Made by a program: the position numbers and the translations under genes. Under the pieces are notes generated by a model. The model saw only the letters and a list, made by a program, of their open reading frames with translations. It was not told the DNA's origin and did not search any database. Shown in pieces: positions 1 through 64,000 of a stretch of 64,000 nucleotides of DNA; within the stretch, counting starts at the first letter, position 1, and every line of letters starts with the position of its first letter. This stretch comes from Perlucidibaca aquatica (GTDB taxonomy: Bacteria > Pseudomonadota > Gammaproteobacteria > Pseudomonadales > Moraxellaceae), in the NCBI RefSeq assembly GCF_001676655.1, contig NZ_LZDB01000002.1, forward strand, positions 434,001 to 498,000, read 5' to 3'.

Positions 1-51
1 GCTGATGGGTTTTTACTAAGCCTTTTCGGATTTGAAGAGTGAGGATGTAGC

Positions 52-459
52 GTGGATATGAATGACAGCAAAGCCGCTCGTGGCCGTTTGAAAATTGCCC
101 CGAGTAAAGACTTGCGTAAATACACGCAACAAATTTGGCTCGCAGGTCTGGGGGCGTTTTCACGCGCAGAAGAAGAGGGCGGGAAACTGTTCGATAACTT
201 GGTCAAAATCGGCGAAGAGTTAGAGCATAAAACCAAGGAAATCACCGACTCCACGGCGCATGACTTAAAGGAAAAAGTTATCGAGAAGGCGTCGGATACC
301 CGCGAGAAAGTTGAGCGGGCGATCGATGAGCGTCTCACGGGCACGCTAACGCGCTTGGGCATTCCCTCGCAAAAAGATATTGAAGTCTTAACGGACCGCA
401 TGGACCAACTCACGCGTGTCATTGAGCAACTAGCCAAGCAATTGGAAAAGTCGCGTTAA
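52..459 (+). CDS. Phasin family (PHA granule-associated) protein
   Basis: This 135-residue protein resembles phasins of the PhaF/PhaI type, which coat polyhydroxyalkanoate granules in the cytoplasm. The N-terminal stretch with the motif IWLAGLGAFSRAEEEGGKLF (about residues 28-47) is characteristic of the family. The rest is charged and predicted to be helical or coiled coil, with heptad-like spacing at the C-terminus (DRMDQLTRVIEQLAKQLEK). The GTG start at 52 is preferred because GAGGA lies 6 bases upstream; an ATG at 58 is the alternative. It lacks the Ala/Lys-rich DNA-binding tail of long PhaF proteins. A tRNA gene follows 60 bp later. It belongs to the chromosome, not the mobile element. 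Confidence 0.85.
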   Translation: MDMNDSKAARGRLKIAPSKDLRKYTQQIWLAGLGAFSRAEEEGGKLFDNLVKIGEELEHKTKEITDSTAHDLKEKVIEKASDTREKVERAIDERLTGTLTRLGIPSQKDIEVLTDRMDQLTRVIEQLAKQLEKSR

Positions 460-519
460 GCTGGCTGGCGAGTATTGACAGTGCTGGGGGCGATGCCTAG
501 AATGCGCCCCCACAGATAA

Positions 520-595
<76 letters not shown>

Positions 596-601
596 AATAC
601 G

Positions 602-637
602 AAAAACCCCCGGTGCCGAAAGGCCCGGGGGTTTTTT
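602..637 (+). terminator. Rho-independent terminator of tRNA-Gly
   Basis: The arms AAAAACCCCCGG (602-613) and CCGGGGGTTTTT (625-636) form a perfect GC-rich stem around an 11-base loop and end in a T run. It lies directly downstream of the tRNA. Confidence 0.9.
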
Positions 638-727
638 ATGGCCGACGCTTGAGTTTTTTTGTTTTTCCCGAGATAGGCAGCTACCATACGCGGCTAACGA
701 AACACACGACAGCTGGTGGAGAGCCGC

Positions 728-1603
728 ATGATCCTTGGTAGCCTGGTGGCCTTAGTCACACCCATGAACTCTGATGGCAGTGTGGATTGGGCGGCACTTA
801 AGCAGTTGGTTGAGTGGCATGTTGCCGAAGGCACGCATGGCATCGTCGCCGTGGGTACCACGGGCGAATCGGCTACCTTAGATGTGGATGAGCATCTGGA
901 AGTCGTGCGTGTGGTCATTGAAGTGGCTGCAGGTCGCTTAGCGGTTATTGCCGGTACCGGTGCAAACTCCACACGCGAAGCAATTGAGCTCACACAAGCG
1001 GCCGCGAACTTAGGCGCAGACGCCGTCTTGCTCGTCACGCCGTATTACAACAAGCCCACGCAAGAGGGTTTGTACCAGCACTACAAAGCCATCGCAGAGG
1101 CCGTGCAAATCCCCCAAATTCTCTACAACGTGCCAGGTCGAACCGGCGTCGATATGCTGAACGCAACGGTGGCGAGATTGGCGGGCACGCCCAATATTGT
1201 CGGCATTAAAGATGCCACTGGCGACCTCGTGCGAGGCCAAGAGCTCATTGGCTTAGTAGGCGATCGTATGGCGGTGTATTCGGGTGATGATGCCACTGCC
1301 ATTGAGCTGATCCTTCTGGGTGGCAAAGGCAATATTTCGGTCACCGCCAATGTGGCCCCGGGTGTGATGGCCAATGCCTGCGAAGCGGCGTTAGCGGGGC
1401 ACGCTGAGCGAGCTCGCGAGCTAACCGAATCGGTAGCCCAGCTGCATCAAATTTTGTTTATTGAGTCGAACCCGATCCCGGTTAAGTGGGCATTAGCAGA
1501 AATGGGCCGTATGGGGCTCGGCATTCGCCTGCCTTTAACGGTACTCTCCGCAGATGCCCAGCCGCGCGTTCGTGCGGCGTTGTCTGCATCTGGAGTGCTT
1601 TAA
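728..1603 (+). CDS. dapA: 4-hydroxy-tetrahydrodipicolinate synthase
   Basis: DapA condenses pyruvate with aspartate semialdehyde, the first committed step of the diaminopimelate/lysine pathway. The 291-residue protein has the usual family length. Family signatures include VGTTGES near residue 40, YNVPGRTG with the catalytic Tyr, and VGIKDATG with the Schiff-base Lys161. ATG 728 is preferred over an upstream in-frame codon because GGTGGAGAG sits just upstream and the protein then begins with the conserved MILGSLVALVTP. Its stop overlaps the start of bamC (TAATG), so the two are translationally coupled, an order conserved in many Gammaproteobacteria. Confidence 0.97.
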   Translation: MILGSLVALVTPMNSDGSVDWAALKQLVEWHVAEGTHGIVAVGTTGESATLDVDEHLEVVRVVIEVAAGRLAVIAGTGANSTREAIELTQAAANLGADAVLLVTPYYNKPTQEGLYQHYKAIAEAVQIPQILYNVPGRTGVDMLNATVARLAGTPNIVGIKDATGDLVRGQELIGLVGDRMAVYSGDDATAIELILLGGKGNISVTANVAPGVMANACEAALAGHAERARELTESVAQLHQILFIESNPIPVKWALAEMGRMGLGIRLPLTVLSADAQPRVRAALSASGVL

Positions 1604-2178
1604 TGCGTCAATTCGTCCTTGTTGCCCTTGCGGTCACGCTGCTGCCCGCGTGCTCAGGTTACTTTCGTGATCGCAGCTTAGATTACGGTCAGGCTAAGCC
1701 TTCGCCCGCGTTGGTCATGCCTGCGGGCGTGGAAACCCGTCCGATCAAGCCGCTCTACCCCATTCCAGCGGTTGCCGAAACAGCATCCGCCTCGGGCAAA
1801 AACTTTGTTGTGCCTTTTCCTCCGGCCATGAAACCCGTTCAAGAAGTATCTCTGCCACCGCTGCCGAATAGCCCTGGGCGCACGCCTGTTAAATTGGGAA
1901 CGGATGGTAATGGCGTTCCTGAGCTGCGTGTCGTTGGTCCTCGTGAGCGTGTTTGGGACGAGCTTGGCCGTGCCTTGAATAACGCGGGTGTGAGCCTGAA
2001 AGACCGTAACCAAGAGTTAGGTTTGGTGGATATCAGCATTGCTGGTCAGGACTACCAATTACGCATGGTGCGTGCCACCGAAGCCTTTGTGCTGAGCTTG
2101 CAACGCAACGATGAAACCTTGGCTCCAGTAGCCGTATCGCGAAATTTATTGACCACCTTGCAGGCGCGTTGGCCCTGA
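1603..2178 (+). CDS. bamC: Outer membrane assembly lipoprotein BamC-like
   Basis: BamC is a lipoprotein of the BAM complex, which inserts beta-barrel proteins into the outer membrane. The start overlaps the dapA stop. The product (191 residues) has a short signal peptide ending in the lipobox LLPAC, then a Pro-rich unstructured region, then a compact domain with [19 protein letters not shown] that fits a BamC helix-grip domain. It is much shorter than E. coli BamC (344 residues), so probably only one grip domain is present. The assignment rests mostly on position between dapA and purC plus these features. Confidence 0.8.
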
Positions 2179-2194
2179 GGTTTGGAGAGTTTTG

Positions 2195-2908
2195 ATGGAA
2201 AAGCGTGACCTGCTCTACACGGGCAAAGCCAAGTCTGTATTTGCTACCGATGATGCCGATCATGTGGTGATTGTTTATCGCAACGATACTTCTGCGTTCG
2301 ATGGCAAGCGTATTGAACAACTGGATCGCAAAGGTGCGGTTAACAACCAATTCAATGCGTTCATCATGGACAAATTGTCTGCTGCGGGCATTGCCACGCA
2401 TCAGGTCAAGCTGTTGTCGCCGACCGAATCGCTGGTCAAGCGCTTGCACATGATTCCGGTCGAGTGTGTGGTGCGTAACTACGCCGCAGGCTCACTGGTG
2501 CGTCGACTTGGCGTTGAAGAGGGTTTGGCGCTGAACCCGCCCACCTTCGAACTGTTCCTCAAGAATGATGCCTTGGGCGATCCCATGATCAATGAAGCGC
2601 ATGCCGTGTCATTTGGCTGGGCGACCTTAGAGCAACTCACGGAAATGAAGCGTTTGTCGCTGCAAATCAACGACATTCTGAAGGCTTTGTTCCTCGCCGG
2701 CGACATGCTGTTGGTCGATTTCAAGCTAGAGTTTGGCGTGTTTAAGGGTCAGATTGTTTTAGGCGACGAATTTTCCCCTGACGGTTGCCGTTTGTGGGAT
2801 AAAGAAACACGCAAGAAGCTCGACAAAGATCGATTCCGCCAAGGCCTCGGCGACGTGGTGGAAGCTTACGAAGAAGTGGCGCATCGTTTGGGTGTGACCA
2901 TCGCCTAA
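2195..2908 (+). CDS. purC: Phosphoribosylaminoimidazole-succinocarboxamide synthase
   Basis: PurC ligates aspartate to CAIR using ATP to give SAICAR in de novo purine synthesis. The 237-residue length matches the bacterial family. The motifs [11 protein letters not shown] at the N-terminus, [13 protein letters not shown] in the middle and [12 protein letters not shown] in the C-terminal half are diagnostic. ATG 2195 has GGAGAG 5 bases upstream; an adjacent TTG at 2192 is less likely. It closes the dapA-bamC-purC cluster. Confidence 0.97.
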
Positions 2909-2927
2909 CAATCCAGGGGTGAGCGAC

Positions 2928-3167
2928 ATGCAAACGCAGAAGCTGTTACGCGGTGTAGTTATTTTGGCCTTAGCGAGCAGCCTCAGTGGCTGCTTGTTAA
3001 CGAAATTAGTCACTATGCCCATGCGTGTTGTCGGCGCGTCGGCATCCCTCGTTGGGGCCTTTGTCTCTGTGGTGCCCGTGGTGGGCGACTCCGTTGATGA
3101 AGCCTTGGAAAGTGTTGATAGCGGTATTGATACCGCTGCCGATAGCATCGATAAAATTCCGCTGTAA
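2928..3167 (+). CDS. Small putative lipoprotein
   Basis: The 79-residue product has a basic start (MQTQKLLRG), a hydrophobic segment and the lipobox LSGC near residue 21, so it is probably a lipoprotein. The rest is Val/Ala/Ser-rich and amphipathic, ending in an acidic repeat-like stretch (DSVDEALESVDSGIDTAADSID). I do not recognise a family with certainty. ATG 2928 follows AGGGGTGAG; a GTG at 2919 is also in frame. It sits between purC and tRNA-Ser in the chromosomal flank. Confidence 0.7.
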   Translation: MQTQKLLRGVVILALASSLSGCLLTKLVTMPMRVVGASASLVGAFVSVVPVVGDSVDEALESVDSGIDTAADSIDKIPL

Positions 3168-3268
3168 GTAAGGCACTTGCTGAGCGCTAAGCGGCGACTG
3201 TTTTTTCGCCGCTCAGTGTTTGAATGTGTTGAGTTAGCGGAAGGCTTCCGGTATCTTTCGCATCCTTC

Positions 3269-3359
3269 GGAGAAGTGGCAGAGTGGTTGAATGCACCAGA
3301 CTCGAAATCTGGCATACGGTCATACCGTATCGAGGGTTCAAATCCCTCCTTCTCCTCCA
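3269..3359 (+). tRNA. tRNA-Ser(CGA), integration target
   Basis: The 91-nt class II tRNA has acceptor arms GGAGAAG/CTTCTCC, an anticodon loop CTCGAAA (CGA at 3303-3305), a long variable arm (CATACGGTCATACCGTATCG) and an encoded CCA. Its 3' end is one copy of the 22-bp repeat flanking the mobile element, so the integrated element restores an intact tRNA gene. Confidence 0.97.
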
Positions 3360-3362
3360 AAT
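3341..3362 (+). repeat. attL (tRNA-Ser 3' end)
   Basis: This 22-bp block begins AATCCCTCCTTCTCCTCC and covers the T-stem, acceptor and CCA end of tRNA-Ser plus 3 bases. It is identical to 62689-62710; the adjoining bases differ on both sides, which fixes the limits of identity. Confidence 0.95.
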
Positions 3363-3394
3363 CACGCCCACGCAAGCGGGCAGTACCCCTAGAT

Positions 3395-3440
3395 AACCCC
3401 CGCGAAGCCCAGTAATATCAAGGCTTCCGGGGGTTTTCTG
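3395..3440 (+). terminator. Element-borne terminator behind tRNA-Ser
   Basis: Arms AACCCCCGCGAAGCC (3395-3409) and GGCTTCCGGGGGTT (3422-3435) pair with a single bulged base and are followed by TTCTG. It lies inside the element just after attL, so it replaces the native tRNA terminator, which was displaced to 62713-62755 by integration. Confidence 0.8.
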
Positions 3441-3537
3441 TTTGCACGGTTGCCCTCACTTCACCACCGATAACCACGGTTCACCACAGCTAGTCTGTAG
3501 GTATCGCTGTAGGTACAAATCGGGAGAGGGCGGCACG

Positions 3538-4713
3538 ATGCCTACAAATGCGCTGACAGATGCGCGCTGCAAGGGAGCCAAGGCCAGCGACAAGCCCTAC
3601 AAGCTGTTCGATGGCGGTGGTTTGCACCTCTATGTTTCCACGACCGGCTCGCGTACTTGGCGGCTGGCGTATCGTCTGGCTGGCAAGCCGCAGACCATGA
3701 GTCTTGGCTCGTATCCTGAAATTACACTGGCTGCCGCGCGCGTGAAGCGTGAGGAAGTGAAACGGGCGCTGATTGAAGGCCATGACCCCATGGCTCCTCG
3801 GCGAGTCAATCGCCAAGGCATGACGCTGGCCGAAGCGACCGATACTTACTGGCAAGGCCGCAAGGATGTGTCTGCGACTTATCGCACCAATGCCCTGCGC
3901 GGCATTGAGCTGCATCTGGTGCGTTTGATGCCGAAGCCGATTGGCAGCATCACGCGTGATGACTTGCTGGGCGAATTGCTGCTCATGGATGCCGCCGGCC
4001 TGCATGTGTATGTGCGCAAGGTACGCATGTGGGTGGGGCAGGTGTTCGAGTGGGCGGTTGAAAACGGCATCGCCAACATCAACCCGGCGGCGCTGATCCG
4101 CCCGGAGAAAGCATTCGGCCGTGCCAAGGTCACCAGCTTTGCCGCCTTGGCCTTGCGAGAAGTGCCGGAGTTTCTGGAGCGCCTGGCGATGGAGGGCGAC
4201 TTGCAAAGCGTGCTGGCGTGTCGCTTGCTGGCGCTGACTTGGGTGCGTACCAATGAGCTACGCATGATGGAGTGGTCGGAAGTCGACGAAGCCGCCAAGG
4301 TTTGGCTGATTCCGGCCGGCAAGATGAAGCGGGATCGCGATCATTTGGTGCCGTTGTCGAGCCAGTCGCTGGCCGTGCTCAAGCAGCTGCGGGCGCGGAG
4401 CCGGCCGGAAGCCCGTTATGTGTTCTCGGCTCCGCATCGCATGGATAGACCCATGTCTGAGAATGCGGTGCTGACCTTGATTGCGCGAATGGGTTACCGA
4501 GGGCGCATGACCGGCCATGGTTGGCGATCAGTGGCCAGCACCTGGGCCAACGAAAACGGTTACTCGCCAGATGCCATCGAGCGCCAGTTGGCGCATGTGC
4601 CTGACAACAAGATTCGTGCGGTCTACAACCGTGCCGAGTACCTGCCGGATCGCAAGAAGCTGTTGCAGGACTGGGCTGACTGGCTGGACAGCTGCGGCCT
4701 CACGCCAGCTTGA
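3538..4713 (+). CDS. int: P4-type tyrosine integrase
   Basis: This site-specific recombinase would integrate and excise the element at tRNA-Ser. The 391-residue protein has the DUF4102-type N-terminal arm-binding domain (about residues 1-85, LTDARCKGAK...GGGLHLYV), a core-binding region, and a catalytic domain with Arg237 (TWVRTNELR), His327-x-x-Arg330 (GHGWRS), His353 (LAHV) and nucleophile Tyr363 (AVYNRAEY), so all catalytic residues are present. ATG 3538 follows GGGAGAGGG. It lies 175 bp inside attL and reads away from the tRNA. Its end overlaps the convergent AlpA-like gene by 14 bp. Confidence 0.96.
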   Translation: MPTNALTDARCKGAKASDKPYKLFDGGGLHLYVSTTGSRTWRLAYRLAGKPQTMSLGSYPEITLAAARVKREEVKRALIEGHDPMAPRRVNRQGMTLAEATDTYWQGRKDVSATYRTNALRGIELHLVRLMPKPIGSITRDDLLGELLLMDAAGLHVYVRKVRMWVGQVFEWAVENGIANINPAALIRPEKAFGRAKVTSFAALALREVPEFLERLAMEGDLQSVLACRLLALTWVRTNELRMMEWSEVDEAAKVWLIPAGKMKRDRDHLVPLSSQSLAVLKQLRARSRPEARYVFSAPHRMDRPMSENAVLTLIARMGYRGRMTGHGWRSVASTWANENGYSPDAIERQLAHVPDNKIRAVYNRAEYLPDRKKLLQDWADWLDSCGLTPA

Positions 4714-4903
4714 TGCCGGCGCGCTCCAGTGTGGAGCGCTTCCAGCCCACGGTTTTGCGGGTTAAGGCGACATCCGGCATGGGCAGTTTGCTGGCCAGCA
4801 GCCAGCGACGGATGGTCTCGCTGCTCACATGAAGCAGTGCCTGCAGTTCGGGGCGGAAGATCACGCGGTCTTCAGTGGGGATATTCATGGCAATTCGACT
4901 CAT
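4700..4903 (-). CDS. AlpA-like DNA-binding protein (possible excisionase/regulator)
   Basis: The 67-residue product has a winged-HTH-like segment (IFRPELQALLHVSSETIRRWLLASKLPMPDV) and a C-terminal Arg/Lys stretch (GWKRSTLERAGIKLA) like AlpA/MerR-type small regulators that often accompany P4-type integrases and act as excisionases. It converges on int and overlaps its last 14 bp. The start at 4903 lies inside an inverted repeat; a second in-frame ATG at 4888 would exclude the first five codons. Neither start has a clear Shine-Dalgarno. Confidence 0.75.
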   Translation of the reverse strand: MSRIAMNIPTEDRVIFRPELQALLHVSSETIRRWLLASKLPMPDVALTRKTVGWKRSTLERAGIKLA

Positions 4904-4924
4904 GGAGGGGAATTGCCTGCCATG
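4886..4924. promoter_or_regulatory. Inverted repeat over AlpA-like gene start
   Basis: GGCAATTC (4889-4896) and GAATTGCC (4910-4917) are perfect inverted arms around the start codon of the minus-strand regulator; CATGG (4886-4890) and CCATG (4920-4924) extend the symmetry after a 2-base bulge. An autoregulatory operator or a start-occluding hairpin is inferred. Confidence 0.5.
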
Positions 4925-5268
4925 GTGGCCTTGCGGGTGAAACTGCCCAACCTGTTGCAGCGTAGCGCAGCGCGCTCTAGCGGCAAGGTCGTCAGCCGTA
5001 GTGAGCTAGCAAGTTGACCGGTCAAATGCCCGGCGATTTTGCCGGCGCTGAACATGGGATTTTCGCCAGAACATTCTTTTGATTTCAGCCTTGTTCACAT
5101 GCCTGCAGAGGCCTTCTATTAATTCCGATCGTACTGTGATGTGACTGACGCCATCTCACTCAAACCTAAGCCTAACGGGATGGGGTACTATCCAGATAGT
5201 TGTTAGGTAAACGATGATGTTGATGAGTCAAGCATTTGGAAGAAAATAAAAAAATAGGGTTAAGTCGC
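4925..5268. other. Intergenic region upstream of the sigma54 regulator
   Basis: No gene is convincing in these 344 bases. They hold a plausible sigma70 promoter reading right (5094-5122) and, farther on, small dyads (CCTAAC 5171-5176 with GTTAGG 5202-5207; GGAT/ATCC within it) that could be regulatory. A leader of about 140 nt would precede the regulator gene. Confidence 0.5.
5094..5122 (+). promoter_or_regulatory. Possible sigma70 promoter for the CARF/sigma54 regulator
   Basis: TTCACA (5094-5099), a 17-base spacer and TATTAA (5117-5122) match the -35/-10 layout. It is the best candidate ahead of the regulator, judged by eye only. Confidence 0.4.
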
Positions 5269-6750
5269 GTGGCTAAAACGCAAAATGTGCTGCTTAGTTG
5301 GATAGGTGGAAATGATCTCATGGCAGTGTCAGGAGGTAACGCTGGGCCTGTGCTTGCGACGCTTAGATCCGGGTCTTTCTGTCAGGTCGAATTACTGTCC
5401 TCTTACCCGGCTGAGAAGGTTGAGCCCTATCTGTCCTGGCTGCGTGAGCAGGTAAGTGCGGAAATCAATATCAGCTATGAACCGCTGACATCGCCGGTGC
5501 ATTTCGGCGATATCTATCAAGCTGCCAATGCCCATCTGGGGAGGATGCAGTCTCCTGAGACTAAGCTGTCCATTTTGCTTAGCCCCGGCACACCAGCCAT
5601 GCAGGCTGTTTGGATTTTGCTTGGCAAGACTCGTTATCAAGTCACTTTCTATCAGTCCTCGTTAGAGCAGGGGGTTCAGAAGGTTGATGTGCCATTCGAG
5701 ATCGCCGCAGAATATGTTCCGGTAGCTAACAGCATTACTGCTGATAGGCTACTTCAGCTTGCTGATGACCAGGCTCCAGTCAATGCGGCTTTTGATAGCA
5801 TCATTACACAGAGTGAACGGATGCTCAGGCTCAAAGCGCAAGCGCAGATTCTTGCTCAAAAGCAGGTGCCTGTTCTGATTTATGGTGAAACAGGTACTGG
5901 GAAAGAGCTATTCGCCAGAGCGATTCACAATGCCAGTCTTCGCTCATCTGGACCATTCGTTGCGGTCAACTGCGGTGCTATCCCCCCAGAGCTGATTGAC
6001 TCCACATTGTTTGGTCATCGCAAAGGAGCCTTCACAGGTGCTGTTGAGAGTCGTGCCGGAGTTTTCCAACAGGCTGATGGCGGAACTCTGTTCTTGGACG
6101 AGTTTGGAGAGTTGACTCCTGATACTCAGGTCCGTCTGTTACGAGTGCTGCAGGAGGGGGTGGTAACCCCTGTCGGAGGTAGTCAAGAGGTCCGCGTGGA
6201 TTTTCGACTGATCTTGGCGACACACCGCAATCTGATGCAAGCGGTGGTAGATGGTGACTTCCGGGAGGACCTTTTCTATCGCGTTGCCATCGGTGTCCTG
6301 CATCTGCCGCCGCTTCGTGAACGAGAGGGTGATCTGTTGCTATTGGCCGATGCGCTGTTGAACGGAATTGCAGATAGGGACGAGCTGCTCAAAGGTAAGA
6401 AAATTTCCGCAAATGCAAAAAATCTTATCCTCTGTAACGCTTGGCGAGGCAATGTGCGTGAGTTGCAATCGACATTGCTGCGCGCTGCGCTTTGGTGTCG
6501 TAGTGATGTGATTGATGCTGATGATATAGAGCAAGCGCTGTTCCAATTGCCCCGAAATCAGGACGATCCAATGTCTCTTGATGTTTCTCAAGGAATTGAT
6601 TTGCAAGAAGTAATATCATTTGTTGCTAGACATTATCTGCGACTAGCTCTGAAACTGACCGATAAAAATAAAACCCGTGCGGCCAGCCTGCTGGGGCTCA
6701 AAAGTCAGCAGACACTGACTAATTGGATGGAAAAGTACGGCATCGAATAA
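5269..6750 (+). CDS. RtcR-like sigma54 activator with CARF-type sensor domain
   Basis: This is a predicted enhancer-binding protein that activates sigma54 RNA polymerase. The N-terminal about 170 residues resemble the RtcR sensor (CARF fold): NVLLSWIGGNDL at the start and LSILLSPGTPAMQAVWILLG, parallel to the RtcR segment before its AAA domain. The AAA+ core has Walker A GETGTGKE (206-213), the sigma54-contact loop GAFTGA (253-258) and LFLDEFGEL; the C-terminus has a Fis-like HTH (TRAASLLGLKSQQTLTNWM). GTG 5269 is chosen because AGGG lies 9 bases upstream and the product then begins MAKTQNVLLSW; a TTG at 5236 is also open. No rtcA/rtcB RNA-repair genes follow. Instead a -24/-12 promoter and hsdR lie immediately downstream. 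Confidence 0.88.
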   Translation: MAKTQNVLLSWIGGNDLMAVSGGNAGPVLATLRSGSFCQVELLSSYPAEKVEPYLSWLREQVSAEINISYEPLTSPVHFGDIYQAANAHLGRMQSPETKLSILLSPGTPAMQAVWILLGKTRYQVTFYQSSLEQGVQKVDVPFEIAAEYVPVANSITADRLLQLADDQAPVNAAFDSIITQSERMLRLKAQAQILAQKQVPVLIYGETGTGKELFARAIHNASLRSSGPFVAVNCGAIPPELIDSTLFGHRKGAFTGAVESRAGVFQQADGGTLFLDEFGELTPDTQVRLLRVLQEGVVTPVGGSQEVRVDFRLILATHRNLMQAVVDGDFREDLFYRVAIGVLHLPPLREREGDLLLLADALLNGIADRDELLKGKKISANAKNLILCNAWRGNVRELQSTLLRAALWCRSDVIDADDIEQALFQLPRNQDDPMSLDVSQGIDLQEVISFVARHYLRLALKLTDKNKTRAASLLGLKSQQTLTNWMEKYGIE

Positions 6751-6753
6751 GAA

Positions 6754-6770
6754 TTGGCACGGTCCTCGCT
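6754..6770 (+). promoter_or_regulatory. Sigma54 (-24/-12) promoter of the restriction operon
   Basis: TTGGCAC (6754-6760) and TCGCT (6766-6770) place GG and GC exactly 10 bases apart, the invariant spacing of sigma54 promoters (consensus TGGCAC-N5-TTGCW). It occupies the 31-bp gap between the sigma54 activator gene and hsdR, with a predicted start of transcription near 6781. Confidence 0.72.
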
Positions 6771-6781
6771 ATAGGGCCCTC

Positions 6782-9700
6782 ATGGACAGAATCGCTTATA
6801 TGAAATCAGTCAACTTCGAGTTTCTCCGCACCGGCAACGAACTACTGGCGAACCTCGGTGGCCTCGCTGAAGCCGTCCTACATATCGATCCGGGTAGTGC
6901 ACTCACTCGCCTGCGCAGCTTCGCAGAAGAGTTAACCAAAGCTATTTACAAGGAAGAGCTGCTGCCACGTATGCCGCAGTCAACCTTCTACGATCTGGTG
7001 AAAAACTCGGTGTTTACGGATTGCGTCAGCAAGTCGTTGGTTCACCAGATCAATTTCTTGCGTATCCAGGGCAATGACACCGCTCACGGTGCGGAAGGTG
7101 ACCTGCGCGATGCACAGCTGGCACTGAAGACCGCGCATCAACTGGCCATGTACATGGCCATCAAGTACTACGGCATCGCACAAGCCGATATTCTCCCCTT
7201 TGCAGAGGTGCAGGATACGACAGCGACTCTAGCCAGTTTGCAAAAGACCGTCTTCAGCTATGAGAAAGAGCTCAATCAGCAGCAGGAAGAGCTGCAGCGC
7301 GTCATGGAAAAGCTTGAGCAGGAGCGCATTCGCAATCTCGACAAGCTGGAGCCGCCTGCCAAGCCTGACCAGCAAAAGCGTCAGCAGCAGAGCCAAAAGG
7401 TTGCAGACAGCCTGCAGTGGAACGAAGCTAAGACCCGCGCTCTGCTAATCGACGCCATGTTGGTGCAGGCGGGCTGGGATATTGGCAATACCTCGCAGGT
7501 CGGTCAGGAAGTGGATGTCGATTTTCCTGATAATTACTCCGGCAAGGGCCGTGCGGACTATGTGCTATGGGGCGACAATGGTCAGCCGCTGGCCGTGATC
7601 GAGGCCAAGAAATCAGGCAATGTCAGCCTACAGGCCGGGCGCGAGCAGGCCCGCATGTATGCCGATGGGTTTGAGCGCATGGGCATGCAGCGCCCAGTGA
7701 TTTTCTACAGCAACGGCTACGAGACCTTCCTCTGGGACGACGCGCAGTACAACACCTACCGTCCGGTGTATGGCTTCTACAGCAAAGACAGCCTTGAATA
7801 CCTGATCTACCAGCGCCAATACCGCAAACCGGAGCTGGAGCGACATAACCCGGATCTGAACATCGCTGACCGCCCGTATCAGATCGAAGCGATCAAAACG
7901 GTTGCCGCACACTTCCAGCAGCAACGCCGCCGCGCACTAATTATACAAGCCACCGGTACTGGCAAGACCCGCGTGGCCATTGCCTTGGCCGAGTTGCTGC
8001 TTCGCACCGGTTGGGCCAAGCGCGTGTTGTTTCTGTGTGACCGCAAAGAGCTGCGCGTTCAAGCCGATGATGCCTTCAAACAGAACCTGCCCAGCGAGCC
8101 GCGCTGCGTGATTGGTGAAACTAACAAGGTGGATCAGACTGCACGTGTTTACATTGCTACTTACCCGGGCATGATGAACCGCTTTGCGCAGCTCGATGTA
8201 GGCTTCTTCGACCTGATCATTGCCGACGAAAGCCACCGTAGCATCTATAACAAGTACCGTGATCTGTTCGACTATTTCGATGCTCTGCAAGTAGGCCTTA
8301 CCGCCACCCCGGTGAAGTTTATTAGCCGCAACACCTTCGATATATTTGACTGCGAGACCACCGACCCGACCTTCGAGTTCGGTCTCGATGCCGCGATTAA
8401 CAACGATCCGCCTTACTTAGTACCGTTCCGCGTCAAAGACCTCACCACCGACTTCCTGCGCGATGGCATTCACTACAACGACCTGAGTAAGGAACAGCAG
8501 CGTCAGCTCGAAGCAGACCTAGGCGAGGTAGAGGCCAAGCGCACCACCATCGCTGGCAAGGACATCGGTCGCAAGATCTTCAGTGTAGACACCGACCGCA
8601 TCATCCTGGAAAACTTGATCAACAACGGCCTCAAGGATGAGACCGGCTCACTTGTCGGCAAGACCATCGTCTTCGCTCAGCGTCAAGACCATGCTGAGCA
8701 TCTGGAGGCGCTGTTCTGCAAGCTCTACCCACAGTATGGCAGCAAAGTCTGCAAGGTCATTCATAACGCCATTCCTCATGTGGAGACGCTGATTAAGGAA
8801 TTCAAAAAGCCCGGCAACGACTTCCGCATCGCCATTTCGGTGGACATGCTTGATACCGGCATCGACGTGCCCGAAGTGGTCAATCTGGTCTTTGCCAAAC
8901 CGGTTAAGTCTTGGGTGAAGTTCTGGCAAATGATTGGCCGTGGCACACGACTGCGTCCTAACTTATTTGGTCAGGGTAAGCACAAAACCGAGTTCCTCAT
9001 TTTCGATCACTACGGCAACTTCGACTTCTTCGAGCAAGAGTACGAAGAGCCGGAAGATCATGGCAGCAAGTCGCTCCTGCAGACTACCTTTGAAGCACGT
9101 CTGGATCTGGCGCAGGTGGCTCTCAAGCACAACCATGCCGCCGCCTTTGATGCCGCTATCGCGCTGCTGCGTGCCGACATCAATGATCTTCCGGAGAGCA
9201 GTGTCGCAGTCAAACGTGAGCTGCGAGCGGTGCATCAGTTGCAGCAGGGTGGCCAGCTGCAAAAGTTCGACGCCAAGACCCAGCACCTGCTGGCGACCAC
9301 CATTTCCCCACTGATGTCTGCTCGTGTGCTGCGCGACAAACATGCCACCGCGCTCGACAAACTCATTGCTGGTATCGAGCGCTGCCTGGTGGAGCAAGCT
9401 AGCTGTTTCGAGGATGGCAAGATCACCCTGCTGGCAGAGATCGACAAGCTCGCTATCAATATTCAGGCTGTGCGACAGAAGGATGCCCTGATTGAAGAGG
9501 TACGCAGTGCTATTTTCTGGAAGCAGCCGAGCATCGACAAACTGGAGAACGCTCGCAAGGAGTTGCGCGGCATCATGAAATACCGACAAACCAGCGGTAT
9601 CGATGATTATCCCATGCCCAGTACACGCACTGGCGATGGTGGTTTGAAAGTGAATGAGCGTAAGGTAATTATTGCTGGTGCCAACGAAGTTATGATCTAT

Positions 9701-10180
9701 CGGCGTCGCCTCAAGGACATCCTCGACGGTATGCTGGCTGCCAACCCGACCCTGCAGAAAATCCACAAGGGCGAGCCAATTGCCGAGCAGGAGCTGGACT
9801 CGCTCACTTCGACGATCCTCTCCAGCCATCCTGGTGTCAGCCTGCAGGTGCTCAACGAATTCTATGGCCGCACCGCCAGTGAGCTACAGCTGACCGTGCG
9901 CGAGCTGATAGGTCTGGATGTGCAAGCTATCGAGCAGCATTTCGCCCAGTTCCTGCATACCCACCCCAGCCTTACGGCCCAGCAGGTGCAGTTCCTGAAC
10001 CTGCTGAAAAGCTACATCGCCCAGCACGGCAGCATCGTCATTGAAAAGCTCTATGACGCTCCGTTCTCCAGCATTTCCCACGAAGGCATCGACGGCGTGT
10101 TTACTCCTGACGATGTGGGTGAGCTGGTGTTTGTGCTAAAGCCCTTTTTGCGAGCGGAAACCCCTCTCAACAGTCACTAG
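6782..10180 (+). CDS. hsdR: Type I restriction enzyme R subunit
   Basis: HsdR is the motor and nuclease of a type I restriction complex. The 1132-residue protein has a DUF4145-like N-terminus (NFEFLRTGNELLANLGG...), a coiled segment near 155-205, a nuclease domain with the EAKK motif (274-277; acidic partner upstream in GRADYVLW), a superfamily 2 helicase with Walker A ATGTGKT (Lys395), DESH (from 482) and TATP, the second helicase lobe (MIGRGTRLRP) and an EcoEI-type C-terminal domain. ATG 6782 has AGGG 5 bases upstream. If transcription starts at the sigma54 site, ATG 6800 (MKSVNFEFLR) is the alternative because 6782 would be leaderless. First gene of hsdR-rmuC-hsdM-hsdS. Confidence 0.95.
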   Translation: MDRIAYMKSVNFEFLRTGNELLANLGGLAEAVLHIDPGSALTRLRSFAEELTKAIYKEELLPRMPQSTFYDLVKNSVFTDCVSKSLVHQINFLRIQGNDTAHGAEGDLRDAQLALKTAHQLAMYMAIKYYGIAQADILPFAEVQDTTATLASLQKTVFSYEKELNQQQEELQRVMEKLEQERIRNLDKLEPPAKPDQQKRQQQSQKVADSLQWNEAKTRALLIDAMLVQAGWDIGNTSQVGQEVDVDFPDNYSGKGRADYVLWGDNGQPLAVIEAKKSGNVSLQAGREQARMYADGFERMGMQRPVIFYSNGYETFLWDDAQYNTYRPVYGFYSKDSLEYLIYQRQYRKPELERHNPDLNIADRPYQIEAIKTVAAHFQQQRRRALIIQATGTGKTRVAIALAELLLRTGWAKRVLFLCDRKELRVQADDAFKQNLPSEPRCVIGETNKVDQTARVYIATYPGMMNRFAQLDVGFFDLIIADESHRSIYNKYRDLFDYFDALQVGLTATPVKFISRNTFDIFDCETTDPTFEFGLDAAINNDPPYLVPFRVKDLTTDFLRDGIHYNDLSKEQQRQLEADLGEVEAKRTTIAGKDIGRKIFSVDTDRIILENLINNGLKDETGSLVGKTIVFAQRQDHAEHLEALFCKLYPQYGSKVCKVIHNAIPHVETLIKEFKKPGNDFRIAISVDMLDTGIDVPEVVNLVFAKPVKSWVKFWQMIGRGTRLRPNLFGQGKHKTEFLIFDHYGNFDFFEQEYEEPEDHGSKSLLQTTFEARLDLAQVALKHNHAAAFDAAIALLRADINDLPESSVAVKRELRAVHQLQQGGQLQKFDAKTQHLLATTISPLMSARVLRDKHATALDKLIAGIERCLVEQASCFEDGKITLLAEIDKLAINIQAVRQKDALIEEVRSAIFWKQPSIDKLENARKELRGIMKYRQTSGIDDYPMPSTRTGDGGLKVNERKVIIAGANEVMIYRRRLKDILDGMLAANPTLQKIHKGEPIAEQELDSLTSTILSSHPGVSLQVLNEFYGRTASELQLTVRELIGLDVQAIEQHFAQFLHTHPSLTAQQVQFLNLLKSYIAQHGSIVIEKLYDAPFSSISHEGIDGVFTPDDVGELVFVLKPFLRAETPLNSH

Positions 10181-10188
10181 GAGTGAAC

Positions 10189-12078
10189 ATGCAAGCCAGT
10201 CAATGGACGTCTGAGATAATCGTGATTTGCGCAGTGCTCGCCATCGCCGCAGCCGTCATCGGCTCTGTGCTCGCAACCCTGCGTCAAAGCCGGCAAGTTA
10301 ACCAGCTCGGTGCACAGCTTGAACAAGCGACAGAGGTCAAGACTTCAACAGAAGCACAGTCGCAATTACTTCAGCGCCAGCTTCGCGAGTCAGAGGGTCG
10401 AAGCCAAGCGCTTCAAGTGGAGGAGGGTAAGCTCAAGGCGCAGTTTCAGGCGTCGATCGAAACCAACGCTCGCCTGATGCAAGAACTGCAGGATCACAAA
10501 GCGACTGCAAATGACCTGCAGATGAAGCTCGAGGAAGCTAGCCGACAACATCACGAAGCTGCCAAGCGCTTGGAGGCAGCACAGTCCAGTATTCACGGTC
10601 AGCAAGAGCAGATGAGGGAGTTGCGGGAACGTCTTGATACAACTAGTACGGCCAAATTCGCGTTACAGGAGGAGAGGGATCGCTTGAAAGATGCACTGGC
10701 GAATGAGGAAACTCGTGCCAAGGTGGCGGAGGCCTCTGAGCGTGATGCCCGCGCACAGTTGGCTGAAACCAAGCAGCAACTGAATCTACAAGTAAAGGCG
10801 TTTGGCGAGCTTCAGGAGCGTTTCAATACCTTGTCATCTGAGCACACCAAGCTCAAAACCACCCTGAGCCAGCGCGAAGAGCACCTCCAGGAGCAGATGG
10901 CGCAGCTCGCTGATGCGCGCAAGTCGCTGACCCAAGAGTTTGAAAACCTGGCTAACAAGATCTTCGAAGAGAAAGGAAAAACCTTCACCCAGACCAGCCA
11001 GACTAGTATTGATGGCATGCTCAAGCCATTCCGTGAGCAGATCGAGGGCTTCCAGAAACGTATCAACGATGTTCATGACGCGTCTCAGCAGGGCAACACC
11101 AGCCTCAATGGTGAAATCAAAAAGGTTCTGGAGATCGGTCTACAGATGAGCAAGGAGGCTAACAACCTCACTTCTGCACTTAAGGGTGACTCACAGCAGC
11201 GCGGCGCTTGGGGAGAGGCCCAGTTGCGTAGAACGCTGGAAATGAGCGGTCTGATCGAAGAAGCCCACTTCGAGGTGCAGAGCTCCTTCAAAGATGCCGA
11301 AGGTAAAAGCAAACAGACCGATTACTTGATCAAAATCCCTGATGGCAAACACATCATCATCGACAGTAAAGTGTCATTGAATGCCTATGATCGCGCTGTC
11401 AGTGCAGAGACACCGGAGGCCTATCAGCTCGCCATGGTCGAGCACGTTAAGGCAGTGCGGAAGCACATTGATGACCTAGCATCCAAGGACTACACCAACC
11501 TTGTTGGTATGCGCAGCCCCAGCTTTGTACTGATGTTCATGCCGATCGAGCCGGCTTACATTGAAGCGATGAAGCACAACAAGGATTTGTTCGAGTACGG
11601 CTACAAAAAAGGCATCGTGCTAGTTTCGCACACCACCCTCATTCCCATCCTGCGTACTGTTTCCAACCTGTGGATGATCGAGCGCAGCAATACTGAGGCG
11701 CGGGAAATCAGTGAGAAGGCTGGCGAAATCTATAACCAAGTCTGCACCGTGGCCGAGCGACTCAGTAAGCTGGGCGGTACGCTCAATACGGCCAGTAATC
11801 ATTACAATAGCACTGTAACGGCCTTGGCCGGGCAGCAAGGCCTTTACGGCAAGATTGATCGCTTCAGTCAGCTATCAGCCAAAGTCAGCAAATCCTTGCC
11901 AATGCTGGAGCCTGCCCACATGGACTTTGAAAGTGAGCGGCTGTCACTGATTGTCGTACCCATCGACGACGCTCCTGAGCAAAACGAAAGCCAGCCACTG
12001 TTATCTGTTCATGCTCCCGAAGGCGAACAGGTCTCAGAGTCAGCCACCATACCTAAAGATGAATTCGAGTTCTCCTGA
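10189..12078 (+). CDS. rmuC: RmuC-family protein within the restriction operon
   Basis: RmuC proteins are linked to limiting DNA rearrangement and carry a PD-(D/E)xK-like nuclease fold. This 629-residue protein has an N-terminal membrane anchor (about residues 8-30), a long coiled coil (about 35-260) and the RmuC domain (about 300-540) with [18 protein letters not shown] and [13 protein letters not shown], which holds the acidic and Lys positions of the nuclease fold. ATG 10189 follows AGGAG by 5 bases. It starts 8 bp after hsdR and its TGA overlaps the hsdM ATG (TGATG), so it is part of the operon rather than a housekeeping neighbour. A role with the type I enzyme is inferred. Confidence 0.92.
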
Positions 12079-13667
12079 TGCTTACTGGCAAAATCCGCAA
12101 CGATATCGACAAGCTCTGGGAGAAATTCTGGACCGGCGGCATCACCAACCCGCTGACCGTTATCGAACAGATCAGCTACCTTATGTTCGCCCGCATGCTC
12201 GACATGCAGGAGGATGTGGCTGAGCGCAAAGCCAACCGCACTGGTAAGGGCTTTGCCCGCCTATTTCCCAATACGCCGGAGGGCCAACTGCTGCGCTGGA
12301 AGAACTTCCGCAACATGAGTGGCAAGGAGCTGCATAGCCACCTCAAGCAGAATGTCTATCCGTTCTTCGCACAACTCGGCGGTGCCGAAGGCGAGGGCGG
12401 TGAGCGTGAAGGGCTTGGCCATATCAGCGAGTACATGCAGGACGCCGATCTTGAGATCAAGAACGAGTCCGTGCTCACCTCCGCCGTGGAGATGGTCAAC
12501 GATCTGCCGCTGACCCAGAGCGATGTAAAGGGCGACATCTACGAATACCTGCTGAGCAAGCTCACCACCGCCGGCATCAACGGCCAGTTCCGTACTCCGC
12601 GCCATATCATCGACGCGATGATCGAGCTGATTGCCCCGCAGCCCACCGACGTGATCTGCGATCCGGCTTGCGGCACCGCTGGCTTCCTCGCCCGCACCAT
12701 GGAATACCTTAACCGCGTGCACTCCAGCCCGGAAGGCACCTTCACAGACGAAGACGGCAACCGGCACTACTCCGGTGACCTTCTCGAGCCCTACCGCCAG
12801 CACATCAACAGCCAGATGTTCTGGGGCTTCGACTTCGACACCACCATGCTGCGCGTCTCCAGCATGAACATGATGCTGCACGGCGTGAACGGCGCGAACA
12901 TCCGCTACCAGGACTCCCTGAGCAAATCCATCAAGGAGCACTACCCGCGTCAGGAGCAAAACTTCTTCGACGTGGTGTTGGCCAACCCGCCGTTCAAAGG
13001 TAGCCTAGACGAAACCAACACCAACCCCGACGTGCTCGGCCTGGTGAAAACCAAAAAGACCGAGTTGCTGTTCGTCGCCCATATCCTCTGCTCGCTTAAG
13101 CTCGGTGGCCGTGCGGCGGTGATCGTGCCAGACGGCGTGCTGTTTGGCTCGTCCAAGGCTCACCAGCAACTGCGCCAGGAGCTGCTCGATAACAACCAGC
13201 TGGAAGGCATCGTCAGCCTGCCCAGCGGCGTGTTCAAACCCTACGCCGGCGTCAGCACCGCCATCCTCATTTTCACCAAGGGCGGCACCACCGAGCGAGT
13301 GTGGTTTTACGACCTGCAGGCCGACGGTTACTCCCTGGACGACAAGCGCACCGAACTGAAAGGCGAGGGCAGCAACGACCTGCCCGACGCCATCGCCCAG
13401 TGGCAAAAATACCGGCAGATGGTGGAGGGCAATATCAGCACCAGCACCAGCACCATCAACACCCTGTTTGGCGACAAGCGCAAAAAGGCCTTTGTCGTGC
13501 CGGCCGAAGACATCGCCGCCAACAAGTACGACCTCAACATCAGTCGCTACAAGGAAGTGGAGTACCAGCAGGAAGCCTTTGAGGACCCGAAAGTGATTCT
13601 ACAGCGGCTTAAAGGGCTAGAGCAGGAAATCATGGCGTGTCTGGATGAGCTGGAGGAGATGCTGTGA
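12078..13667 (+). CDS. hsdM: Type I restriction-modification DNA methyltransferase (M subunit)
   Basis: HsdM methylates adenine N6 and forms the modification core with HsdS. The 529-residue protein has an HsdM_N helical domain (about 1-140), the AdoMet-binding motif DPACGTAGF starting at Asp195, and the catalytic NPPF (303-306). Length is normal. Its start overlaps the rmuC stop and its own stop overlaps hsdS by 4 bp, indicating coupled translation of a fixed-stoichiometry complex. Confidence 0.97.
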
Positions 13668-14857
13668 GTTGGCCCAATTTTAAGATTGGTGATTTATGCA
13701 CCTTAATGACCGGTGGAACACCTAGTACAAGTAGGCCGGAGTACTACGAAGAAGGAACAGTGCCATGGATTGTCTCTGGAGATATTCACAAGAAAGAAAT
13801 ATCTGATTGTGAGAAAAGAATAACGGGGCTTGCTGTTAAAGAATCCAATGCTCGTTATTTGCCGAGAGATAGTGTCCTTATTGCTTTGAATGGGCAGGGT
13901 AAGACGCGAGGGACGGTTGCCTTGCTCAGGATGGAGGGTGCGACATGCAATCAGTCGATTGTTTCTATAAATCCAAATGATAAGCAAGAATTGTCTTCAG
14001 ATTATCTTTTTCATTATTTGAATTCGCAGTATCAGAATATTCGGAATATCACTGGTGATAAGGATCGTGCTGGATTAAATATGCCATTAATTCGGGAGAT
14101 CACTATCCCCCTCCCACCCCTACCCGAACAAAAGCGCATCGCCGCCATCCTCGACAAGGCCGACGCCATCCGCCGCAAACGCCAGCATGCCATCCAGCTT
14201 GCCGAAGACTTCCTTCGCGCCGTGTTTCTTGACATATTCGGCGACCCGGTGACCAACCCGAAAGGCTTCAAGAAAGGCTCTATCACTGAGCTTGCTGACA
14301 TCATTACGGGGCATGCCTTCAAAAGTGATGAATATGTCAGTGATTCAGATGTGGCTGTAAGGCTTTGTCGCGGAACTAATGTGCTGACGAGTTATTTTGA
14401 TTGGAGTGATACAGCTTATTGGCCCAAAGATCAGCTTGCTGGACTAGAGAAATATCTTCTCTTGAGTAATGATATAGTTTTGGCAATGGATCGTCCGTGG
14501 ATATCGAGTGGCTTAAAGGTTTGTATCTTTTCTGAGCAAGAAGTCGATACATACTTGGTGCAACGCGTGGCTCGCTTGCGGCCTAAGGAAGCTATATTTT
14601 CCGAATATATTTATTCTTGCATCAAGTCACAGGCTTTTGCGAGCCACTGTTGCCCAACAGAGACAACAGTTCCTCATATTTCGCCAGTCGAGCTTCGTGG
14701 GTATGAAGTTTTAATTCCGGACAAAAAAACAATTTATAACTACCATGTAATAGTGGGGAAAATTAAATCTGCTATTACAGGGATGAAGGAAGCGGCTTCA
14801 TATGCTGGAATTACATTTTATTCTTTGAGTCAAAAAGCCTTTGCTGGCCAGCTCTAG
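13664..14857 (+). CDS. hsdS: Type I restriction enzyme specificity subunit
   Basis: HsdS reads the bipartite recognition site. The 397-residue protein starts at a GTG overlapping hsdM (GTGA) and has target-recognition domain 1 (about 1-145), the central conserved helix LPPLPEQKRIAAILDKADAI (about 147-166) with LAEDFLRAVFLDIFGDP, then domain 2 (about 205-350) and a weaker C-terminal repeat. The two recognition domains are distinctly AT-rich (13680-14095 and 14280-14850) while the conserved spacer is GC-rich like the rest of the operon, the usual mark of domain exchange. The recognition sequence cannot be predicted from reading alone. Confidence 0.94.
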   Translation: MSWPNFKIGDLCTLMTGGTPSTSRPEYYEEGTVPWIVSGDIHKKEISDCEKRITGLAVKESNARYLPRDSVLIALNGQGKTRGTVALLRMEGATCNQSIVSINPNDKQELSSDYLFHYLNSQYQNIRNITGDKDRAGLNMPLIREITIPLPPLPEQKRIAAILDKADAIRRKRQHAIQLAEDFLRAVFLDIFGDPVTNPKGFKKGSITELADIITGHAFKSDEYVSDSDVAVRLCRGTNVLTSYFDWSDTAYWPKDQLAGLEKYLLLSNDIVLAMDRPWISSGLKVCIFSEQEVDTYLVQRVARLRPKEAIFSEYIYSCIKSQAFASHCCPTETTVPHISPVELRGYEVLIPDKKTIYNYHVIVGKIKSAITGMKEAASYAGITFYSLSQKAFAGQL

Positions 14858-14871
14858 ACTTTAGATAAGGA

Positions 14872-14879
14872 CCCCCCCC
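14872..14879 (+). repeat. C8 tract between ribosome site and start codon
   Basis: Eight consecutive C residues lie between AAGGA (about 14867-14871) and the ATG at 14881. Slippage here would change the spacing between ribosome site and start without altering the protein. Confidence 0.7.
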
Positions 14880-14880
14880 T

Positions 14881-16710
14881 ATGCGCCTCAAGTCGGTCAA
14901 GCTTACTCATTTTCGCGGCTACCGCGCCACTACCGTCATTCCCATCGATGACGCCATGACTGGCATCGTCGGTCGCAATGACTATGGCAAATCGACTATT
15001 CTTGAAGCACTAGCCATTTTCTTCGAAAGTGGTGACATCAAGGCAGACAAGAGCGATATGAACTGCTTCACCCTAGGCGATGGGGCCGAGCAGTTTGAGA
15101 TTGCCTGCGAGTTTGATGCCCTGCCTGAGACACTTGTACTGGATGAAAATGCAGAGTCCTCATTAGCGCGAGAGTATCTGCTCAACGCTGTGGGTGCACT
15201 CGAGATTGTCAAAACCTTCAAGGCAAGCTCCGGCAAGCTTGAGCGAACAGCCATCCTTTGTCAGCACCCTAACGATGAAGTGCTAGCCGGGTTGCTGAGC
15301 CTCAAGATGGATGCTTTGAAAAAGCTTGGCGGACAGCGCGGCATAGCAGAGCAAGTCGCTGATCAGCGTGTGGCCTCGCACTGGCGTCACGCAATTCGTG
15401 AGGCAGCAAAGCCCTTTGCCTGTCAGGAAATGTTGCTCGATGTTAGTAAAGGGATTTCGACTGACAATAAATCCATCTGGGAAAAAATCGAGGCCCAACT
15501 GCCCACCTTCGCTCTATTCAAGGCGGATCGTGAAAGCAGTGATGGCGATGTCGAGGCTAAGAACCCGATGCAGCAGGCGGTCAAGGAAGCGCAAGCTGCA
15601 CTGCAGGATCAGATTAGCGCGCTGGAGCAGCAGATCGAAGCCAGTGTGCTGGATGTCGCCACTCGCACCCTCGATAAGTTGCGGGAAATGGCGCCCGAGC
15701 TGGCCAATGAGCTGACTCCGCGTTTCAAGGAAAAGCCCAAGTGGAGTTTCAGTTTCACGCTGGACGGTGAGAATGGTATTCCCATCAACAAGCGTGGCAG
15801 CGGCGTGCGCCGACTAATTTTGCTCAATTTCTTCCGCGCTGAGGCGGAAAAGGCGGTAGTGGGCTCTCAGCGTAATGTGATATATGCCATCGAAGAGCCG
15901 GAAACCTCTCAGCACCCCAACTACCAGATGATGTTGATGAAGGCGCTGCTGGAGCTCTCCAATCAGTCCAACCGGCAAATCATTGTCACCACCCACGTTC
16001 CTGCGCTGGCCGGACTGATGCCCATTGATGGCATGCGCTATGTCACCAAGGATGAAAATGGTATCCCTATCGTCAAGATGCCTAATGATGATGTGCTGAA
16101 GGAGGCCGCTGAGAGCCTGGGTGTGCTCCCGGAAACAGGGATGGAGAGGGCAAAGGGCGTCGTGCTGGTAGAGGGTAAATCAGACGTCACCTTTCTTCGC
16201 CATGTGGCCAATACCTTGAAGGCTGGTGGGCATCTCCAATCTAATCTTGAGGATGCCGGCATTGTTCCGATCCTGATTGGGGGCTGTGGCAGTGTGAAGC
16301 ACTGGGTTACCCTCAATCTTGCTGATGACCTCGGGTTGCCCTGGTGCGTGTTTCTTGATTCCGATATCGGTGGCAGCCCGGAGCAAGTAGCTTCAATTGC
16401 AAAGCGCAAGAGGGAAGTCGAAGCCTGCGGGCGTTCCTTCTATTCAACGCGTAAACGGGAAGTCGAAAACTACTTGTGCCCTGACATGATTAATGCTCGA
16501 ACCGGGGTAACTGTGAACTTCACTGACACCTGCGATGCGAAGAAGATAATTGGTAAAGCATTGGGTATTAAGGGCGATGATCTGATCGACAAGCTCTGGC
16601 CGCACATGACTGCTGAACAAATCCTTCAGCGTTCGATATACCAGGAGGGGGCTGAGCAGCGTTCGGAGCTTAAAGATCTAGTCGAGAATCTGCTGCGGTT
16701 AGTCTCTTGA
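14881..16710 (+). CDS. OLD-family ATPase/TOPRIM nuclease
   Basis: OLD-family (overcoming lysogenization defect) proteins join an ABC-type ATPase to a TOPRIM nuclease and often act in phage defence. The 609-residue protein has Walker A GRNDYGKST (31-39), a coiled region (about 215-265), the ABC signature region (RGSGVRRLILLNFFRAEA), Walker B-like IYAIEEPETSQHP, then TOPRIM motifs VEGKSD (Glu431, Asp435) and LDSD (Asp493, Asp495). AAGGA and a C8 tract precede ATG 14881. No UvrD-like helicase follows, so this is not an obvious Gabija pair. It may act alone or with the restriction operon 23 bp upstream. Confidence 0.85.
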   Translation: MRLKSVKLTHFRGYRATTVIPIDDAMTGIVGRNDYGKSTILEALAIFFESGDIKADKSDMNCFTLGDGAEQFEIACEFDALPETLVLDENAESSLAREYLLNAVGALEIVKTFKASSGKLERTAILCQHPNDEVLAGLLSLKMDALKKLGGQRGIAEQVADQRVASHWRHAIREAAKPFACQEMLLDVSKGISTDNKSIWEKIEAQLPTFALFKADRESSDGDVEAKNPMQQAVKEAQAALQDQISALEQQIEASVLDVATRTLDKLREMAPELANELTPRFKEKPKWSFSFTLDGENGIPINKRGSGVRRLILLNFFRAEAEKAVVGSQRNVIYAIEEPETSQHPNYQMMLMKALLELSNQSNRQIIVTTHVPALAGLMPIDGMRYVTKDENGIPIVKMPNDDVLKEAAESLGVLPETGMERAKGVVLVEGKSDVTFLRHVANTLKAGGHLQSNLEDAGIVPILIGGCGSVKHWVTLNLADDLGLPWCVFLDSDIGGSPEQVASIAKRKREVEACGRSFYSTRKREVENYLCPDMINARTGVTVNFTDTCDAKKIIGKALGIKGDDLIDKLWPHMTAEQILQRSIYQEGAEQRSELKDLVENLLRLVS

Positions 16711-16760
16711 CTCAAAAGTGTGTTATGTCCCGGCCTCTGCCGAGCTAGAGGATAAAAGCT

Positions 16761-18389
16761 ATGCGCATTACGGAAATCGCTCTTACTAACTTTCGCTCAT
16801 TTCAGTCCACTCAGTCCATAGCGCTCGCTCCCGTCACCCTGTTGTTCGGACCGAACAGCGTGGGCAAAAGCTCGGTACTGATGGCGCTGTTCTACATTCA
16901 GCAGTTACTGGAAAAAGGGCAGTGCGACCCGCAGCGTATCGATGCATTGGGTGAAAAACACATTGGTGGCTTCAGGAGCCTTGTGAATGGCAGGGACCTC
17001 GCCAAGCGAATTATCATCAAGTTAACCTTGGACAAGTCTGGCTCCATCGGTGCCAGCTACAACCAGATTGTGGAGCTGGTGGCTGACGATTTTGGCCTGC
17101 CCGTTGACAGCCCTACGGCTGATGCCAACCATATGGCTGTGGAGTTTCATATCGCTTGGTCTAAAGCAGAGAATATGGCCTATGTGGCCTGCTACAAAGT
17201 CTGGCTAGATGACTGCCTGATTGCCGAGCTTGCCAGTGATGCCGGCCTCAAGCAGCCTGTTATTACTTGGCTCAATTATCGGCACCCGGCGTTGTTAAGT
17301 GAGACTGATCAGGATGAGTACGCGGATGGAGGCTTTGTCAGCCGCCTGCATGAGCTCCTCAACGCCAATCGCAAACCCGAGGTCGTGTCCAGAAAGGATT
17401 TTGGGCAGAGCAGCGAGGTGACTTTTGAGCATGCCGTAATCGGCTTCAAAGGGCTTGCCGGTGCTTTACCTGTGCTGGGGAAGCGGCTGGAGAGTGTCAT
17501 TGAGGCAGATCAGCAGGCTCTGACTCTGCGGCTGCATGAAATACTCTCGGATGTGGTGGTCGCTCCTCTCGACAACCTACTTGTGTTGCTCAACGAGAGC
17601 CTGTGCATCGGGCCGTTGCGAGTTATCCCAGACGCCCTGCATCAGCCCAATCCCTACCCGCAGCAGAAGGACTGGTATTCTGGTGCCGCTGCGTGGGATG
17701 TCACAGGGCGATTGAGCGGAGCAAACATGGTCGCGCTTAATCATTGGTTGAATGCGTCAGGCACACTGAATCTCGGATATTTCCTACGTTCGAAGAACGT
17801 GTTGAGCCAAGCCATCTACTCGGGATGTATTGATACCGCTAGTGAGCCACATGAATTAGTTGAGACTTTCGGAGACTCTTTTAGTCAGGACTTCTCAGAA
17901 GCCAAAGCGCGGCATCTGGTGGCAGAAAAGTTTTACAACAAGTGGGTGCTGTGGGACGACCTCAACAAGATTGAGGTAGCCTTTTCCGAGGTAGGTGTCG
18001 GAATATCTCAGTTGTTCCCGCTGGTGGTCGCAACAGTAAAGGCCGAGCGGGGCATCATCGCTTGCGAGCAGCCGGAGCTTCATGTTCACCCAAGGATCCA
18101 GGTCGGCATCGGCGACTTGCTTACGCAGGCTAACAAGAACACCACTTTCTTGATCGAAACTCATAGCGAACACCTAATCCTAAGAATCTTGCGGCGCATT
18201 CGAGAAACCTCCGATTACGAGCTGCCAGCAGGTCTAAAGCCTGTTTCTCCAGACGATGTATCCATCGTTTATATGGAACCGGGTGCGACGGGCGTGAAAA
18301 CCCGACGGATTGAAATAGACCGCACGGGCGAGTTCACCAGCCGTTGGCCACATGGCTTCTTCGCAGAGCGTGGCGAGGAACTGTTCTGA
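16761..18389 (+). CDS. AAA ATPase with C-terminal DUF3696
   Basis: The 542-residue protein starts with MRITEIALTNFRSF and Walker A GPNSVGKSS (30-38), typical of SMC/RecF-like ATPases. It has a Walker B region ACEQPELHVHP around Glu436 and ends with the DUF3696 signature (TRRIEIDRTGEFTSRWPHGFF). Related ATPases are common in defence islands. AGAGGA precedes ATG 16761. Its last base is the first base of the next gene's ATG, suggesting a two-gene functional unit. The role is inferred from family and setting. Confidence 0.85.
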   Translation: MRITEIALTNFRSFQSTQSIALAPVTLLFGPNSVGKSSVLMALFYIQQLLEKGQCDPQRIDALGEKHIGGFRSLVNGRDLAKRIIIKLTLDKSGSIGASYNQIVELVADDFGLPVDSPTADANHMAVEFHIAWSKAENMAYVACYKVWLDDCLIAELASDAGLKQPVITWLNYRHPALLSETDQDEYADGGFVSRLHELLNANRKPEVVSRKDFGQSSEVTFEHAVIGFKGLAGALPVLGKRLESVIEADQQALTLRLHEILSDVVVAPLDNLLVLLNESLCIGPLRVIPDALHQPNPYPQQKDWYSGAAAWDVTGRLSGANMVALNHWLNASGTLNLGYFLRSKNVLSQAIYSGCIDTASEPHELVETFGDSFSQDFSEAKARHLVAEKFYNKWVLWDDLNKIEVAFSEVGVGISQLFPLVVATVKAERGIIACEQPELHVHPRIQVGIGDLLTQANKNTTFLIETHSEHLILRILRRIRETSDYELPAGLKPVSPDDVSIVYMEPGATGVKTRRIEIDRTGEFTSRWPHGFFAERGEELF

Positions 18390-19285
18390 TGCACGCCATT
18401 TTTGCTATCGAGCCTGAGGCTATCAATACATGGCCAATCTTTCGTTATGCTGTGGAGAAGTTTGGCTACAGCAAAGGGTTGTTGATCGCCCGTTATCCGG
18501 GTAAATGGGAGAAAATGGTTATAGAGGCATGTCAGCGCAATGGTGTCCCTGATGTCGACATGATGCGAGTGGTGGAGAAATTACAAGCAATCAAGAGTGA
18601 CCGGCTTGTGAAAATGGGGCTTCCATACCGCGATGGTGGTTGGCGGGAAAATGTTGGTGCTGAAGATGTCTTAAATAACTTGTCAGCTGTCTTAGTACAT
18701 GGCCGTGTCGAATTAAACAAGTTTCATTGCATTGATGATGCTCATGAGAACCTGTTTGATAATCGTCGAGACTTTCGTGTGAAGCGGAGTGCGGAGGCGT
18801 TGGCTGAGGCAGCTAAGCATGTTTTAGTTGCCTCTAATAGCGTTGTACTTGTGGATGGCTATTTCCAGTCAAAACGAAGGTGCACAAAAGTTCTTTGCGC
18901 TATGTTCGCTGCTTCTCAGCAAGCTGAGGCATTGCCTAATCAGGTAATTATTTTTTCAGACCATTCCAATGATCCGCGTTCCTGGGATGTTGTTCGTCAA
19001 GAGTATAAAGCCTTGCTTGGTGAGTGGATTCAGCGCGGAATTGACATCACTATTTTTCGTTTGGCTAGGGAGCAGTTAGACTTAGATATTCATGCGCGCT
19101 ACCTGTTCAATCAGAAAGCTGGACTTCGATTTGATCGGGGCTTTGTTGAGCCCGAAGATCACGGACAGCGCGAGCATGAAACTGACGTCAGCTGCATAGA
19201 TTCGACATTAGTCAACGGGCTATATGCGCGTTTCATTGATGGTCGAGAAAGTCTGAGTGTTGTTGACGAAATTGTTCTGGAGTAG
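18389..19285 (+). CDS. Putative PLD-fold partner of the DUF3696 ATPase
   Basis: I recognise no named family for this 298-residue protein. Near the C-terminus it has HARYLFNQKAGLRFDRGFVEP (from His235), a layout like the H-x-x-Y...G-x-x-F-x-x-G segments of phospholipase D-like domains in defence-associated proteins, and SVVLVDGYF further up could be the first strand of that fold. The second canonical HxK motif is not evident, so catalysis is uncertain. The ATG overlaps the ATPase stop (TGATG). Local base composition is somewhat more AT-rich than the ATPase gene. An effector or sensor partner is inferred. Confidence 0.6.
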   Translation: MHAIFAIEPEAINTWPIFRYAVEKFGYSKGLLIARYPGKWEKMVIEACQRNGVPDVDMMRVVEKLQAIKSDRLVKMGLPYRDGGWRENVGAEDVLNNLSAVLVHGRVELNKFHCIDDAHENLFDNRRDFRVKRSAEALAEAAKHVLVASNSVVLVDGYFQSKRRCTKVLCAMFAASQQAEALPNQVIIFSDHSNDPRSWDVVRQEYKALLGEWIQRGIDITIFRLAREQLDLDIHARYLFNQKAGLRFDRGFVEPEDHGQREHETDVSCIDSTLVNGLYARFIDGRESLSVVDEIVLE

Positions 19286-19395
19286 CTATCAGCGAGATGT
19301 TCCGGGGAACCATCGGCAGTGCGCGGGTGATCCTCGCGAGGTCGCCGAAAGGTGCTGGGGCGCAACACGGGGGTTCTGATTCTGCTGCAAAGCAC
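19286..19395 (+). pseudogene. Decayed radC fragment
   Basis: Starting right after the preceding stop codon, the sequence parallels the intact radC at about 19860-19968. GCGAGATGTTCCGGGGAACC encodes REMFRGT, followed by SAR-V, then after a 1-base deletion PREV, then with another frame change VLGRNTGVLILL, matching the intact ALTLNAGAIILS. It stops before the metal-binding HNHPSG motif. It appears to be a scar of recombination at the edge of the defence island. Confidence 0.7.
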
Positions 19396-19616
19396 AAAAG
19401 CGTAAAAGCGTATCCGTGCCTTCGTTCAAATCCGTAGTTGAGTAGCGTTCAGTGGGTCGGCCTTGCTGATCCCTTCACCGTACCACACCGTTCTCGCCGT
19501 CAAGGACTGCGCGTGCTCCGCATGCTCGCGGCGGTGCCGTCTGCGATCCCTGACTGCTGCGCTGCGATGTGTTCCGCCGGTCTCGGGCAAATCCGCCCGC
19601 AGATCGGAGAAAGACC
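19396..19616. other. Non-coding stretch before radC
   Basis: No gene can be supported. Open frames here are short and unlike known proteins. The last 25 bases contain GGAG, the ribosome site for radC. Upstream sequence probably carries its promoter, but I see no clear -35/-10 pair. Confidence 0.4.
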
Positions 19617-20123
19617 ATGTCGCATTTCACTGTCGTATCAAACAACACACTCCTCGTGCGTGACGCCAATGGCGCGTATGCCCCGGCATCCATCGAGGAC
19701 ATCCTCGAAGCTGCTCGTCGGGTCATCGATCACAAGCTGCGGCGAGATGGCCAGTTCATCTCGCCGGGCGCGGTCAAGGACTACCTGCAGGTAAAGCTGG
19801 CAGGTCTGGAGCACGAAGTTTTCGCCGCGATGTTTCTCGACAATCAACACCGGCTGATCGCCTATCGCGAGATGTTCCGAGGCACGCTTGATAGTGCCAG
19901 CGTGCATCCGCGCGAAGTCGTGAAAGAGGCGCTGACGCTGAACGCAGGGGCAATCATCCTGTCGCACAACCATCCCTCCGGGCACCCGGAGCCAAGTGAC
20001 GCTGATCGCCACATCACCAAGCGCCTGCAGGATGCCTTGGCGCTGGTGGAGGTGAGGGTGCTCGACCACATCGTGGTCGGTGGCTTCACGTCGGTGTCGT
20101 TTGCGGAGAGAGGGCTCATTTGA
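19617..20123 (+). CDS. radC: RadC-type JAB/MPN domain protein
   Basis: RadC-family proteins have a JAB1/MPN metalloprotease-like fold; their function is unsettled, though they recur on mobile elements. This 168-residue form lacks the N-terminal helix-hairpin-helix of chromosomal RadC and keeps the metal motif HNHPSG (117-122) with the downstream Ser/Asp (EPSDADRH). ATG 19617 follows GGAGAAAG. A strong terminator follows. Tn4371-type elements commonly carry such a gene. Confidence 0.92.
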   Translation: MSHFTVVSNNTLLVRDANGAYAPASIEDILEAARRVIDHKLRRDGQFISPGAVKDYLQVKLAGLEHEVFAAMFLDNQHRLIAYREMFRGTLDSASVHPREVVKEALTLNAGAIILSHNHPSGHPEPSDADRHITKRLQDALALVEVRVLDHIVVGGFTSVSFAERGLI

Positions 20124-20129
20124 GCCCTA

Positions 20130-20150
20130 GGGGGCTTTGCCCCCCTTTTT
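20130..20150 (+). terminator. Rho-independent terminator after radC
   Basis: GGGGGC, loop TTT, GCCCCC, then C and five Ts. It lies 7 bp beyond the radC stop. Confidence 0.85.
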
Positions 20151-20174
20151 GCTTCGGCTATTGCCGTGCGCGCA

Positions 20175-20203
20175 TGAGTCACTGGCCCTGCGGGTCTGAC
20201 TCA
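20175..20203. promoter_or_regulatory. Dyad TGAGTCA / TGACTCA
   Basis: TGAGTCA (20175-20181) and TGACTCA (20197-20203) form a perfect 7-bp dyad with a 15-base centre, in the region between radC and the repA operon. A regulator-binding site is possible; there is no direct support for function. Confidence 0.4.
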
Positions 20204-20253
20204 CTCAATACCAGCATCAAGCCTACACAGGCCAGCCGAATGGCTGGGTAATG

Positions 20254-20288
20254 TCGAGAGCGTCACCACTGTACTGGAGCGCTCTCGA
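20254..20288. promoter_or_regulatory. 9-bp inverted repeat abutting an ATG
   Basis: TCGAGAGCG (20254-20262) and CGCTCTCGA (20280-20288) are perfect inverted arms. The right arm ends exactly at the ATG of the HTH gene, and the loop holds CTGGAG, its likely ribosome site. This could be an operator or a translation-controlling hairpin. Confidence 0.6.
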
Positions 20289-20543
20289 ATGTCTGCGAAT
20301 ACCCCTAGGCTCACTATTCCTCTGGATGTTGCCCGCTTCCTGAACAATGCCGAGGCGGCGGCGTTTCTTCGGCTGTCGCCGCGCACGCTGGAGAAGCGTC
20401 GCATGCTCGGCGATGGTCCGCGATTTCGCAAGGTCGGGCGGCGTGTGATCTACGCGTTGGATGATCTGATCTGCTGGGCGGATGCCCGCAGCTTCGAGGC
20501 GACTTTCGATCCGGATTACGGCAAGCCACACCAGGTACAGTGA
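20289..20543 (+). CDS. AlpA/HTH_17-like DNA-binding protein
   Basis: The 84-residue product carries the motif LNNAEAAAFLRLSPRTLEKRRMLGDGPRFRKVGRRVIYALDDL (split here: AAAFLRLSPRTLEKRR, then GRRVIYALDD), the hallmark of MerR/excisionase-like winged HTH proteins. Such genes sit just upstream of repA in Tn4371-like elements. Its stop is 10 bp before the repA ATG, so they share an operon. It probably controls excision or rep/par expression, which is inferred. Confidence 0.85.
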   Translation: MSANTPRLTIPLDVARFLNNAEAAAFLRLSPRTLEKRRMLGDGPRFRKVGRRVIYALDDLICWADARSFEATFDPDYGKPHQVQ

Positions 20544-20553
20544 GGTGCTTGCC

Positions 20554-21420
20554 ATGAAGCTATCCAGAAGCAAGTCTCAACCTGCGCCTGCTGGCGAGCC
20601 CCAGCTGGAGCTGTTTCGGGCGTTGCCGCCGGTGATGGCACCGCGCGATGCGCAGGACCTGATGGCGTATCCGTTCTTTGCCTTGGGCAAGTCGCGACGC
20701 GTGCAGCCCATCGACTTTCAGTCGGGCGCTGTTCGGGTGCGCGTGGAGGGCACGCTGGAGCATGGCCTGGCGACGATCTGGGATGCCGACATCCTAATCT
20801 GGGCGGCGAGCCAGATTGTTGAGGCGCGCGATCTTGGTCTGCGCACCTCGCGGCTCATGCAGGCCACGCCCTACGAAATTCTGACTTTCATCGGCCGTGG
20901 CACTTCGCTGCGCGACTACCAGCGGCTGAAGGCGGCGCTCGATCGCTTGCAATCCACCAGTGTGGCGACTTCCATCCGCGAGACCACCGGGCGTCGTCTG
21001 CATCGTTTCTCGTGGATCAACGAATGGAAGGAGCTAGCCGACACTGATGGCAAGCCCTTGGGCTTGGAGCTGGTCCTGCCGGATTGGTTCTATGCCGGCG
21101 TGCTGGAAGAGGCGCTGGTGCTCACGATAGATCCGGCTTATTTCCGGCTGGGTGGTGGCATCGAGCGCTGGCTGTATCGGCTGGTGCGCAAGCATGGCGG
21201 CCGTCAAAAGGGTGGCTGGCATTTCGCGTTTCAGCATCTCTATCTCAAGTCGGGCTCCATGGCCCGCTACTCGGATTTTGCCCTCGATATTCGCCGCATC
21301 GTGGCCCGTCAGGTCTTGCCGGGCTACCGATTGGGTGTGCGTTTGCGGGCAGACGGACACGAAACTTTGACCTTCCAAGCGCATGCGGAGCCGGGTGCTC
21401 CAGCGTGCTCTGTCGGATGA
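20554..21420 (+). CDS. repA: Replication initiator protein A family
   Basis: The 288-residue protein matches the RepA family of broad plasmid/ICE initiators, with QLELFRALPP near the start, MAYPFFALGKSRRVQPIDF, and a winged-helix region around GIERWLYRLVRKHGGRQKGGW. ATG 20554 lies 10 bp after the upstream HTH gene. Three 17-bp repeats begin 29 bp after its stop and are the obvious binding target, so the element may replicate after excision. Confidence 0.9.
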   Translation: MKLSRSKSQPAPAGEPQLELFRALPPVMAPRDAQDLMAYPFFALGKSRRVQPIDFQSGAVRVRVEGTLEHGLATIWDADILIWAASQIVEARDLGLRTSRLMQATPYEILTFIGRGTSLRDYQRLKAALDRLQSTSVATSIRETTGRRLHRFSWINEWKELADTDGKPLGLELVLPDWFYAGVLEEALVLTIDPAYFRLGGGIERWLYRLVRKHGGRQKGGWHFAFQHLYLKSGSMARYSDFALDIRRIVARQVLPGYRLGVRLRADGHETLTFQAHAEPGAPACSVG

Positions 21421-21448
21421 TAAAACGGAGGATAACCTGTGATCACTA

Positions 21449-21512
21449 TCGTGCTATCAGGCGCAGCCAGGCTCGTGCTATCAGGCGCAAATGACTCGTG
21501 CTATCAGGCGCA
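21449..21512 (+). repeat. Three iterons of a putative origin of replication
   Basis: TCGTGCTATCAGGCGCA occurs exactly at 21449-21465, 21473-21489 and 21496-21512, with start-to-start distances of 24 and 23 bases, about two helical turns. They lie directly after repA. An AT-rich tract (about 21556-21590) and TGTGGACAA at 21607-21615, one mismatch from a DnaA box, follow before parA. Confidence 0.85.
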
Positions 21513-21641
21513 CAACTCAGGCTGCAGCCCTTGTGCCGTCTGCGTCTCAGCGCCCCTTAACTTATATAACTATAAAAGAATAACTGTAGTAGGGGCAAAG
21601 CCCTGCTGTGGACAAGTCACGGCAAAAACGAGGTGGCGAGC
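21513..21641. other. AT-rich segment and DnaA-like box of putative oriV
   Basis: The segment CTTATATAACTATAAAAG and neighbours is strikingly AT-rich compared with the genes around it, which fits a DNA-unwinding element. TGTGGACAA (21607-21615) resembles a DnaA box. A GAGG ribosome site precedes the parA ATG at 21642. This is a reading of layout only. Confidence 0.55.
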
Positions 21642-22280
21642 ATGATTATTTCCCTACTAAACCAAAAGGGCGGTGTCGGCAAAACCACCTTGGCGACGCA
21701 TTTGGCCGGTGAACTGGCGCAAGCCGGCCAGTCGGTTTTGTTGATCGATGCTGACCCGCAAGGTTCGGCATTGGATTGGTCACAGCGACGAGCACAAAGC
21801 GGCTATCCGCGATTGTTCTCGGTCATTGGCTTGGCGCGCGAGACGCTGCATCAGGAAGCGCCAGCAATGGCGCGTGGTGTCGATCACATCATCATCGACG
21901 GCCCGCCCAGAGTCGCGGCCTTGGCGCGCTCTGCGCTGCTGGCCAGCGATGTCGTGTTGGTGCCGGTGCAACCCAGCCCCTACGACATCTGGGCCAGTGC
22001 CGAGATGGTCGGGCTGATTCGTGAGGCTATGATCTTCAAGCCAGCTTTGCAGGCTGCGTTTGTCATCAATCGCCGCGTGGGTGCAACGGTGATTGGTCGC
22101 GAGGTGCGTCAGGCGCTCTCAGAGCAGCTGCTAGCAACTTTCGCAGCTGAGGTGCGGCAACGCATCGTCTTTGCCGATAGCGTCGCTTCTGGGGCGCTTG
22201 CGAGCGAGCTGGAGCCGGAGGGTAGGGCGGCGATGGAGATTCGCATGCTGGCGCAGGAGCTGCTCGGGAGGTCCTCATGA
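21642..22280 (+). CDS. parA: ParA-family partition ATPase
   Basis: The 212-residue protein has the deviant Walker A KGGVGKTT (9-16), the conserved [15 protein letters not shown] and a Walker B-like IIIDGPPR. It is the small ParA/Soj class used for segregation of plasmids and replicating ICEs. ATG 21642 has GAGG 8 bases upstream; a GTG at 21633 is also in frame. Its stop overlaps the next ATG (ATGA). Confidence 0.93.
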
Positions 22281-22534
22281 GCAGCCGACGCATGCCCTTC
22301 GGTCAGCGGCCGTCTGCTGACCCCTCGCTGGAGGCTTGGGTACGGCAGGGTGAAGCTGCGCCTCTGCCATCCGCCGAACCCGTCAAGGCCGATATCTACA
22401 CCGCACGCATGACGCTAGATGTCACGCCGGAGATGCGAGCGCGCATCAAGGTCGCGGCCTTCAAGCGCGGTCGCACCGTCACCGATGTGCTGCGCGAATT
22501 GCTGGAGCAGCATTTCCCGGAGGATCAGCCATGA
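22277..22534 (+). CDS. Small ribbon-helix-helix protein, probable ParA partner
   Basis: The 85-residue product has a basic, disordered N-terminus and a C-terminal ribbon-helix-helix pattern ([20 protein letters not shown] then [17 protein letters not shown]). Small RHH proteins following a parA gene commonly bind a centromere-like site. It overlaps parA by 4 bp and the next gene by 4 bp. A centromere-binding role is inferred. Confidence 0.8.
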
Positions 22535-22995
22535 GCACGCTGCTGACGCGCGTGTCGCTGATCTTCATCCCGGACCGCGTGAACATATGGCTGCGTTTCG
22601 GGCATTCGGTGGCTGAGCATCTGCGGGATGGCCAACGCCGCTTTGCCGACTTCGCACCGGGCGCGCTGCTGTGCCGCATCGAGTGGCAAGCTAATCGCTA
22701 TGGCACGACGCGTTGGGTGCTGCGCGTGCTGCAAACGGCGAGCGCTGGCGAGGCTGTTCAGGTTGTCGCTGGCGTGCAACCCGGCGCTCAGATCTTGCTG
22801 CGCGTCGCCAGCCAGCAGCGCGTGATGCAGGTGCTGGGACTGATTGATGACCTGGAGGCGCAAGGCCACGATCCGTCGCTGGTGCCGCCGGATTACTGGC
22901 GCATGGTTCACAACCGATTAGCTGCTCATATGCCACCGCCGGCCTACACGCATGAACGCCATGCAGCGTTCTGCGCGCGGGAGGCTGTGCGATGA
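22531..22995 (+). CDS. DUF2840 protein
   Basis: The 154-residue product matches the DUF2840 family found in Tn4371-like and related ICEs between parA and traF: LTRVSLIFIPDRVNIWLRFG, FADFAPGALLCRIEWQANRYG, and the C-terminal WRMVHNRLAAH. Function is unknown. Overlaps of 4 bp on each side place it in the par-traF operon. Confidence 0.85.
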   Translation: MSTLLTRVSLIFIPDRVNIWLRFGHSVAEHLRDGQRRFADFAPGALLCRIEWQANRYGTTRWVLRVLQTASAGEAVQVVAGVQPGAQILLRVASQQRVMQVLGLIDDLEAQGHDPSLVPPDYWRMVHNRLAAHMPPPAYTHERHAAFCAREAVR

Positions 22996-23516
22996 GCCAA
23001 CGACTCATTATCGCCAGCCTCTCGTTGGCCGTGACCGCACTCGGTGTGGCGCTGACGGTGTCGCTGCCATCCTGCGTGATCTACAACCCGAGTGTCAGTG
23101 CGCCACAAGGTTGGTATGCACTGGCCTCGGCAGATCGCTTGCAGGTCGGTGAGCATGTGCTGGTGCGCTTGCCGTCGGCGGCTGCCGAACTGGCTGCGCA
23201 ACGACGCTATCTGCCGATGAACATTCCGCTGCTCAAACGTATCGCCGCGACTGCACCGCAACAAGTTTGCGTGCGTGCAGGTCGTGTGCTGATTGATGGT
23301 CAGCTTGCTGCTGTTCAGCGTGCAGCCGATGCGCAAGGCCGGCTGCTGCCACACTGGCAGGAATGCCGTCGATTGCGTGCAGATGAATTGTTTCTGCTGA
23401 GCGAAACCAGTGACGCCTCTTACGACAGCCGCTACTTCGGGCCGATCACCGTGAATCGGGTGATCGGCCGTGCTCGCGCCTTGTGGACGTGGGCTCAGTC
23501 GGGAGGTGAGCAGTGA
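22992..23516 (+). CDS. traF: Conjugative transfer signal peptidase TraF
   Basis: This S26-family peptidase is related to RP4 TraF, which matures and cyclises the TrbC pilin. The 174-residue protein has an N-terminal membrane segment (about 5-27), the Ser region YNPSVSAPQGWYAL, and the Lys region NIPLLKRIAATAPQQVC. The C-terminal box YDSRYFGPITVNRVIGRA is the usual S26 end. It overlaps DUF2840 by 4 bp. TrbC is encoded about 26 kb away in the same element. Confidence 0.92.
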   Translation: MSQRLIIASLSLAVTALGVALTVSLPSCVIYNPSVSAPQGWYALASADRLQVGEHVLVRLPSAAAELAAQRRYLPMNIPLLKRIAATAPQQVCVRAGRVLIDGQLAAVQRAADAQGRLLPHWQECRRLRADELFLLSETSDASYDSRYFGPITVNRVIGRARALWTWAQSGGEQ

Positions 23517-23728
23517 TGAGCGAGCGAATGCGAGCGGTAAAAGCGGAGGGCAAGATAAAAGGGGCCGGCACGCTAGCGTGCCTTGAGCCCTCCGCCAACA
23601 GCATTACAGGCAGCACCGGATGGGGCAGGATGCGTGCCGTGTTGAAGCTGAAAGCACTGCAGCTGCTGGCTTGGGGGCGTGCCGCCTACGCCAGCCTATG
23701 CCGTCATGCGCTGGAGCGTGCGGCATGA
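23513..23728 (+). CDS. Doubtful small frame across the oriT region
   Basis: A 71-residue frame starts at a GTG overlapping the traF stop and ends in the ATGA that starts the relaxase, so its coupling would be perfect. Its sequence resembles nothing I know; its C-terminal third (LKLKALQLLAWGRAAYASL) could be an amphipathic helix. The same DNA holds the hairpins and nic-like site of the putative oriT, so the frame may be incidental. Confidence 0.3.
   Translation: MMSERMRAVKAEGKIKGAGTLACLEPSANSITGSTGWGRMRAVLKLKALQLLAWGRAAYASLCRHALERAA
23543..23631 (-). other. Candidate origin of transfer (oriT), IncP-like
   Basis: Just upstream of the relaxase are inverted arms GCGGAGGGC (23543-23551) and GCCCTCCGC (23587-23595) enclosing a perfect 16-bp palindrome GGCACGCTAGCGTGCC (23567-23582). 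The minus strand of 23622-23631 reads ATCCTGCCCC, matching the IncP nick consensus YATCCTG/Y with a C before it, which would place the nick between 23625 and 23626. The strand is that of the predicted nick. Transfer would then send traF, par and the defence island first and the relaxase last. Confidence 0.6.
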
Positions 23729-24699
23729 GCCGGCGCGATGAGGATGGCTTCGAGATCCGGCCAGCTGCGCCCCAGGGTCGGCATCAGCGTTTTGTCAGCC
23801 AGGTGATGCGCGAAGCGAGCAAGGCCAGTGGTCGTTCGCTGAACCGGCCGGCATCGCGCGCAGGGGCTTCGCTAGGGCGAGGGCAGGTGGCAGCGCGAGT
23901 CGCTGGGAAGGCGTTTGACCGCAAGGCGAGGCGGGTGGTTATCAAGGCTCGGCTGGTGAATCTGAGGAAGGCCGGTAGCCGATCCACGATTACGCACCTG
24001 CGCTATATCGAGCGCGAAGGTGTGGGGCCTGATGGTGAGCCGGGGAAGGCCTATGGACCGACTACTGACGATGCTGACATGGGCGCATTCGATGAGCGTG
24101 TGCGTGATGACCGGCATCAGTTTCGGTTCATTGTTTCGACTCAGGATGCGGTGCAAATCGAAGATCTGAAACACTTCACGCGTGACCTGATGACACGGGT
24201 TGAGGCAGACCTGGGCACGCAGCTAGATTGGGTGGCGGTGGATCACTGGGATACCGACAACCCCCATACGCATATCGTGCTGCGGGGGCGGCAGGCGGAT
24301 GGCCATGATCTGGTCATTGCGCGGGAGTACATCGGCACGGGTATGCGGCAGCGGGCCAGTGAGCTGGCTACGGAGTGGCTGGGGCCACGCACTGAGCTAG
24401 AGATTCTGCAGAGTCAGCAGCGGGAGGTTCAGCGGCCAGGATGGACGGCGCTGGATCGGTCGCTACAGCGGTTGGCGAAGGATGGTCAGGTGACACTGAG
24501 GCAGCTGCATGAGCAGTGCCGAGATCCGAGGTATCGCAATCTGCTGGTGGGAAGATTGCAGTATCTAGAAGGGATGGGGTTAACAACGACAGTGGTTGGG
24601 CGAGGCTGGCAGATGCAGCCAAGTCTGGAAAAAGCCCTGAAGTCTGTTGGCATGGCAAAAGATATTGTCAGAACGAAGAGCCGTGAACTTGAGGTTTGA
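23725..24699 (+). CDS. RlxS-like relaxase, C-terminally shortened
   Basis: The N-terminal half matches MOBP-type relaxases of Tn4371-like ICEs (DUF3363/VirD2-like), which nick oriT and pilot the strand. It has the three-His metal motif DHWDTDNPHTHIVLRG (His174, His181, His183), the HLRYIEREG segment near residue 92 and FRFIVST. At 324 residues it is about half the usual length (around 600-700): after the WQMQPSLEKALKSVG region, where relatives continue with GERGDIIKT-like sequence, it reads on to KDIVRTKSRELEV and stops. The metal island begins just beyond. No C-terminal remainder is recognisable near traG. Confidence 0.82.
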   Translation: MSRRDEDGFEIRPAAPQGRHQRFVSQVMREASKASGRSLNRPASRAGASLGRGQVAARVAGKAFDRKARRVVIKARLVNLRKAGSRSTITHLRYIEREGVGPDGEPGKAYGPTTDDADMGAFDERVRDDRHQFRFIVSTQDAVQIEDLKHFTRDLMTRVEADLGTQLDWVAVDHWDTDNPHTHIVLRGRQADGHDLVIAREYIGTGMRQRASELATEWLGPRTELEILQSQQREVQRPGWTALDRSLQRLAKDGQVTLRQLHEQCRDPRYRNLLVGRLQYLEGMGLTTTVVGRGWQMQPSLEKALKSVGMAKDIVRTKSRELEV

Positions 24700-24797
24700 G
24701 TCAGGCTTATTGGTTGCGTGTGAAGCTTGATGATCAAGTGACAGAAACTCCATGGACTGATAATCTGAACTTATTGTTGTTGGGAATCACTCTCATT

Positions 24798-25211
24798 ATG
24801 TCCGTGCGGTATCAAACAGCCATGAGGCGTCGCTGGTCACTATCTCTGATAGTGATCATGCTGCTGCATTGGTCGCTTGGTGCCTGCGCTGCGCTGGCCG
24901 ACACCATCTGCCTTGAGCCTGATGGCAGGGTGGTCTGGGAGCAGGCTGGCAAGCCATGTGCTGCTGAAGCCTTGGAACAGGCCACGGGCAAGCCCTGCAT
25001 CGATATTCAGACTCAAGACGGCCATGACGATCACTCGCCAGTCCCCTCGAAGCTGCAACTCGCAGACCTACAAACGCCACACCTGATTCCGGCCCTGACT
25101 TGGCTGCTACCCAGTATTCCCGCGCACCATGCGGTGAAGCCGGATGCGACCGGGCCACCCACAACGCCGTTCTCCGTCATCATTCGCGAAACTGCTTACC
25201 TGCTCATTTGA
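24798..25211 (+). CDS. Secreted CzcI-like protein preceding the czc operon
   Basis: The 137-residue product has a signal peptide (MRRRWSLSLIVIMLLHWSLGACAALA) and a mature part with paired Cys (CLEPDGRVVWEQAGKPC, GKPC) and HDDHSP. Its place in front of czcC, size and Cys/His content resemble CzcI-type periplasmic accessory proteins; I cannot confirm the family. ATG 24798 and ATG 24822 are both possible starts. A similar small secreted protein precedes the second RND operon (32231-32614). Confidence 0.6.
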   Translation: MSVRYQTAMRRRWSLSLIVIMLLHWSLGACAALADTICLEPDGRVVWEQAGKPCAAEALEQATGKPCIDIQTQDGHDDHSPVPSKLQLADLQTPHLIPALTWLLPSIPAHHAVKPDATGPPTTPFSVIIRETAYLLI

Positions 25212-25275
25212 TGCTTCCTGTTGACCACTGGAAGCAGGCCTTGGCCTGCGTTCTTTCGTCTGCATGGGAATCATC

Positions 25276-26511
25276 ATGTCTCGTATTTTTGTTGTATTTG
25301 TATCCCTCATGGCCACGCTGTGCGCTGGCCTGCTTCATGCCGACAGCCTGAGTCTGTCGGAAGCCACCCGTCGGGTGCTTGAGAAGAACCCGCAGACAGC
25401 GGTCAGTTCTGCGTTGCAAGACGCCGCTGCCGGGCGCGTCAGGCAAGCCGGCGTACTCCCCAATCCTGAAGTGAACTATCTGTTGGAAGATTTTTCGGGC
25501 GACACCAATCGCTCGGCCAGCAGTGCCACAACGACCTACAGCGTGAGTCAGCGCTTTTCATTGCCTGGCAAACGCAGTGCGCGAACCTCTGTCGCGAGCG
25601 AAGAGCGCACCCTGACCGCGTTGGAAGCTCAAGCTGAGCGGCTGCGGCTGATTCGTCTCACCCGTGATAGCTATGTCGATGCCTTGGCCAGCGCTGAAAA
25701 GCAGTCAGCGGCTGAACGGAACTTGCTTCTGGCACAGCAACTGCGCGATGCCGTTGCGGCTAGAGTGACGGCCGGCAAGGTGTCACCCATCGAGTTGTCA
25801 CGAGCCACTGTTGCCTTGGCAGGCGCTCGTCGTGCGGTCAATTTGGCGATGCAGGAGAGTCAATTGATGCGCCGGCAGCTAGCAAGCTTGTGGGGTAGTA
25901 GCCGGCTTGAAGAGCAGCTGATGGACATATTGGTATTGCCTGAGCAGTTGTCCGAGCCGTCAGACCTCGCCAGTGTGAGTCCCTACCTGAAACAGGCGGA
26001 GGCGCGTATTCAGCTTGAACGAGCTGCCCTGACGCTGGCCGAGCGTCAGCGGTTGCCGGACTTCACCCTGTCGGCTGGCACGAAGCGCGAAGCCATCACC
26101 CGTGAACAGAGTGTTCTGCTCGGAATCTCCGTGCCCATTCCCTTGTTTGATCGCAACCAAGGAGCTCTGCGCAGTGCGCGTGCCGAGCTGACGGCTGCCG
26201 AAGCCAGCTTGATCCTCGCACAGCAGCAATGGCAACGGCAGCGTGACCAGCTACTGGTGCAGCGCGAGGCCAGCTATCAGGACGCGCTGCAACTACGGGA
26301 TGAAGTGCTGCGTATTGCCAGCGAGGCTTTGGAGGCAACACGCGAAGGCTACCGCGCGGGCAAGTTCTCGCTGATCGATCTGCTTGATGCCCAGCGCAGT
26401 CTGGTCGAGTCACAGGGCGTGTATCTCGCCGCCCGCATCTCCTATCACAAAAGTGAGGCCGCGCTCGATGAGCTGCTGGGCCGCGCTACTTTTTCTGGAA
26501 ATACGCCATGA
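25276..26511 (+). CDS. czcC: TolC/CzcC-type outer membrane efflux protein
   Basis: The 411-residue outer-membrane factor has a signal peptide (MSRIFVVFVSLMATLCAGLLHA) and two repeated OEP domains, with NPEVNYLLEDFSG and the second-repeat SVPIPLFDRNQGAL motif. It forms the exit duct of the RND system. ATG 25276 is favoured over 25264 because GGGA lies between them. It overlaps the fusion-protein gene by 4 bp. Confidence 0.9.
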   Translation: MSRIFVVFVSLMATLCAGLLHADSLSLSEATRRVLEKNPQTAVSSALQDAAAGRVRQAGVLPNPEVNYLLEDFSGDTNRSASSATTTYSVSQRFSLPGKRSARTSVASEERTLTALEAQAERLRLIRLTRDSYVDALASAEKQSAAERNLLLAQQLRDAVAARVTAGKVSPIELSRATVALAGARRAVNLAMQESQLMRRQLASLWGSSRLEEQLMDILVLPEQLSEPSDLASVSPYLKQAEARIQLERAALTLAERQRLPDFTLSAGTKREAITREQSVLLGISVPIPLFDRNQGALRSARAELTAAEASLILAQQQWQRQRDQLLVQREASYQDALQLRDEVLRIASEALEATREGYRAGKFSLIDLLDAQRSLVESQGVYLAARISYHKSEAALDELLGRATFSGNTP

Positions 26512-27728
26512 ACATTGTCATCAAGTCCTTGCTGCTGTTACTGGCAGTAGCCGCCGGCTCTGGCCTGACCTGGGGCCTGCTGGAGTACGGCCCGTTCCGG
26601 CATCAGCATGAAATCCATCTCACTGCTCCGACTGGCGAGACTCATGCGGAAGACACGGAAGCAGCTCATACGGAAGGACATGCCGAAGCCATCAAGCTGA
26701 CAGACGAGCAGCTGGTCGCCAATGGCCTGCGCATCGAGACAGCCGCACTTGGCAATTTTGCCAGTGGTTTGTCGCTGCCGGGGCAGCTGGTGTTAAACAC
26801 GGATCGCGAGGCTCGCGTGTTGTCACCGATTACCGGGATGGTGCGTTCGGCTCCGATTCAGATTGGCGCACAGATCAAGGCCGGCACGGTGCTGGCTGTG
26901 ATCGAAAGCCCTCAGCTCTCCGATGTGGCGGCGCGCTATCTGGCTGCCAAGGAGCGGCAAGTCATGGCGCAATCGTCCTTTGCCCGTGAAGAGAGCCTGT
27001 GGCAAAAGAAAATTAGCGCCGAGCAGGACTATCTCGCCGCTCGTCGCGAGCTCAATGATGCCCGTATCGAAACTCAAAGTGCCTTGCAGAGCCTGCTGGC
27101 ACTGGGCATGAGCGAGCATGATGCCAAAGCACTGAAGCCGGGTGGCCGTCTGGCCAGCTATGCCTTGCGTGCGCCGATCTCGGGCACGGTTCTGTCCAAG
27201 GACCTGACCCTTGGCGAGGCCGTGACATCCGACAAGCCTTTGTTCCGGCTGGCGGACCTCTCGACGCTCTGGATTGATCTGGCGGTGCCGGTCACTGACC
27301 TGCCCAAGATTCGTGCAGGCCAGACGGTCGTTGTGACTGATAAAGCCGGCATGAGCAGCCAAGGCCGTGTGATTTTCGTACAGCCTGAGCTCGATGAAGC
27401 CAGTCGCAGCGGCTCTGTGCGCGTGCAAATCGACAACAGCCAAGGGCTGTGGCGCTCGGGCCAGTTCGTGCAGGCGCAAATCCAGACGGGTGCAGTCTCT
27501 CAGACACTCAGTGTGCCGTTATCCGCCATCCAGATGCTGGAGAACCAGCCGACCATCTTTGTGGCTGACAAGGATGGTCTGGAGCCGCGCACAGTCGTGC
27601 TCGGTCGGCGCAGTGGTGATCGGCAGGGGGTGATCAGTGGTTTGAAGGTTGGCGAACGGTATGCCAGTGGCAATGTCTTCGTTCTTAAAGCTGATCTGAA
27701 GAAGGGAGAGGCCGAACATGAAGATTGA
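26508..27728 (+). CDS. czcB: CzcB-type membrane fusion protein
   Basis: The 406-residue periplasmic adaptor has an N-terminal anchor (about 5-25), a His-rich stretch (HQHEIH, ETHAEDTEAAHTEGHAEAIK, about residues 34-65) likely to bind metal, a lipoyl/hairpin region and beta-barrel domain (SGTVLSKDLTLGEAVTSDKPLFRLADLS). Together with CzcC and CzcA it forms a tripartite exporter of divalent cations. Confidence 0.9.
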   Translation: MNIVIKSLLLLLAVAAGSGLTWGLLEYGPFRHQHEIHLTAPTGETHAEDTEAAHTEGHAEAIKLTDEQLVANGLRIETAALGNFASGLSLPGQLVLNTDREARVLSPITGMVRSAPIQIGAQIKAGTVLAVIESPQLSDVAARYLAAKERQVMAQSSFAREESLWQKKISAEQDYLAARRELNDARIETQSALQSLLALGMSEHDAKALKPGGRLASYALRAPISGTVLSKDLTLGEAVTSDKPLFRLADLSTLWIDLAVPVTDLPKIRAGQTVVVTDKAGMSSQGRVIFVQPELDEASRSGSVRVQIDNSQGLWRSGQFVQAQIQTGAVSQTLSVPLSAIQMLENQPTIFVADKDGLEPRTVVLGRRSGDRQGVISGLKVGERYASGNVFVLKADLKKGEAEHED

Positions 27729-27757
27729 TTGTTTGCGCCTGTCGCAGGAGAGAAGCC

Positions 27758-30700
27758 ATGTTTGATCGCGCCATTGGCTTCTCCCTTTCGCATCGTTATC
27801 TCGTACTGGTGATGGTCTTGATGCTGGCTGCTTTCGGGATTTTTTCCCTGCAGAAACTGCCCATCGACGCCGTGCCGGACATCACCAACAATCAGGTGCA
27901 GATCAATACCGAGCTGGCCGGCTTGTCACCCGAGGACATCGAAAAGCAGGTTACTTTTCCGATTGAAAGCGCATTGGCCGGGATATCCGGATTGGAATCC
28001 ACGCGCTCACTGTCACGCAATGGTTTTTCGCAGGTCACGGCCGTGTTTCGTGACGATGTGGACATCTATTTTGCCCGCAACCAGGTCACGGAGCGCCTGA
28101 ACGAGGCCAAGGATGTGTTGCCGCCGGAGGCGTCGCCACGCATGGGGGCGATTTCGACGGGTCTGGGCGAGGTCTACATGTGGGCGGTGAAGTTCGCTCA
28201 CCCGAGTGGTCAGGGGGCCAAAGTTAGCAATGGGCAGCCCGGCTGGCAAAGTGATGGCAGCTATCTCACCCTCGAGGGCGAATACCTGCGTACTCCGGTA
28301 GCGCAGGCCGCTTATCTGCGCACGGTGCAGGACTGGATCATTCGGCCCCAGCTCAAAGGCTTGCCGGGTGTGGCCGGCATCGACAGCATCGGTGGCTACG
28401 AAAAGCAGTATCACATCCAACCCGATCCGCTGCGGCTGAGGGAGTACAACCTGTCCGTCACCGATCTGGTCGAGGCCTTGGAAAAGGCCAATCAGAGTCG
28501 TGGTGGTGGATTCGTCGAGCAGCGTGGCGAGGCTTATCTCGTGCGCGCCGATGGTCGCTTGAAGCGAATGGAAGACATTGCCGCCACGGTAGTAGCGACA
28601 CGAGGCAATACACCGATCTATGTGCGTGACCTGGCCAAGGTCGAGATCGGCGAAGAGCTACGCACCGGTTCGGCCAGCGAAAATGGCCACGAGGTGGTGG
28701 TCGGTACGGCATTGATGCGTATCGGCGAGAACTCGCGCACGGTCGCAGTCACTGTCGATGACAAGATGATCGAGATACGACGCAGTCTGCCGCCGGATGT
28801 TGAAGCGCAGACGGTGCTCAATCGCAGCAAGCTGGTCAATGCGACCGTGGCTACGGTGATTAAGAACCTCAGCGAGGGCGCATTGCTGGTGATCGTCGTG
28901 CTCTTTCTGATGCTCGGCAACATCCGCGCAGCCTTGATCACAGCGGCAGTCATCCCGCTCACCGTATTGCTGATGAGCACGGGCATGGTCAAGGCCGGTA
29001 TCAGCGGCAACCTGATGAGTCTGGGCGCATTGGACTTCGGCCTTATAGTCGATGGCGCGGTCATCATCGTTGAGAACTGCCTGAGTCGTCTGGCGGCTCG
29101 CCAGCATCATCTCGGCCGGCTGCTGAGTCTGGAGGAGCGACTGTCTGAAGTGCTGCATGCCACCCGTGAAATGGTGCAGCCCTCGGTTTTTGGCCAAGCC
29201 ATCATCATCACGGTGTATCTGCCCATCTTGGCTTTGGAGGGCGTCGAAGGGAAGATGTTCCACCCCATGGCCGCGACGGTGATCATGGCGCTAGTTGCCG
29301 CCTTCGTGTTGTCACTGACGCTGATCCCGGCACTCGTCGGCATCTTCTTCACCGGCTCCATCGAGGAAAAGGAGAATCGATTTCTCGCCAAGGCTCATGC
29401 GCTGTATGTGCCGGCCTTGAGCTGGGCGATGCGTGAGCATAAAAAGGCGATGGGCATGGCGCTGGGTGCTTTTGCCGTCGCCGTGGTGATCTTCACTCAG
29501 TTGGGGCAGGAGTTCGTGCCGACGCTGGATGAAAAAGATGTCGCCATGCATGCGCTACGCATTCCCAGCACGGGCATCAAGCAGTCCAGCAGCATGCAGC
29601 TGCAGGTCGAACGCACCGTCGCGCAGTTCAAAGAAGTGGCCTATGTCTTCTCCAAGACCGGTACCGCCGAAATGGCCGCCGACCCGATGCCGCCGAGTGC
29701 ATCAGACACTTTCATCATCCTTAAACCGCGCGAGGAATGGCCGGATTCGAGTCAGACCAAGGCTGAGTTGATCGAACGCATCGAGCAAGCGGTCAGCAAG
29801 CTGCCCGGCAACAACTACGAGTTCACTCAGCCGATTCAGATGCGCTTTAACGAGCTGCTGTCGGGTGTACGCGCGGATGTCGCCGTCAAGGTGTTTGGGG
29901 ATGACTTCAACACCATGCTGTTGACGGCCAATCAGATCGCGCAGACTTTGCGAGGCGTACAGGGGGCCAGTGAAATCAAGGTTGAGCAGGTTGAGGGGCA
30001 GACGCTGCTCGACATCAGCTTTGACCGCGATGCCCTGGCGCGCTTTGGGCTTCGCATGGCCGATGTGCAGGACACGGTGGCGGCTGCCATTGGCGGGCGT
30101 CAGGCGGGCGAGATTTTCGAGGGTGACCGTCGCTTCGATGTGATGGTGCGTTTGCCGGAAGCCGTGCGCACCGATCTCGATCTTTTGCGCAATCTCCCCA
30201 TCCCCGTGCGTGATGCCCAATCGGATCAAGGCTTCATCACCTTGGGCAGTATCGCTACACTGTCTCTGCGCGATGGTCTCAATCAAGTCAGTCGGGAAAA
30301 TGGCAAGCGCCGTGTCGTGGTGCAGGCCAATGTCCGTGATCGCGATTTGGCCTCATTCGTTGAGGAAGCCGAGCAGCGCATCAATACGCAAATCAAGTTG
30401 CCGGCTGGTAGCTGGCTGGTCTGGGGTGGGCAGTTCGAGAATCTGCAGGCGGCCAAGTCTCGCCTCATGATTGTCGTGCCGGCCTGTTTCGCCTTGATTC
30501 TGATGCTGCTGTTCATGGCGCTGGGCACGGTACGGCAGGCATTGTTGGTGTTCAGCGCGGTGCCGCTGGCCTTGACGGGTGGCATTCTCGCACTGTGGAT
30601 ATGCAGCATTCCGTTTTCGATCACTGCAGCCATTGGCTTCATCGCGTTGTCTGGCGTGGCGGTGCTCAATGGTCTGGTCATGGTCAGCCGCATCAATCAG

Positions 30701-30964
30701 CTGCGTGCTAACGGCATGGCGCTCACACAGGCGGTGCAGGAAGGCTCGCTCTCGCGTCTGCGTCCAGTATTGATGACAGCGCTGGTTGCATCGCTGGGCT
30801 TTGTGCCCATGGCACTAGCCACAGGCACCGGAGCCGAGGTGCAGAAGCCGCTGGCCATTGTGGTCATTGGCGGTCTGATCACCAGTACGCTACTGACGCT
30901 GGTGGTGTTGCCGGCGTTATATCGCATGATTGAGCAATGGCGAGTGGAGAGAAGCAATGTCTGA
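27758..30964 (+). CDS. czcA: CzcA-type heavy-metal RND transporter
   Basis: The 1068-residue proton-driven pump has the family start FSLSHRYLVLVMVLMLAAFG and the TM4 signature ALDFGLIVDGAVIIVEN (DFGxxxDGA), which typifies the divalent-cation HME class (Zn, Co, Cd, Ni) rather than the Cu/Ag class. Twelve membrane segments and two large periplasmic loops fit the length. ATG 27758 follows CAGGAG. It overlaps the next gene by 8 bp. The exact metal cannot be told from sequence alone. Confidence 0.93.
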   Translation: MFDRAIGFSLSHRYLVLVMVLMLAAFGIFSLQKLPIDAVPDITNNQVQINTELAGLSPEDIEKQVTFPIESALAGISGLESTRSLSRNGFSQVTAVFRDDVDIYFARNQVTERLNEAKDVLPPEASPRMGAISTGLGEVYMWAVKFAHPSGQGAKVSNGQPGWQSDGSYLTLEGEYLRTPVAQAAYLRTVQDWIIRPQLKGLPGVAGIDSIGGYEKQYHIQPDPLRLREYNLSVTDLVEALEKANQSRGGGFVEQRGEAYLVRADGRLKRMEDIAATVVATRGNTPIYVRDLAKVEIGEELRTGSASENGHEVVVGTALMRIGENSRTVAVTVDDKMIEIRRSLPPDVEAQTVLNRSKLVNATVATVIKNLSEGALLVIVVLFLMLGNIRAALITAAVIPLTVLLMSTGMVKAGISGNLMSLGALDFGLIVDGAVIIVENCLSRLAARQHHLGRLLSLEERLSEVLHATREMVQPSVFGQAIIITVYLPILALEGVEGKMFHPMAATVIMALVAAFVLSLTLIPALVGIFFTGSIEEKENRFLAKAHALYVPALSWAMREHKKAMGMALGAFAVAVVIFTQLGQEFVPTLDEKDVAMHALRIPSTGIKQSSSMQLQVERTVAQFKEVAYVFSKTGTAEMAADPMPPSASDTFIILKPREEWPDSSQTKAELIERIEQAVSKLPGNNYEFTQPIQMRFNELLSGVRADVAVKVFGDDFNTMLLTANQIAQTLRGVQGASEIKVEQVEGQTLLDISFDRDALARFGLRMADVQDTVAAAIGGRQAGEIFEGDRRFDVMVRLPEAVRTDLDLLRNLPIPVRDAQSDQGFITLGSIATLSLRDGLNQVSRENGKRRVVVQANVRDRDLASFVEEAEQRINTQIKLPAGSWLVWGGQFENLQAAKSRLMIVVPACFALILMLLFMALGTVRQALLVFSAVPLALTGGILALWICSIPFSITAAIGFIALSGVAVLNGLVMVSRINQLRANGMALTQAVQEGSLSRLRPVLMTALVASLGFVPMALATGTGAEVQKPLAIVVIGGLITSTLLTLVVLPALYRMIEQWRVERSNV

Positions 30965-31586
30965 TAGTTGCGGTGATTCTTGTGCTAGCAAGGTGCCGGT
31001 CGTTGACCCTCAGTATCGCCGTATATTGGTGATTGCGCTGCTGGTCAATCTGGTCATGTTTGTCGTCGAAATCATGGCGGGTTCGGCGGCAGGCTCTAGT
31101 GCCTTGCTCGCCGATGCACTGGACTTTCTTGGCGATGCCGCCAATTACGGCATCAGTCTGTATGTGCTGGGTCATGCCATGGTCTGGCGCGCTCGCGCGT
31201 CGTTGCTGAAAGGCCTGACCATGGGGCTGTTTGGTTGCTGGGTGTTGTACGCCACGGTTGGGCGCTTGCTGGCCGGGCAAGTGCCCGAGGCCAGCACCAT
31301 GGGCATCGTGGGCTTGCTGGCACTGCTGTCAAATGTGGGCGTGGCTTTGATGCTCTATCGCTACCGCACGGGCGACAGCAACATGCAGTCGGTGTGGATC
31401 TGCAGCCGCAACGATGCCATCGGCAATATCGCGGTGATGTGCGCTGCCGGTGGTGTCTGGTTGACGGCAAGTGCTTGGCCGGATGTGGTGGTTGCACTGG
31501 GTATGGCAGTGCTGGCCATTTCGGGTGCAACTCAGATCATCCGAGCGGCTTTACACGAACTTCGAGAGGAGAAAGACATCGCATGA
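30957..31586 (+). CDS. Cation diffusion facilitator-like transporter
   Basis: The 209-residue membrane protein has MSDSCGDSC at its N-terminus, then the CDF helix [30 protein letters not shown] with the metal-site Asp pair, and a second site region ([12 protein letters not shown]) where the usual His is replaced by Asn. It lacks the long cytoplasmic C-terminal domain of full CDFs. It overlaps czcA and is coupled by ATGA to the next gene. Zn or Cd export is likely. Confidence 0.85.
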
Positions 31587-31927
31587 GCAGTCTGATTCTG
31601 CTGAAAACGCTGGGGCTGTTCGTGGTGACGGCCTTGGCCGAGATCATTGGCTGCTTTCTGCCCTATCTCTGGCTGAAAAAGCAGGGCTCGCCTTGGTTGC
31701 TGCTGCCGGCCGCAGCCAGCCTGATGCTGTTCGCTTGGCTGTTGACCTTGCACCCAGAGGCCAGCGGTCGTGTGTATGCAGCCTACGGTGGGGTTTATGT
31801 GGTGGTGGCGCTGCTCTGGTTACGCTGGGTTGATGGCGTAGCGCTGAATGCCAGCGACTGGATGGGTGCAGGCATTGCACTGGTGGGCATGGCCGTCATT
31901 GTTATGGGTTGGAGATCTGCGACATGA
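31583..31927 (+). CDS. YnfA/UPF0060 family membrane protein
   Basis: The 114-residue product has four hydrophobic segments and the family pattern [37 protein letters not shown] and [15 protein letters not shown]. The family is a small-multidrug-resistance relative of uncertain substrate, often placed in metal islands. It overlaps both neighbours by 4 bp. Confidence 0.92.
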
Positions 31928-32175
31928 ATGCCGAGCATGAAATCGCGGAAATATTTCGTCAGTTAAATGAGCAGCTGACGGTCAATGACCCTCGTGCCAA
32001 GCGCGATGCTGCACATGCCTGTTGCGAGAAGCTGGAGACACTGTTGAGCACCGTCGATGCGGAGCAGAGATCATTGGTTGAGCAGGCTTGTCTGCGTGCC
32101 CGCTGCACCTTTGATGCGTTGCACCAGGACTTGCAGGAGACGCTGGAGTGGGCAAGCTCCGCCTCCGTTGATTGA
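31924..32175 (+). CDS. Small hypothetical protein of the czc operon
   Basis: The 83-residue product is helical and soluble, with three Cys ([19 protein letters not shown]) and no signal peptide. I do not recognise it. Coupling to the YnfA-like gene by ATGA makes it a real gene. A cytoplasmic metal-linked role is only suggested by its Cys/His content. Confidence 0.65.
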
Positions 32176-32230
32176 TGCTGCGACGATCCGAGCCATTGCC
32201 AAGACTGAAAACGGGCGCATAATACTTTCC

Positions 32231-32614
32231 ATGACTGCCGTTCGACGCAAATCCATCTCGCTCCTCATGAGCCTTGTTCTGACGATCTTCTCGATATGTC
32301 AGGTACAGGCTTGGGCGGCTGTGCCTGCGCCAGTTGAATCTGCAAAAATGGAGTCCATGACGGATTGCCATGGTGGGCAAACGGACACGCCTTCTGCCGC
32401 GCAGGATTGCCACAATACCTGCCAGCATCTGCAGCAACACAACGATGTAGCTCAAAAGCTGCCGCTGCCAGATGTCACCCCCGTTCTGCTGGTCATTCTC
32501 CAGCCATTCGACCTGCCTGATGCCGGCTATATCACCGCATCGGCCTACCGCCCTCCTGATCCTTCCATCATTCATCCCTCGCCAACGATTCGCTTCCATC
32601 GCTTCCTGAATTAA
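32231..32614 (+). CDS. Secreted Cys/His-rich protein preceding the cus operon
   Basis: The 127-residue product has a signal peptide (RRKSISLLMSLVLTIFSICQVQAWA) and a metal-ligand-rich core (MESMTDCHGGQTDTPSAAQDC and CHNTCQHLQQHND). It resembles CzcI/DUF2946-like proteins found upstream of RND metal efflux operons and parallels the protein at 24798-25211. ATG 32231 gives the signal peptide; a longer frame upstream overlaps the previous gene. Confidence 0.65.
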   Translation: MTAVRRKSISLLMSLVLTIFSICQVQAWAAVPAPVESAKMESMTDCHGGQTDTPSAAQDCHNTCQHLQQHNDVAQKLPLPDVTPVLLVILQPFDLPDAGYITASAYRPPDPSIIHPSPTIRFHRFLN

Positions 32615-32714
32615 GCCCTCGTTTTGGCCGGCTCCCGCTTGGCCATATCAGCTCGTATGCCTGCAAGGCATGTGTCGTTCATTCCATTGAACCTGATTGA
32701 CGAGGCAATACCTC

Positions 32715-33986
32715 ATGAATTTCCGTATTTCCCGGCCAATGGGTCGGGTGGTGCTAGCGCTGATAGCGCTGGTGCCTGCCGCCTTGTCGGCGGCATCGCT
32801 CAGCTTTCTTGAGGCCCAGCAAGTCGCCTTGAGCCAATCGCGTCAGCTGGTCGCCCAAGATGCTGCCATGACTTCGGCCCGTGAGATGGCAGTCGCTGCT
32901 GGTGAGCGCCCTGACCCAATGCTGAGCATCGGCATCGACAACCTGCCGGTGAATGGCAGTGACCGTTTCAGCATCACCCGTGACTTCATGACCATGCGCA
33001 AGGTTGGCGTGGCGCAGGAATTTACTCGTGGCGAGAAACTGGACTTGCGCCGACAGCGCCAGGAGCGCGAGGCTGAGATTGCCGCTGCTGGCAAAGCGCT
33101 GGTGCGTAGCGAGGTCTTGCGCAGCGCTGGCAAGGCTTGGCTGACCAGTTACTTCCTGAGTCAGCAGCGTGTGTTGTTGCAGGAGCAGTTGCAGCAGGCG
33201 CGCCAGCAATTGGTAGCCAGTGAGGCCGCCTATCGCGGTGGCCGCACCGCATCGACCGACACGATAAATACCAGAGGCGAGTTGCTGTTGCTGGAAGACC
33301 AGCTGCAAATCATGGCTCGCCAGCTCAAGCAGGCAACCGCTGCGCTGGCGCGCTGGGTGGGCAATGAGCAGAGCAGGCAGCCGTTACTCGGAAAACCGGA
33401 CTTTGATCGTATTCATTTCGTGATCGACGATCTGGAAGGTCATCTGACGCGCCACCCTGATCTGGTCATGCAGGATCGCCGGATCGCTTTGGCAGATACC
33501 GAGGCCCATCTGGCCGAAGCTAACAAGCGGGCTGATTGGACCGCCGAACTCAGTTATGCCCAACGAGGCTCGGCGTTTTCCGACATGGTGTCGCTAGGCC
33601 TATCTGTACCTCTGCAATGGGATCAGGCTCGACGCCAGAATCGTGAGCTTGCCGCTCGTCAGGCGCAAGTCGAGCAGGTCAGAGCTGAGCGTGATGACAT
33701 GCTGCGTGCTCATGTCGCGGAAGTACGCGCGATGGTTGATGACTGGCAGTCGGGGCTGAGTCGGCTGCAACGCTACCGTGAGCAAATTCTGCCACTGAGC
33801 AAGTCGCGCACCCAGGCCGCTCTCGCTTCTTGGCGTGGCGGTCGAGGCGCGCTCAGTGATGTCTTGGCGGCACGCCGTGCCCTGCTGGATACCCAACTAC
33901 AAGCATCGCAACTGGAAATGCAGACAGCCCTGACCTGGGCTGATCTGGAGTTTTTACTGCCTAATGAAAGCCGGAGCGCACCATGA
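32715..33986 (+). CDS. cusC: CusC-type outer membrane efflux protein
   Basis: The 423-residue TolC-like protein has a signal peptide ending near LSAASLS and two OEP repeats (RPDPMLSIGIDNLPVN-like ERPDPMLSIGIDNLPVNG, SLGLSVPLQWDQARRQN). It heads the second RND operon and overlaps the next gene by 4 bp. It differs clearly from the CzcC-type protein and ends without a Met-rich tail. Confidence 0.88.
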   Translation: MNFRISRPMGRVVLALIALVPAALSAASLSFLEAQQVALSQSRQLVAQDAAMTSAREMAVAAGERPDPMLSIGIDNLPVNGSDRFSITRDFMTMRKVGVAQEFTRGEKLDLRRQRQEREAEIAAAGKALVRSEVLRSAGKAWLTSYFLSQQRVLLQEQLQQARQQLVASEAAYRGGRTASTDTINTRGELLLLEDQLQIMARQLKQATAALARWVGNEQSRQPLLGKPDFDRIHFVIDDLEGHLTRHPDLVMQDRRIALADTEAHLAEANKRADWTAELSYAQRGSAFSDMVSLGLSVPLQWDQARRQNRELAARQAQVEQVRAERDDMLRAHVAEVRAMVDDWQSGLSRLQRYREQILPLSKSRTQAALASWRGGRGALSDVLAARRALLDTQLQASQLEMQTALTWADLEFLLPNESRSAP

Positions 33987-35281
33987 CACGCAAAACTTTG
34001 ATGATTTCCGTGGCTGCTCTCACCTCGCTCGGGCTGGGGGGCTGGGGCCTCTACAGTCTGGGCATGCACCAAGGCATGGCCATGTCAGCGCCTATCAGCA
34101 CCGAGGCCGGCAAGGCTGAGTCCAAGGTGTTGTACTGGCATGACCCGATGGTGCCGGCTCAGCGCTTTGACAAGCCCGGCAGGTCGCCCTTCATGGACAT
34201 GGATCTCGTACCTGTCTATGCCGATGAATCTGCTGGAGAGAATGCCGAAGAAGGCGGTGTCAGGATTGCTTCGCAGGTTCAACAGAATCTTGGTATCCGC
34301 ACGGCGGAGGTCAGATCGGGACAGTTGTCGTCCGGCATGACAGCGGTTGGCAGCGTGACATGGAACGAGCGCGCCGTTGCGGTCATGCAGGCGCGAGCCT
34401 CGGGGTTTGTCGAGCGCCTGAGCGTGCGGGCATCCATGGACAAGGTGCAGCGCGGCCAAGTGCTGGCCGAGCTGTATGTCCCGGATTGGGTGGCGGCGCA
34501 GGAGGAGTTTCTGGCGGTACGCGGCATGACCGGTGAAGGCAGTGCTGATTTGCGCCAAGGTGCGCGCCAGCGTATGCGATTGGTGGGCATGAGCGAGGCA
34601 CAGATTGCCTTGGTCGAGCGCAGTGGCAGAACACAGGCGCGACTGGCCATTGTCGCCCCGGTCAGCGGTGTGGTGGTGGAACTGGGCATACGCGAGGGTA
34701 TGACAGTGACACCGGGCATGACCCTGTTCCGCATCAATGGCCTCGATAGTGTCTGGGTCAACGCCGAGGTGCCTGAGTCGATGGCTGCGCAGGTGCGTCC
34801 TGGTAGTCGGGTAGAGGCCAGTTCATCGACCTGGCCCGGCAAGGTCTTCACGGGCCGCGTCAGCGCGCTGCTGCCGGAGGTGGATGCGACCACACGCACC
34901 CTTAAGGCGCGCATCGAACTAGCGAATCCGAACGCCGAGCTGGTGCCGGGCATGTTCACTAACCTGCAACTGGCAGGCGCAGTGCGTGCTAATGCCTTGC
35001 TGGTGCCTGTCGAGGCAGTTATCCGCACCGGGCAGCGTAGTGTCGTGTTCACGGTTGATAAGGCTGGGAGCTTCCATCCAATAGATGTCACCACCGGTCT
35101 GGAGCGTGAGGGAGAGGTCGAGATACTCACCGGCCTAGAGAAGGGGCAGAAGGTCGTTGTATCAGGCCAGTTCTTGGTGGACTCCGAGGCCAGTCTAAAG
35201 GGTGTTAGCAGCCGTATGCAGGCTGAAGACATGCCAGCTGGCATGGACGGCAAGATGGACATGCGGGGGATGGGGCAATGA
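33983..35281 (+). CDS. cusB: CusB-type membrane fusion protein with heavy-metal-binding domain
   Basis: The 432-residue adaptor has an N-terminal anchor, then the heavy-metal-binding segment [16 protein letters not shown] with MDMDLVPVY (about residues 51-79), and the CusB hairpin/barrel domains ([20 protein letters not shown]). The Met-rich C-terminus ([20 protein letters not shown]) points to Cu(I)/Ag(I). It overlaps cusA by 4 bp. Confidence 0.92.
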
Positions 35282-38200
35282 TCGCGCAATGCATACGCTG
35301 GTCCATCGGAAATCGCTTTTTGGTGCTGCTGGCAACCTTGATGCTCACGGCTGCGGGGCTTTGGTCGGTTAATCGAACCCCGCTGGATGCCTTGCCCGAC
35401 CTGTCGGATGTGCAGGTGATCGTACGCACGACATGGCCGGGGCAGGCACCACAGCTGATTGAAAACCAGATCACCTACCCACTGACTACCACCATGCTGT
35501 CGGTGCCGGGTGCGAAGACTGTGCGCGGCTATTCGTTCTTCGGGGACTCCTATGTCTATGTCCTGTTTGAGGACGGCACTGATCCGTACTGGGCGCGCTC
35601 GCGTGTGCTGGAGTACCTCAGCCAAGTGCAGTCACGCTTGCCCTCGCAAGCGCGAAGCGCGCTGGGGCCGGATGCCACAGGCGTGGGTTGGATCTATGAA
35701 TATGCACTGGTAGACCGGACAGGCCATCTCGATCTGTCGCAGCTGCGCGCCTTGCAGGACTGGTTTCTCAAGTACGAGTTGAAGACGGTGCCGGATGTGG
35801 CCGAAGTGGCCAGCATCGGCGGCATGATCAGGCAGTCCCAGATCGTGCTCGATCCTGACCGACTGCGGGCATTCAACATCGCCCACACGCAGGTCATCGA
35901 CGCCGTGCAGAAGGCCAATCAGGAGGCAGGCGGCTCGGTGCTGGAGCTGGCCGAGGCCGAGTACATGGTGCGGGCCACCGGTTATCTGAAGACGCTGGAT
36001 GACTTCCGCAGCATTCCGCTGATCACCACGCCGGCAGGTGTTTCCGTGCGTCTTGGTGATGTCGCACAAGTGCAGATCGGCCCCGAGATGCGCCGTGGCA
36101 TCGCTGAACTGGACGGTGAAGGTGAAACTGTGGGTGGCGTGATCATCATGCGCTCCGGACGCAATGCGCTGGCAACCATCGAGGCCGTCAAGGCCAAGCT
36201 TCAGTCGCTCAAATCCAGTCTACCCAAAGGGGTCGAGATCGTACCGGTCTACGATCGCTCGCAGCTGATCGAGCGTGCCGTCAGCAACCTGGGCTACAAG
36301 CTGCTGGAAGAGTTCATCGTGGTCGCGCTGGTTTGCTTGGCCTTCCTGTTTCATCTGCGCTCCGCGCTGGTAGCGATCATTTCGCTGCCGCTGGGCATAC
36401 TCGCGGCCTTCATTGTCATGCGCTATCAAGGCGTGAATGCCAACATCATGTCGCTGGGCGGCATCGCCATCGCCATCGGGGCCATGGTCGATGCCGCCGT
36501 GGTCATGATCGAGAACGCCCACAAGCACCTTGAAGCTTGGCGTCATGATCATCCAGATCGCGAGCCCGAGCCTGATGAACACTGGCGGGTGATTGGCGAG
36601 TCAGCGGTCGAGGTCGGGCCGGCACTGTTCTTCTCGCTGCTCATCATCACTTTGTCGTTCATTCCGGTGTTCACGCTGGAAGCGCAGGAGGGACGGTTGT
36701 TCGCGCCGCTGGCCTTCACCAAGACCTATGCCATGGCCGCAGCAGCTGGACTGGCGGTGACGCTGATTCCGGTACTGATGGGCTATCTGGTTCGCGGACG
36801 CATCCCGGCCGAGCGTGACAACCCGATCAACCGAACCTTGATTCGCTGGTACGAGCCGGTACTGGCCATGGTCTTGCGCCGGCCTGGCCGAGCCATGGCA
36901 ATCACAGCCTTGGTGGTTGTCGCCAGCCTGTGGCCGCTGTCCCGTCTCGGTGGCGAGTTCATGCCGCCGCTGGATGAAGGCGATCTGCTCTACATGCCGT
37001 CGGCGCTGCCGGGATTGTCAGCTGGCAAGGCCGCGCAGTTGCTGCAACAGACCGACAGGCTTATCAAGACCGTACCCGAGGTTGCCAGCGTCTTCGGCAA
37101 GGCCGGGCGTGCCGATACCGCGACTGACCCGGCCCCGCTGGAGATGTTCGAGACCACCATTCGATTCAAGCCGCGCGAGCAATGGCGTGCTGGCATGACG
37201 CCGGACAAGCTGGTGGCGGAGCTGGATCGCGTGGTGCGCGTGCCAGGATTATCGAATATCTGGGTGCCGCCGATTCGCAATCGCATCGACATGCTCGCTA
37301 CGGGCATCAAAAGCCCGGTCGGCATCAAGGTCTCGGGGGCCAGTCTGGCCGAGATCGACCGCCTCACTGGGGAGATCGAGCGTGTGGTGAAGCAGGTACC
37401 GGGCGTCAGTTCGGCGCTGGCCGAGCGGTTGCGCGGTGGTCGCTACATTGATGTCGATATCAACCGCGACGCCGCTGCCCGTTACGGCCTCAACATCGCG
37501 GATGTCCAGAGCGTGGTGTCGGCGGCGATTGGCGGCGACAACATCGGCGAGACGGTCGAAGGCTTGCAGCGTTTCCCGATCAACCTGCGCTATCCGCGCG
37601 AGCTTCGCGACTCACTGGAGGGTTTGCGTAATCTGCCGGTGGTCACCGAACGCGGTGCGCAGATCCGTCTTGGCGATGTCGCCGCACTGACCATCAGCGA
37701 CGGTCCGCCGATGTTGCGCAGCGAGAATGCCCGGCTCTCAGGCTGGGTCTATGTCGATATCCGCGACCGCGACCTCAAATCGGCGGTGCAGGACATGCAA
37801 GAGGCCGTAGCCAAGAAGATCAAGCTGCCACCCGCCTATGCCATCTCTTGGTCAGGCCAGTTTGAGTTTCTTGAGCGCGCGACAGCTCGCCTCAAGGTCG
37901 TGGTGCCCGGCACGCTGATGATCATCTTCGTCTTGCTCTACCTAACCTTCCGTCGTGTCGATGAGGCAATGCTCATTATGGCGACCTTGCCCTTTGCCTT
38001 GGCCGGTGGGATCTGGCTATTGTGGCTGCTCGGGCACAACCTATCGGTGGCCAGCGGAGTTGGCTTCATTGCTCTGGCCGGTGTTGCTGCAGAATTTGGT
38101 GTGATCATGCTGCTGTACCTGAAGCAGGCTTGGCAGCGCCGTGTCGAGCAAGGCCGGACCAGCCGTGCCGATCTGCTGGAAGCTATCCAGGAAGGTGCCG

Positions 38201-38403
38201 TGCTGCGTGTGCGCCCAAAGGCAATGACGGTGGCGGTCATTGTTGCAGGTCTGTTGCCGATTATGTGGGGCACTGGCACCGGCTCTGAGGTCATGCAGCG
38301 TATCGCCGCGCCCATGGTCGGCGGCATGCTTACTGCACCTGTGTTGTCGATGCTGATCGTCCCGGTTGCTTTCTATTTCATGCGGAGAAAAGAAACGCGA
38401 TGA
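35278..38403 (+). CDS. cusA: CusA-type Cu(I)/Ag(I) RND transporter
   Basis: The 1041-residue pump has the Cu/Ag-class TM4 signature [20 protein letters not shown] and the CusA-specific periplasmic region [18 protein letters not shown], which holds one of the expected Met positions. It starts [18 protein letters not shown] as in CusA. It completes cusCBA and overlaps the sigma-factor gene by 4 bp. Confidence 0.95.
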
Positions 38404-39029
38404 GTAACCGTTCTTTTACTCATTCCACCAAGCAAGTGGAGCAACGCCTCATTGAAGAGCTGAGAGCGGGCAATGCTGCTGCTTGGCGAGAGGCGATGAC
38501 GCTGTATGGCGGTGCGATGCTGAGCATCGCGCGCAACTTTTCGCCACACCAAGCGGACGACATCGTGCAAGAAGCTTGGATTGCCGCCTATAAGGGCATG
38601 GAGCGCTTTGAAGGCCGAGCAAGCTTGAAAACCTGGCTGATTCGTATTGTGATGAATTGCGCCTACAGCTACCTGCGTCGAAAAAATACCGTGCTATCGC
38701 TGGAAGGGCTTGAGCCACAGCATGACCCGCTGGACGGCGCATTTCTGGCGGATGGCCATTGGCGACAACGCTTTGAGTCCTGGACGGATGATTCCCCGCA
38801 GGCACTGCTCGAATCCCATGCGTTGGGTGACTGCCTTGAGCGCCATTTCGATGCACTCCCGACCGGGCAGCGCATGGCGCTATTGCTGCGAGATATTGAC
38901 GGCCTGGGTGCCGATGAAATTTGTGAAACACTGAATATCAAGCCTTCGCATTTCCGAGTGCTGCTGCATCGCGCTCGTGTGCGTGTGCACAGCATGGTGT
39001 CGAATTTTCAGGCGACTGGAGAGTGCTGA
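38400..39029 (+). CDS. ECF-type sigma-70 factor
   Basis: The 209-residue protein has region 2 ([40 protein letters not shown]) and region 4 with an HTH ([37 protein letters not shown]). It is joined to cusA by ATGA, an unusual position for a sigma factor. No anti-sigma gene is next to it. It ends in a single Cys; the Cys-rich tail of CorE-type copper-sensing sigma factors is absent. Its regulon may include the operons of this island (inferred). Confidence 0.9.
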
Positions 39030-39048
39030 GCGTATCTAGCAGCCAGGG

Positions 39049-40431
39049 TCAGGCCAGTGGCAGCGTTATCGTGAATTGCGTCATTCCGTGCTGAGAGCTG
39101 ACCTTAATCTTGCCTTGATGAGTAAATACGATTGAGCGTGTGATGGCCAGCCCGAGTCCGACCCCTTCTTCTGTGCGCTGGCGCGCGCCATCCGCTCGAT
39201 AGAAACGCTCGAAAAGATGTGGCAGATGCTGCTCGGGAATGGTGTCTCCCACATTCTGGACGGTGAGGCAGGCTTCGTTTCCCTGTGTGGAGACAGCCAC
39301 ATGGATGACAGTTTCCGGGTAGGCGTGACGCACGGCGTTAGACACCAAATTACTGATCACCCGACGCAGCATCAGGGCATCACCCATAACCAGTGCTTGC
39401 CCACTGGTGTTCAGAGTAAGCGATTTGTCAGCGGCAAGTGCCTCGTAGAAATCCAGCACGGCCGTGATTTCGCTGGCCAGCTGCACGGTTTCACGGTGTG
39501 GAATGATCAGGCCATTGTCAGCTTTGGCTAGGAACAGCATGTCACTGATCATGCGCGCCAAGCGCTCGAACTCTTCCAGGTTGGAATACAGAACCTCACG
39601 GTAGTCATCATTTTCTCGGGGCTTGGAGAGCAGCACCTGAGTTTGCGTCATCAGATTGTTGACGGGTGTCCGCAGTTCATGAGCTAGGTCGGATGAAAAA
39701 GCTGACAGTCGCTCTAGGGAGTCACTCAGCCGATCCAGCATAGCGTTGAATGCACGAGCCAGTGACTCCAGCTCGATAGGGATGGTCTCGATGGCGAGCC
39801 GGTTGTGCAGCCGCTGAGCAGAAATACTTTCAGCAACAACAGCCATTTTCTGTACAGGCCTTAAGCCACGCCGAATGGCTACCCAGCCGAACAAGGCCAT
39901 GCACAACAGACCCCCAGAGCCAATGAGTAGCAGCTCGCGTTCAAAGGCCGCGAGAAACTTTGCATGGTGCAGCGTGTTGATGGCGATGCCGACGCGCCAT
40001 TCCGGTTTTCCGTCCGACATCAAAATGTCGGTCACTACCAATCGGTACGCTATGGTGCCATCTGACCATGAGCGCAGAGCAAGAGAGCCTGTCGCGGTCA
40101 TCATGGCGGCATCTGGCAAGCGATCATGCCCTGCCATGAAAACGTCCTGACCTGCGCTGTTCTGAACTCGCACCACCAAATCGTGATGGCCCACCAGCGC
40201 ACTGCTCAGTTGCCGCTGGATGCGTGTTGTATTGTCGGTCGCTGTCGCGTTTTGGAGGATGTTATTGATGAGCTCCAGTTTGCCAGTGATAACGGTTTTA
40301 TCCTGCTCGACGAAGTGGCGATTAATCGAAGCTTGAATCACCAGCCCCATCACCGAAAAAACCAGCGCAGCCAGCAGCGTGAAGAGCATGCTGGTGCGTG
40401 CGGTAATGGAGTCAGGCAGTAGGCGTATCAT
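39049..40431 (-). CDS. cusS: Heavy-metal sensor histidine kinase, CusS-like
   Basis: The 460-residue inner-membrane kinase has two membrane segments (about 16-36 and 155-175) around a periplasmic sensor, a HAMP region, the phospho-acceptor box [15 protein letters not shown], an N box [12 protein letters not shown] and [11 protein letters not shown]. Such kinases sense periplasmic copper or silver. ATG 40431 overlaps the response-regulator gene by 20 bp; an ATG at 40452 is also in frame. It converges on the sigma gene with a 19-bp gap. Confidence 0.92.
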
Positions 40432-41104
40432 TTGTCTTTTCCTCCATGACATAACCCATGCCGCGTAGTGTGTTGATCAGCTTGGTGTCAAAGCCGGTAT
40501 CAACTTTGGTGCGCAGTCGCTTGATGGCGACTTCGACCACATTGGTGTCGCTCTCGAAGTTCATGTCCCAGACCTGAGAAGCGATCAGCGAACGCGGTAG
40601 CACCTCGCCTTGGCGGCGCATCAGCAATTCCAGCAGCGCGAATTCCTTGGCGGTAAGGTCAATGCGGCGACCAGCACGAATGGCACGACGGCGCAGCAGG
40701 TCCAGCTCCAGATCGGCGACCTTGAGTGTGTCGGTATCACGCGAGCGCCCACGGCGCAGCAGGGTACGCACACGGGCTAACAGCTCGGCAAACGCAAAGG
40801 GTTTGACGAGATAGTCGTCGGCACCTAGCTCAAGACCTTTGACACGATCCTCTACCTGGTCGCGTGCTGTCAGGAAAAGTACCGGCATCGACAACCCAGC
40901 CTTACGGATACCGGCCAGCACTTGCCAGCCGGTGATTTCAGGCAACATGACATCGAGGATAACCAGATCATAGTCGCCAACCAGCGCCTGATGATGCCCA
41001 GTCAGGCCATCGGTGACCCAGTCCGTGCTGTAGCCGGCTTCGCTCAGGCCCTTTCTCAGGTACTCGCCTGTCTTGGCTTCGTCTTCCACCAGCAGGATCT
41101 TCAC
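40412..41104 (-). CDS. cusR: OmpR-type response regulator, CusR/CopR-like
   Basis: The 230-residue protein has a receiver domain ([20 protein letters not shown], phospho-Asp in LVILDVMLP, Lys in VKPFAF) and an OmpR winged helix ending in [12 protein letters not shown]. The GTG start at 41104 is chosen because GAGAGGCT lies just upstream and the family begins at this point; an upstream ATG at 41272 would add 56 unrelated residues. It is divergent from the copper oxidase operon and a matching operator lies between them. Confidence 0.95.
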
Positions 41105-41170
41105 ATCCAGCCTCTCATGCTTGCTGTATTTCAAACGAACAATAGCGGGTTTGCTGAAGATTAAGTAATG

Positions 41171-41186
41171 CTGACAAAAATGTAAT
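41171..41186. promoter_or_regulatory. Cop-box-like operator
   Basis: CTGACAAAAATGTAAT (reverse strand ATTACATTTTTGTCAG) resembles the operators of CusR/CopR-type regulators. It sits in the 154-bp region between the divergent regulator gene and the copper operon, where it could control both. Confidence 0.55.
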
Positions 41187-41258
41187 TTTGGGGTCAGGTT
41201 GGCGTCCCGAAGCCCACCGCATGATGCACTCATCAAATCGCTGTTGATGAGGTCACGC

Positions 41259-42962
41259 ATGCCGCTGTTCATGTCTACTCAGACACCTACCGCTGCCAAG
41301 GTTCTATCAAGCCACTCTGGCATGCGCCTGTTGCCGCTGGTGGCGGTGTTGGTGTTGGCTGGCTGCGCTTCGCTGCCAGCAGATCGTGGTTTGTCCAGCG
41401 TCAATGCGCTGGTCAAGGCGCGTGATCCTGCACTGGCTGCTAGGCCAACGAGTATTCATGTTTCGGATGCTGATCTGAATCAGCAGGTGGACAGCCTGCT
41501 GTCACAGCCGTTGACGGCTGAACGGGCGGTTGGTGTCGCCTTGCTGCGCAATCCCAAGGTACGCCTGGAGTATGCACGCCTCGGTCTGAATCAGGCGGAC
41601 TGGGTGGAGGCCAGTAGGCTCTCCAATCCTGTGCTGTTGTTCTCTGCGCTGCGTTCCGATGTTAGCGGCGATGCCACGCGGCTGGGTTATGGCTTAGCGC
41701 AGAACTTCACTGACCTGCTTTTCATTCGCAGCCGTGGTCGCTTGGCCAAGGCTGAGATGATCAATCGACAGGCAGAAGCAGCCTTTGCGCTGCAAAGCCT
41801 GGCGGCTGATGTGAACCAGGCTTATTTCGAGGCGGTTGGCAGTGCCCAGATCGGCCAGATGCGTACCGTGATTGCCAGGGCCGCGCGAGCATCGGCCGAG
41901 CTGGCTAAGCGCTTTCATGACGCAGGAAACATCAATGCCTTGGAGCTGGCGCGCGAACAGGCGGCGGCTGAGCAGGCCGAGCTGGATCAGGAAGCTGCGC
42001 AGGCTGAGGCGGAGTCGGCTCGGGTGTCACTAAATACCTTGATGGGTCTGTCCACCAACACATCATGGCATCTGGAGGCGCGCCTTCCGTTGCCGGTGGC
42101 TGATGAGTCGGCACCACAGGAGCTCATCGATCTCGGTTTGAAGCAGCGCCTCGATCTGGTCGTCGAGCGCATGCGGGTCGAGCGCTCAAAGGATGCTCTG
42201 GGGCTGGCCAGAGCTTTGCGCTGGGTGCCTTTTCTGGAGATTGGCATCGAGGGCGAGCGTGACTTTGATCACTCCCGCTCTCTCGGGCCGACGGTGGCTT
42301 TTGAGCTGCCGATCTTTGGCAAGTCCGGCAGTGGTGTTTTACGCGCAGAGGCTTTGCAGGAGCAAGCCAAGGCCACTGTTGCCTTGCTGGAAGGCGAGGT
42401 CGCCAACGGTATCTCCAACGCTTATGCCCGTATGGTTTCTGCCCGAAGCCGTGTCTTGCGCCACCAGCGCGGGCTCATTCCGCAGCGCGAGGCCATCGTG
42501 GCTCGGACACAGGAACTGCAGAACTACATGATCGTGGGGCAATTCGAGCTGCTGTTGGCCAAGCGTGAGGAATACAGCGCTTATGAGGGCTATCTGGCGA
42601 CCTTGCGTGATTACTGGCAGGCGCGTGTGGGATTGGCCAGGGCCGTCGGTGGCGCATTGCCCAGCGACGTTCGTATCGGAGCGCTCAGCATAAGTCCAGT
42701 TGTGCTGCCGGAAGACCCCCCTACAGGCGCGGGCCATGCGGGTCACAACATGTCGGCGATGGAGGGCATGAGCATGGAAGGCATGGATCACAGTCAACAT
42801 GGTGCTTCCACGCCGCCGAAGCCGCCTGTTACGACTGGCCATGACATGAACAGTATGAGTGGCATGAGTCACGGCAGCATGACGGACATGGGCGCTATGG
42901 AATCAACCCCAGCACCTGCACCTGAAACAACGCCCACCACATCGCCTCACCAAGGTCATTGA
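41259..42962 (+). CDS. TolC-like outer membrane lipoprotein with Met/His-rich tail
   Basis: The 567-residue product has a signal peptide with lipobox VLAGC, two OEP repeats ([35 protein letters not shown]), and a C-terminal tail of about 90 residues dense in Met and His ([38 protein letters not shown]). That tail is typical of copper-handling proteins. ATG 41259 has GAGG 7 bases upstream. It opens a five-gene copper operon and may dock to another RND pump or work independently. Confidence 0.88.
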
Positions 42963-43001
42963 AACGTCACTCACGATAACTGAGCGCCAAGGAGCTACAT
43001 C

Positions 43002-43304
43002 TTGAATATCTCAACCCGTACCACACTGATTGCTGGCCTACTGCTGGCCACCCAGAGCGTCTTTGCTCATGACCCCGCCATGCATGCTGCACAAGCGGCT
43101 GCCAACAAAGCTGGCCCAGACTGCGCCTCGATGGCCAAAATGGACATGGCAAAGATGGACATGAATGACCCAGTCATGAAGGCGATGCACATGAAATGCA
43201 TGCCTACTCAGAAGCCAGCCGACGACAAAGCTGCACCCATGGATCACAGCAAGATGCCCGGCATGGGCAATGACATGACAATGCCGGAGCACGGAGGCCA
43301 CTAA
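43002..43304 (+). CDS. Met-rich periplasmic copper-binding protein
   Basis: The 100-residue product begins at TTG 43002, supported by AAGGAG 6 bases upstream. It has a signal peptide (TTLIAGLLLATQSVFA) and a mature part rich in Met, Lys and His (MAKMDMAKMDMNDPVMKAMH, MPGMGNDMTMPEHGGH). It is likely a periplasmic copper buffer or chaperone for the oxidase. The stop overlaps the next ATG (TAATG). Confidence 0.8.
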   Translation: MNISTRTTLIAGLLLATQSVFAHDPAMHAAQAAANKAGPDCASMAKMDMAKMDMNDPVMKAMHMKCMPTQKPADDKAAPMDHSKMPGMGNDMTMPEHGGH

Positions 43305-44761
43305 TGATTTCTCGACGAGATTTGCTGCAATGGGCGGGTGTGGGCGGTGTCGGCCTGCTGGCAGGGGCTGCTCGCAATGCCTCGGCCCAGCCCATGAGTC
43401 ATGACATGTCCAGCATGGAGGGGATGTCTGGCATGAGCATGGCCAGCATGCCGGCAACGCCGAGCCCAGTCGCGGCCAAAGCCAAGCGGCATGCCCAGGG
43501 TTATCTGCCGGTACGCACCCTCAATGGCTGGACGCTGCCCTACAAGATGAACGGCGGGGTCAAAGAGTTCCATCTGGTTGCTGAAGAGATCGAACACGAG
43601 TTCGCGCCGGGCTCGCGTGCCAAGTGCTGGGGTTATAACGGCACCACACCAGGACCGACGCTGGAGGTTGTTGAAGGTGATCGTGTCCGGATCTTCGTGA
43701 CCAACCGGCTGGGCGAACCGACCAGCGTGCATTGGCATGGGATTGATCTGCCGGCTGGCTATGACGGGGTATCGGGTCTGAATCAGCCACCGATCAGGGC
43801 CGGAGAGACCTTTGTCTACGAGTTCACACTCAAGCAGCACGGCACCCACATGTACCACCCACATGCGGATGAAATGACCCAAATGGCTTTCGGCATGATG
43901 GGACTGTTCATCATCCATCCCAAAGCTGGAGAAGAAGTTCCCATTGATCGGGACTACGCTTTCTTGCTGCACAACTGGGCGATGCACCCAGGCACTTATC
44001 GGCCAGATCCTTCCGTGATGCAGGATTTCGACCTTTGGTCCTTCAACAGCAAGGTTTTTCCGGCGATTGATCCTCTGGTCATGCGTACTGGCGAGCGCAT
44101 GCGCATTCGTATCGGCAACTTGTCGATGTGGAATCATCCTATCCATCTGCACAGCAACCCTTTCTGGGTCACCGGCACTGATGCGGGGCGCTGGCCGAAA
44201 GCCCAATGGCGCAGAGAAGTGACTGAAATTGTTGGTGTGGGCCAGATGCGCGACATCGAGTTTGTGGCCACAGAGCCGGGTGATTGGGCGCTGCATTGCC
44301 ACATGGCTCACCACACCATGGGCCCGATGGGTCATGGGATTCCCAACCCAGCCGGAGTCGATCAGTCCGGTGTCGAGGCTGAGATTCGCAAAATGTTACC
44401 GGGCTATGGCGCGATGGGGCGCAATGGCATGAGCGAGCACAGTGGTCATGTCGCCATGGGCCTGAAGGGGCCAGAGAACACACTGCCGATGATGGCGGGC
44501 GAAGGTCAGTTCGGTCCCATCGAAATGGGTGGCATGTTCACCATAGTCAAGGTCCGCGATAACCAACCAAGCAACGACTTCACCGATCCCGGCTGGTATC
44601 GCTACCCCAAGGACAAGATTGCCCGGCGTGTCAGCAAGAGCCCCGACTTCGGTGAGCCGGTTCGCCGTAATCCTTATGGCACAACTGCCGACAAGCCAGC
44701 GGCTACGCCGAACACCATGCCCGACATGCCGGGCATGGATCATTCAAGTCATGGTGGTTAA
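43304..44761 (+). CDS. Periplasmic multicopper oxidase
   Basis: The 485-residue enzyme likely oxidises Cu(I) to the less toxic Cu(II). It has a twin-Arg signal (SRRDLLQWAG), a Met-rich linker, and the four copper-ligand motifs: HWHG, HMYHPH, HPIHLH and HCHMAHHT. A Met-rich segment near 400-425 (MGRNGMSEHSGHVAMG) and a C-terminal MPDMPGMDHSSHGG may collect copper. It is shorter than classical CopA and lacks its long Met repeats. It follows the Met-rich protein and precedes a cytochrome c gene. Confidence 0.93.
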   Translation: MISRRDLLQWAGVGGVGLLAGAARNASAQPMSHDMSSMEGMSGMSMASMPATPSPVAAKAKRHAQGYLPVRTLNGWTLPYKMNGGVKEFHLVAEEIEHEFAPGSRAKCWGYNGTTPGPTLEVVEGDRVRIFVTNRLGEPTSVHWHGIDLPAGYDGVSGLNQPPIRAGETFVYEFTLKQHGTHMYHPHADEMTQMAFGMMGLFIIHPKAGEEVPIDRDYAFLLHNWAMHPGTYRPDPSVMQDFDLWSFNSKVFPAIDPLVMRTGERMRIRIGNLSMWNHPIHLHSNPFWVTGTDAGRWPKAQWRREVTEIVGVGQMRDIEFVATEPGDWALHCHMAHHTMGPMGHGIPNPAGVDQSGVEAEIRKMLPGYGAMGRNGMSEHSGHVAMGLKGPENTLPMMAGEGQFGPIEMGGMFTIVKVRDNQPSNDFTDPGWYRYPKDKIARRVSKSPDFGEPVRRNPYGTTADKPAATPNTMPDMPGMDHSSHGG

Positions 44762-44776
44762 AGCAGGAGTTGACTC

Positions 44777-45364
44777 ATGAAAACGATGAAGATCCTGTTG
44801 GGGCTGGGCGCGCTGGGTGCGCTTGCAGGGCTGGGCTTTCTCTACTCCGGCATCTACTCCATGGGGGCGGATGACGAACACACCAAGCCGGTCTATTGGG
44901 CGCTGGAGACATTGCGTGAACGGTCGATAGCGGTGCGCAGCAAAGACATTGCCGTACCACTTCTTGATGATGCTCAGATGCTGCTCAGTGGGGGCGCGGA
45001 TTACAATGACATGTGCGCGGGCTGCCATCTCAAGCCCGGTGTGAAAAGCTCTGACATGGCCATGGGTTTGTATCCACGACCGCCTAATCTGGCGAAGGGC
45101 ACCGCTGAGCATGGCCATGGCGGTGATGATCATGGCGATGCAGCAGTCAGTGCTGCCCGCCAGTTCTGGATCATCAAGCACGGCATCAAGGCCTCCGGCA
45201 TGCCGGCCTGGGGCAAAACCCATGATGATGCGAGGATCTGGGCCATGGTCGCTTTTCTGCAAAAGCTGCCGCAGCTTGACGAGACCCAGTATCAGATTTT
45301 GACGGCCCGCGCGGAGCCCGTGAGTGGTCACGCGAAGCATACCGAGGACGGCATGACACCATGA
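44777..45364 (+). CDS. Membrane-anchored cytochrome c
   Basis: The 195-residue protein has an uncleaved-looking N-terminal membrane segment, one haem-binding CAGCH and a likely axial Met in ASGMPAWGKTHDD, so it is a monohaem class I-like cytochrome. A His-rich loop (EHGHGGDDHGD) suggests metal contact. Its position after the multicopper oxidase suggests it may accept or relay electrons in copper detoxification, which is inferred. It overlaps the DUF411 gene by 4 bp. Confidence 0.9.
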   Translation: MKTMKILLGLGALGALAGLGFLYSGIYSMGADDEHTKPVYWALETLRERSIAVRSKDIAVPLLDDAQMLLSGGADYNDMCAGCHLKPGVKSSDMAMGLYPRPPNLAKGTAEHGHGGDDHGDAAVSAARQFWIIKHGIKASGMPAWGKTHDDARIWAMVAFLQKLPQLDETQYQILTARAEPVSGHAKHTEDGMTP

Positions 45365-45852
45365 GTCGATCACACAACACATTCTGGGCCATCGGCCTGC
45401 TGGTCTTGATCATTGGCGGTTTGGGTGCTCTCAGTCTGCTTTCTGACAATGCTCCCCAGCCAATAGCCCAAGCGGCGGCTAATACCATCGTGGTTCACAA
45501 AAGCCCGACCTGCGGATGCTGTGGCAAGTGGGTTGACCACCTCAAGGCTGAAGGCTTTGCTGTCGAGGTCCGCGATGAAGAGGAAATGAATGCCGTTAAG
45601 TCGCGCTTGGGCATCCCGGCGCGCCTGGCGTCCTGTCATACTGCCACGGTCGGTGGTTACCTGATCGAAGGGCATGTCGCTGCGGCGGACATCAAGCGAC
45701 TGCTACAAGAGAAGCCTAAGGCTCAGGGGCTGGCAGTGCCCGGTATGCCGGTAGGTTCACCGGGTATGGAAGTGGGGGATAAACGCATGCCGTACGAGAC
45801 TCTGCTCTTCAGCGGTGAAGTGGCCACAACTTATGCTCAGCATGGCGAGTGA
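45361..45852 (+). CDS. DUF411 metal-binding protein
   Basis: The 163-residue product has an N-terminal membrane segment and the DUF411 core VVHKSPTCGCCGKWVDHLKA (CxCC), followed by LASCHTATVGGYLIEGHVAA. The family is linked to copper or other metal resistance. A Met-rich stretch (GMPVGSPGMEVGDKRMP) follows. It ends the copper operon; the metal island ends here. Confidence 0.9.
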   Translation: MSRSHNTFWAIGLLVLIIGGLGALSLLSDNAPQPIAQAAANTIVVHKSPTCGCCGKWVDHLKAEGFAVEVRDEEEMNAVKSRLGIPARLASCHTATVGGYLIEGHVAAADIKRLLQEKPKAQGLAVPGMPVGSPGMEVGDKRMPYETLLFSGEVATTYAQHGE

Positions 45853-46095
45853 GCGATAGGTCACCGATTCTTGAGCGGGCTCAGGTGTCAGGAAAGGAAA
45901 GCGACTTCACGCCATCAATGACGGCGCAGTCGCTGATCAAGCTATTGTAATGGCGTAACTTCTCAAGGCATACCTGTTGACCTAGGTTGTCTGGATATAG
46001 ACCTCAACGGTCTTTGACCAGCACCACTCCGACACCGACTCTCGACGAACAGCACGCAGCTCCGCGTGCTGGTTCGCGAGCTTCGGGAGGTCGCC
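45853..46095. other. Junction between metal island and traG
   Basis: These 243 bases contain no supported gene. The missing relaxase C-terminus is not recognisable here. GGGAGG (46085-46090) is the ribosome site of traG. No clear terminator or repeats are visible. Confidence 0.4.
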
Positions 46096-48045
46096 ATGCA
46101 GGCGTCCGGTGTGCTGGTTGGTCAGGTGCTGCTGGTCCTCGGCATTGTGCTGCTGGGGACTTGGGGCGCGACACAGTATGTCGCCATTGCACTGGCCTAT
46201 CAGACCCAGCTCGGTCTGCCATGGTTCTTCCTCGCTGATACCCCGATCTACTACCCGTGGCAGCTGTTCCACTGGTGGTACTTCTTCGATGTCTATGCCC
46301 CGCATGTCTTCCTGACCGGCGGCCTGATTGCCGCTGGCAGCAGTCTGGTCGCTGTTGGCTTCGCCATTTCTGCATCTGTTTGGCGCAGTCGTCAGTCTCA
46401 ACTGGTCACTACCTATGGATCAGCACGCTGGGCCACTGAGCCTGAGATTGAGCAAGCCGGGTTGACCGGTTCGGCCGGCGTGTTTCTGGGCAAGCTGGAG
46501 TCCAGCTACCTGCGTCACGAAGGTCCGGAGCATGTCATGGCCTTCGCGCCGACGCGCTCTGGCAAAGGCGTTGGCCTCGTCGTGCCGACCCTGCTGACCT
46601 GGCCGGGCTCCGCCGTCATCCACGATATCAAAGGCGAGAATTGGAGCCTGACCGCTGGCTGGCGCTCACGTTTCTCGCATTGCGTTCTGTTCAACCCTAC
46701 TGATGCTCGGTCAGCTGCTTACAACCCGCTTCTGGAAGTCCGTCGCGGTGCCCATGAAGTGCGCGATGTGCAGAACATCGCCGACATTCTTGTAGACCCC
46801 GAAGGTGCGCTGGAGAAGCGCAACCACTGGGAGAAGACCAGCCATGCTTTGCTGGTCGGAGCCATCCTCCATGTGCTCTATGCCGGCAGCGACAAGACGC
46901 TGCGCGGTGTCGCCAACTTTCTGTCTGACCCGGCACGCTCTTTCGATGTGGCACTGCATCTGATGATGACCACACGGCACCTGGGCGAGGTCGTGCATCC
47001 GGTGGTGGCATCAGCCGCACGCGAAGTGCTGAATAAGAGCGAGAACGAGCGCTCTGGCGTGCTGTCCACGGCCATGAGCTTTCTGGGGCTGTACCGTGAT
47101 CCGACGGTGGCCGAAGTCACTTCGCGCTGTGATTGGCGTATTGCCGATCTGATCAGCGCTGAGCATCCGGTGTCGCTGTATTTGGTCGTGCCGCCGTCCG
47201 ACATCAGCCGCACCAAGCCGCTGATCCGTCTCCTGCTGAATCAGATTGGCCGGCGCCTCACCGAGTCGCTCGATGGCAGTGACGGCATCGAGCGTAAGCA
47301 CAAGCTGCTGCTTATGCTCGATGAATTCCCCGCGTTGGGCCGGCTCGACTTCTTCGAGAGTGCGCTGGCCTTCATGGCGGGCTATGGCCTGCGTGCCTTT
47401 TTGATTGCGCAATCGCTAAACCAGATCGACAAAGCCTACGGCCCCAATCACGCCATCCTCGATAACTGTCATGTCCGCATTGCCTTTGCCACTAACGACG
47501 AGCGCACCGCCAAGCGCATCTCGGAAGCATTAGGTACCGCCACTGAGCTGAAAGCACAGCGCAACTACGCCGGCCACCGACTTGCCCCGTGGCTCGGGCA
47601 TCTCATGGTCTCGCGTCAGGAAACAGCACGCCCCTTGATGACGCCGGGCGAAGTCATGCAGCTGCCGCCGGATGATCAAGTGGTGATGGTCTCCGGCCAT
47701 CCGCCGATCCAAGCCAAGAAGATCCGCTACTACGCCGACGCCAACTTCACAGGCCGTGTGCTGCCACCGCCCGTGCTGACGGAGAGCGGCTTTACCGACT
47801 CGCCAGCCGCACGACCGAACGACTGGTCCGGTCAGCTTGCGCTCTTCGCTGATCAGAGCAGTGCCTTGCTGTCCTCTGGCTTGCCCGCAGGCAGTGACCT
47901 GCCAGCCCTGACACCGCGCGTCAGCACCGATGTCGGTCTGCTCGATGACGACTCATCTGCTACCGCGTCACGCCCAGCTGCTTTGAAGGCCTTGCGCACG
48001 GCGCGCATGGCTGCCCTCGACCCCAATGACGGAATCTCGCTATGA
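46096..48045 (+). CDS. traG: Type IV coupling protein TraG/VirD4
   Basis: This 649-residue inner-membrane ATPase links the relaxase-DNA complex to the mating channel. It has two N-terminal membrane segments, Walker A APTRSGKGVG (Lys157), Walker B LLLMLDEFPALG and the conserved AQSLNQIDKAYG. ATG 46096 has GGGAGG 5 bases upstream; an upstream GTG frame exists. It starts the transfer operon that runs through trbI and overlaps the next gene by 4 bp. Confidence 0.95.
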   Translation: MQASGVLVGQVLLVLGIVLLGTWGATQYVAIALAYQTQLGLPWFFLADTPIYYPWQLFHWWYFFDVYAPHVFLTGGLIAAGSSLVAVGFAISASVWRSRQSQLVTTYGSARWATEPEIEQAGLTGSAGVFLGKLESSYLRHEGPEHVMAFAPTRSGKGVGLVVPTLLTWPGSAVIHDIKGENWSLTAGWRSRFSHCVLFNPTDARSAAYNPLLEVRRGAHEVRDVQNIADILVDPEGALEKRNHWEKTSHALLVGAILHVLYAGSDKTLRGVANFLSDPARSFDVALHLMMTTRHLGEVVHPVVASAAREVLNKSENERSGVLSTAMSFLGLYRDPTVAEVTSRCDWRIADLISAEHPVSLYLVVPPSDISRTKPLIRLLLNQIGRRLTESLDGSDGIERKHKLLLMLDEFPALGRLDFFESALAFMAGYGLRAFLIAQSLNQIDKAYGPNHAILDNCHVRIAFATNDERTAKRISEALGTATELKAQRNYAGHRLAPWLGHLMVSRQETARPLMTPGEVMQLPPDDQVVMVSGHPPIQAKKIRYYADANFTGRVLPPPVLTESGFTDSPAARPNDWSGQLALFADQSSALLSSGLPAGSDLPALTPRVSTDVGLLDDDSSATASRPAALKALRTARMAALDPNDGISL

Positions 48046-48524
48046 GCCGCGCTCGCCTGAACATCTTCATCGAAACCGATCACGCCCGCCGGCTGGAGGA
48101 ATTGGCTGCGCTCAAGGGCTTGTCCAAATCCTCCATCATTGCCGCTGCCTTGGCCTCGTTCCTGTCGCCGGATGCGGCTGACCGTCGTGAGGCGGCGTTC
48201 GCTAAACGGCTGGATCGACTGTCGAACCAGTTCGACAAGCTGGAGCGTGATCAGAACATCCTAATCGAGACATTGGCGCTCTACATCCGTTACTTCCTGA
48301 CCGTCAGTGCGCCGGTGCCCGAGGCACAGCAGGAGGCCGCGCGTGCTCAAGGCCGGTTACGCTTTCAGCAGTTCATCGAGCAGCTGGGCCGCAACCTGAT
48401 GCGGGGTCGCAGTCTGGTGAAAGACATCCAGGAAGAGGTCTTTCCGGATGCCGGCCAGTTCTTTGCGATGGACGATCCGGCTGCACCGGCCACGAGCACA
48501 CCGGATGACGGTGGGCTGATATGA
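48042..48524 (+). CDS. Ribbon-helix-helix (CopG-like) protein of the transfer operon
   Basis: The 160-residue product begins with an RHH motif (RARLNIFIETDHARRLEELA, GLSKSSIIAAALASFL), followed by a helical region. CopG-like genes at this place, between traG and trbB, are a feature of Tn4371-like elements. It may regulate the trb operon or act in the relaxosome. Confidence 0.85.
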   Translation: MSRARLNIFIETDHARRLEELAALKGLSKSSIIAAALASFLSPDAADRREAAFAKRLDRLSNQFDKLERDQNILIETLALYIRYFLTVSAPVPEAQQEAARAQGRLRFQQFIEQLGRNLMRGRSLVKDIQEEVFPDAGQFFAMDDPAAPATSTPDDGGLI

Positions 48525-49516
48525 ACAGCCCAGCCTTTGTCATTCCAGTCACGCTGGAAACCACCGCGATTGAGCGGCGCATCCGCATGCTGCGCACGGC
48601 CATGGGGCCGATCATCACGCAGGCCTTGGAAGACCCCGAGGTCGTTGAGGTTCTGCTAAACCCCGATGGCTCACTCTGGCTCGACAAGCTCGGCTCTGGC
48701 CGTGCCCCCGTGGGCATCTCGATGACCCCAGCCGATGCCGAACGCATCATCCGTTTGGTCGCGGCGCATGTCCGCGCCGAAGTGCATGTCGGTGCGCCGA
48801 TTCTCTCGGCGGAATTGCCAGAGACCGGCGAGCGCTTTGAGGGCGTGTTGCCTCCGGTGGTAAAAGCCCCGGCCTTCGCGATTCGTAAACGCGCCATGGG
48901 CGTGATTCGGCTGGATCACTATGTCACCGACAACATCCTCACCGCGCATCAAGCTGACTTTCTCAAGAAGGCCGTGCGAGGCCGGCTGAATATCCTGATT
49001 GCCGGTGGCACCAGCTCCGGTAAGACCACCATGGCCAATGCCTTGCTGGCCGAAATGGCAGTCACGGGTGATCGCGTGATCATTCTCGAAGACACGATGG
49101 AGCTGCAGTGCTCCGCTGAAGACCATGTGCCGCTGCGCACACGCCCCGGTGTGGTCTCGATGAGCGAGCTGGTGCGCTCGACACTGCGCCTGCGCCCGGA
49201 TCGCATCGTCATCGGTGAGGTCCGAGGCTCTGAAGCACTGGACCTGCTCAAGGCCTGGGGCACGGGTCATCCCGGTGGTGTCGCCACCATCCATGCCGGC
49301 TCCGCCATGGGCGCGCTGACCCGCCTCGAACAACTCATTCTCGAAGTGGCACTCACGCCACCTCGTGCGCTGATCGCTGAAGCGGTCAACGTCATCGTCT
49401 TCATTGCCGGACGTGGCCGAGAACGCCGCGTGCAGGAGATCGCCTGCGTCACTGGCTTTGATGCTCACAGCTACTCGTTGACCGCTGTTTCCCTTGAATC
49501 CGGAGATCCGACATGA
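48521..49516 (+). CDS. trbB: TrbB, VirB11-type conjugation ATPase
   Basis: The 331-residue cytoplasmic hexameric ATPase powers pilus assembly and transfer. Walker A GGTSSGKTT starts at residue 162; the Asp box VIILEDTMELQC, RLRPDRIVIGEVRGSEALDL and HPGGVATIHAGSA follow. Length is normal. Overlaps of 4 bp on both sides. Confidence 0.97.
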   Translation: MNSPAFVIPVTLETTAIERRIRMLRTAMGPIITQALEDPEVVEVLLNPDGSLWLDKLGSGRAPVGISMTPADAERIIRLVAAHVRAEVHVGAPILSAELPETGERFEGVLPPVVKAPAFAIRKRAMGVIRLDHYVTDNILTAHQADFLKKAVRGRLNILIAGGTSSGKTTMANALLAEMAVTGDRVIILEDTMELQCSAEDHVPLRTRPGVVSMSELVRSTLRLRPDRIVIGEVRGSEALDLLKAWGTGHPGGVATIHAGSAMGALTRLEQLILEVALTPPRALIAEAVNVIVFIAGRGRERRVQEIACVTGFDAHSYSLTAVSLESGDPT

Positions 49517-49854
49517 CGCATCCACGCGTTTCAGTAAACCCGTTTTTACGCCTTTACCAGTCTGCCGGCTTGCTGGCGCTTAACCTGATGCTGGCCGCCC
49601 AGGCGCATGCCGCCGGTTCCAACATGCCGTGGGAGGGGCCGCTGCAATCGGTGCTCGACTCGGTACAAGGGCCGGTGGCTCGCATCATGGCGGTCATCGT
49701 CATCATCGTGACCGGTTTGGCGCTGGCCTTTGGCGATAACAGCGGCGGCTTTCGCAAGCTGATCCAGATCGTCTTCGGCCTCTCGATTGCCTTTGCTGCC
49801 TCGTCGTTCTTCTTGGCCTTTTTCAGCTTCTCGGGCGGGGCGGTGGTGTCATGA
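49513..49854 (+). CDS. trbC: TrbC, pilin precursor
   Basis: The 113-residue product is a VirB2/TrbC-like pilin with a signal peptide ending near QAHA, followed by two hydrophobic helices (IMAVIVIIVTGLALAFG, FGLSIAFAASSFFLAFFSF). RP4 TrbC is processed by TraF, and the element has a TraF gene. Confidence 0.94.
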   Translation: MTHPRVSVNPFLRLYQSAGLLALNLMLAAQAHAAGSNMPWEGPLQSVLDSVQGPVARIMAVIVIIVTGLALAFGDNSGGFRKLIQIVFGLSIAFAASSFFLAFFSFSGGAVVS

Positions 49855-50117
49855 CACTGCCCATCGCTCAAGGCTTTGAAGTGCCCCTGCATCGGTCACT
49901 GACCGAACCCATTCTGCTCGGCGGTGCGCCGCGCACGGTGGCCGTGGTCAACGGCACCTTGGCGGCCGCTGTAGGACTGGGACTACAGCTGTGGTTGCCG
50001 GGTCTGGCCTTGTGGCTGGCCGGGCACACGCTCGCGGTGTGGGGAGCCAAGCAAGACGCGCAGTTCATGGAAGTGTTTGCGCGCCACCTCAAACACAAAA
50101 ACCTGCTCGATGTCTGA
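49851..50117 (+). CDS. trbD: TrbD
   Basis: The 88-residue VirB3-like protein has two adjacent membrane segments (VNGTLAAAVGLGLQLWLPGL, ALWLAGHTLAVWGA) and the family start LHRSLTEPILLGGAPR. It is an inner-membrane part of the mating channel. It overlaps trbC by 4 bp. Confidence 0.94.
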   Translation: MTLPIAQGFEVPLHRSLTEPILLGGAPRTVAVVNGTLAAAVGLGLQLWLPGLALWLAGHTLAVWGAKQDAQFMEVFARHLKHKNLLDV

Positions 50118-50124
50118 GGTCGCC

Positions 50125-52551
50125 ATGATCAATCTTGCCGAGTTCAGAAAGCGTCCTGCCCAGTTGGCCGATTGGCTGCCGTGGGCAGGCTTGGTCGCAC
50201 CCGGTGTGGTGCTCAACAAGGATGGCTCCTTTCAACGCACGGCACGCTTTCGTGGGCCGGACCTCGACAGTGCTACCGAGAGCGAGCTGGTCGCCACAAC
50301 GGCACGGCTCAACAATGCGCTGCGTCGGTTGGGCTCGGGCTGGGCATTGTTTGTCGATGCCGAGCGGCAGGCTGCTGCTGGTTATCCGCAATCGGACTTC
50401 CCGGATGCCTTGTCCTGGCTGGTCGATGAAGAGCGCCGTGCCGCCTTCGAGGAGGCGGGCAGCCACTTCGAGAGTCGCTATCACTTCACGCTGTGCTATC
50501 TGCCGCCGGAAGAGTCGCGCGCGAAAGCGGCTCGATTGCTCTATGAGCACAGTCACACGCAAGGCGTGGACTGGCGTGAGCAGTTGGCGTCCTTTCAATC
50601 GGAAGCGGAGCGTTTCTACAACCTGCTCGATGGCGTCATGCCGGAGCTGGACTGGCTGGATGACAGCCAGACACTGAGTTACCTGCATCGCACGGTCTCG
50701 ACACGCCAGCATTCGGTGGCGGTGCCTGAAGTGCCGTTCTATCTGGATGCCTTGTTGGCTGACGAGCCCTTGGCCGGTGGGCTGGCCCCGCGATTGGGCG
50801 ATCAGCATCTGCGTATCATCTCGGTACGCGGCTTCCCGACATCGACTTGGCCCGGTCTGCTCGATGACCTGAACCGACTGGGCTTTGCCTATCGCTGGAG
50901 CACGCGCTTTCTTTGCCTCGATAAGTCGCAGGCGGAAAGCGAATTGGTTCGCCTGCGCCGGCAGTGGTTTGCCAAGCGTAAGGGCGTACTCACGCTTTTA
51001 CGGGAATCCGTCTTTCAGCAAGAGAGTCCGCTGGTGGATTCGGATGCTGACAACAAGGCGGCAGACGCCGATGCAGCCTTGCAGGAGCTGGGCAGCGATG
51101 AAGTCGCCTTCGGCTATGTCACCGCCACGGTGGTGGTCATGGATGCCGACCCGGTTGCAGCGGATGAGAAGATCCGCGCCATCGAGCGCGCGATTCAGGG
51201 CAGGGGCTTTGTCACCATTACGGAAACCCTGAATTCCGTGGATGCGTGGTTATCGTCATTGCCCGGTCATGCCTACGCCAATGTCCGGCAGCCGCTAATT
51301 TCGACACTCAATCTGGCCCACCTGTTGCCGATCTCAGCGGTCTGGGCCGGTCCTGAGCGCAATGAGCATCTCGATGCGCCGCCGTTGATCGTGACGCGCA
51401 CCGATGGCGCGACGCCGTTCCGGCTGGTCACGCATGTCGGCGATGTTGGCCACACGCTGGTGGTGGGGCCGACCGGCATGGGAAAGTCGGTATTGCTGGC
51501 GACACTCATGCTGCAGTTTCGGCGCTATCCCGGATCACGCCTGTTCGTCTTCGACAAGGGCGGATCGGCTCGTGCCACCGTGCTGGGCCTCGGCGGTGAT
51601 CACTACGACCTGGGACAGGAGGGCGCGATTGCCTTCCAGCCACTGGCACGCATTGATGAAGACAACATGCGCAGCTGGGCCGCCGAGTGGCTGGCCGGAC
51701 TGCTTTTGCATGAAGGTGTGGTGGTCACGCCCGAGGTCAAAGATTCGCTGTGGTCGGCGCTGGGTAGTCTCGCCAGTGCGCCGTTGGAGCAGCGCACGCT
51801 GACCGGCTTGCTGGTGCTGCTGCAATCCAATCCCCTGCGTCAGGCTTTGCAGCCGTACACCTTGGGTGGCCCCTTCGGCCGTCTGCTGGATGCCGACGCC
51901 GACCGGCTCGCGCTGTCGGATGTGCAGTGCTTCGAGATGGAAGAGCTGATGCACAGCCCGACCGCCGTGCTGCCGGTGCTGAGTTATCTCTTCAAGCGAT
52001 TGGAGGAGCGCTTCGATGGTCAGCCGACACTGCTGATCCTCGATGAGGCGTGGGTGTTTCTGGATGATCCGGCTTTCGCCGGTCGTATCCGTGAATGGCT
52101 CAAGACCCTGCGCAAGCGCAATGTCTCGGTGATCTTTGCCACGCAGTCACTGGCCGACATTCAGCGCTCCACCATCGCTCCGGCCATCATTGAAAGCTGT
52201 CCGAGTCGCATCTTTCTGCCTAACCCACAGGCGGTGGAGCCGCAGCTGCGGGAGATCTACGAAGGCTTTGGCCTCAATGCGCGCCAGATTCAGTTGATTG
52301 CGCGGGCGGAGCCCAAGCGCGAGTACTACTACCAATCCCGTCTTGGCAATCGCGTCTTCGAGCTGGGCCTCGGCCCGGTCACGCTGGCCTTTGCTGGTGC
52401 TTCGAGTCCCCAACACCAAAAAACCATGAACGCCTTCCAAGGCGTCATCGATCCCGCCGATTTTGCCTTGGCCTGGCTGCGTCATGCCGGGCTGACCTGG
52501 GCCGCAGACCTGTTGGCCCGCTATCCCCGCCACCCGGAGAAATCCTCATGA
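50125..52551 (+). CDS. trbE: TrbE, VirB4-type ATPase
   Basis: The 808-residue ATPase energises the transfer channel. It has an N-terminal MINLAEFRKRPAQLADWLPW, Walker A GPTGMGKS (448-455), Walker B PTLLILDEAWVFLDDP and FATQSLADIQ. ATG 50125 follows GAGG; upstream ATGs in the same frame overlap trbD. Length is normal for TrbE. Confidence 0.96.
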   Translation: MINLAEFRKRPAQLADWLPWAGLVAPGVVLNKDGSFQRTARFRGPDLDSATESELVATTARLNNALRRLGSGWALFVDAERQAAAGYPQSDFPDALSWLVDEERRAAFEEAGSHFESRYHFTLCYLPPEESRAKAARLLYEHSHTQGVDWREQLASFQSEAERFYNLLDGVMPELDWLDDSQTLSYLHRTVSTRQHSVAVPEVPFYLDALLADEPLAGGLAPRLGDQHLRIISVRGFPTSTWPGLLDDLNRLGFAYRWSTRFLCLDKSQAESELVRLRRQWFAKRKGVLTLLRESVFQQESPLVDSDADNKAADADAALQELGSDEVAFGYVTATVVVMDADPVAADEKIRAIERAIQGRGFVTITETLNSVDAWLSSLPGHAYANVRQPLISTLNLAHLLPISAVWAGPERNEHLDAPPLIVTRTDGATPFRLVTHVGDVGHTLVVGPTGMGKSVLLATLMLQFRRYPGSRLFVFDKGGSARATVLGLGGDHYDLGQEGAIAFQPLARIDEDNMRSWAAEWLAGLLLHEGVVVTPEVKDSLWSALGSLASAPLEQRTLTGLLVLLQSNPLRQALQPYTLGGPFGRLLDADADRLALSDVQCFEMEELMHSPTAVLPVLSYLFKRLEERFDGQPTLLILDEAWVFLDDPAFAGRIREWLKTLRKRNVSVIFATQSLADIQRSTIAPAIIESCPSRIFLPNPQAVEPQLREIYEGFGLNARQIQLIARAEPKREYYYQSRLGNRVFELGLGPVTLAFAGASSPQHQKTMNAFQGVIDPADFALAWLRHAGLTWAADLLARYPRHPEKSS

Positions 52552-53270
52552 AAACTCGTCTCGCGTTATCCCTCGTGATCGCCTTGGGCCTGTCGCAACA
52601 GGCATCCGCCATTGTGGTCTTTGATCCCAGCAATTTCTCGCAAAACCTGCTGACAGCGGTTCGCACGCTGGAGCAGGTCAACAACCAGATTCGGCAGCTG
52701 CAGAACGAGGCGCAGATGCTGAGCAACGATGCCAAGAACCTGCGTGGCCTGAACTACAACGCCAGCGGCCGCTTGCAGTCGACGCTGGCGACCACCAATC
52801 GCTTGATCCAGCAGGCGCAAGGGCTGGCCTACGAGGTCTCGCAGGCGGACAGCACCTTTGCGCGTCTCTACCCCGAAGCCTATGCCGGCACAGTCTCGGG
52901 CAGCCGTATGGCCGCTGACTCGCGCGAGCGCTGGAGCAACTCCCTGCAAGCCTTGCGCACCTCCATGCAAATGCAGGCGCAGGCCGCGCAAAACTTTGCA
53001 GCGGACGAAACGGTGCTAACCGACTTGGTGGCGCAGAGCCAGGGTGCCGTCGGCAGCTTGCAAGCCACACAAGCGACTAATCAGCTGCTCGCTTTGCAGG
53101 CACGACAGTCGATTCAGGCGCAGCAGCTACAAATCACCCAGGGGCGGGCAGCCGCACTTGAGCAGGCCCGCACGGTGGCCGCTGAAGAGCGCGCTCGTGA
53201 GGTTCGTCAGCGCTTTCACAGCGACAGCACGCGCTACACGCCGTTCGCCGTGAACTTCTACAGCCACTAA
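52548..53270 (+). CDS. trbJ: TrbJ
   Basis: The 240-residue VirB5-like secreted protein has a signal peptide (MKTRLALSLVIALGLSQQASA), then IVVFDPSNFSQNLLTAVRTL and long helical Gln-rich segments. VirB5 homologues lie at the pilus tip. It overlaps trbE by 4 bp. Confidence 0.94.
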   Translation: MKTRLALSLVIALGLSQQASAIVVFDPSNFSQNLLTAVRTLEQVNNQIRQLQNEAQMLSNDAKNLRGLNYNASGRLQSTLATTNRLIQQAQGLAYEVSQADSTFARLYPEAYAGTVSGSRMAADSRERWSNSLQALRTSMQMQAQAAQNFAADETVLTDLVAQSQGAVGSLQATQATNQLLALQARQSIQAQQLQITQGRAAALEQARTVAAEERAREVRQRFHSDSTRYTPFAVNFYSH

Positions 53271-53283
53271 GGAGCGTCGGATC

Positions 53284-53553
53284 ATGACGACCCGCCATCT
53301 TGCGTTGTGCCTGTCTCTTTTCATGTCGGGGGCTCTCGGGCTGGTTGGCTGCAGCCAGCCGGCACCGGATATCACGGTGGAGTATCTCGTGGCTCACCCT
53401 GACGAATTGAAAGCGCTTCAGCAAAAGTGCCGATTGGAGCGTGACACGCTGGATGAGCGTGTCTGCGTGATCGTCAGCGAAGCGCAGCATCGCCGCTTCT
53501 GGGGCGATGGCAAGACGCGATACACGCCGGGTGGCGGAGTTCGCCATGAATGA
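53284..53553 (+). CDS. trbK: TrbK/EexN-type entry exclusion lipoprotein
   Basis: The 89-residue product has a signal peptide with lipobox LVGC, and the EexN-like pattern TVEYLVAHPDELKALQQKCR followed by DERVCVIVSEA. This class prevents redundant transfer into cells already holding the element. It overlaps trbL by 8 bp. Confidence 0.85.
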   Translation: MTTRHLALCLSLFMSGALGLVGCSQPAPDITVEYLVAHPDELKALQQKCRLERDTLDERVCVIVSEAQHRRFWGDGKTRYTPGGGVRHE

Positions 53554-54802
53554 CATCGGGGTCATTGATCGCTTCCTCGATGTCTTCTCGCGCTACATCG
53601 ACTCAGGCTTTGGTCTGTTGGGTGGCGAGGTGGCCTGGCTCAGTGCCACCTTGATCGTCATCGACATGACGCTGGCTGGATTGTTCTGGGCTATGGGCGG
53701 CGATGAGGTGTTAAGCAAGCTGCTCAAGAAGATCCTCTATGTCGGTGCCTTCGCCTTCATCATCGGCAACTTCAACAGCTTGGCCGGGATCATTTTCAAC
53801 TCGTTCTCGGGTCTGGGGTTGGTGGCGTCTGGCAGCAACATGACGCAAGCCCAGCTGCTGCAGCCCGGTCGCTTGGCCGAGGTCGGCATCGATGCTGGCC
53901 GGCCGATCATGGCCCACATCAAACAGCTCTCCGGGTTCCCCGACTTCTTCATGAATATCGACACCATCGCGGTGATGTTCTTCGCGTGGGTCATCGTCAT
54001 CATCAGTTTCTTCGTGCTCGCTGTGCAGCTGTTCGTCACGCTGATCGAGTTCAAGCTGACCACCTTGGCGGGTTTTGTGCTGGTGCCTTTTGCGCTCTGG
54101 AACAAGACGGCCTTTCTGGCCGAGCGGGTGCTCGGCAATGTCGTCTCATCCGGCATCAAGGTACTGGTGCTGGCCGTGATCATCGGCATCGGCTCGACGA
54201 TCTTTGGTGAGTTTCAAGCGCCGCAAGGTGCGGAGCTATCCATTGATGAAGCCTTGGCCATCATGCTGGCTTCGCTTTCACTGTTTGCACTCGGCATCTT
54301 CGGACCGGGTATCGCCAGTGGCCTGATTGCTGGAGCGCCGCAACTCGGTGCAGGTGCTGCTGCCGGTGCAGCGCTGGGCGCAACCGGGATTGCTGTTGGT
54401 GCCGGAGCCGCCGCCATGGGCGGTGCCAAGCTAGCCGGATCAGTCGGTGGCTCTGCGGTGAAATCAGCCAGCTCCATGGCCGATGGTGCTCGCGATGCTT
54501 ACAGCGCGGGTGCCGCCACCACCGATGGGGGTTGGCGTGGAGCGGCAGCAGGAATGGCCAATGTCGCCCGCTCAGGCGCTGCTTCGGTGCAACGCGGAGT
54601 GCGCAGTGCCGTGGGTTCATCCGATACCAGTTCCGCTTCAGACGGACCACAAAGCGCAGGTAGGTCGCCCGAATGGGCGCAACGACTGCAGCGCAATCAA
54701 CGCATCACCCAAGGTGTTTCCACCACAGCCCATGTCATGCGCTCGGCCGATCACGGCGGTAGCGGTGCTAGCCCCAGCTTGCGTGACGACTCGGAGAAAT
54801 GA
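53546..54802 (+). CDS. trbL: TrbL
   Basis: The 418-residue VirB6-like protein has at least five membrane segments in the first two-thirds and a low-complexity Ala/Gly/Ser tail. MNDIGVIDRFLDVFSRYIDS begins the family. ATG 53546 with GGCGGAG upstream is chosen; the frame is open for 13 more codons before it. It forms part of the inner-membrane channel. Confidence 0.94.
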   Translation: MNDIGVIDRFLDVFSRYIDSGFGLLGGEVAWLSATLIVIDMTLAGLFWAMGGDEVLSKLLKKILYVGAFAFIIGNFNSLAGIIFNSFSGLGLVASGSNMTQAQLLQPGRLAEVGIDAGRPIMAHIKQLSGFPDFFMNIDTIAVMFFAWVIVIISFFVLAVQLFVTLIEFKLTTLAGFVLVPFALWNKTAFLAERVLGNVVSSGIKVLVLAVIIGIGSTIFGEFQAPQGAELSIDEALAIMLASLSLFALGIFGPGIASGLIAGAPQLGAGAAAGAALGATGIAVGAGAAAMGGAKLAGSVGGSAVKSASSMADGARDAYSAGAATTDGGWRGAAAGMANVARSGAASVQRGVRSAVGSSDTSSASDGPQSAGRSPEWAQRLQRNQRITQGVSTTAHVMRSADHGGSGASPSLRDDSEK

Positions 54803-55512
54803 CCATGCGATTCAAACGCGCCCAAGTGCGCTACTCGGAAACCCCCGAACCTGTTACGCCTTATCAGGCAGCCGGGCAGGTCTGGGATCAACGCCTCGGC
54901 GCAGCCCGCGTGCAAGCGCAAAACTGGCGACTGATGGCCTTTGGCTGCCTATCACTGAGCCTGATCATGGCCGGCGCACTGGCGTGGCGATCCGGCCAGT
55001 CGCTGGTAACGCCCTATGTGGTCGAAGTGGATAAGACTGGGCAGGTGCGCGCCATCGGTGAAGCCCTCACGCCTTATAAGCCGGCGGATGCCCAGATTGC
55101 CTTTCATCTGGCCCACTTCATCAGCAATGTCCGCTCGCTGGCCATCGACCCGATTGTGGTGCGTCAAAACTGGCTGCAGGCCTACGACTACACCACCGAC
55201 AAAGGCGCGGCCACGCTCAATGAATTTGCCCGTGTGAACGACCCGTTCGCACAGGTCGGGCGCAAATCCGTCTCTGTGGAAGTAACCAGTGTTGTCCGCG
55301 CTAGCGACAACTCGTTCCAAGTGCGTTGGATCGAGCGCCACTACGACAGCGGTACGCCCACCGGGCAGGAGCGTTGGACGGCGGTGCTGTCCATCGTGCA
55401 GCAACCGCCGCGTGACGAAGCGCGCCTGCGTAAAAATCCCCTCGGCATCTACATCAACGGGTTGAGCTGGAGCCGCGAATTGGGCTCGGTCGACACCGCT
55501 ACCCCTCGCTAG
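54799..55512 (+). CDS. trbF: TrbF
   Basis: The 237-residue VirB8-like protein has one N-terminal membrane segment (LMAFGCLSLSLIMAGALAW) and a periplasmic domain with VVEVDKTGQVRAIGEA and GIYINGLSWSREL, as in TrbF. It scaffolds the mating channel. Confidence 0.95.
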   Translation: MTMRFKRAQVRYSETPEPVTPYQAAGQVWDQRLGAARVQAQNWRLMAFGCLSLSLIMAGALAWRSGQSLVTPYVVEVDKTGQVRAIGEALTPYKPADAQIAFHLAHFISNVRSLAIDPIVVRQNWLQAYDYTTDKGAATLNEFARVNDPFAQVGRKSVSVEVTSVVRASDNSFQVRWIERHYDSGTPTGQERWTAVLSIVQQPPRDEARLRKNPLGIYINGLSWSRELGSVDTATPR

Positions 55513-55522
55513 GAGTCACACC

Positions 55523-56500
55523 ATGAAGCGATCCACTGCGTTTGCTGTTCTGCTGCTGGCCGGCTGTGCCAGTCAGCCACCCGTTTCCTTAGATGATGCT
55601 GTGCAGGCTGAGCCTTTGCCGGAGATCCCTAAACCCATTCAGGTCGTAGAGGTGCCCAAGCTGTTACCACTGCCGAACCAGCTCAAGCGTCTCCCGGTAG
55701 AAGGCAAAGAAGGCATCAAGGAACCGCTTGATGCCAAGTCGCGTGTGGCGCGCGCCAATCAGGAAGCTCGTGTTATTCCCTCGCAGGAGGGCTACATAAA
55801 TGCGATTCAGGTCTGGCCCTATGCCGATGGCGCGCTCTATCAGCTCTTCACCAGCCCCGGCCGCGTCACCGTGATTGCCCTGCAAGCGGGCGAAGAACTG
55901 GTGACGGTCTCGGCCGGCGACACAGTCCGCTGGATCGTCGGTGACACCACCAGCGGTGCTGGTGCGACCCAACGCGTGAACATTCTGGTCAAACCCACGC
56001 GCAGTGGTATCCGAACCAATCTGGTCATCACCACCAGTCGCCGTACCTACCTGCTAGAGCTGACCGCCACCGAGAAAGCCTGGATGGCATCGGCCTCGTG
56101 GGAGTATCCCAAGGACCGCATGCTGGCGTTGCAGAAACAGGCCAGCATTGCCGATGCCAAAGCGCCGGTCGCGCAAGGTCTATCGCTGGAGCAGCTGCGC
56201 TTTCGTTACGAGATCTCAGGCGACAAGCCAGCTTGGCGGCCGGTGCGTGCCTTCGATGATGGCGAGCATGTCTACATCCAGTTCCCGGCTCGCATCGCTC
56301 AAGGTGAACTGCCGCCGCTGTTCGTGGTTGGCCCGCAGGGCGATGGCCAACTGGTGAACTATCGCTATCGCGCGCCGTACTACATCGTGGATCGCCTGTT
56401 TGGTACCGCTGAGCTGCGCCTTGGTGGCGATAAAGCGCAAGCCGTCCGGATTGCCCGTAACGATTTGAAGGGAGGTCGCCATGACGACAGCCACGATTGA
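55523..56500 (+). CDS. trbG: TrbG
   Basis: The 325-residue VirB9-like protein has a lipobox (LLLAGC) and the beta-rich domain with IQVWPYADGALYQLFTSPGR and the C-terminal VVGPQGDGQLVNYRYRAPYY. It is in the outer-membrane core complex. It overlaps trbI by 20 bp. Confidence 0.95.
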   Translation: MKRSTAFAVLLLAGCASQPPVSLDDAVQAEPLPEIPKPIQVVEVPKLLPLPNQLKRLPVEGKEGIKEPLDAKSRVARANQEARVIPSQEGYINAIQVWPYADGALYQLFTSPGRVTVIALQAGEELVTVSAGDTVRWIVGDTTSGAGATQRVNILVKPTRSGIRTNLVITTSRRTYLLELTATEKAWMASASWEYPKDRMLALQKQASIADAKAPVAQGLSLEQLRFRYEISGDKPAWRPVRAFDDGEHVYIQFPARIAQGELPPLFVVGPQGDGQLVNYRYRAPYYIVDRLFGTAELRLGGDKAQAVRIARNDLKGGRHDDSHD

Positions 56501-57776
56501 TCCCGCTAGCCTGCCACCGAAAGTTGATCCCGAGAGTCTGGCGCTGCGCGCCCAACCGCGCCCGGTGACGCGACTCAATCGCAAGGTGCTCATGGCCGGT
56601 GCTGGCACCGTCTCGCTGGTCTTGCTCGGTGTCACAGCATGGTCGCTGCAGCCGGTGCAGCGCAAAACCTCCGAGCAAGGCCCGGAGCTGCACAATGTCG
56701 AGCGCGTGGCTCGCGCAGAAACCATTGATGCCTTGCCGCAGGACTACAACCAGATGCCCCAGCAGCTCAACGGTTTACCACCCGGTGCGCCGCCGTTGGG
56801 CGATCCGTTGCCGGGCGATTTGGCCAAGCCGATGCTCGATGCCCATCGCGCCGGCACCTACACTCCGACCTATCAGGGAGGCTCACCGGCGATGGCCAAC
56901 GGCCAGTATGGTCGCAGTCAGGAAGAAGTGGCGAAGTCCTCGGTATTCTTTCGGAGTAGTCAGGCCGGGCAGGGAAGTGCTGTCGCTTCTGCCGCAGCAT
57001 CATCAGCCACTGCAAACTCAGCCGGCCCCTTCGATGCACTGTCGGCACAGCTGAGTGGCGGCACGCAGCAAGCCGATCCCACCGCTACTCAGAACATGCA
57101 GGACCAAAAACAGACCTTCACTGAGCGAGCCGGAGATACGGAAAAGCGTAATACCGGAAATCTGGAAAAGCCGGTATCGCCGTATCAGGTCATGGCAGGA
57201 ACGCTAATTCCAGCGGCGCTGATCACTGGCATTAACTCTGATTTGCCGGGCCAGATCATCGCTTCCGTCACCGAGCCGGTCTACGACACGGCCACCGGCC
57301 GTTATCTGCTGATTCCGCAAGGCTCACGCCTGATCGGTCGCTATGACAGCAAAGTGGCCTTCGGTCAGCGCCGGGTGCTGCTGGTTTGGCAGCGCGTCAT
57401 CCTGCCGGATACCTCGTCAATCTCGCTCGATCGCTTGCCCGGCGTTGATCTCGCCGGCTATGCCGGACTTGATGACGGCGTGGACTGGCACTGGGATCGG
57501 ATTCTGTCTGGCGTAGCACTTTCCACGCTGCTGGGTGTCGGAGCCGAGTTGGCTGCACCAGATACCAGTGGCGCAGATGGCCGAGTCGTCGTGGCTACCC
57601 GTGAAAGCATCCAAGAATCCATCAATACGGTCGGTCAGGAGCTGACGCGCCGCAACTTGAGCATCCAGCCCACGCTGACGATCCGGCCGGGTTTTGTGAT
57701 GCGTGTCATGGTCAACAAGGATCTGGTGCTCAAACCCTATCAGCCGTTGTTTTTCAACAAGGGGATGCCGCAATGA
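56481..57776 (+). CDS. trbI: TrbI
   Basis: The 431-residue VirB10-like protein has an N-terminal membrane segment (KVLMAGAGTVSLVLLGVTAW), a Pro/Gln-rich linker and the conserved C-terminal domain (VMAGTLIPAALITGINSDLPG, GRYLLIPQGSRLIGRYDS, TIRPGFVMRVMVNKDLVL). It spans the periplasm in the channel core. Confidence 0.96.
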   Translation: MTTATIDPASLPPKVDPESLALRAQPRPVTRLNRKVLMAGAGTVSLVLLGVTAWSLQPVQRKTSEQGPELHNVERVARAETIDALPQDYNQMPQQLNGLPPGAPPLGDPLPGDLAKPMLDAHRAGTYTPTYQGGSPAMANGQYGRSQEEVAKSSVFFRSSQAGQGSAVASAAASSATANSAGPFDALSAQLSGGTQQADPTATQNMQDQKQTFTERAGDTEKRNTGNLEKPVSPYQVMAGTLIPAALITGINSDLPGQIIASVTEPVYDTATGRYLLIPQGSRLIGRYDSKVAFGQRRVLLVWQRVILPDTSSISLDRLPGVDLAGYAGLDDGVDWHWDRILSGVALSTLLGVGAELAAPDTSGADGRVVVATRESIQESINTVGQELTRRNLSIQPTLTIRPGFVMRVMVNKDLVLKPYQPLFFNKGMPQ

Positions 57777-57991
57777 CTGCACTGAGACTCGGGCCGCTGC
57801 CTAAGACAGAAACCTTGAAGCTCACCATCTCGCTGACGGTGGAGCTGAAAGCACAGCTGGATCGCTATGCGAAGCTGCATAGCCAGACCTGGGGCGAGAC
57901 CGTCGATGCGACAGCCTTAGTCCCGCACATGCTGGAGGCCTTCATGGCGCGGGATCGAGGCTTTCGGCAGGCCAAGAGCAAGCGTGAATAG
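57773..57991 (+). CDS. DUF2274 protein
   Basis: The 72-residue product matches DUF2274 (LRLGPLPKTETLKLTISLTV, LKAQLDRYAKLHSQTWGE), a small protein regularly following trbI in Tn4371-like and related elements. The fold looks ribbon-helix-helix-like. It overlaps trbI by 4 bp. Function unknown. Confidence 0.88.
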   Translation: MTALRLGPLPKTETLKLTISLTVELKAQLDRYAKLHSQTWGETVDATALVPHMLEAFMARDRGFRQAKSKRE

Positions 57992-58021
57992 CGCATTTGT
58001 CTACATAGATGGAATTCTGCT

Positions 58022-58054
58022 ATTCTTTGTTCGCGATTTGCGAATATGGAATAA
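58022..58054. promoter_or_regulatory. Nested inverted repeats upstream of the HTH/NTase pair
   Basis: TTCGC and GCGAA form an inner dyad separated by GATTT at about 58030-58044. TATTC and GAATA lie symmetrically outside, each about 4 bases away, so the whole is an interrupted dyad of about 33 bp. It ends just before ATG 58059 and is probably the operator of the first gene. Confidence 0.55.
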
Positions 58055-58058
58055 AGAA

Positions 58059-58574
58059 ATGAACCTCAAGCCACAAGATGTCATGGTTGTGCTCGGTGCG
58101 ATGCTCAAGCCACCGGCAACTTCGACCTATCAGGATCGATCCTGGCAGCTGGCCATGAGCGTGTCAGAGGTTCATGCGGCGGATCGTCGCCTGAAGGCAG
58201 CCGGCTTGCTGGCAGAAGGGCGTCCGGTCAGGGCCGCGCTGGAAGAGTTTCTAGTTCACGGCCTGCGCTATGTCTTTGTGCCGGAGCTGGGCTCTGTGGT
58301 CAGAGGCATGCCAACTGCCCATGCCGGCCCCGGCTTGTCAGCACTGTTTGCTGAGGATGATCTGCCACCGGTATGGCCAGATCCTGAAGGCGTGATTCGT
58401 GGCTTGTCGTTCTCGCCGTTATATCGATCAGCGCCAGAAGCTGCCCGTCGCGATATCAAGCTGCACGAGCTGTTGGCACTGGCAGATGCTCTACGTGGTG
58501 GCCGTGCCCGCGAGCGCAAATTGGCAGCTGAGTTGATGCACAAACATTTGAAAGGTGAATTGCATGCGGCCTGA
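58059..58574 (+). CDS. Predicted winged-HTH protein, partner of a nucleotidyltransferase
   Basis: I do not recognise a named family for this 171-residue protein. The N-terminal half (MNLKPQDVMVVLGAMLKPPA, TYQDRSWQLAMSVSEVHAAD, RRLKAAGLLAEGRPVRAALE) has the look of a MarR/winged-helix repressor. A GTG at 57984 is also open, but the dyad lies between it and ATG 58059. It overlaps the next gene by 11 bp. In pair with a nucleotidyltransferase, an antitoxin/repressor role is inferred. Confidence 0.65.
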   Translation: MNLKPQDVMVVLGAMLKPPATSTYQDRSWQLAMSVSEVHAADRRLKAAGLLAEGRPVRAALEEFLVHGLRYVFVPELGSVVRGMPTAHAGPGLSALFAEDDLPPVWPDPEGVIRGLSFSPLYRSAPEAARRDIKLHELLALADALRGGRARERKLAAELMHKHLKGELHAA

Positions 58575-59292
58575 TCCGAATCGCGAAATGATGCGCCAAG
58601 TAGCCCTTCAGCTGGGCGACCTGACTGAGCAGCTTGTCTTTGTTGGCGGCGTGACAGCAGGGTTGCTGATCACCGATCCCGGTGCGCCAACAGTACGCCC
58701 GACTCAAGATGTCGATGTTATAGCGGTCATTGAGTCGCATACCGATTACTACCGATTGAGCGAGCTGCTGCGGCAGCGTGGGTTCAGTGAGGACCGCTCT
58801 GAAGGCGCGCCGATGTGTCGCTGGATTTCAGGAGGATGGCAGCTTGATGTCATGCCGACTGATGAGAGCATTCTGGGGTTTAGCAATCGTTGGTATGCCT
58901 TGGCCGCATCAACCGCCGAGACCATGGAGCTTGATGGTGATATCAAGATTAAGGTCATAACGGCACCATGCTTTATCGCCACCAAGTTGGAAGCTTTTCA
59001 CGGGCGCGGGCAGGGAGATTACCTAGGGAGTCACGATCTGGAGGACATTATCGCCGTGATTGAGGGGCGGCCGGAGATTCTGACTGAATGTGCTGCAGCT
59101 TCTGCTGAACTACAGAGTTATCTGAAAGTTGAGCTGTTCAAGCTGATGAAAAATGATGCCTTTATGCAGGCATTGCCAGGCCATATTCTCGAAGAGAATC
59201 GCTTGCCTGTTGTTAAAAGCCGACTTCAGGCATTGGCGGGGCCCGCCATGGCATTTTTGGCAAATCAGGCCAAACCGCCAACAGCTCTATAA
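58564..59292 (+). CDS. AbiEii/MNT-like nucleotidyltransferase
   Basis: The 242-residue product has the nucleotidyltransferase pattern FVGGVTAGLL followed by RPTQDVDVIAVIE (the DxD metal pair), the downstream Asp in GGWQLDVMP, and a Lys-Leu-Glu-Ala-Phe segment (IATKLEAFHGRG) common in AbiEii-like proteins. Enzymes of this fold in such pairs are often toxins that modify tRNA or ATP-binding partners. It starts inside the HTH gene with AAGGTGA ahead of it. Confidence 0.75.
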   Translation: MRPDPNREMMRQVALQLGDLTEQLVFVGGVTAGLLITDPGAPTVRPTQDVDVIAVIESHTDYYRLSELLRQRGFSEDRSEGAPMCRWISGGWQLDVMPTDESILGFSNRWYALAASTAETMELDGDIKIKVITAPCFIATKLEAFHGRGQGDYLGSHDLEDIIAVIEGRPEILTECAAASAELQSYLKVELFKLMKNDAFMQALPGHILEENRLPVVKSRLQALAGPAMAFLANQAKPPTAL

Positions 59293-59512
59293 ACGGCTGC
59301 ACGATATCCGGGATGTCTTGTGCGTATGTAGACCTCCGATATAGGCGAAAAATTGATTAAGTGCCGTGATTCCATCGGCGTTCTCACTAACTCCTAGATT
59401 GCGCTGGAAGCGCCTCATAGAGATGTGACGGGTACGGCAGCGCTTTCGCGAATCCTCTACGGCACAGCATCAACCAGTTCGAAATGATTAGATAGAGTGC
59501 TATTTTTAGCCA
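59293..59512. other. Spacer before the AbiE locus
   Basis: This 220-base stretch has no supported gene. It must contain the promoter for abiEi; TAGATAGAGTGCTATTTTT just before the ATG is AT-rich. No clear inverted repeat typical of AbiEi operators was found by eye. Confidence 0.4.
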
Positions 59513-60277
59513 ATGACTATAAATTTACGAAAAAATCTAATCAAAACGCTGCAGGTCACCATGCCACGCGGTGAGCCATTCGATCTGGCTGGGCTTAAAG
59601 CGCTGGAGATCAGCGCAGTGCTTGCGGCCAAGTATGCCGAGAGCGGTTGGCTGGTGCGTCTGGGGCAAGGCGTGTATGCCTTCGCCGGAGATGACTGGAC
59701 AACACATGGCGGCCTCAAGCTGTTGCAACGTCGTGTGCCCGGCTTGCATGTCGCGGGCAAGTCAGCGCTTGCGCTGCAAGGCGTTCGCCACAACCTGGCA
59801 CTACGTGAAACGCTAGTGTTGTGGGGAGACTCTCGTCTCTACAGGATGCCGGAATGGTTCACACAGCGCTATCCCGCGCGATATGTCGGTGCTCGGCTTT
59901 TCGACTGGTCACAGCAGGAAAGCCTTGAAGCAAAAACTTTGCATACTCCACCGGGTGTTACTAAAGAACTGGTCGTCTCCGTGCCGGAGCGTGCTGTGCT
60001 GGAGCTGCTGCATGATGTCGGCACCAAGCAAGATGTGGAGGAGGCGATGGCATTGTTCGAGAGCCTCAGGAGCCCTCGAATAGCAGTTATGGGGCAATTG
60101 CTGAGTTGCTGTACCAGTGTGAAGACAGTGCGTTTGTTCCTGACCTGGGCACGGGAAACTGAGCTGTTGGATGTGGATGCCTTGTTATCGGTGTATTCGA
60201 TACCTGTCGGTAGCAGCAGTCGCTGGGTCACCCGTCTCAAGGACGGCAATTTGATGAGTTTGAAGCCCCTTGGATAA
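59513..60277 (+). CDS. abiEi: AbiEi-type antitoxin (orphan)
   Basis: AbiEi is the transcription-repressing antitoxin of the type IV AbiE abortive-infection system. The 254-residue protein has an N-terminal winged-HTH (EISAVLAAKYAESGWLVRLGQGVYAFAGDDW) and the C-terminal domain pattern LHVAGKSALALQGVRHNL and VSVPERAVLELLHDVG. Length is normal. The stop overlaps the remnant of the toxin gene at the expected place, but that toxin is deleted internally. Confidence 0.88.
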   Translation: MTINLRKNLIKTLQVTMPRGEPFDLAGLKALEISAVLAAKYAESGWLVRLGQGVYAFAGDDWTTHGGLKLLQRRVPGLHVAGKSALALQGVRHNLALRETLVLWGDSRLYRMPEWFTQRYPARYVGARLFDWSQQESLEAKTLHTPPGVTKELVVSVPERAVLELLHDVGTKQDVEEAMALFESLRSPRIAVMGQLLSCCTSVKTVRLFLTWARETELLDVDALLSVYSIPVGSSSRWVTRLKDGNLMSLKPLG

Positions 60278-60418
60278 ATTCTATGCCGATACTGTTCGCA
60301 TGCCGAGGAGCTACCAGCACTTCGCTGGAAGCTCGCTAATTTTCAGACATTCCAAAGCAAGCGACCGGATGATTTCCATCATCAATCGGCGCAGCTGAAG
60401 GCGCTGTTCTGGCTCTGA
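60270..60418 (+). pseudogene. Internally deleted abiEii toxin gene
   Basis: From TTG 60270, overlapping the antitoxin stop as in normal AbiE operons, the frame encodes LDKFYADTVR, a typical AbiEii N-terminus. From 60302 a different frame encodes a 38-residue tail (LRWKLANFQTFQSKRPDDFH, HQSAQLKALFWL) typical of the AbiEii C-terminus, ending at TGA 60416. The middle of the gene, including the nucleotidyltransferase site, is missing. Confidence 0.8.
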
Positions 60419-60445
60419 TTGAGTGATTGATCGTCTGGCCTCTGG

Positions 60446-61348
60446 CTAGGCGAGCTTAGGCAGTGCGGGTATGTCGTCTTCCAGCAATTTCATGAACGGC
60501 AGAACCGCGAGAGGGATTTCTTGCGCATGGTGCAGCATGTAAGTCGTGATAACCGGGGAGTGTCCTGTCAATGGCTTGATCACGACATCATCTTGGCCAT
60601 GTCCGCTGAGCTGTGCCATAGAGGCAAATCCGATGCCGAGACCTGATGCGACCAGAGTAATCATCAAGTTGATGCTATCCGTGAGCTGGACAACATTTAC
60701 ATGCTTGTTGGTCTGTCTGACCAAACGATGAATTTGCGTATGAACTGAGTTCACACCCTTCGCAGCCGGCAGAATCAGTGGATAGCTGCTCAACTCGGCG
60801 ATTGTGAAATCATTGCTTCGTGCCAACGAGTGATGATCAGGTAGCAGTGCGCAAAGTCCGTCGTGCCACAGTGGCGCTGATTCAATGTCAGGATCATCGG
60901 GGGCAACTAATGCAAGGCCCAAGTCAATTTCGTGACTGTGAATGGCTTCTTGCAGCTTGTTCTGTGTCATTTCATACAGGCGCACATCCAGCTCGTGATT
61001 GTGCTGGCGAAGCTTGCTAATCAAGGTACTGACACGATGCTGGGGCACACCGTCGGTGATGGCTATACGCAGCTGCTGGTTGTAGCCCAGCGAAGCAGAC
61101 TTGATGGCTGATTTTGCTTGTTCAACGGCAGCCAGTATTCGGCGGGACTCGGCTAGGAAGACTTGCCCTGCTTTTGTGATGGTTGTACAGCGTGTGGTGC
61201 GTTCGAGAAGCCTGACGCCCAGGTGATTTTCGAGGTCTTTGATAGCGCGCGATAAGGGTGACTGCTCGATGTGCAGTCGTTTTGCGGCGCGTTGAAAATG
61301 CAGCTCTTCAGCAACGGCAATAAAGTAGCGTAGGTGGCGCAATTCCAT
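60446..61348 (-). CDS. LysR-family regulator
   Basis: The 300-residue protein has an N-terminal HTH (ELRHLRYFIAVAEELHFQRA, EQSPLSRAIKDLENHLG) and a substrate-binding effector domain. A LysR gene in this position at the trb end is common in Tn4371-like elements. The ATG 61348 follows GGAGG with an 8-base gap; a TTG at 61354 is too close to it. It converges with the AbiE remnant. The effector is unknown. Confidence 0.9.
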   Translation of the reverse strand: MELRHLRYFIAVAEELHFQRAAKRLHIEQSPLSRAIKDLENHLGVRLLERTTRCTTITKAGQVFLAESRRILAAVEQAKSAIKSASLGYNQQLRIAITDGVPQHRVSTLISKLRQHNHELDVRLYEMTQNKLQEAIHSHEIDLGLALVAPDDPDIESAPLWHDGLCALLPDHHSLARSNDFTIAELSSYPLILPAAKGVNSVHTQIHRLVRQTNKHVNVVQLTDSINLMITLVASGLGIGFASMAQLSGHGQDDVVIKPLTGHSPVITTYMLHHAQEIPLAVLPFMKLLEDDIPALPKLA

Positions 61349-61699
61349 CAGCAATGCCTCCGATCCTTGGATTACTTATCAAGTAATGTCATGTATTTGT
61401 AATGTATGACTTTTTTGCTTAAATCCATCTTATTGACTTTTGTTTGGTTGATTTGCTGGCTTTGTGTAACTTGTGCGTGGTTTATTAGTAACGGAGAGAT
61501 GATTTATTGGTTCTCGGTCAGTGATTAAGACCTTTGGTGTTTTAGTGCGCCTTTTTGTCGGGTCTTAAAAGATCCACCGGGATTGGTTTAGGCCTGTGAT
61601 TGCGTAAGAAAAATCAAAAAAGTACCGGAAATTAGTTGATCACTACAGAACGATCACAATCATCTAGTCAGGGGGCTGTGATGCCCCCTGACCCCTTAC
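61349..61699. other. AT-rich intergenic region upstream of lysR
   Basis: No gene is supported here. GTAATGT occurs at 61383-61389 and 61399-61405, a direct repeat 16 bases apart that could be part of the LysR operator or promoter. Near the right edge a perfect hairpin (61667-61692) lies at the 3' end of the next minus-strand operon. The region is more AT-rich than the element average. Confidence 0.45.
61667..61692. terminator. Perfect hairpin downstream of the two small right-end genes
   Basis: GTCAGGGGGC (61667-61676), loop TGTGAT, GCCCCCTGAC (61683-61692). It is a strong GC-rich stem just past the minus-strand operon end (61700), but there is no U tract on either side, so termination is only probable. 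Confidence 0.5.
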
Positions 61700-61906
61700 T
61701 CATCGTGTGTGACAGGTTGGTGAGCAGTAGTAGCAGCCATCTGCCCGAGGGTTCTTAAGCTTGGCTGCAGATACAGCTTCACGGCATGTGGCATAAATGC
61801 CAATGTATAACCGGTTCACAGGCAATGGCAGTCTGGTGCAGCTGGACTTATGAACCTCGTGGTCGCCGTTATACTGTGCGTTTAGGTTTGCATAGTAATG
61901 ATCCAT
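61700..61906 (-). CDS. Small Cys-rich hypothetical protein
   Basis: The 68-residue product has the pattern HKSSCTRLPLPVNRLYIGIY, ATCREAVSAAKL and GCYYCSPTCHTR, with five Cys and two His that could coordinate zinc. Small proteins with this layout (CxxLP...C...GCYYC) occur in other bacteria but I know of no function. ATG 61906 is preceded by AAGGAGGT, a perfect ribosome site, although the frame is open for 27 codons upstream. It follows the next gene by 10 bp. Confidence 0.8.
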   Translation of the reverse strand: MDHYYANLNAQYNGDHEVHKSSCTRLPLPVNRLYIGIYATCREAVSAAKLKNPRADGCYYCSPTCHTR

Positions 61907-61916
61907 CTGTACCTCC

Positions 61917-62159
61917 TTATCGAGCCTTGTTGGATTGCGACACCAAAGACCCGGCAAATGCCTTCGTTTCGGCGCTGTACTTTTCACTACGCAGCACGGA
62001 GGAGGCTATCGCCTCCATTTCCTTGCCAGTTTGATTTGCTGAGTTGGCTTGTGACATAACAGAGCCTGCGAGCGTTTTCTTGATCGCAGAGGCACTGGGG
62101 TCACGCAGCGTAGCTGCAGCCTTTGAAGTCAGCTCGGGGGAGCTGGTTTTTTGGGGCAT
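61917..62159 (-). CDS. Small hypothetical protein with two similar halves
   Basis: The 80-residue product has two related segments: KAAATLRDPSASAIKKTLAG with SVMSQANSANQTG, and AIASSVLRSEKYSAETKAFA with GSLVSQSNKAR. The repeat A-x-x-L-R-(D/S)-x-x-x-S-x-x-x-K-x-x-A-G-S-x-x-S-Q is clear. Such paired motifs occur in small proteins of unknown role in several bacteria. ATG 62159 follows GGAGAG. It is the first gene of a two-gene minus-strand operon. Confidence 0.75.
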   Translation of the reverse strand: MPQKTSSPELTSKAAATLRDPSASAIKKTLAGSVMSQANSANQTGKEMEAIASSVLRSEKYSAETKAFAGSLVSQSNKAR

Positions 62160-62688
62160 GATAAAACTCTCCAATCATACAGATCTGGATTCATCTGCAA
62201 ACCTAAGAGGGTAGCGTTGCTACCTGATGTCAGATCGGGTGGAGCTCCGATCAGTTGAAACATGGCTGGCGGCTCCGCAATACCGATCTCCAGCCGTCAT
62301 GTGCTTTGCTTTGACCTCACCACGGGTCATTCATTCCTACCGCCCCATGAACAGAGCACACGACTGTCCTTATGGACAGCAATAAGTGTCGGGTGTTTAT
62401 CGATTAAAAAGCAAGCTATTTTTCGCTAAAACACTATATCTAGTGTTTTTTTAAATTTTTTAAACTATATAGTGTTGATGAACGGTGGGTTTGACGAGTA
62501 TTTCGATGCTGAGAAGAGCCTCTGCAAGACCTCGTAGCTTCTGAGGGAAGTTTGATGTACTTCTGATATGCGTGTGTGTTGTGTCACACCCGAAAATATT
62601 CGTGGTTTAAGTAAGCCATAGATGTAGGCATATTTGGCGGCATTTCATCAAAAAATTATCTCAAGCTTTTGATTTTAAATAGCTAGTG
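62160..62688. other. Right-end non-coding region with operator-like repeats
   Basis: This 529-base stretch holds no supported gene. AACACTATATCTAGTGTT (62430-62447) is a 7-bp-arm dyad and AACTATATAGTGTT (62463-62476) is a related half-dyad 33 bases on, in a very AT-rich stretch. These may be sites for the integrase arm domain or AlpA-like proteins, or a promoter operator for the small genes. Nothing else stands out. Confidence 0.5.
62430..62476. repeat. Pair of ACTATAT dyads near attR
   Basis: AACACTATATCTAGTGTT at 62430-62447 and AACTATATAGTGTT at 62463-62476 share ACTATAT and TAGTGTT. They lie about 215-260 bp inside the right attachment site in AT-rich DNA. Confidence 0.55.
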
Positions 62689-62710
62689 AATCCCTCCTTC
62701 TCCTCCAAAT
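62689..62710 (+). repeat. attR (second copy of the tRNA-Ser 3' end)
   Basis: The 22 bases are identical to 3341-3362. Upstream of it the sequence has no other similarity to tRNA-Ser, so it is a partial duplicate of the target and not a second tRNA gene. Confidence 0.95.
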
Positions 62711-62712
62711 TG

Positions 62713-62755
62713 AAAACCCTTGATTATTGATAAAATCAAGGGTTTTTTGTTTTTA
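62713..62755 (+). terminator. Native tRNA-Ser terminator displaced by integration
   Basis: AAAACCCTTGATT (62713-62725) and AATCAAGGGTTTT (62734-62746) pair perfectly over 13 bp and lead into a T-rich tail. It lies 2 bases beyond attR, where the chromosomal tRNA would have ended before integration. Confidence 0.85.
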
Positions 62756-62855
62756 AGCCATCATTTTTCCCCGTTGTATTTGTGCGTTAACGCACCGTCA
62801 GACCCTCTTCGAATGCCCAGTCTTGCCAAGGTACAGGTACCTCTGGAGACCTATC

Positions 62856-64000
62856 GTGGAATGCTTCGAGCAGGCGGGCGACGAGTGTGCAGCCAAGCCA
62901 ACCCTATTGGCGATCAATGGTGGCTCCTCCAGCATTCGCTTCGCTGTTTATGACGCGGATGCGGCACTGCACAGAATACTGCACGGAAAAATTGATCGGA
63001 TTGGTCTCAGTGATACTCGGCTGCGTGTCGAGGCGAGCGGGAAGCTGAATGAGATTGCGCTCAGTGCTCCCGATCATCGCACTGCGGCGATCTTGCTGCT
63101 CGACTGGCTAGAAGAGCGGCCGGAGGCGGGATCGTTGCGAGCGGTGGGGCATCGTGTCGTGCATGGCATGACGCACAGCGAGCCCGAGCGCATCACTCCC
63201 GATTTGCTGGCGGAGCTGCAGCGCATCAGCGGCTATGACCCTGAGCATATGCCGGGCGCATTAGCCTTGATTAACACCGTTGCCGAGCGATTGCCGAGCG
63301 TACTCCAAGTGGCCTGCTTCGATACCGCCTTTCATCGCGACATGCCGCGTGTTGCCCGTCTGCTCCCCATTCCACGGCGTTACCAGGACAAGGGTGTTTG
63401 CCGTTATGGCTTTCATGGCTTGTCCTATGCGTATCTGATGGAGGAGCTGCACCGACTGGGCGACCCAGCGGCACAGAGTGGGCGCGTGATCCTGGCGCAT
63501 CTCGGTAATGGTGCCAGTCTTGCGGCGATCCGCGATGGACGCAGCATCGACACCAGCATGGGCTTCACGCCGGCCTCGGGCATTCTCATGGGGAGCCGGT
63601 CCGGCGACCTTGACCCTGGGCTAGCCATATTCTTGTCGTGCACCGAGGGCATGAGCCCGGCGCAGTTCCACGCAATGACGACTCACCAATCCGGCCTGCT
63701 CGGTGTCTCCGGTATCAGTTCAGATATTCGCGACCTGCTGGCGTGCGAGCACACTGAGTCATCCGCTGCCGATGCTGTGTCTCTGTTTTGCTATGAGGTC
63801 AGGAAGTGTATCGGTGCTTATGCCGCAGCACTCGGAGGTTTGAACACCTTGGTCTTTTCCGGCGGTATAGGCGAGAACGCCGCACGGATTCGGACGCGAA
63901 TCTGCGAAGGCTTGGATTTTCTCGGCATCGCATTGCAGCAGGACAGGAATGCCATGCATGCCCCGCTGATTTCGGCAGAGGGCGGGCAGGTTGCTGTTCG
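62856..64000 (+). CDS. ackA: Acetate kinase (3' end outside the window)
   Basis: Acetate kinase interconverts acetate and acetyl phosphate with ATP. The frame runs off the right edge after about 381 codons, close to the family's usual 400. It has LLAINGGSSSIRFAVYDADA, VGHRVVHGMTHSEPE, VACFDTAFHRDMPRVARL, YGFHGLSYAYL, LAHLGNGASLAAIRDGRSID, TSMGFTPASGILMGSRSGDL and LVFSGGIGENA. GTG 62856 follows GGAG with a 9-base gap; no in-frame ATG exists upstream near it. It belongs to the chromosome beyond attR. Confidence 0.93.
   Translation, partial: MECFEQAGDECAAKPTLLAINGGSSSIRFAVYDADAALHRILHGKIDRIGLSDTRLRVEASGKLNEIALSAPDHRTAAILLLDWLEERPEAGSLRAVGHRVVHGMTHSEPERITPDLLAELQRISGYDPEHMPGALALINTVAERLPSVLQVACFDTAFHRDMPRVARLLPIPRRYQDKGVCRYGFHGLSYAYLMEELHRLGDPAAQSGRVILAHLGNGASLAAIRDGRSIDTSMGFTPASGILMGSRSGDLDPGLAIFLSCTEGMSPAQFHAMTTHQSGLLGVSGISSDIRDLLACEHTESSAADAVSLFCYEVRKCIGAYAAALGGLNTLVFSGGIGENAARIRTRICEGLDFLGIALQQDRNAMHAPLISAEGGQVAV

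Follow-up and report, generated by a model that had tools for sequence, protein, structure and literature searches.

A putative RepA-dependent replication origin on a Tn4371-like integrative element, with iterons that co-vary with RepA

The integrated element and its replication and partition genes

The window (the whole 64,000-nucleotide stretch of DNA that was analysed) holds an integrated element of about 59.4 kb, measured between 22-bp att repeats that begin at 3341 and 62689 and that confirmed the location inside an integrated element proposed by the first-pass annotation. A tRNA-Ser 24-mer was rejected as att; it has a single occurrence in the genome and the true att repeat begins further in. 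The framework of the element is as follows.

3269-3359, tRNA-Ser, the basis of the attL placement
3341-3362, + strand, attL, AATCCCTCCTTCTCCTCCAAAT, a direct repeat of 22 bp that begins within the tRNA-Ser 3' end (exact repeat pair)
3442-4713, + strand, tyrosine integrase with an Arm-DNA-bind_3 domain (Pfam), adjoining tRNA-Ser
22531-23516, + strand, DUF2840 gene together with a signal peptidase of traF-like type, both belonging to the Tn4371-type core (Pfam, NCBIfam)
23620-24699, + strand, short relaxase of 359 aa without most of the DUF3363 C-terminal part (profile match, comparison)
46066-57776, + strand, traG and trb conjugation genes of the core (NCBIfam TraG and TrbE; the rest by order only)
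62689-62710, + strand, attR, second copy of AATCCCTCCTTCTCCTCCAAAT at the far end of the element (exact repeat pair)

The gene order rep-par-DUF2840-traF-relaxase-traG-trb is that of the Tn4371 family, in which rep-par-traF-relaxase-traG-trb forms the ICE core (PMC2789088). Tn4371 and ICEKKS102 are integrated at TTTTCAT or GATTTTAAG (PMC6563109), whereas the window element uses a 22-bp att at tRNA-Ser; it was therefore named a Tn4371-like core with another integration module. The label covers the core only, with integration compared at the level of the att site. The host genus is probably Perlucidibaca, since the host genome falls in the genus group of G401, and locus L112 of G401 has identity values that match those of L001, a Perlucidibaca record. 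The element also differs from Tn4371-family ICEs in carrying a short relaxase in place of the full-length protein: the length is ∼357-359 aa in the window and in relative L001 (L001:9066-10124), against 634-697 aa, counted from the match start onward, in other relatives. This shortened relaxase may be a stable, functional form. The element also bears a defence-like load at 6782-18386 and 58555-60277, made up of type I restriction-modification genes, RmuC, two ATPases resembling OLD/AAA_15 and a pair resembling AbiEi/AbiEii. The interval from the relaxase to traG (25264-45852) contains two RND efflux sets, a multicopper-oxidase-like gene and a two-component system, a cargo of metal-efflux type as named by sequence only.

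The replication and partition genes, and the sites between them, are listed below.

20289-20543, + strand, small HTH_17 (AlpA/Xis-like) DNA-binding protein upstream of repA (Pfam; position kept in relatives)
20554-21420, + strand, repA, replication initiator protein A (PF10134), 288 aa, modelled with tandem winged helices (Pfam)
21259-21285, + strand, repA codons 236-244 (MARYSDFAL), with predicted specificity residues 236, 238, 239, 240 and 244 (co-variation, model)
21449-21465, + strand, iteron 1, TCGTGCTATCAGGCGCA (exact repeat)
21473-21489, + strand, iteron 2, exact copy of TCGTGCTATCAGGCGCA
21496-21512, + strand, iteron 3, exact copy of TCGTGCTATCAGGCGCA
21557-21592, + strand, A+T-rich region, probably for DNA unwinding, with three TAAC repeats (composition; TAAC conservation)
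21607-21615, - strand, DnaA-box-like TTGTCCACA, one mismatch from TTWTNCACA
21633-22280, + strand, parA, ParA family partition ATPase (NCBIfam NF041546)
22277-22534, + strand, small ribbon-helix-helix-like (RHH) partner gene (weak Pfam RHH_10 match, below cut-off)

RepA was matched by the Pfam RPA profile (PF10134) at 282 bits against a cut-off of 27, over residues 31-260 and the full length of the profile (1-228 of 228), and belongs to that family. ParA scored 267 bits against NF041546 (cut-off 180), as the small ParA ATPase of a putative ParA/RHH (type Ib) system; its conserved start is probably the ATG at 21642. An adjacent parA and RHH gene had been proposed at the outset and were found adjacent, the latter as an RHH-like gene with a match below the Pfam cut-off; the centromere of such a system is represented here by an inverted repeat that is a candidate only (see below). 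Judged by dN/dS in the comparison of the window with L001 (0.14 for RepA, 0.09 for ParA, ∼60% synonymous difference), both proteins are under purifying selection. The iterons are identical between the two loci despite this synonymous difference.

The repeats in the repA-parA gap and their conservation

Three exact 17-bp repeats at 23-24 bp intervals had been reported between repA and parA, and were recovered at the positions above with start-to-start distances of 24 and 23 bp. Seventeen nucleotides is the longest word with three occurrences in the 212-bp gap. The longest such word in 2000 dinucleotide shuffles of the gap was at most 8 nt, and thrice-repeated words were shorter than 11 nt in every window tile outside the iteron region. 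The iteron triplet is far beyond chance in 212 bp. No extra iteron-like copy was seen upstream of repA.

The AT-rich tract of the first-pass annotation was equally well founded: 21559-21592 is 79% A+T, within the top 0.1% of the window's 34-nt stretches, and TAAC repeats start at 21558, 21567 and 21581. TAAC repeats were present at all 108 distinct loci, at least two at each and mostly three to four, loci without parA included. By sequence the locus has features expected of an iteron-type theta replicon, namely an initiator gene adjoining the origin (the PF10134 RepA), direct repeats of ∼17-22 bp in helical phase (three of 17 bp, at 24/23 bp) and an A+T-rich unwinding region with short repeats (79% A+T, TAAC).

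The proposed DnaA-like box is present, but at one mismatch from TTWTNCACA it is near chance level and weak by itself, because 0.32 boxes with up to one mismatch are expected by chance in the gap and one was seen. It is retained in L001, the nearest relative. Most relatives have a GGTGGACAA inverted repeat at the corresponding position (21600-21620), so the window's box may serve partition, or act as an operator, in place of binding DnaA. With up to one mismatch, the inverted repeat was found at 64 of 102 loci with parA and at 0 of 6 without it, and it is a candidate operator or centromere upstream of parA.

For the comparison, 80 relatives were fetched by RepA and the repA-parA gap was readable in 79; with the window and the copy of the window in its own genome these gave 81 entries, representing 80 different loci. 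The triplet was present at the exact 24/23-bp spacing in all 81 entries, with no more than 4 mismatches over 36 core positions, and lay 25-41 bp past the repA stop in nearly all of them. Searching 398 genomes for the triplet, blind to RepA, gave 16 hits in 13 genomes, that of the window among them, and every one of the 16 had a RepA homologue directly beside it; the reversed triplet pattern was found 0 times in the same 398 genomes. At six distinct loci an intact parA start is missing from the 700 bp past the repeats, and all six keep both iterons and TAAC repeats. At three loci (L092, L095, L099) neither parA nor the RHH gene was found, and DUF2840 and traF follow directly after repA. At L082, a RepA-like plasmid locus, iterons were not recognisable. 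In alphaproteobacterial RepAs with an LPFKF-type loop (L149-L161, L164 and others) the iterons are inside a longer repA frame, ∼170 nt past the loop codons, with the repA stop ∼480 nt past them.

Co-variation of the iteron tail with RepA

The 12-bp 5' part of the iteron is nearly constant among relatives, and the next four bases (the 3' tail) vary in classes. The tail is identical across all three copies in 66 of the 81 entries. Within the first set of loci, normalised mutual information (nMI) between tail class and RepA columns reached 0.82 in one short stretch; the best values for the other proteins were 0.39 in ParA and 0.46 in RHH. The tail-linked residues are 236, 238, 239, 240 and 244 in window numbering, and are referred to here as the loop. 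Loops and tails were tallied over 108 distinct loci, taking the majority tail of the three copies.

Loop TKP[YHA]C or TRLYC: tail CGTG, 33/33
Loop [ASV]RFSY: tail AGTA, 16/16
Loop VR[YF]YA: tail CAAC, 11/11
Loop [MST]RYSL: tail CGCA, 6/6
Loop LPLK[YF]: tail GACC, 11/11
Loop LP[FY]KF: tail AACC, 15/15

Every one of the 92 distinct loci whose loop is of a common type showed the expected majority tail, in classes that were drawn with the data in view. The other 16 loci have rarer or hybrid loops, and in most of them the repeats are mixed (ARYSC, for instance, occurs with CGCA/CGTA/CGTA), which is what intermediates should look like. From this co-variation, RepA is predicted to read the iteron tail. 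A first rule was right for 11 of 12 new loci of classes already seen (L129 was wrong), and was one base off for the whole LPFKF class, with GACC predicted and AACC observed, because the first set contained a single locus of that class, which had been mis-scanned, and because the iterons of the class lie inside the longer repA frame. The revised rule was right at 13 of 13 further loci, which span only GACC, AACC and AACG. Genome G196 holds three such origins (L101, L108, L110), two with CGTG tails and one with AGTA, and genome G379 holds origins with CGTG and CAAC tails.

A distant alphaproteobacterial group has an altered 5' part (e.g. CGGCACATCAGG) and keeps the CGCA ending where the loop is LRPSL. 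Residues 118, 121 and 124 of the first winged-helix domain (WH1), elsewhere invariant or nearly so, are changed in this group. In this one clade comparison, the changes fit a WH1 that would read the 5' part of the iteron.

Mean pLDDT of the RepA model is 65, which is moderate, and residues 221-270 are better. A winged helix is formed by helices 202-214, 226-233 and 239-252 and strands 258-264 and 270-276. The predicted specificity residues lie at the start of helix 239-252, the third, recognition-type helix of the second winged-helix domain (WH2), which is followed by a two-strand wing. In the fold comparison the highest-ranking matches, at Z 8.6 to 9.8 and with a large rmsd over the two domains, were RctB, pPS10 RepA and RepE in complex with iteron DNA. 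A PDB sequence search with RepA gave no similar solved structure.

A rival account of the code, which leaves the origin untouched, is that RepA and tail match through shared ancestry, the 3' end of repA and the repeats being inherited as one block. The loop and the iterons are only ∼200 bp apart, and shared inheritance by recombination therefore adds to the co-variation. On a RepA tree built without the loop the tail classes are clustered, needing at least 20 changes against 67 in shuffles. At the DNA level, however, in 69 loci of equal spacing, the signal had its peaks in the tails and at positions -174 to -150, the loop codons, and the intervening spacer carried much less (mean nMI 0.11, with 0.13 downstream); one further coding position (-75) exceeded 0.45. 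CGTG and AGTA also recur on the loop-free tree, needing 7 and 8 changes, of which at least 3 and at least 5 are forced by well-supported branches, and the loop types still match; hybrid loops mostly occur with hybrid or mixed repeats. Sign tests on well-supported branches gave the expected direction or no difference in the cases listed, on too few pairs for significance. RepA residue 265 also had a high nMI in the larger set that includes alphaproteobacteria, a value probably inflated by many states and clade structure. Ancestry as the whole explanation of the match was considered unlikely.

A proposed replicon, its alternatives and its known counterparts

The region 21449-21615 is very probably a RepA-dependent oriV of a plasmid-type replicon carried by the Tn4371-like element. 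The iteron-type origin first suggested for it is strongly supported by the spacing in 81 of 81 entries, the 16 of 16 triplets beside repA, retention without parA and RHH and co-variation of the tail with RepA. From these parts and their conservation we infer the following course of events. A two-winged-helix RepA would bind the three iterons, which are ∼2.2 helical turns apart, with WH1 reading the constant 5' part CGTGCTATCAGG and the recognition helix of WH2 reading the 3' tail (CGCA in the window). The assembled RepA would then open the adjoining A+T-rich TAAC region and so start theta replication of the excised circle. Distribution of the resulting copies would fall to ParA and the RHH protein. 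Tail classes with matching RepA residues would define separate incompatibility groups. In the stronger form of this proposal, residues 236, 238-240 and 244 set the four-base tail, and at least seven classes (CGCA, CGTG, AGTA, CAAC, GACC, AACC and AACG) are incompatibility groups kept apart by selection, in elements that often coexist as replicating circles; we give this form an even chance. A counterpoint to the origin is that the closest plasmid-borne RepA homologues found are mostly on large plasmids, which probably have other replicons.

With parA and the RHH gene immediately downstream of the repeats, and with RHH partition proteins often binding repeats that precede their own operon, the array might be a parS centromere bound by the RHH protein of the ParA system and not a replication origin. 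Against this, all triplets found adjoin repA, the tail co-varies with RepA and not with ParA or RHH, and the GGTGGACAA inverted repeat, nearer to parA, is a better centromere candidate. At L092, L095 and L099 iterons and TAAC repeats persist without parA and the RHH gene, and are therefore not a ParA centromere; we consider that reading scarcely credible. Persistence after parA loss also counts against the suggestion that RepA binds the repeats chiefly for regulation (of parA transcription, say) and not to start replication. The position between repA and parA would suit a regulator, and many Rep proteins double as repressors, but A+T-rich TAAC repeats accompany the iterons and the layout matches that of stand-alone plasmids, and a mainly regulatory role was judged very improbable. 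It is slightly easier to entertain, but still quite improbable, that the ICE no longer uses the origin and retains it as a leftover of a plasmid ancestor. The element is integrated and its relaxase is short, as this would have it; yet the fixed spacing in all relatives is hard to explain without continuing function, RepA is under purifying selection, and the RepA loop and all three iterons change in matched fashion.

With repA, the region resembles the iteron theta replicons of mini-F RepE, pPS10 RepA and Vibrio RctB, which have tandem winged-helix initiators; the points of likeness are two winged-helix domains (here modelled), three direct repeats about two helical turns apart and an adjoining A+T-rich region. 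It differs from them in that RepA belongs to PF10134 and that the iterons are downstream of repA, within an integrative element. Homologous initiators are found in the PF10134 plasmid replicons of pVS1, IncU RA3, Sphingomonas p32 and Acidithiobacillus pGT2, of which p32 and pGT2 have iterons and TTAAC-type repeats after repA, in the layout of the window; iteron spacing in stand-alone plasmids with distant RepA homologues is ∼23 bp. Those of p32, pGT2 and the IncU-typed homologues are only 34-40% identical to the window RepA (34% for the initiator of an IncU-typed plasmid), and pVS1 is likened via the literature only, where RepA of Tn4371 elements is compared with pVS1 RepA (PMC2789088). The PF10134 plasmids are stand-alone and not integrated, and their iteron sequences differ from those of the window. 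Mapping of oriV in IncU RA3 placed it at the initiator gene's 3' end (PMC9455977). In p32 no initiator other than repA is annotated, and ParA-RHH lies alongside, across the start of the record. Several of the plasmids with distant RepAs (L086-L091) had no clear downstream iterons; L086 has 18-bp-spaced repeats.

Iteron origins and replicating integrative elements are already known (PMC4489591, PMC7826253, PMC7433901). SGI1, SXT/R391 and ICEBs1 are excised integrative elements that replicate: SGI1 in plasmid-like fashion with a RepA (PMC7826253, PMC7433901) and in need of an IncC helper (PMC7826253), ICEBs1 via oriT and its own relaxase, and SXT transiently via TraI and oriT (PMC4489591). The Rep/Par genes of Tn4371 were described as a putative stabilisation system and RepA of Tn4371 elements as possibly involved in replication (PMC2789088); no oriV, iterons or replication origin of Tn4371 elements was described in the literature text found. 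On induction of ICEKKS102, attP rose 130-fold and attB 40-fold, both relative to time zero (PMC11448139); as relative values these rises are no more than suggestive of an origin that raises or stabilises the excised form. No description of a RepA-iteron recognition code was found in the PubMed Central papers searched. Within those papers, the conserved origin appears to be new, as does the RepA-iteron code together with the incompatibility groups that it predicts.

Matched pairs of RepA helix and repeat over more than 100 related elements suggest plasmid-like replication of these elements when they are out of the chromosome. For ICEs of the Tn4371 type, which is widespread, plasmid replication has stood at 'may be involved' in the literature found; an origin of ∼170 bp, its initiator and the code make the question simply testable. 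The code predicts which co-resident elements exclude each other and, if true, would provide a natural set of orthogonal initiator-origin pairs. The PF10134 replicon type may also serve phage-plasmids: Azospirillum TSH100 p2 (L200) carries phage structural genes together with a PF10134 RepA, ParA and four iterons of its own.
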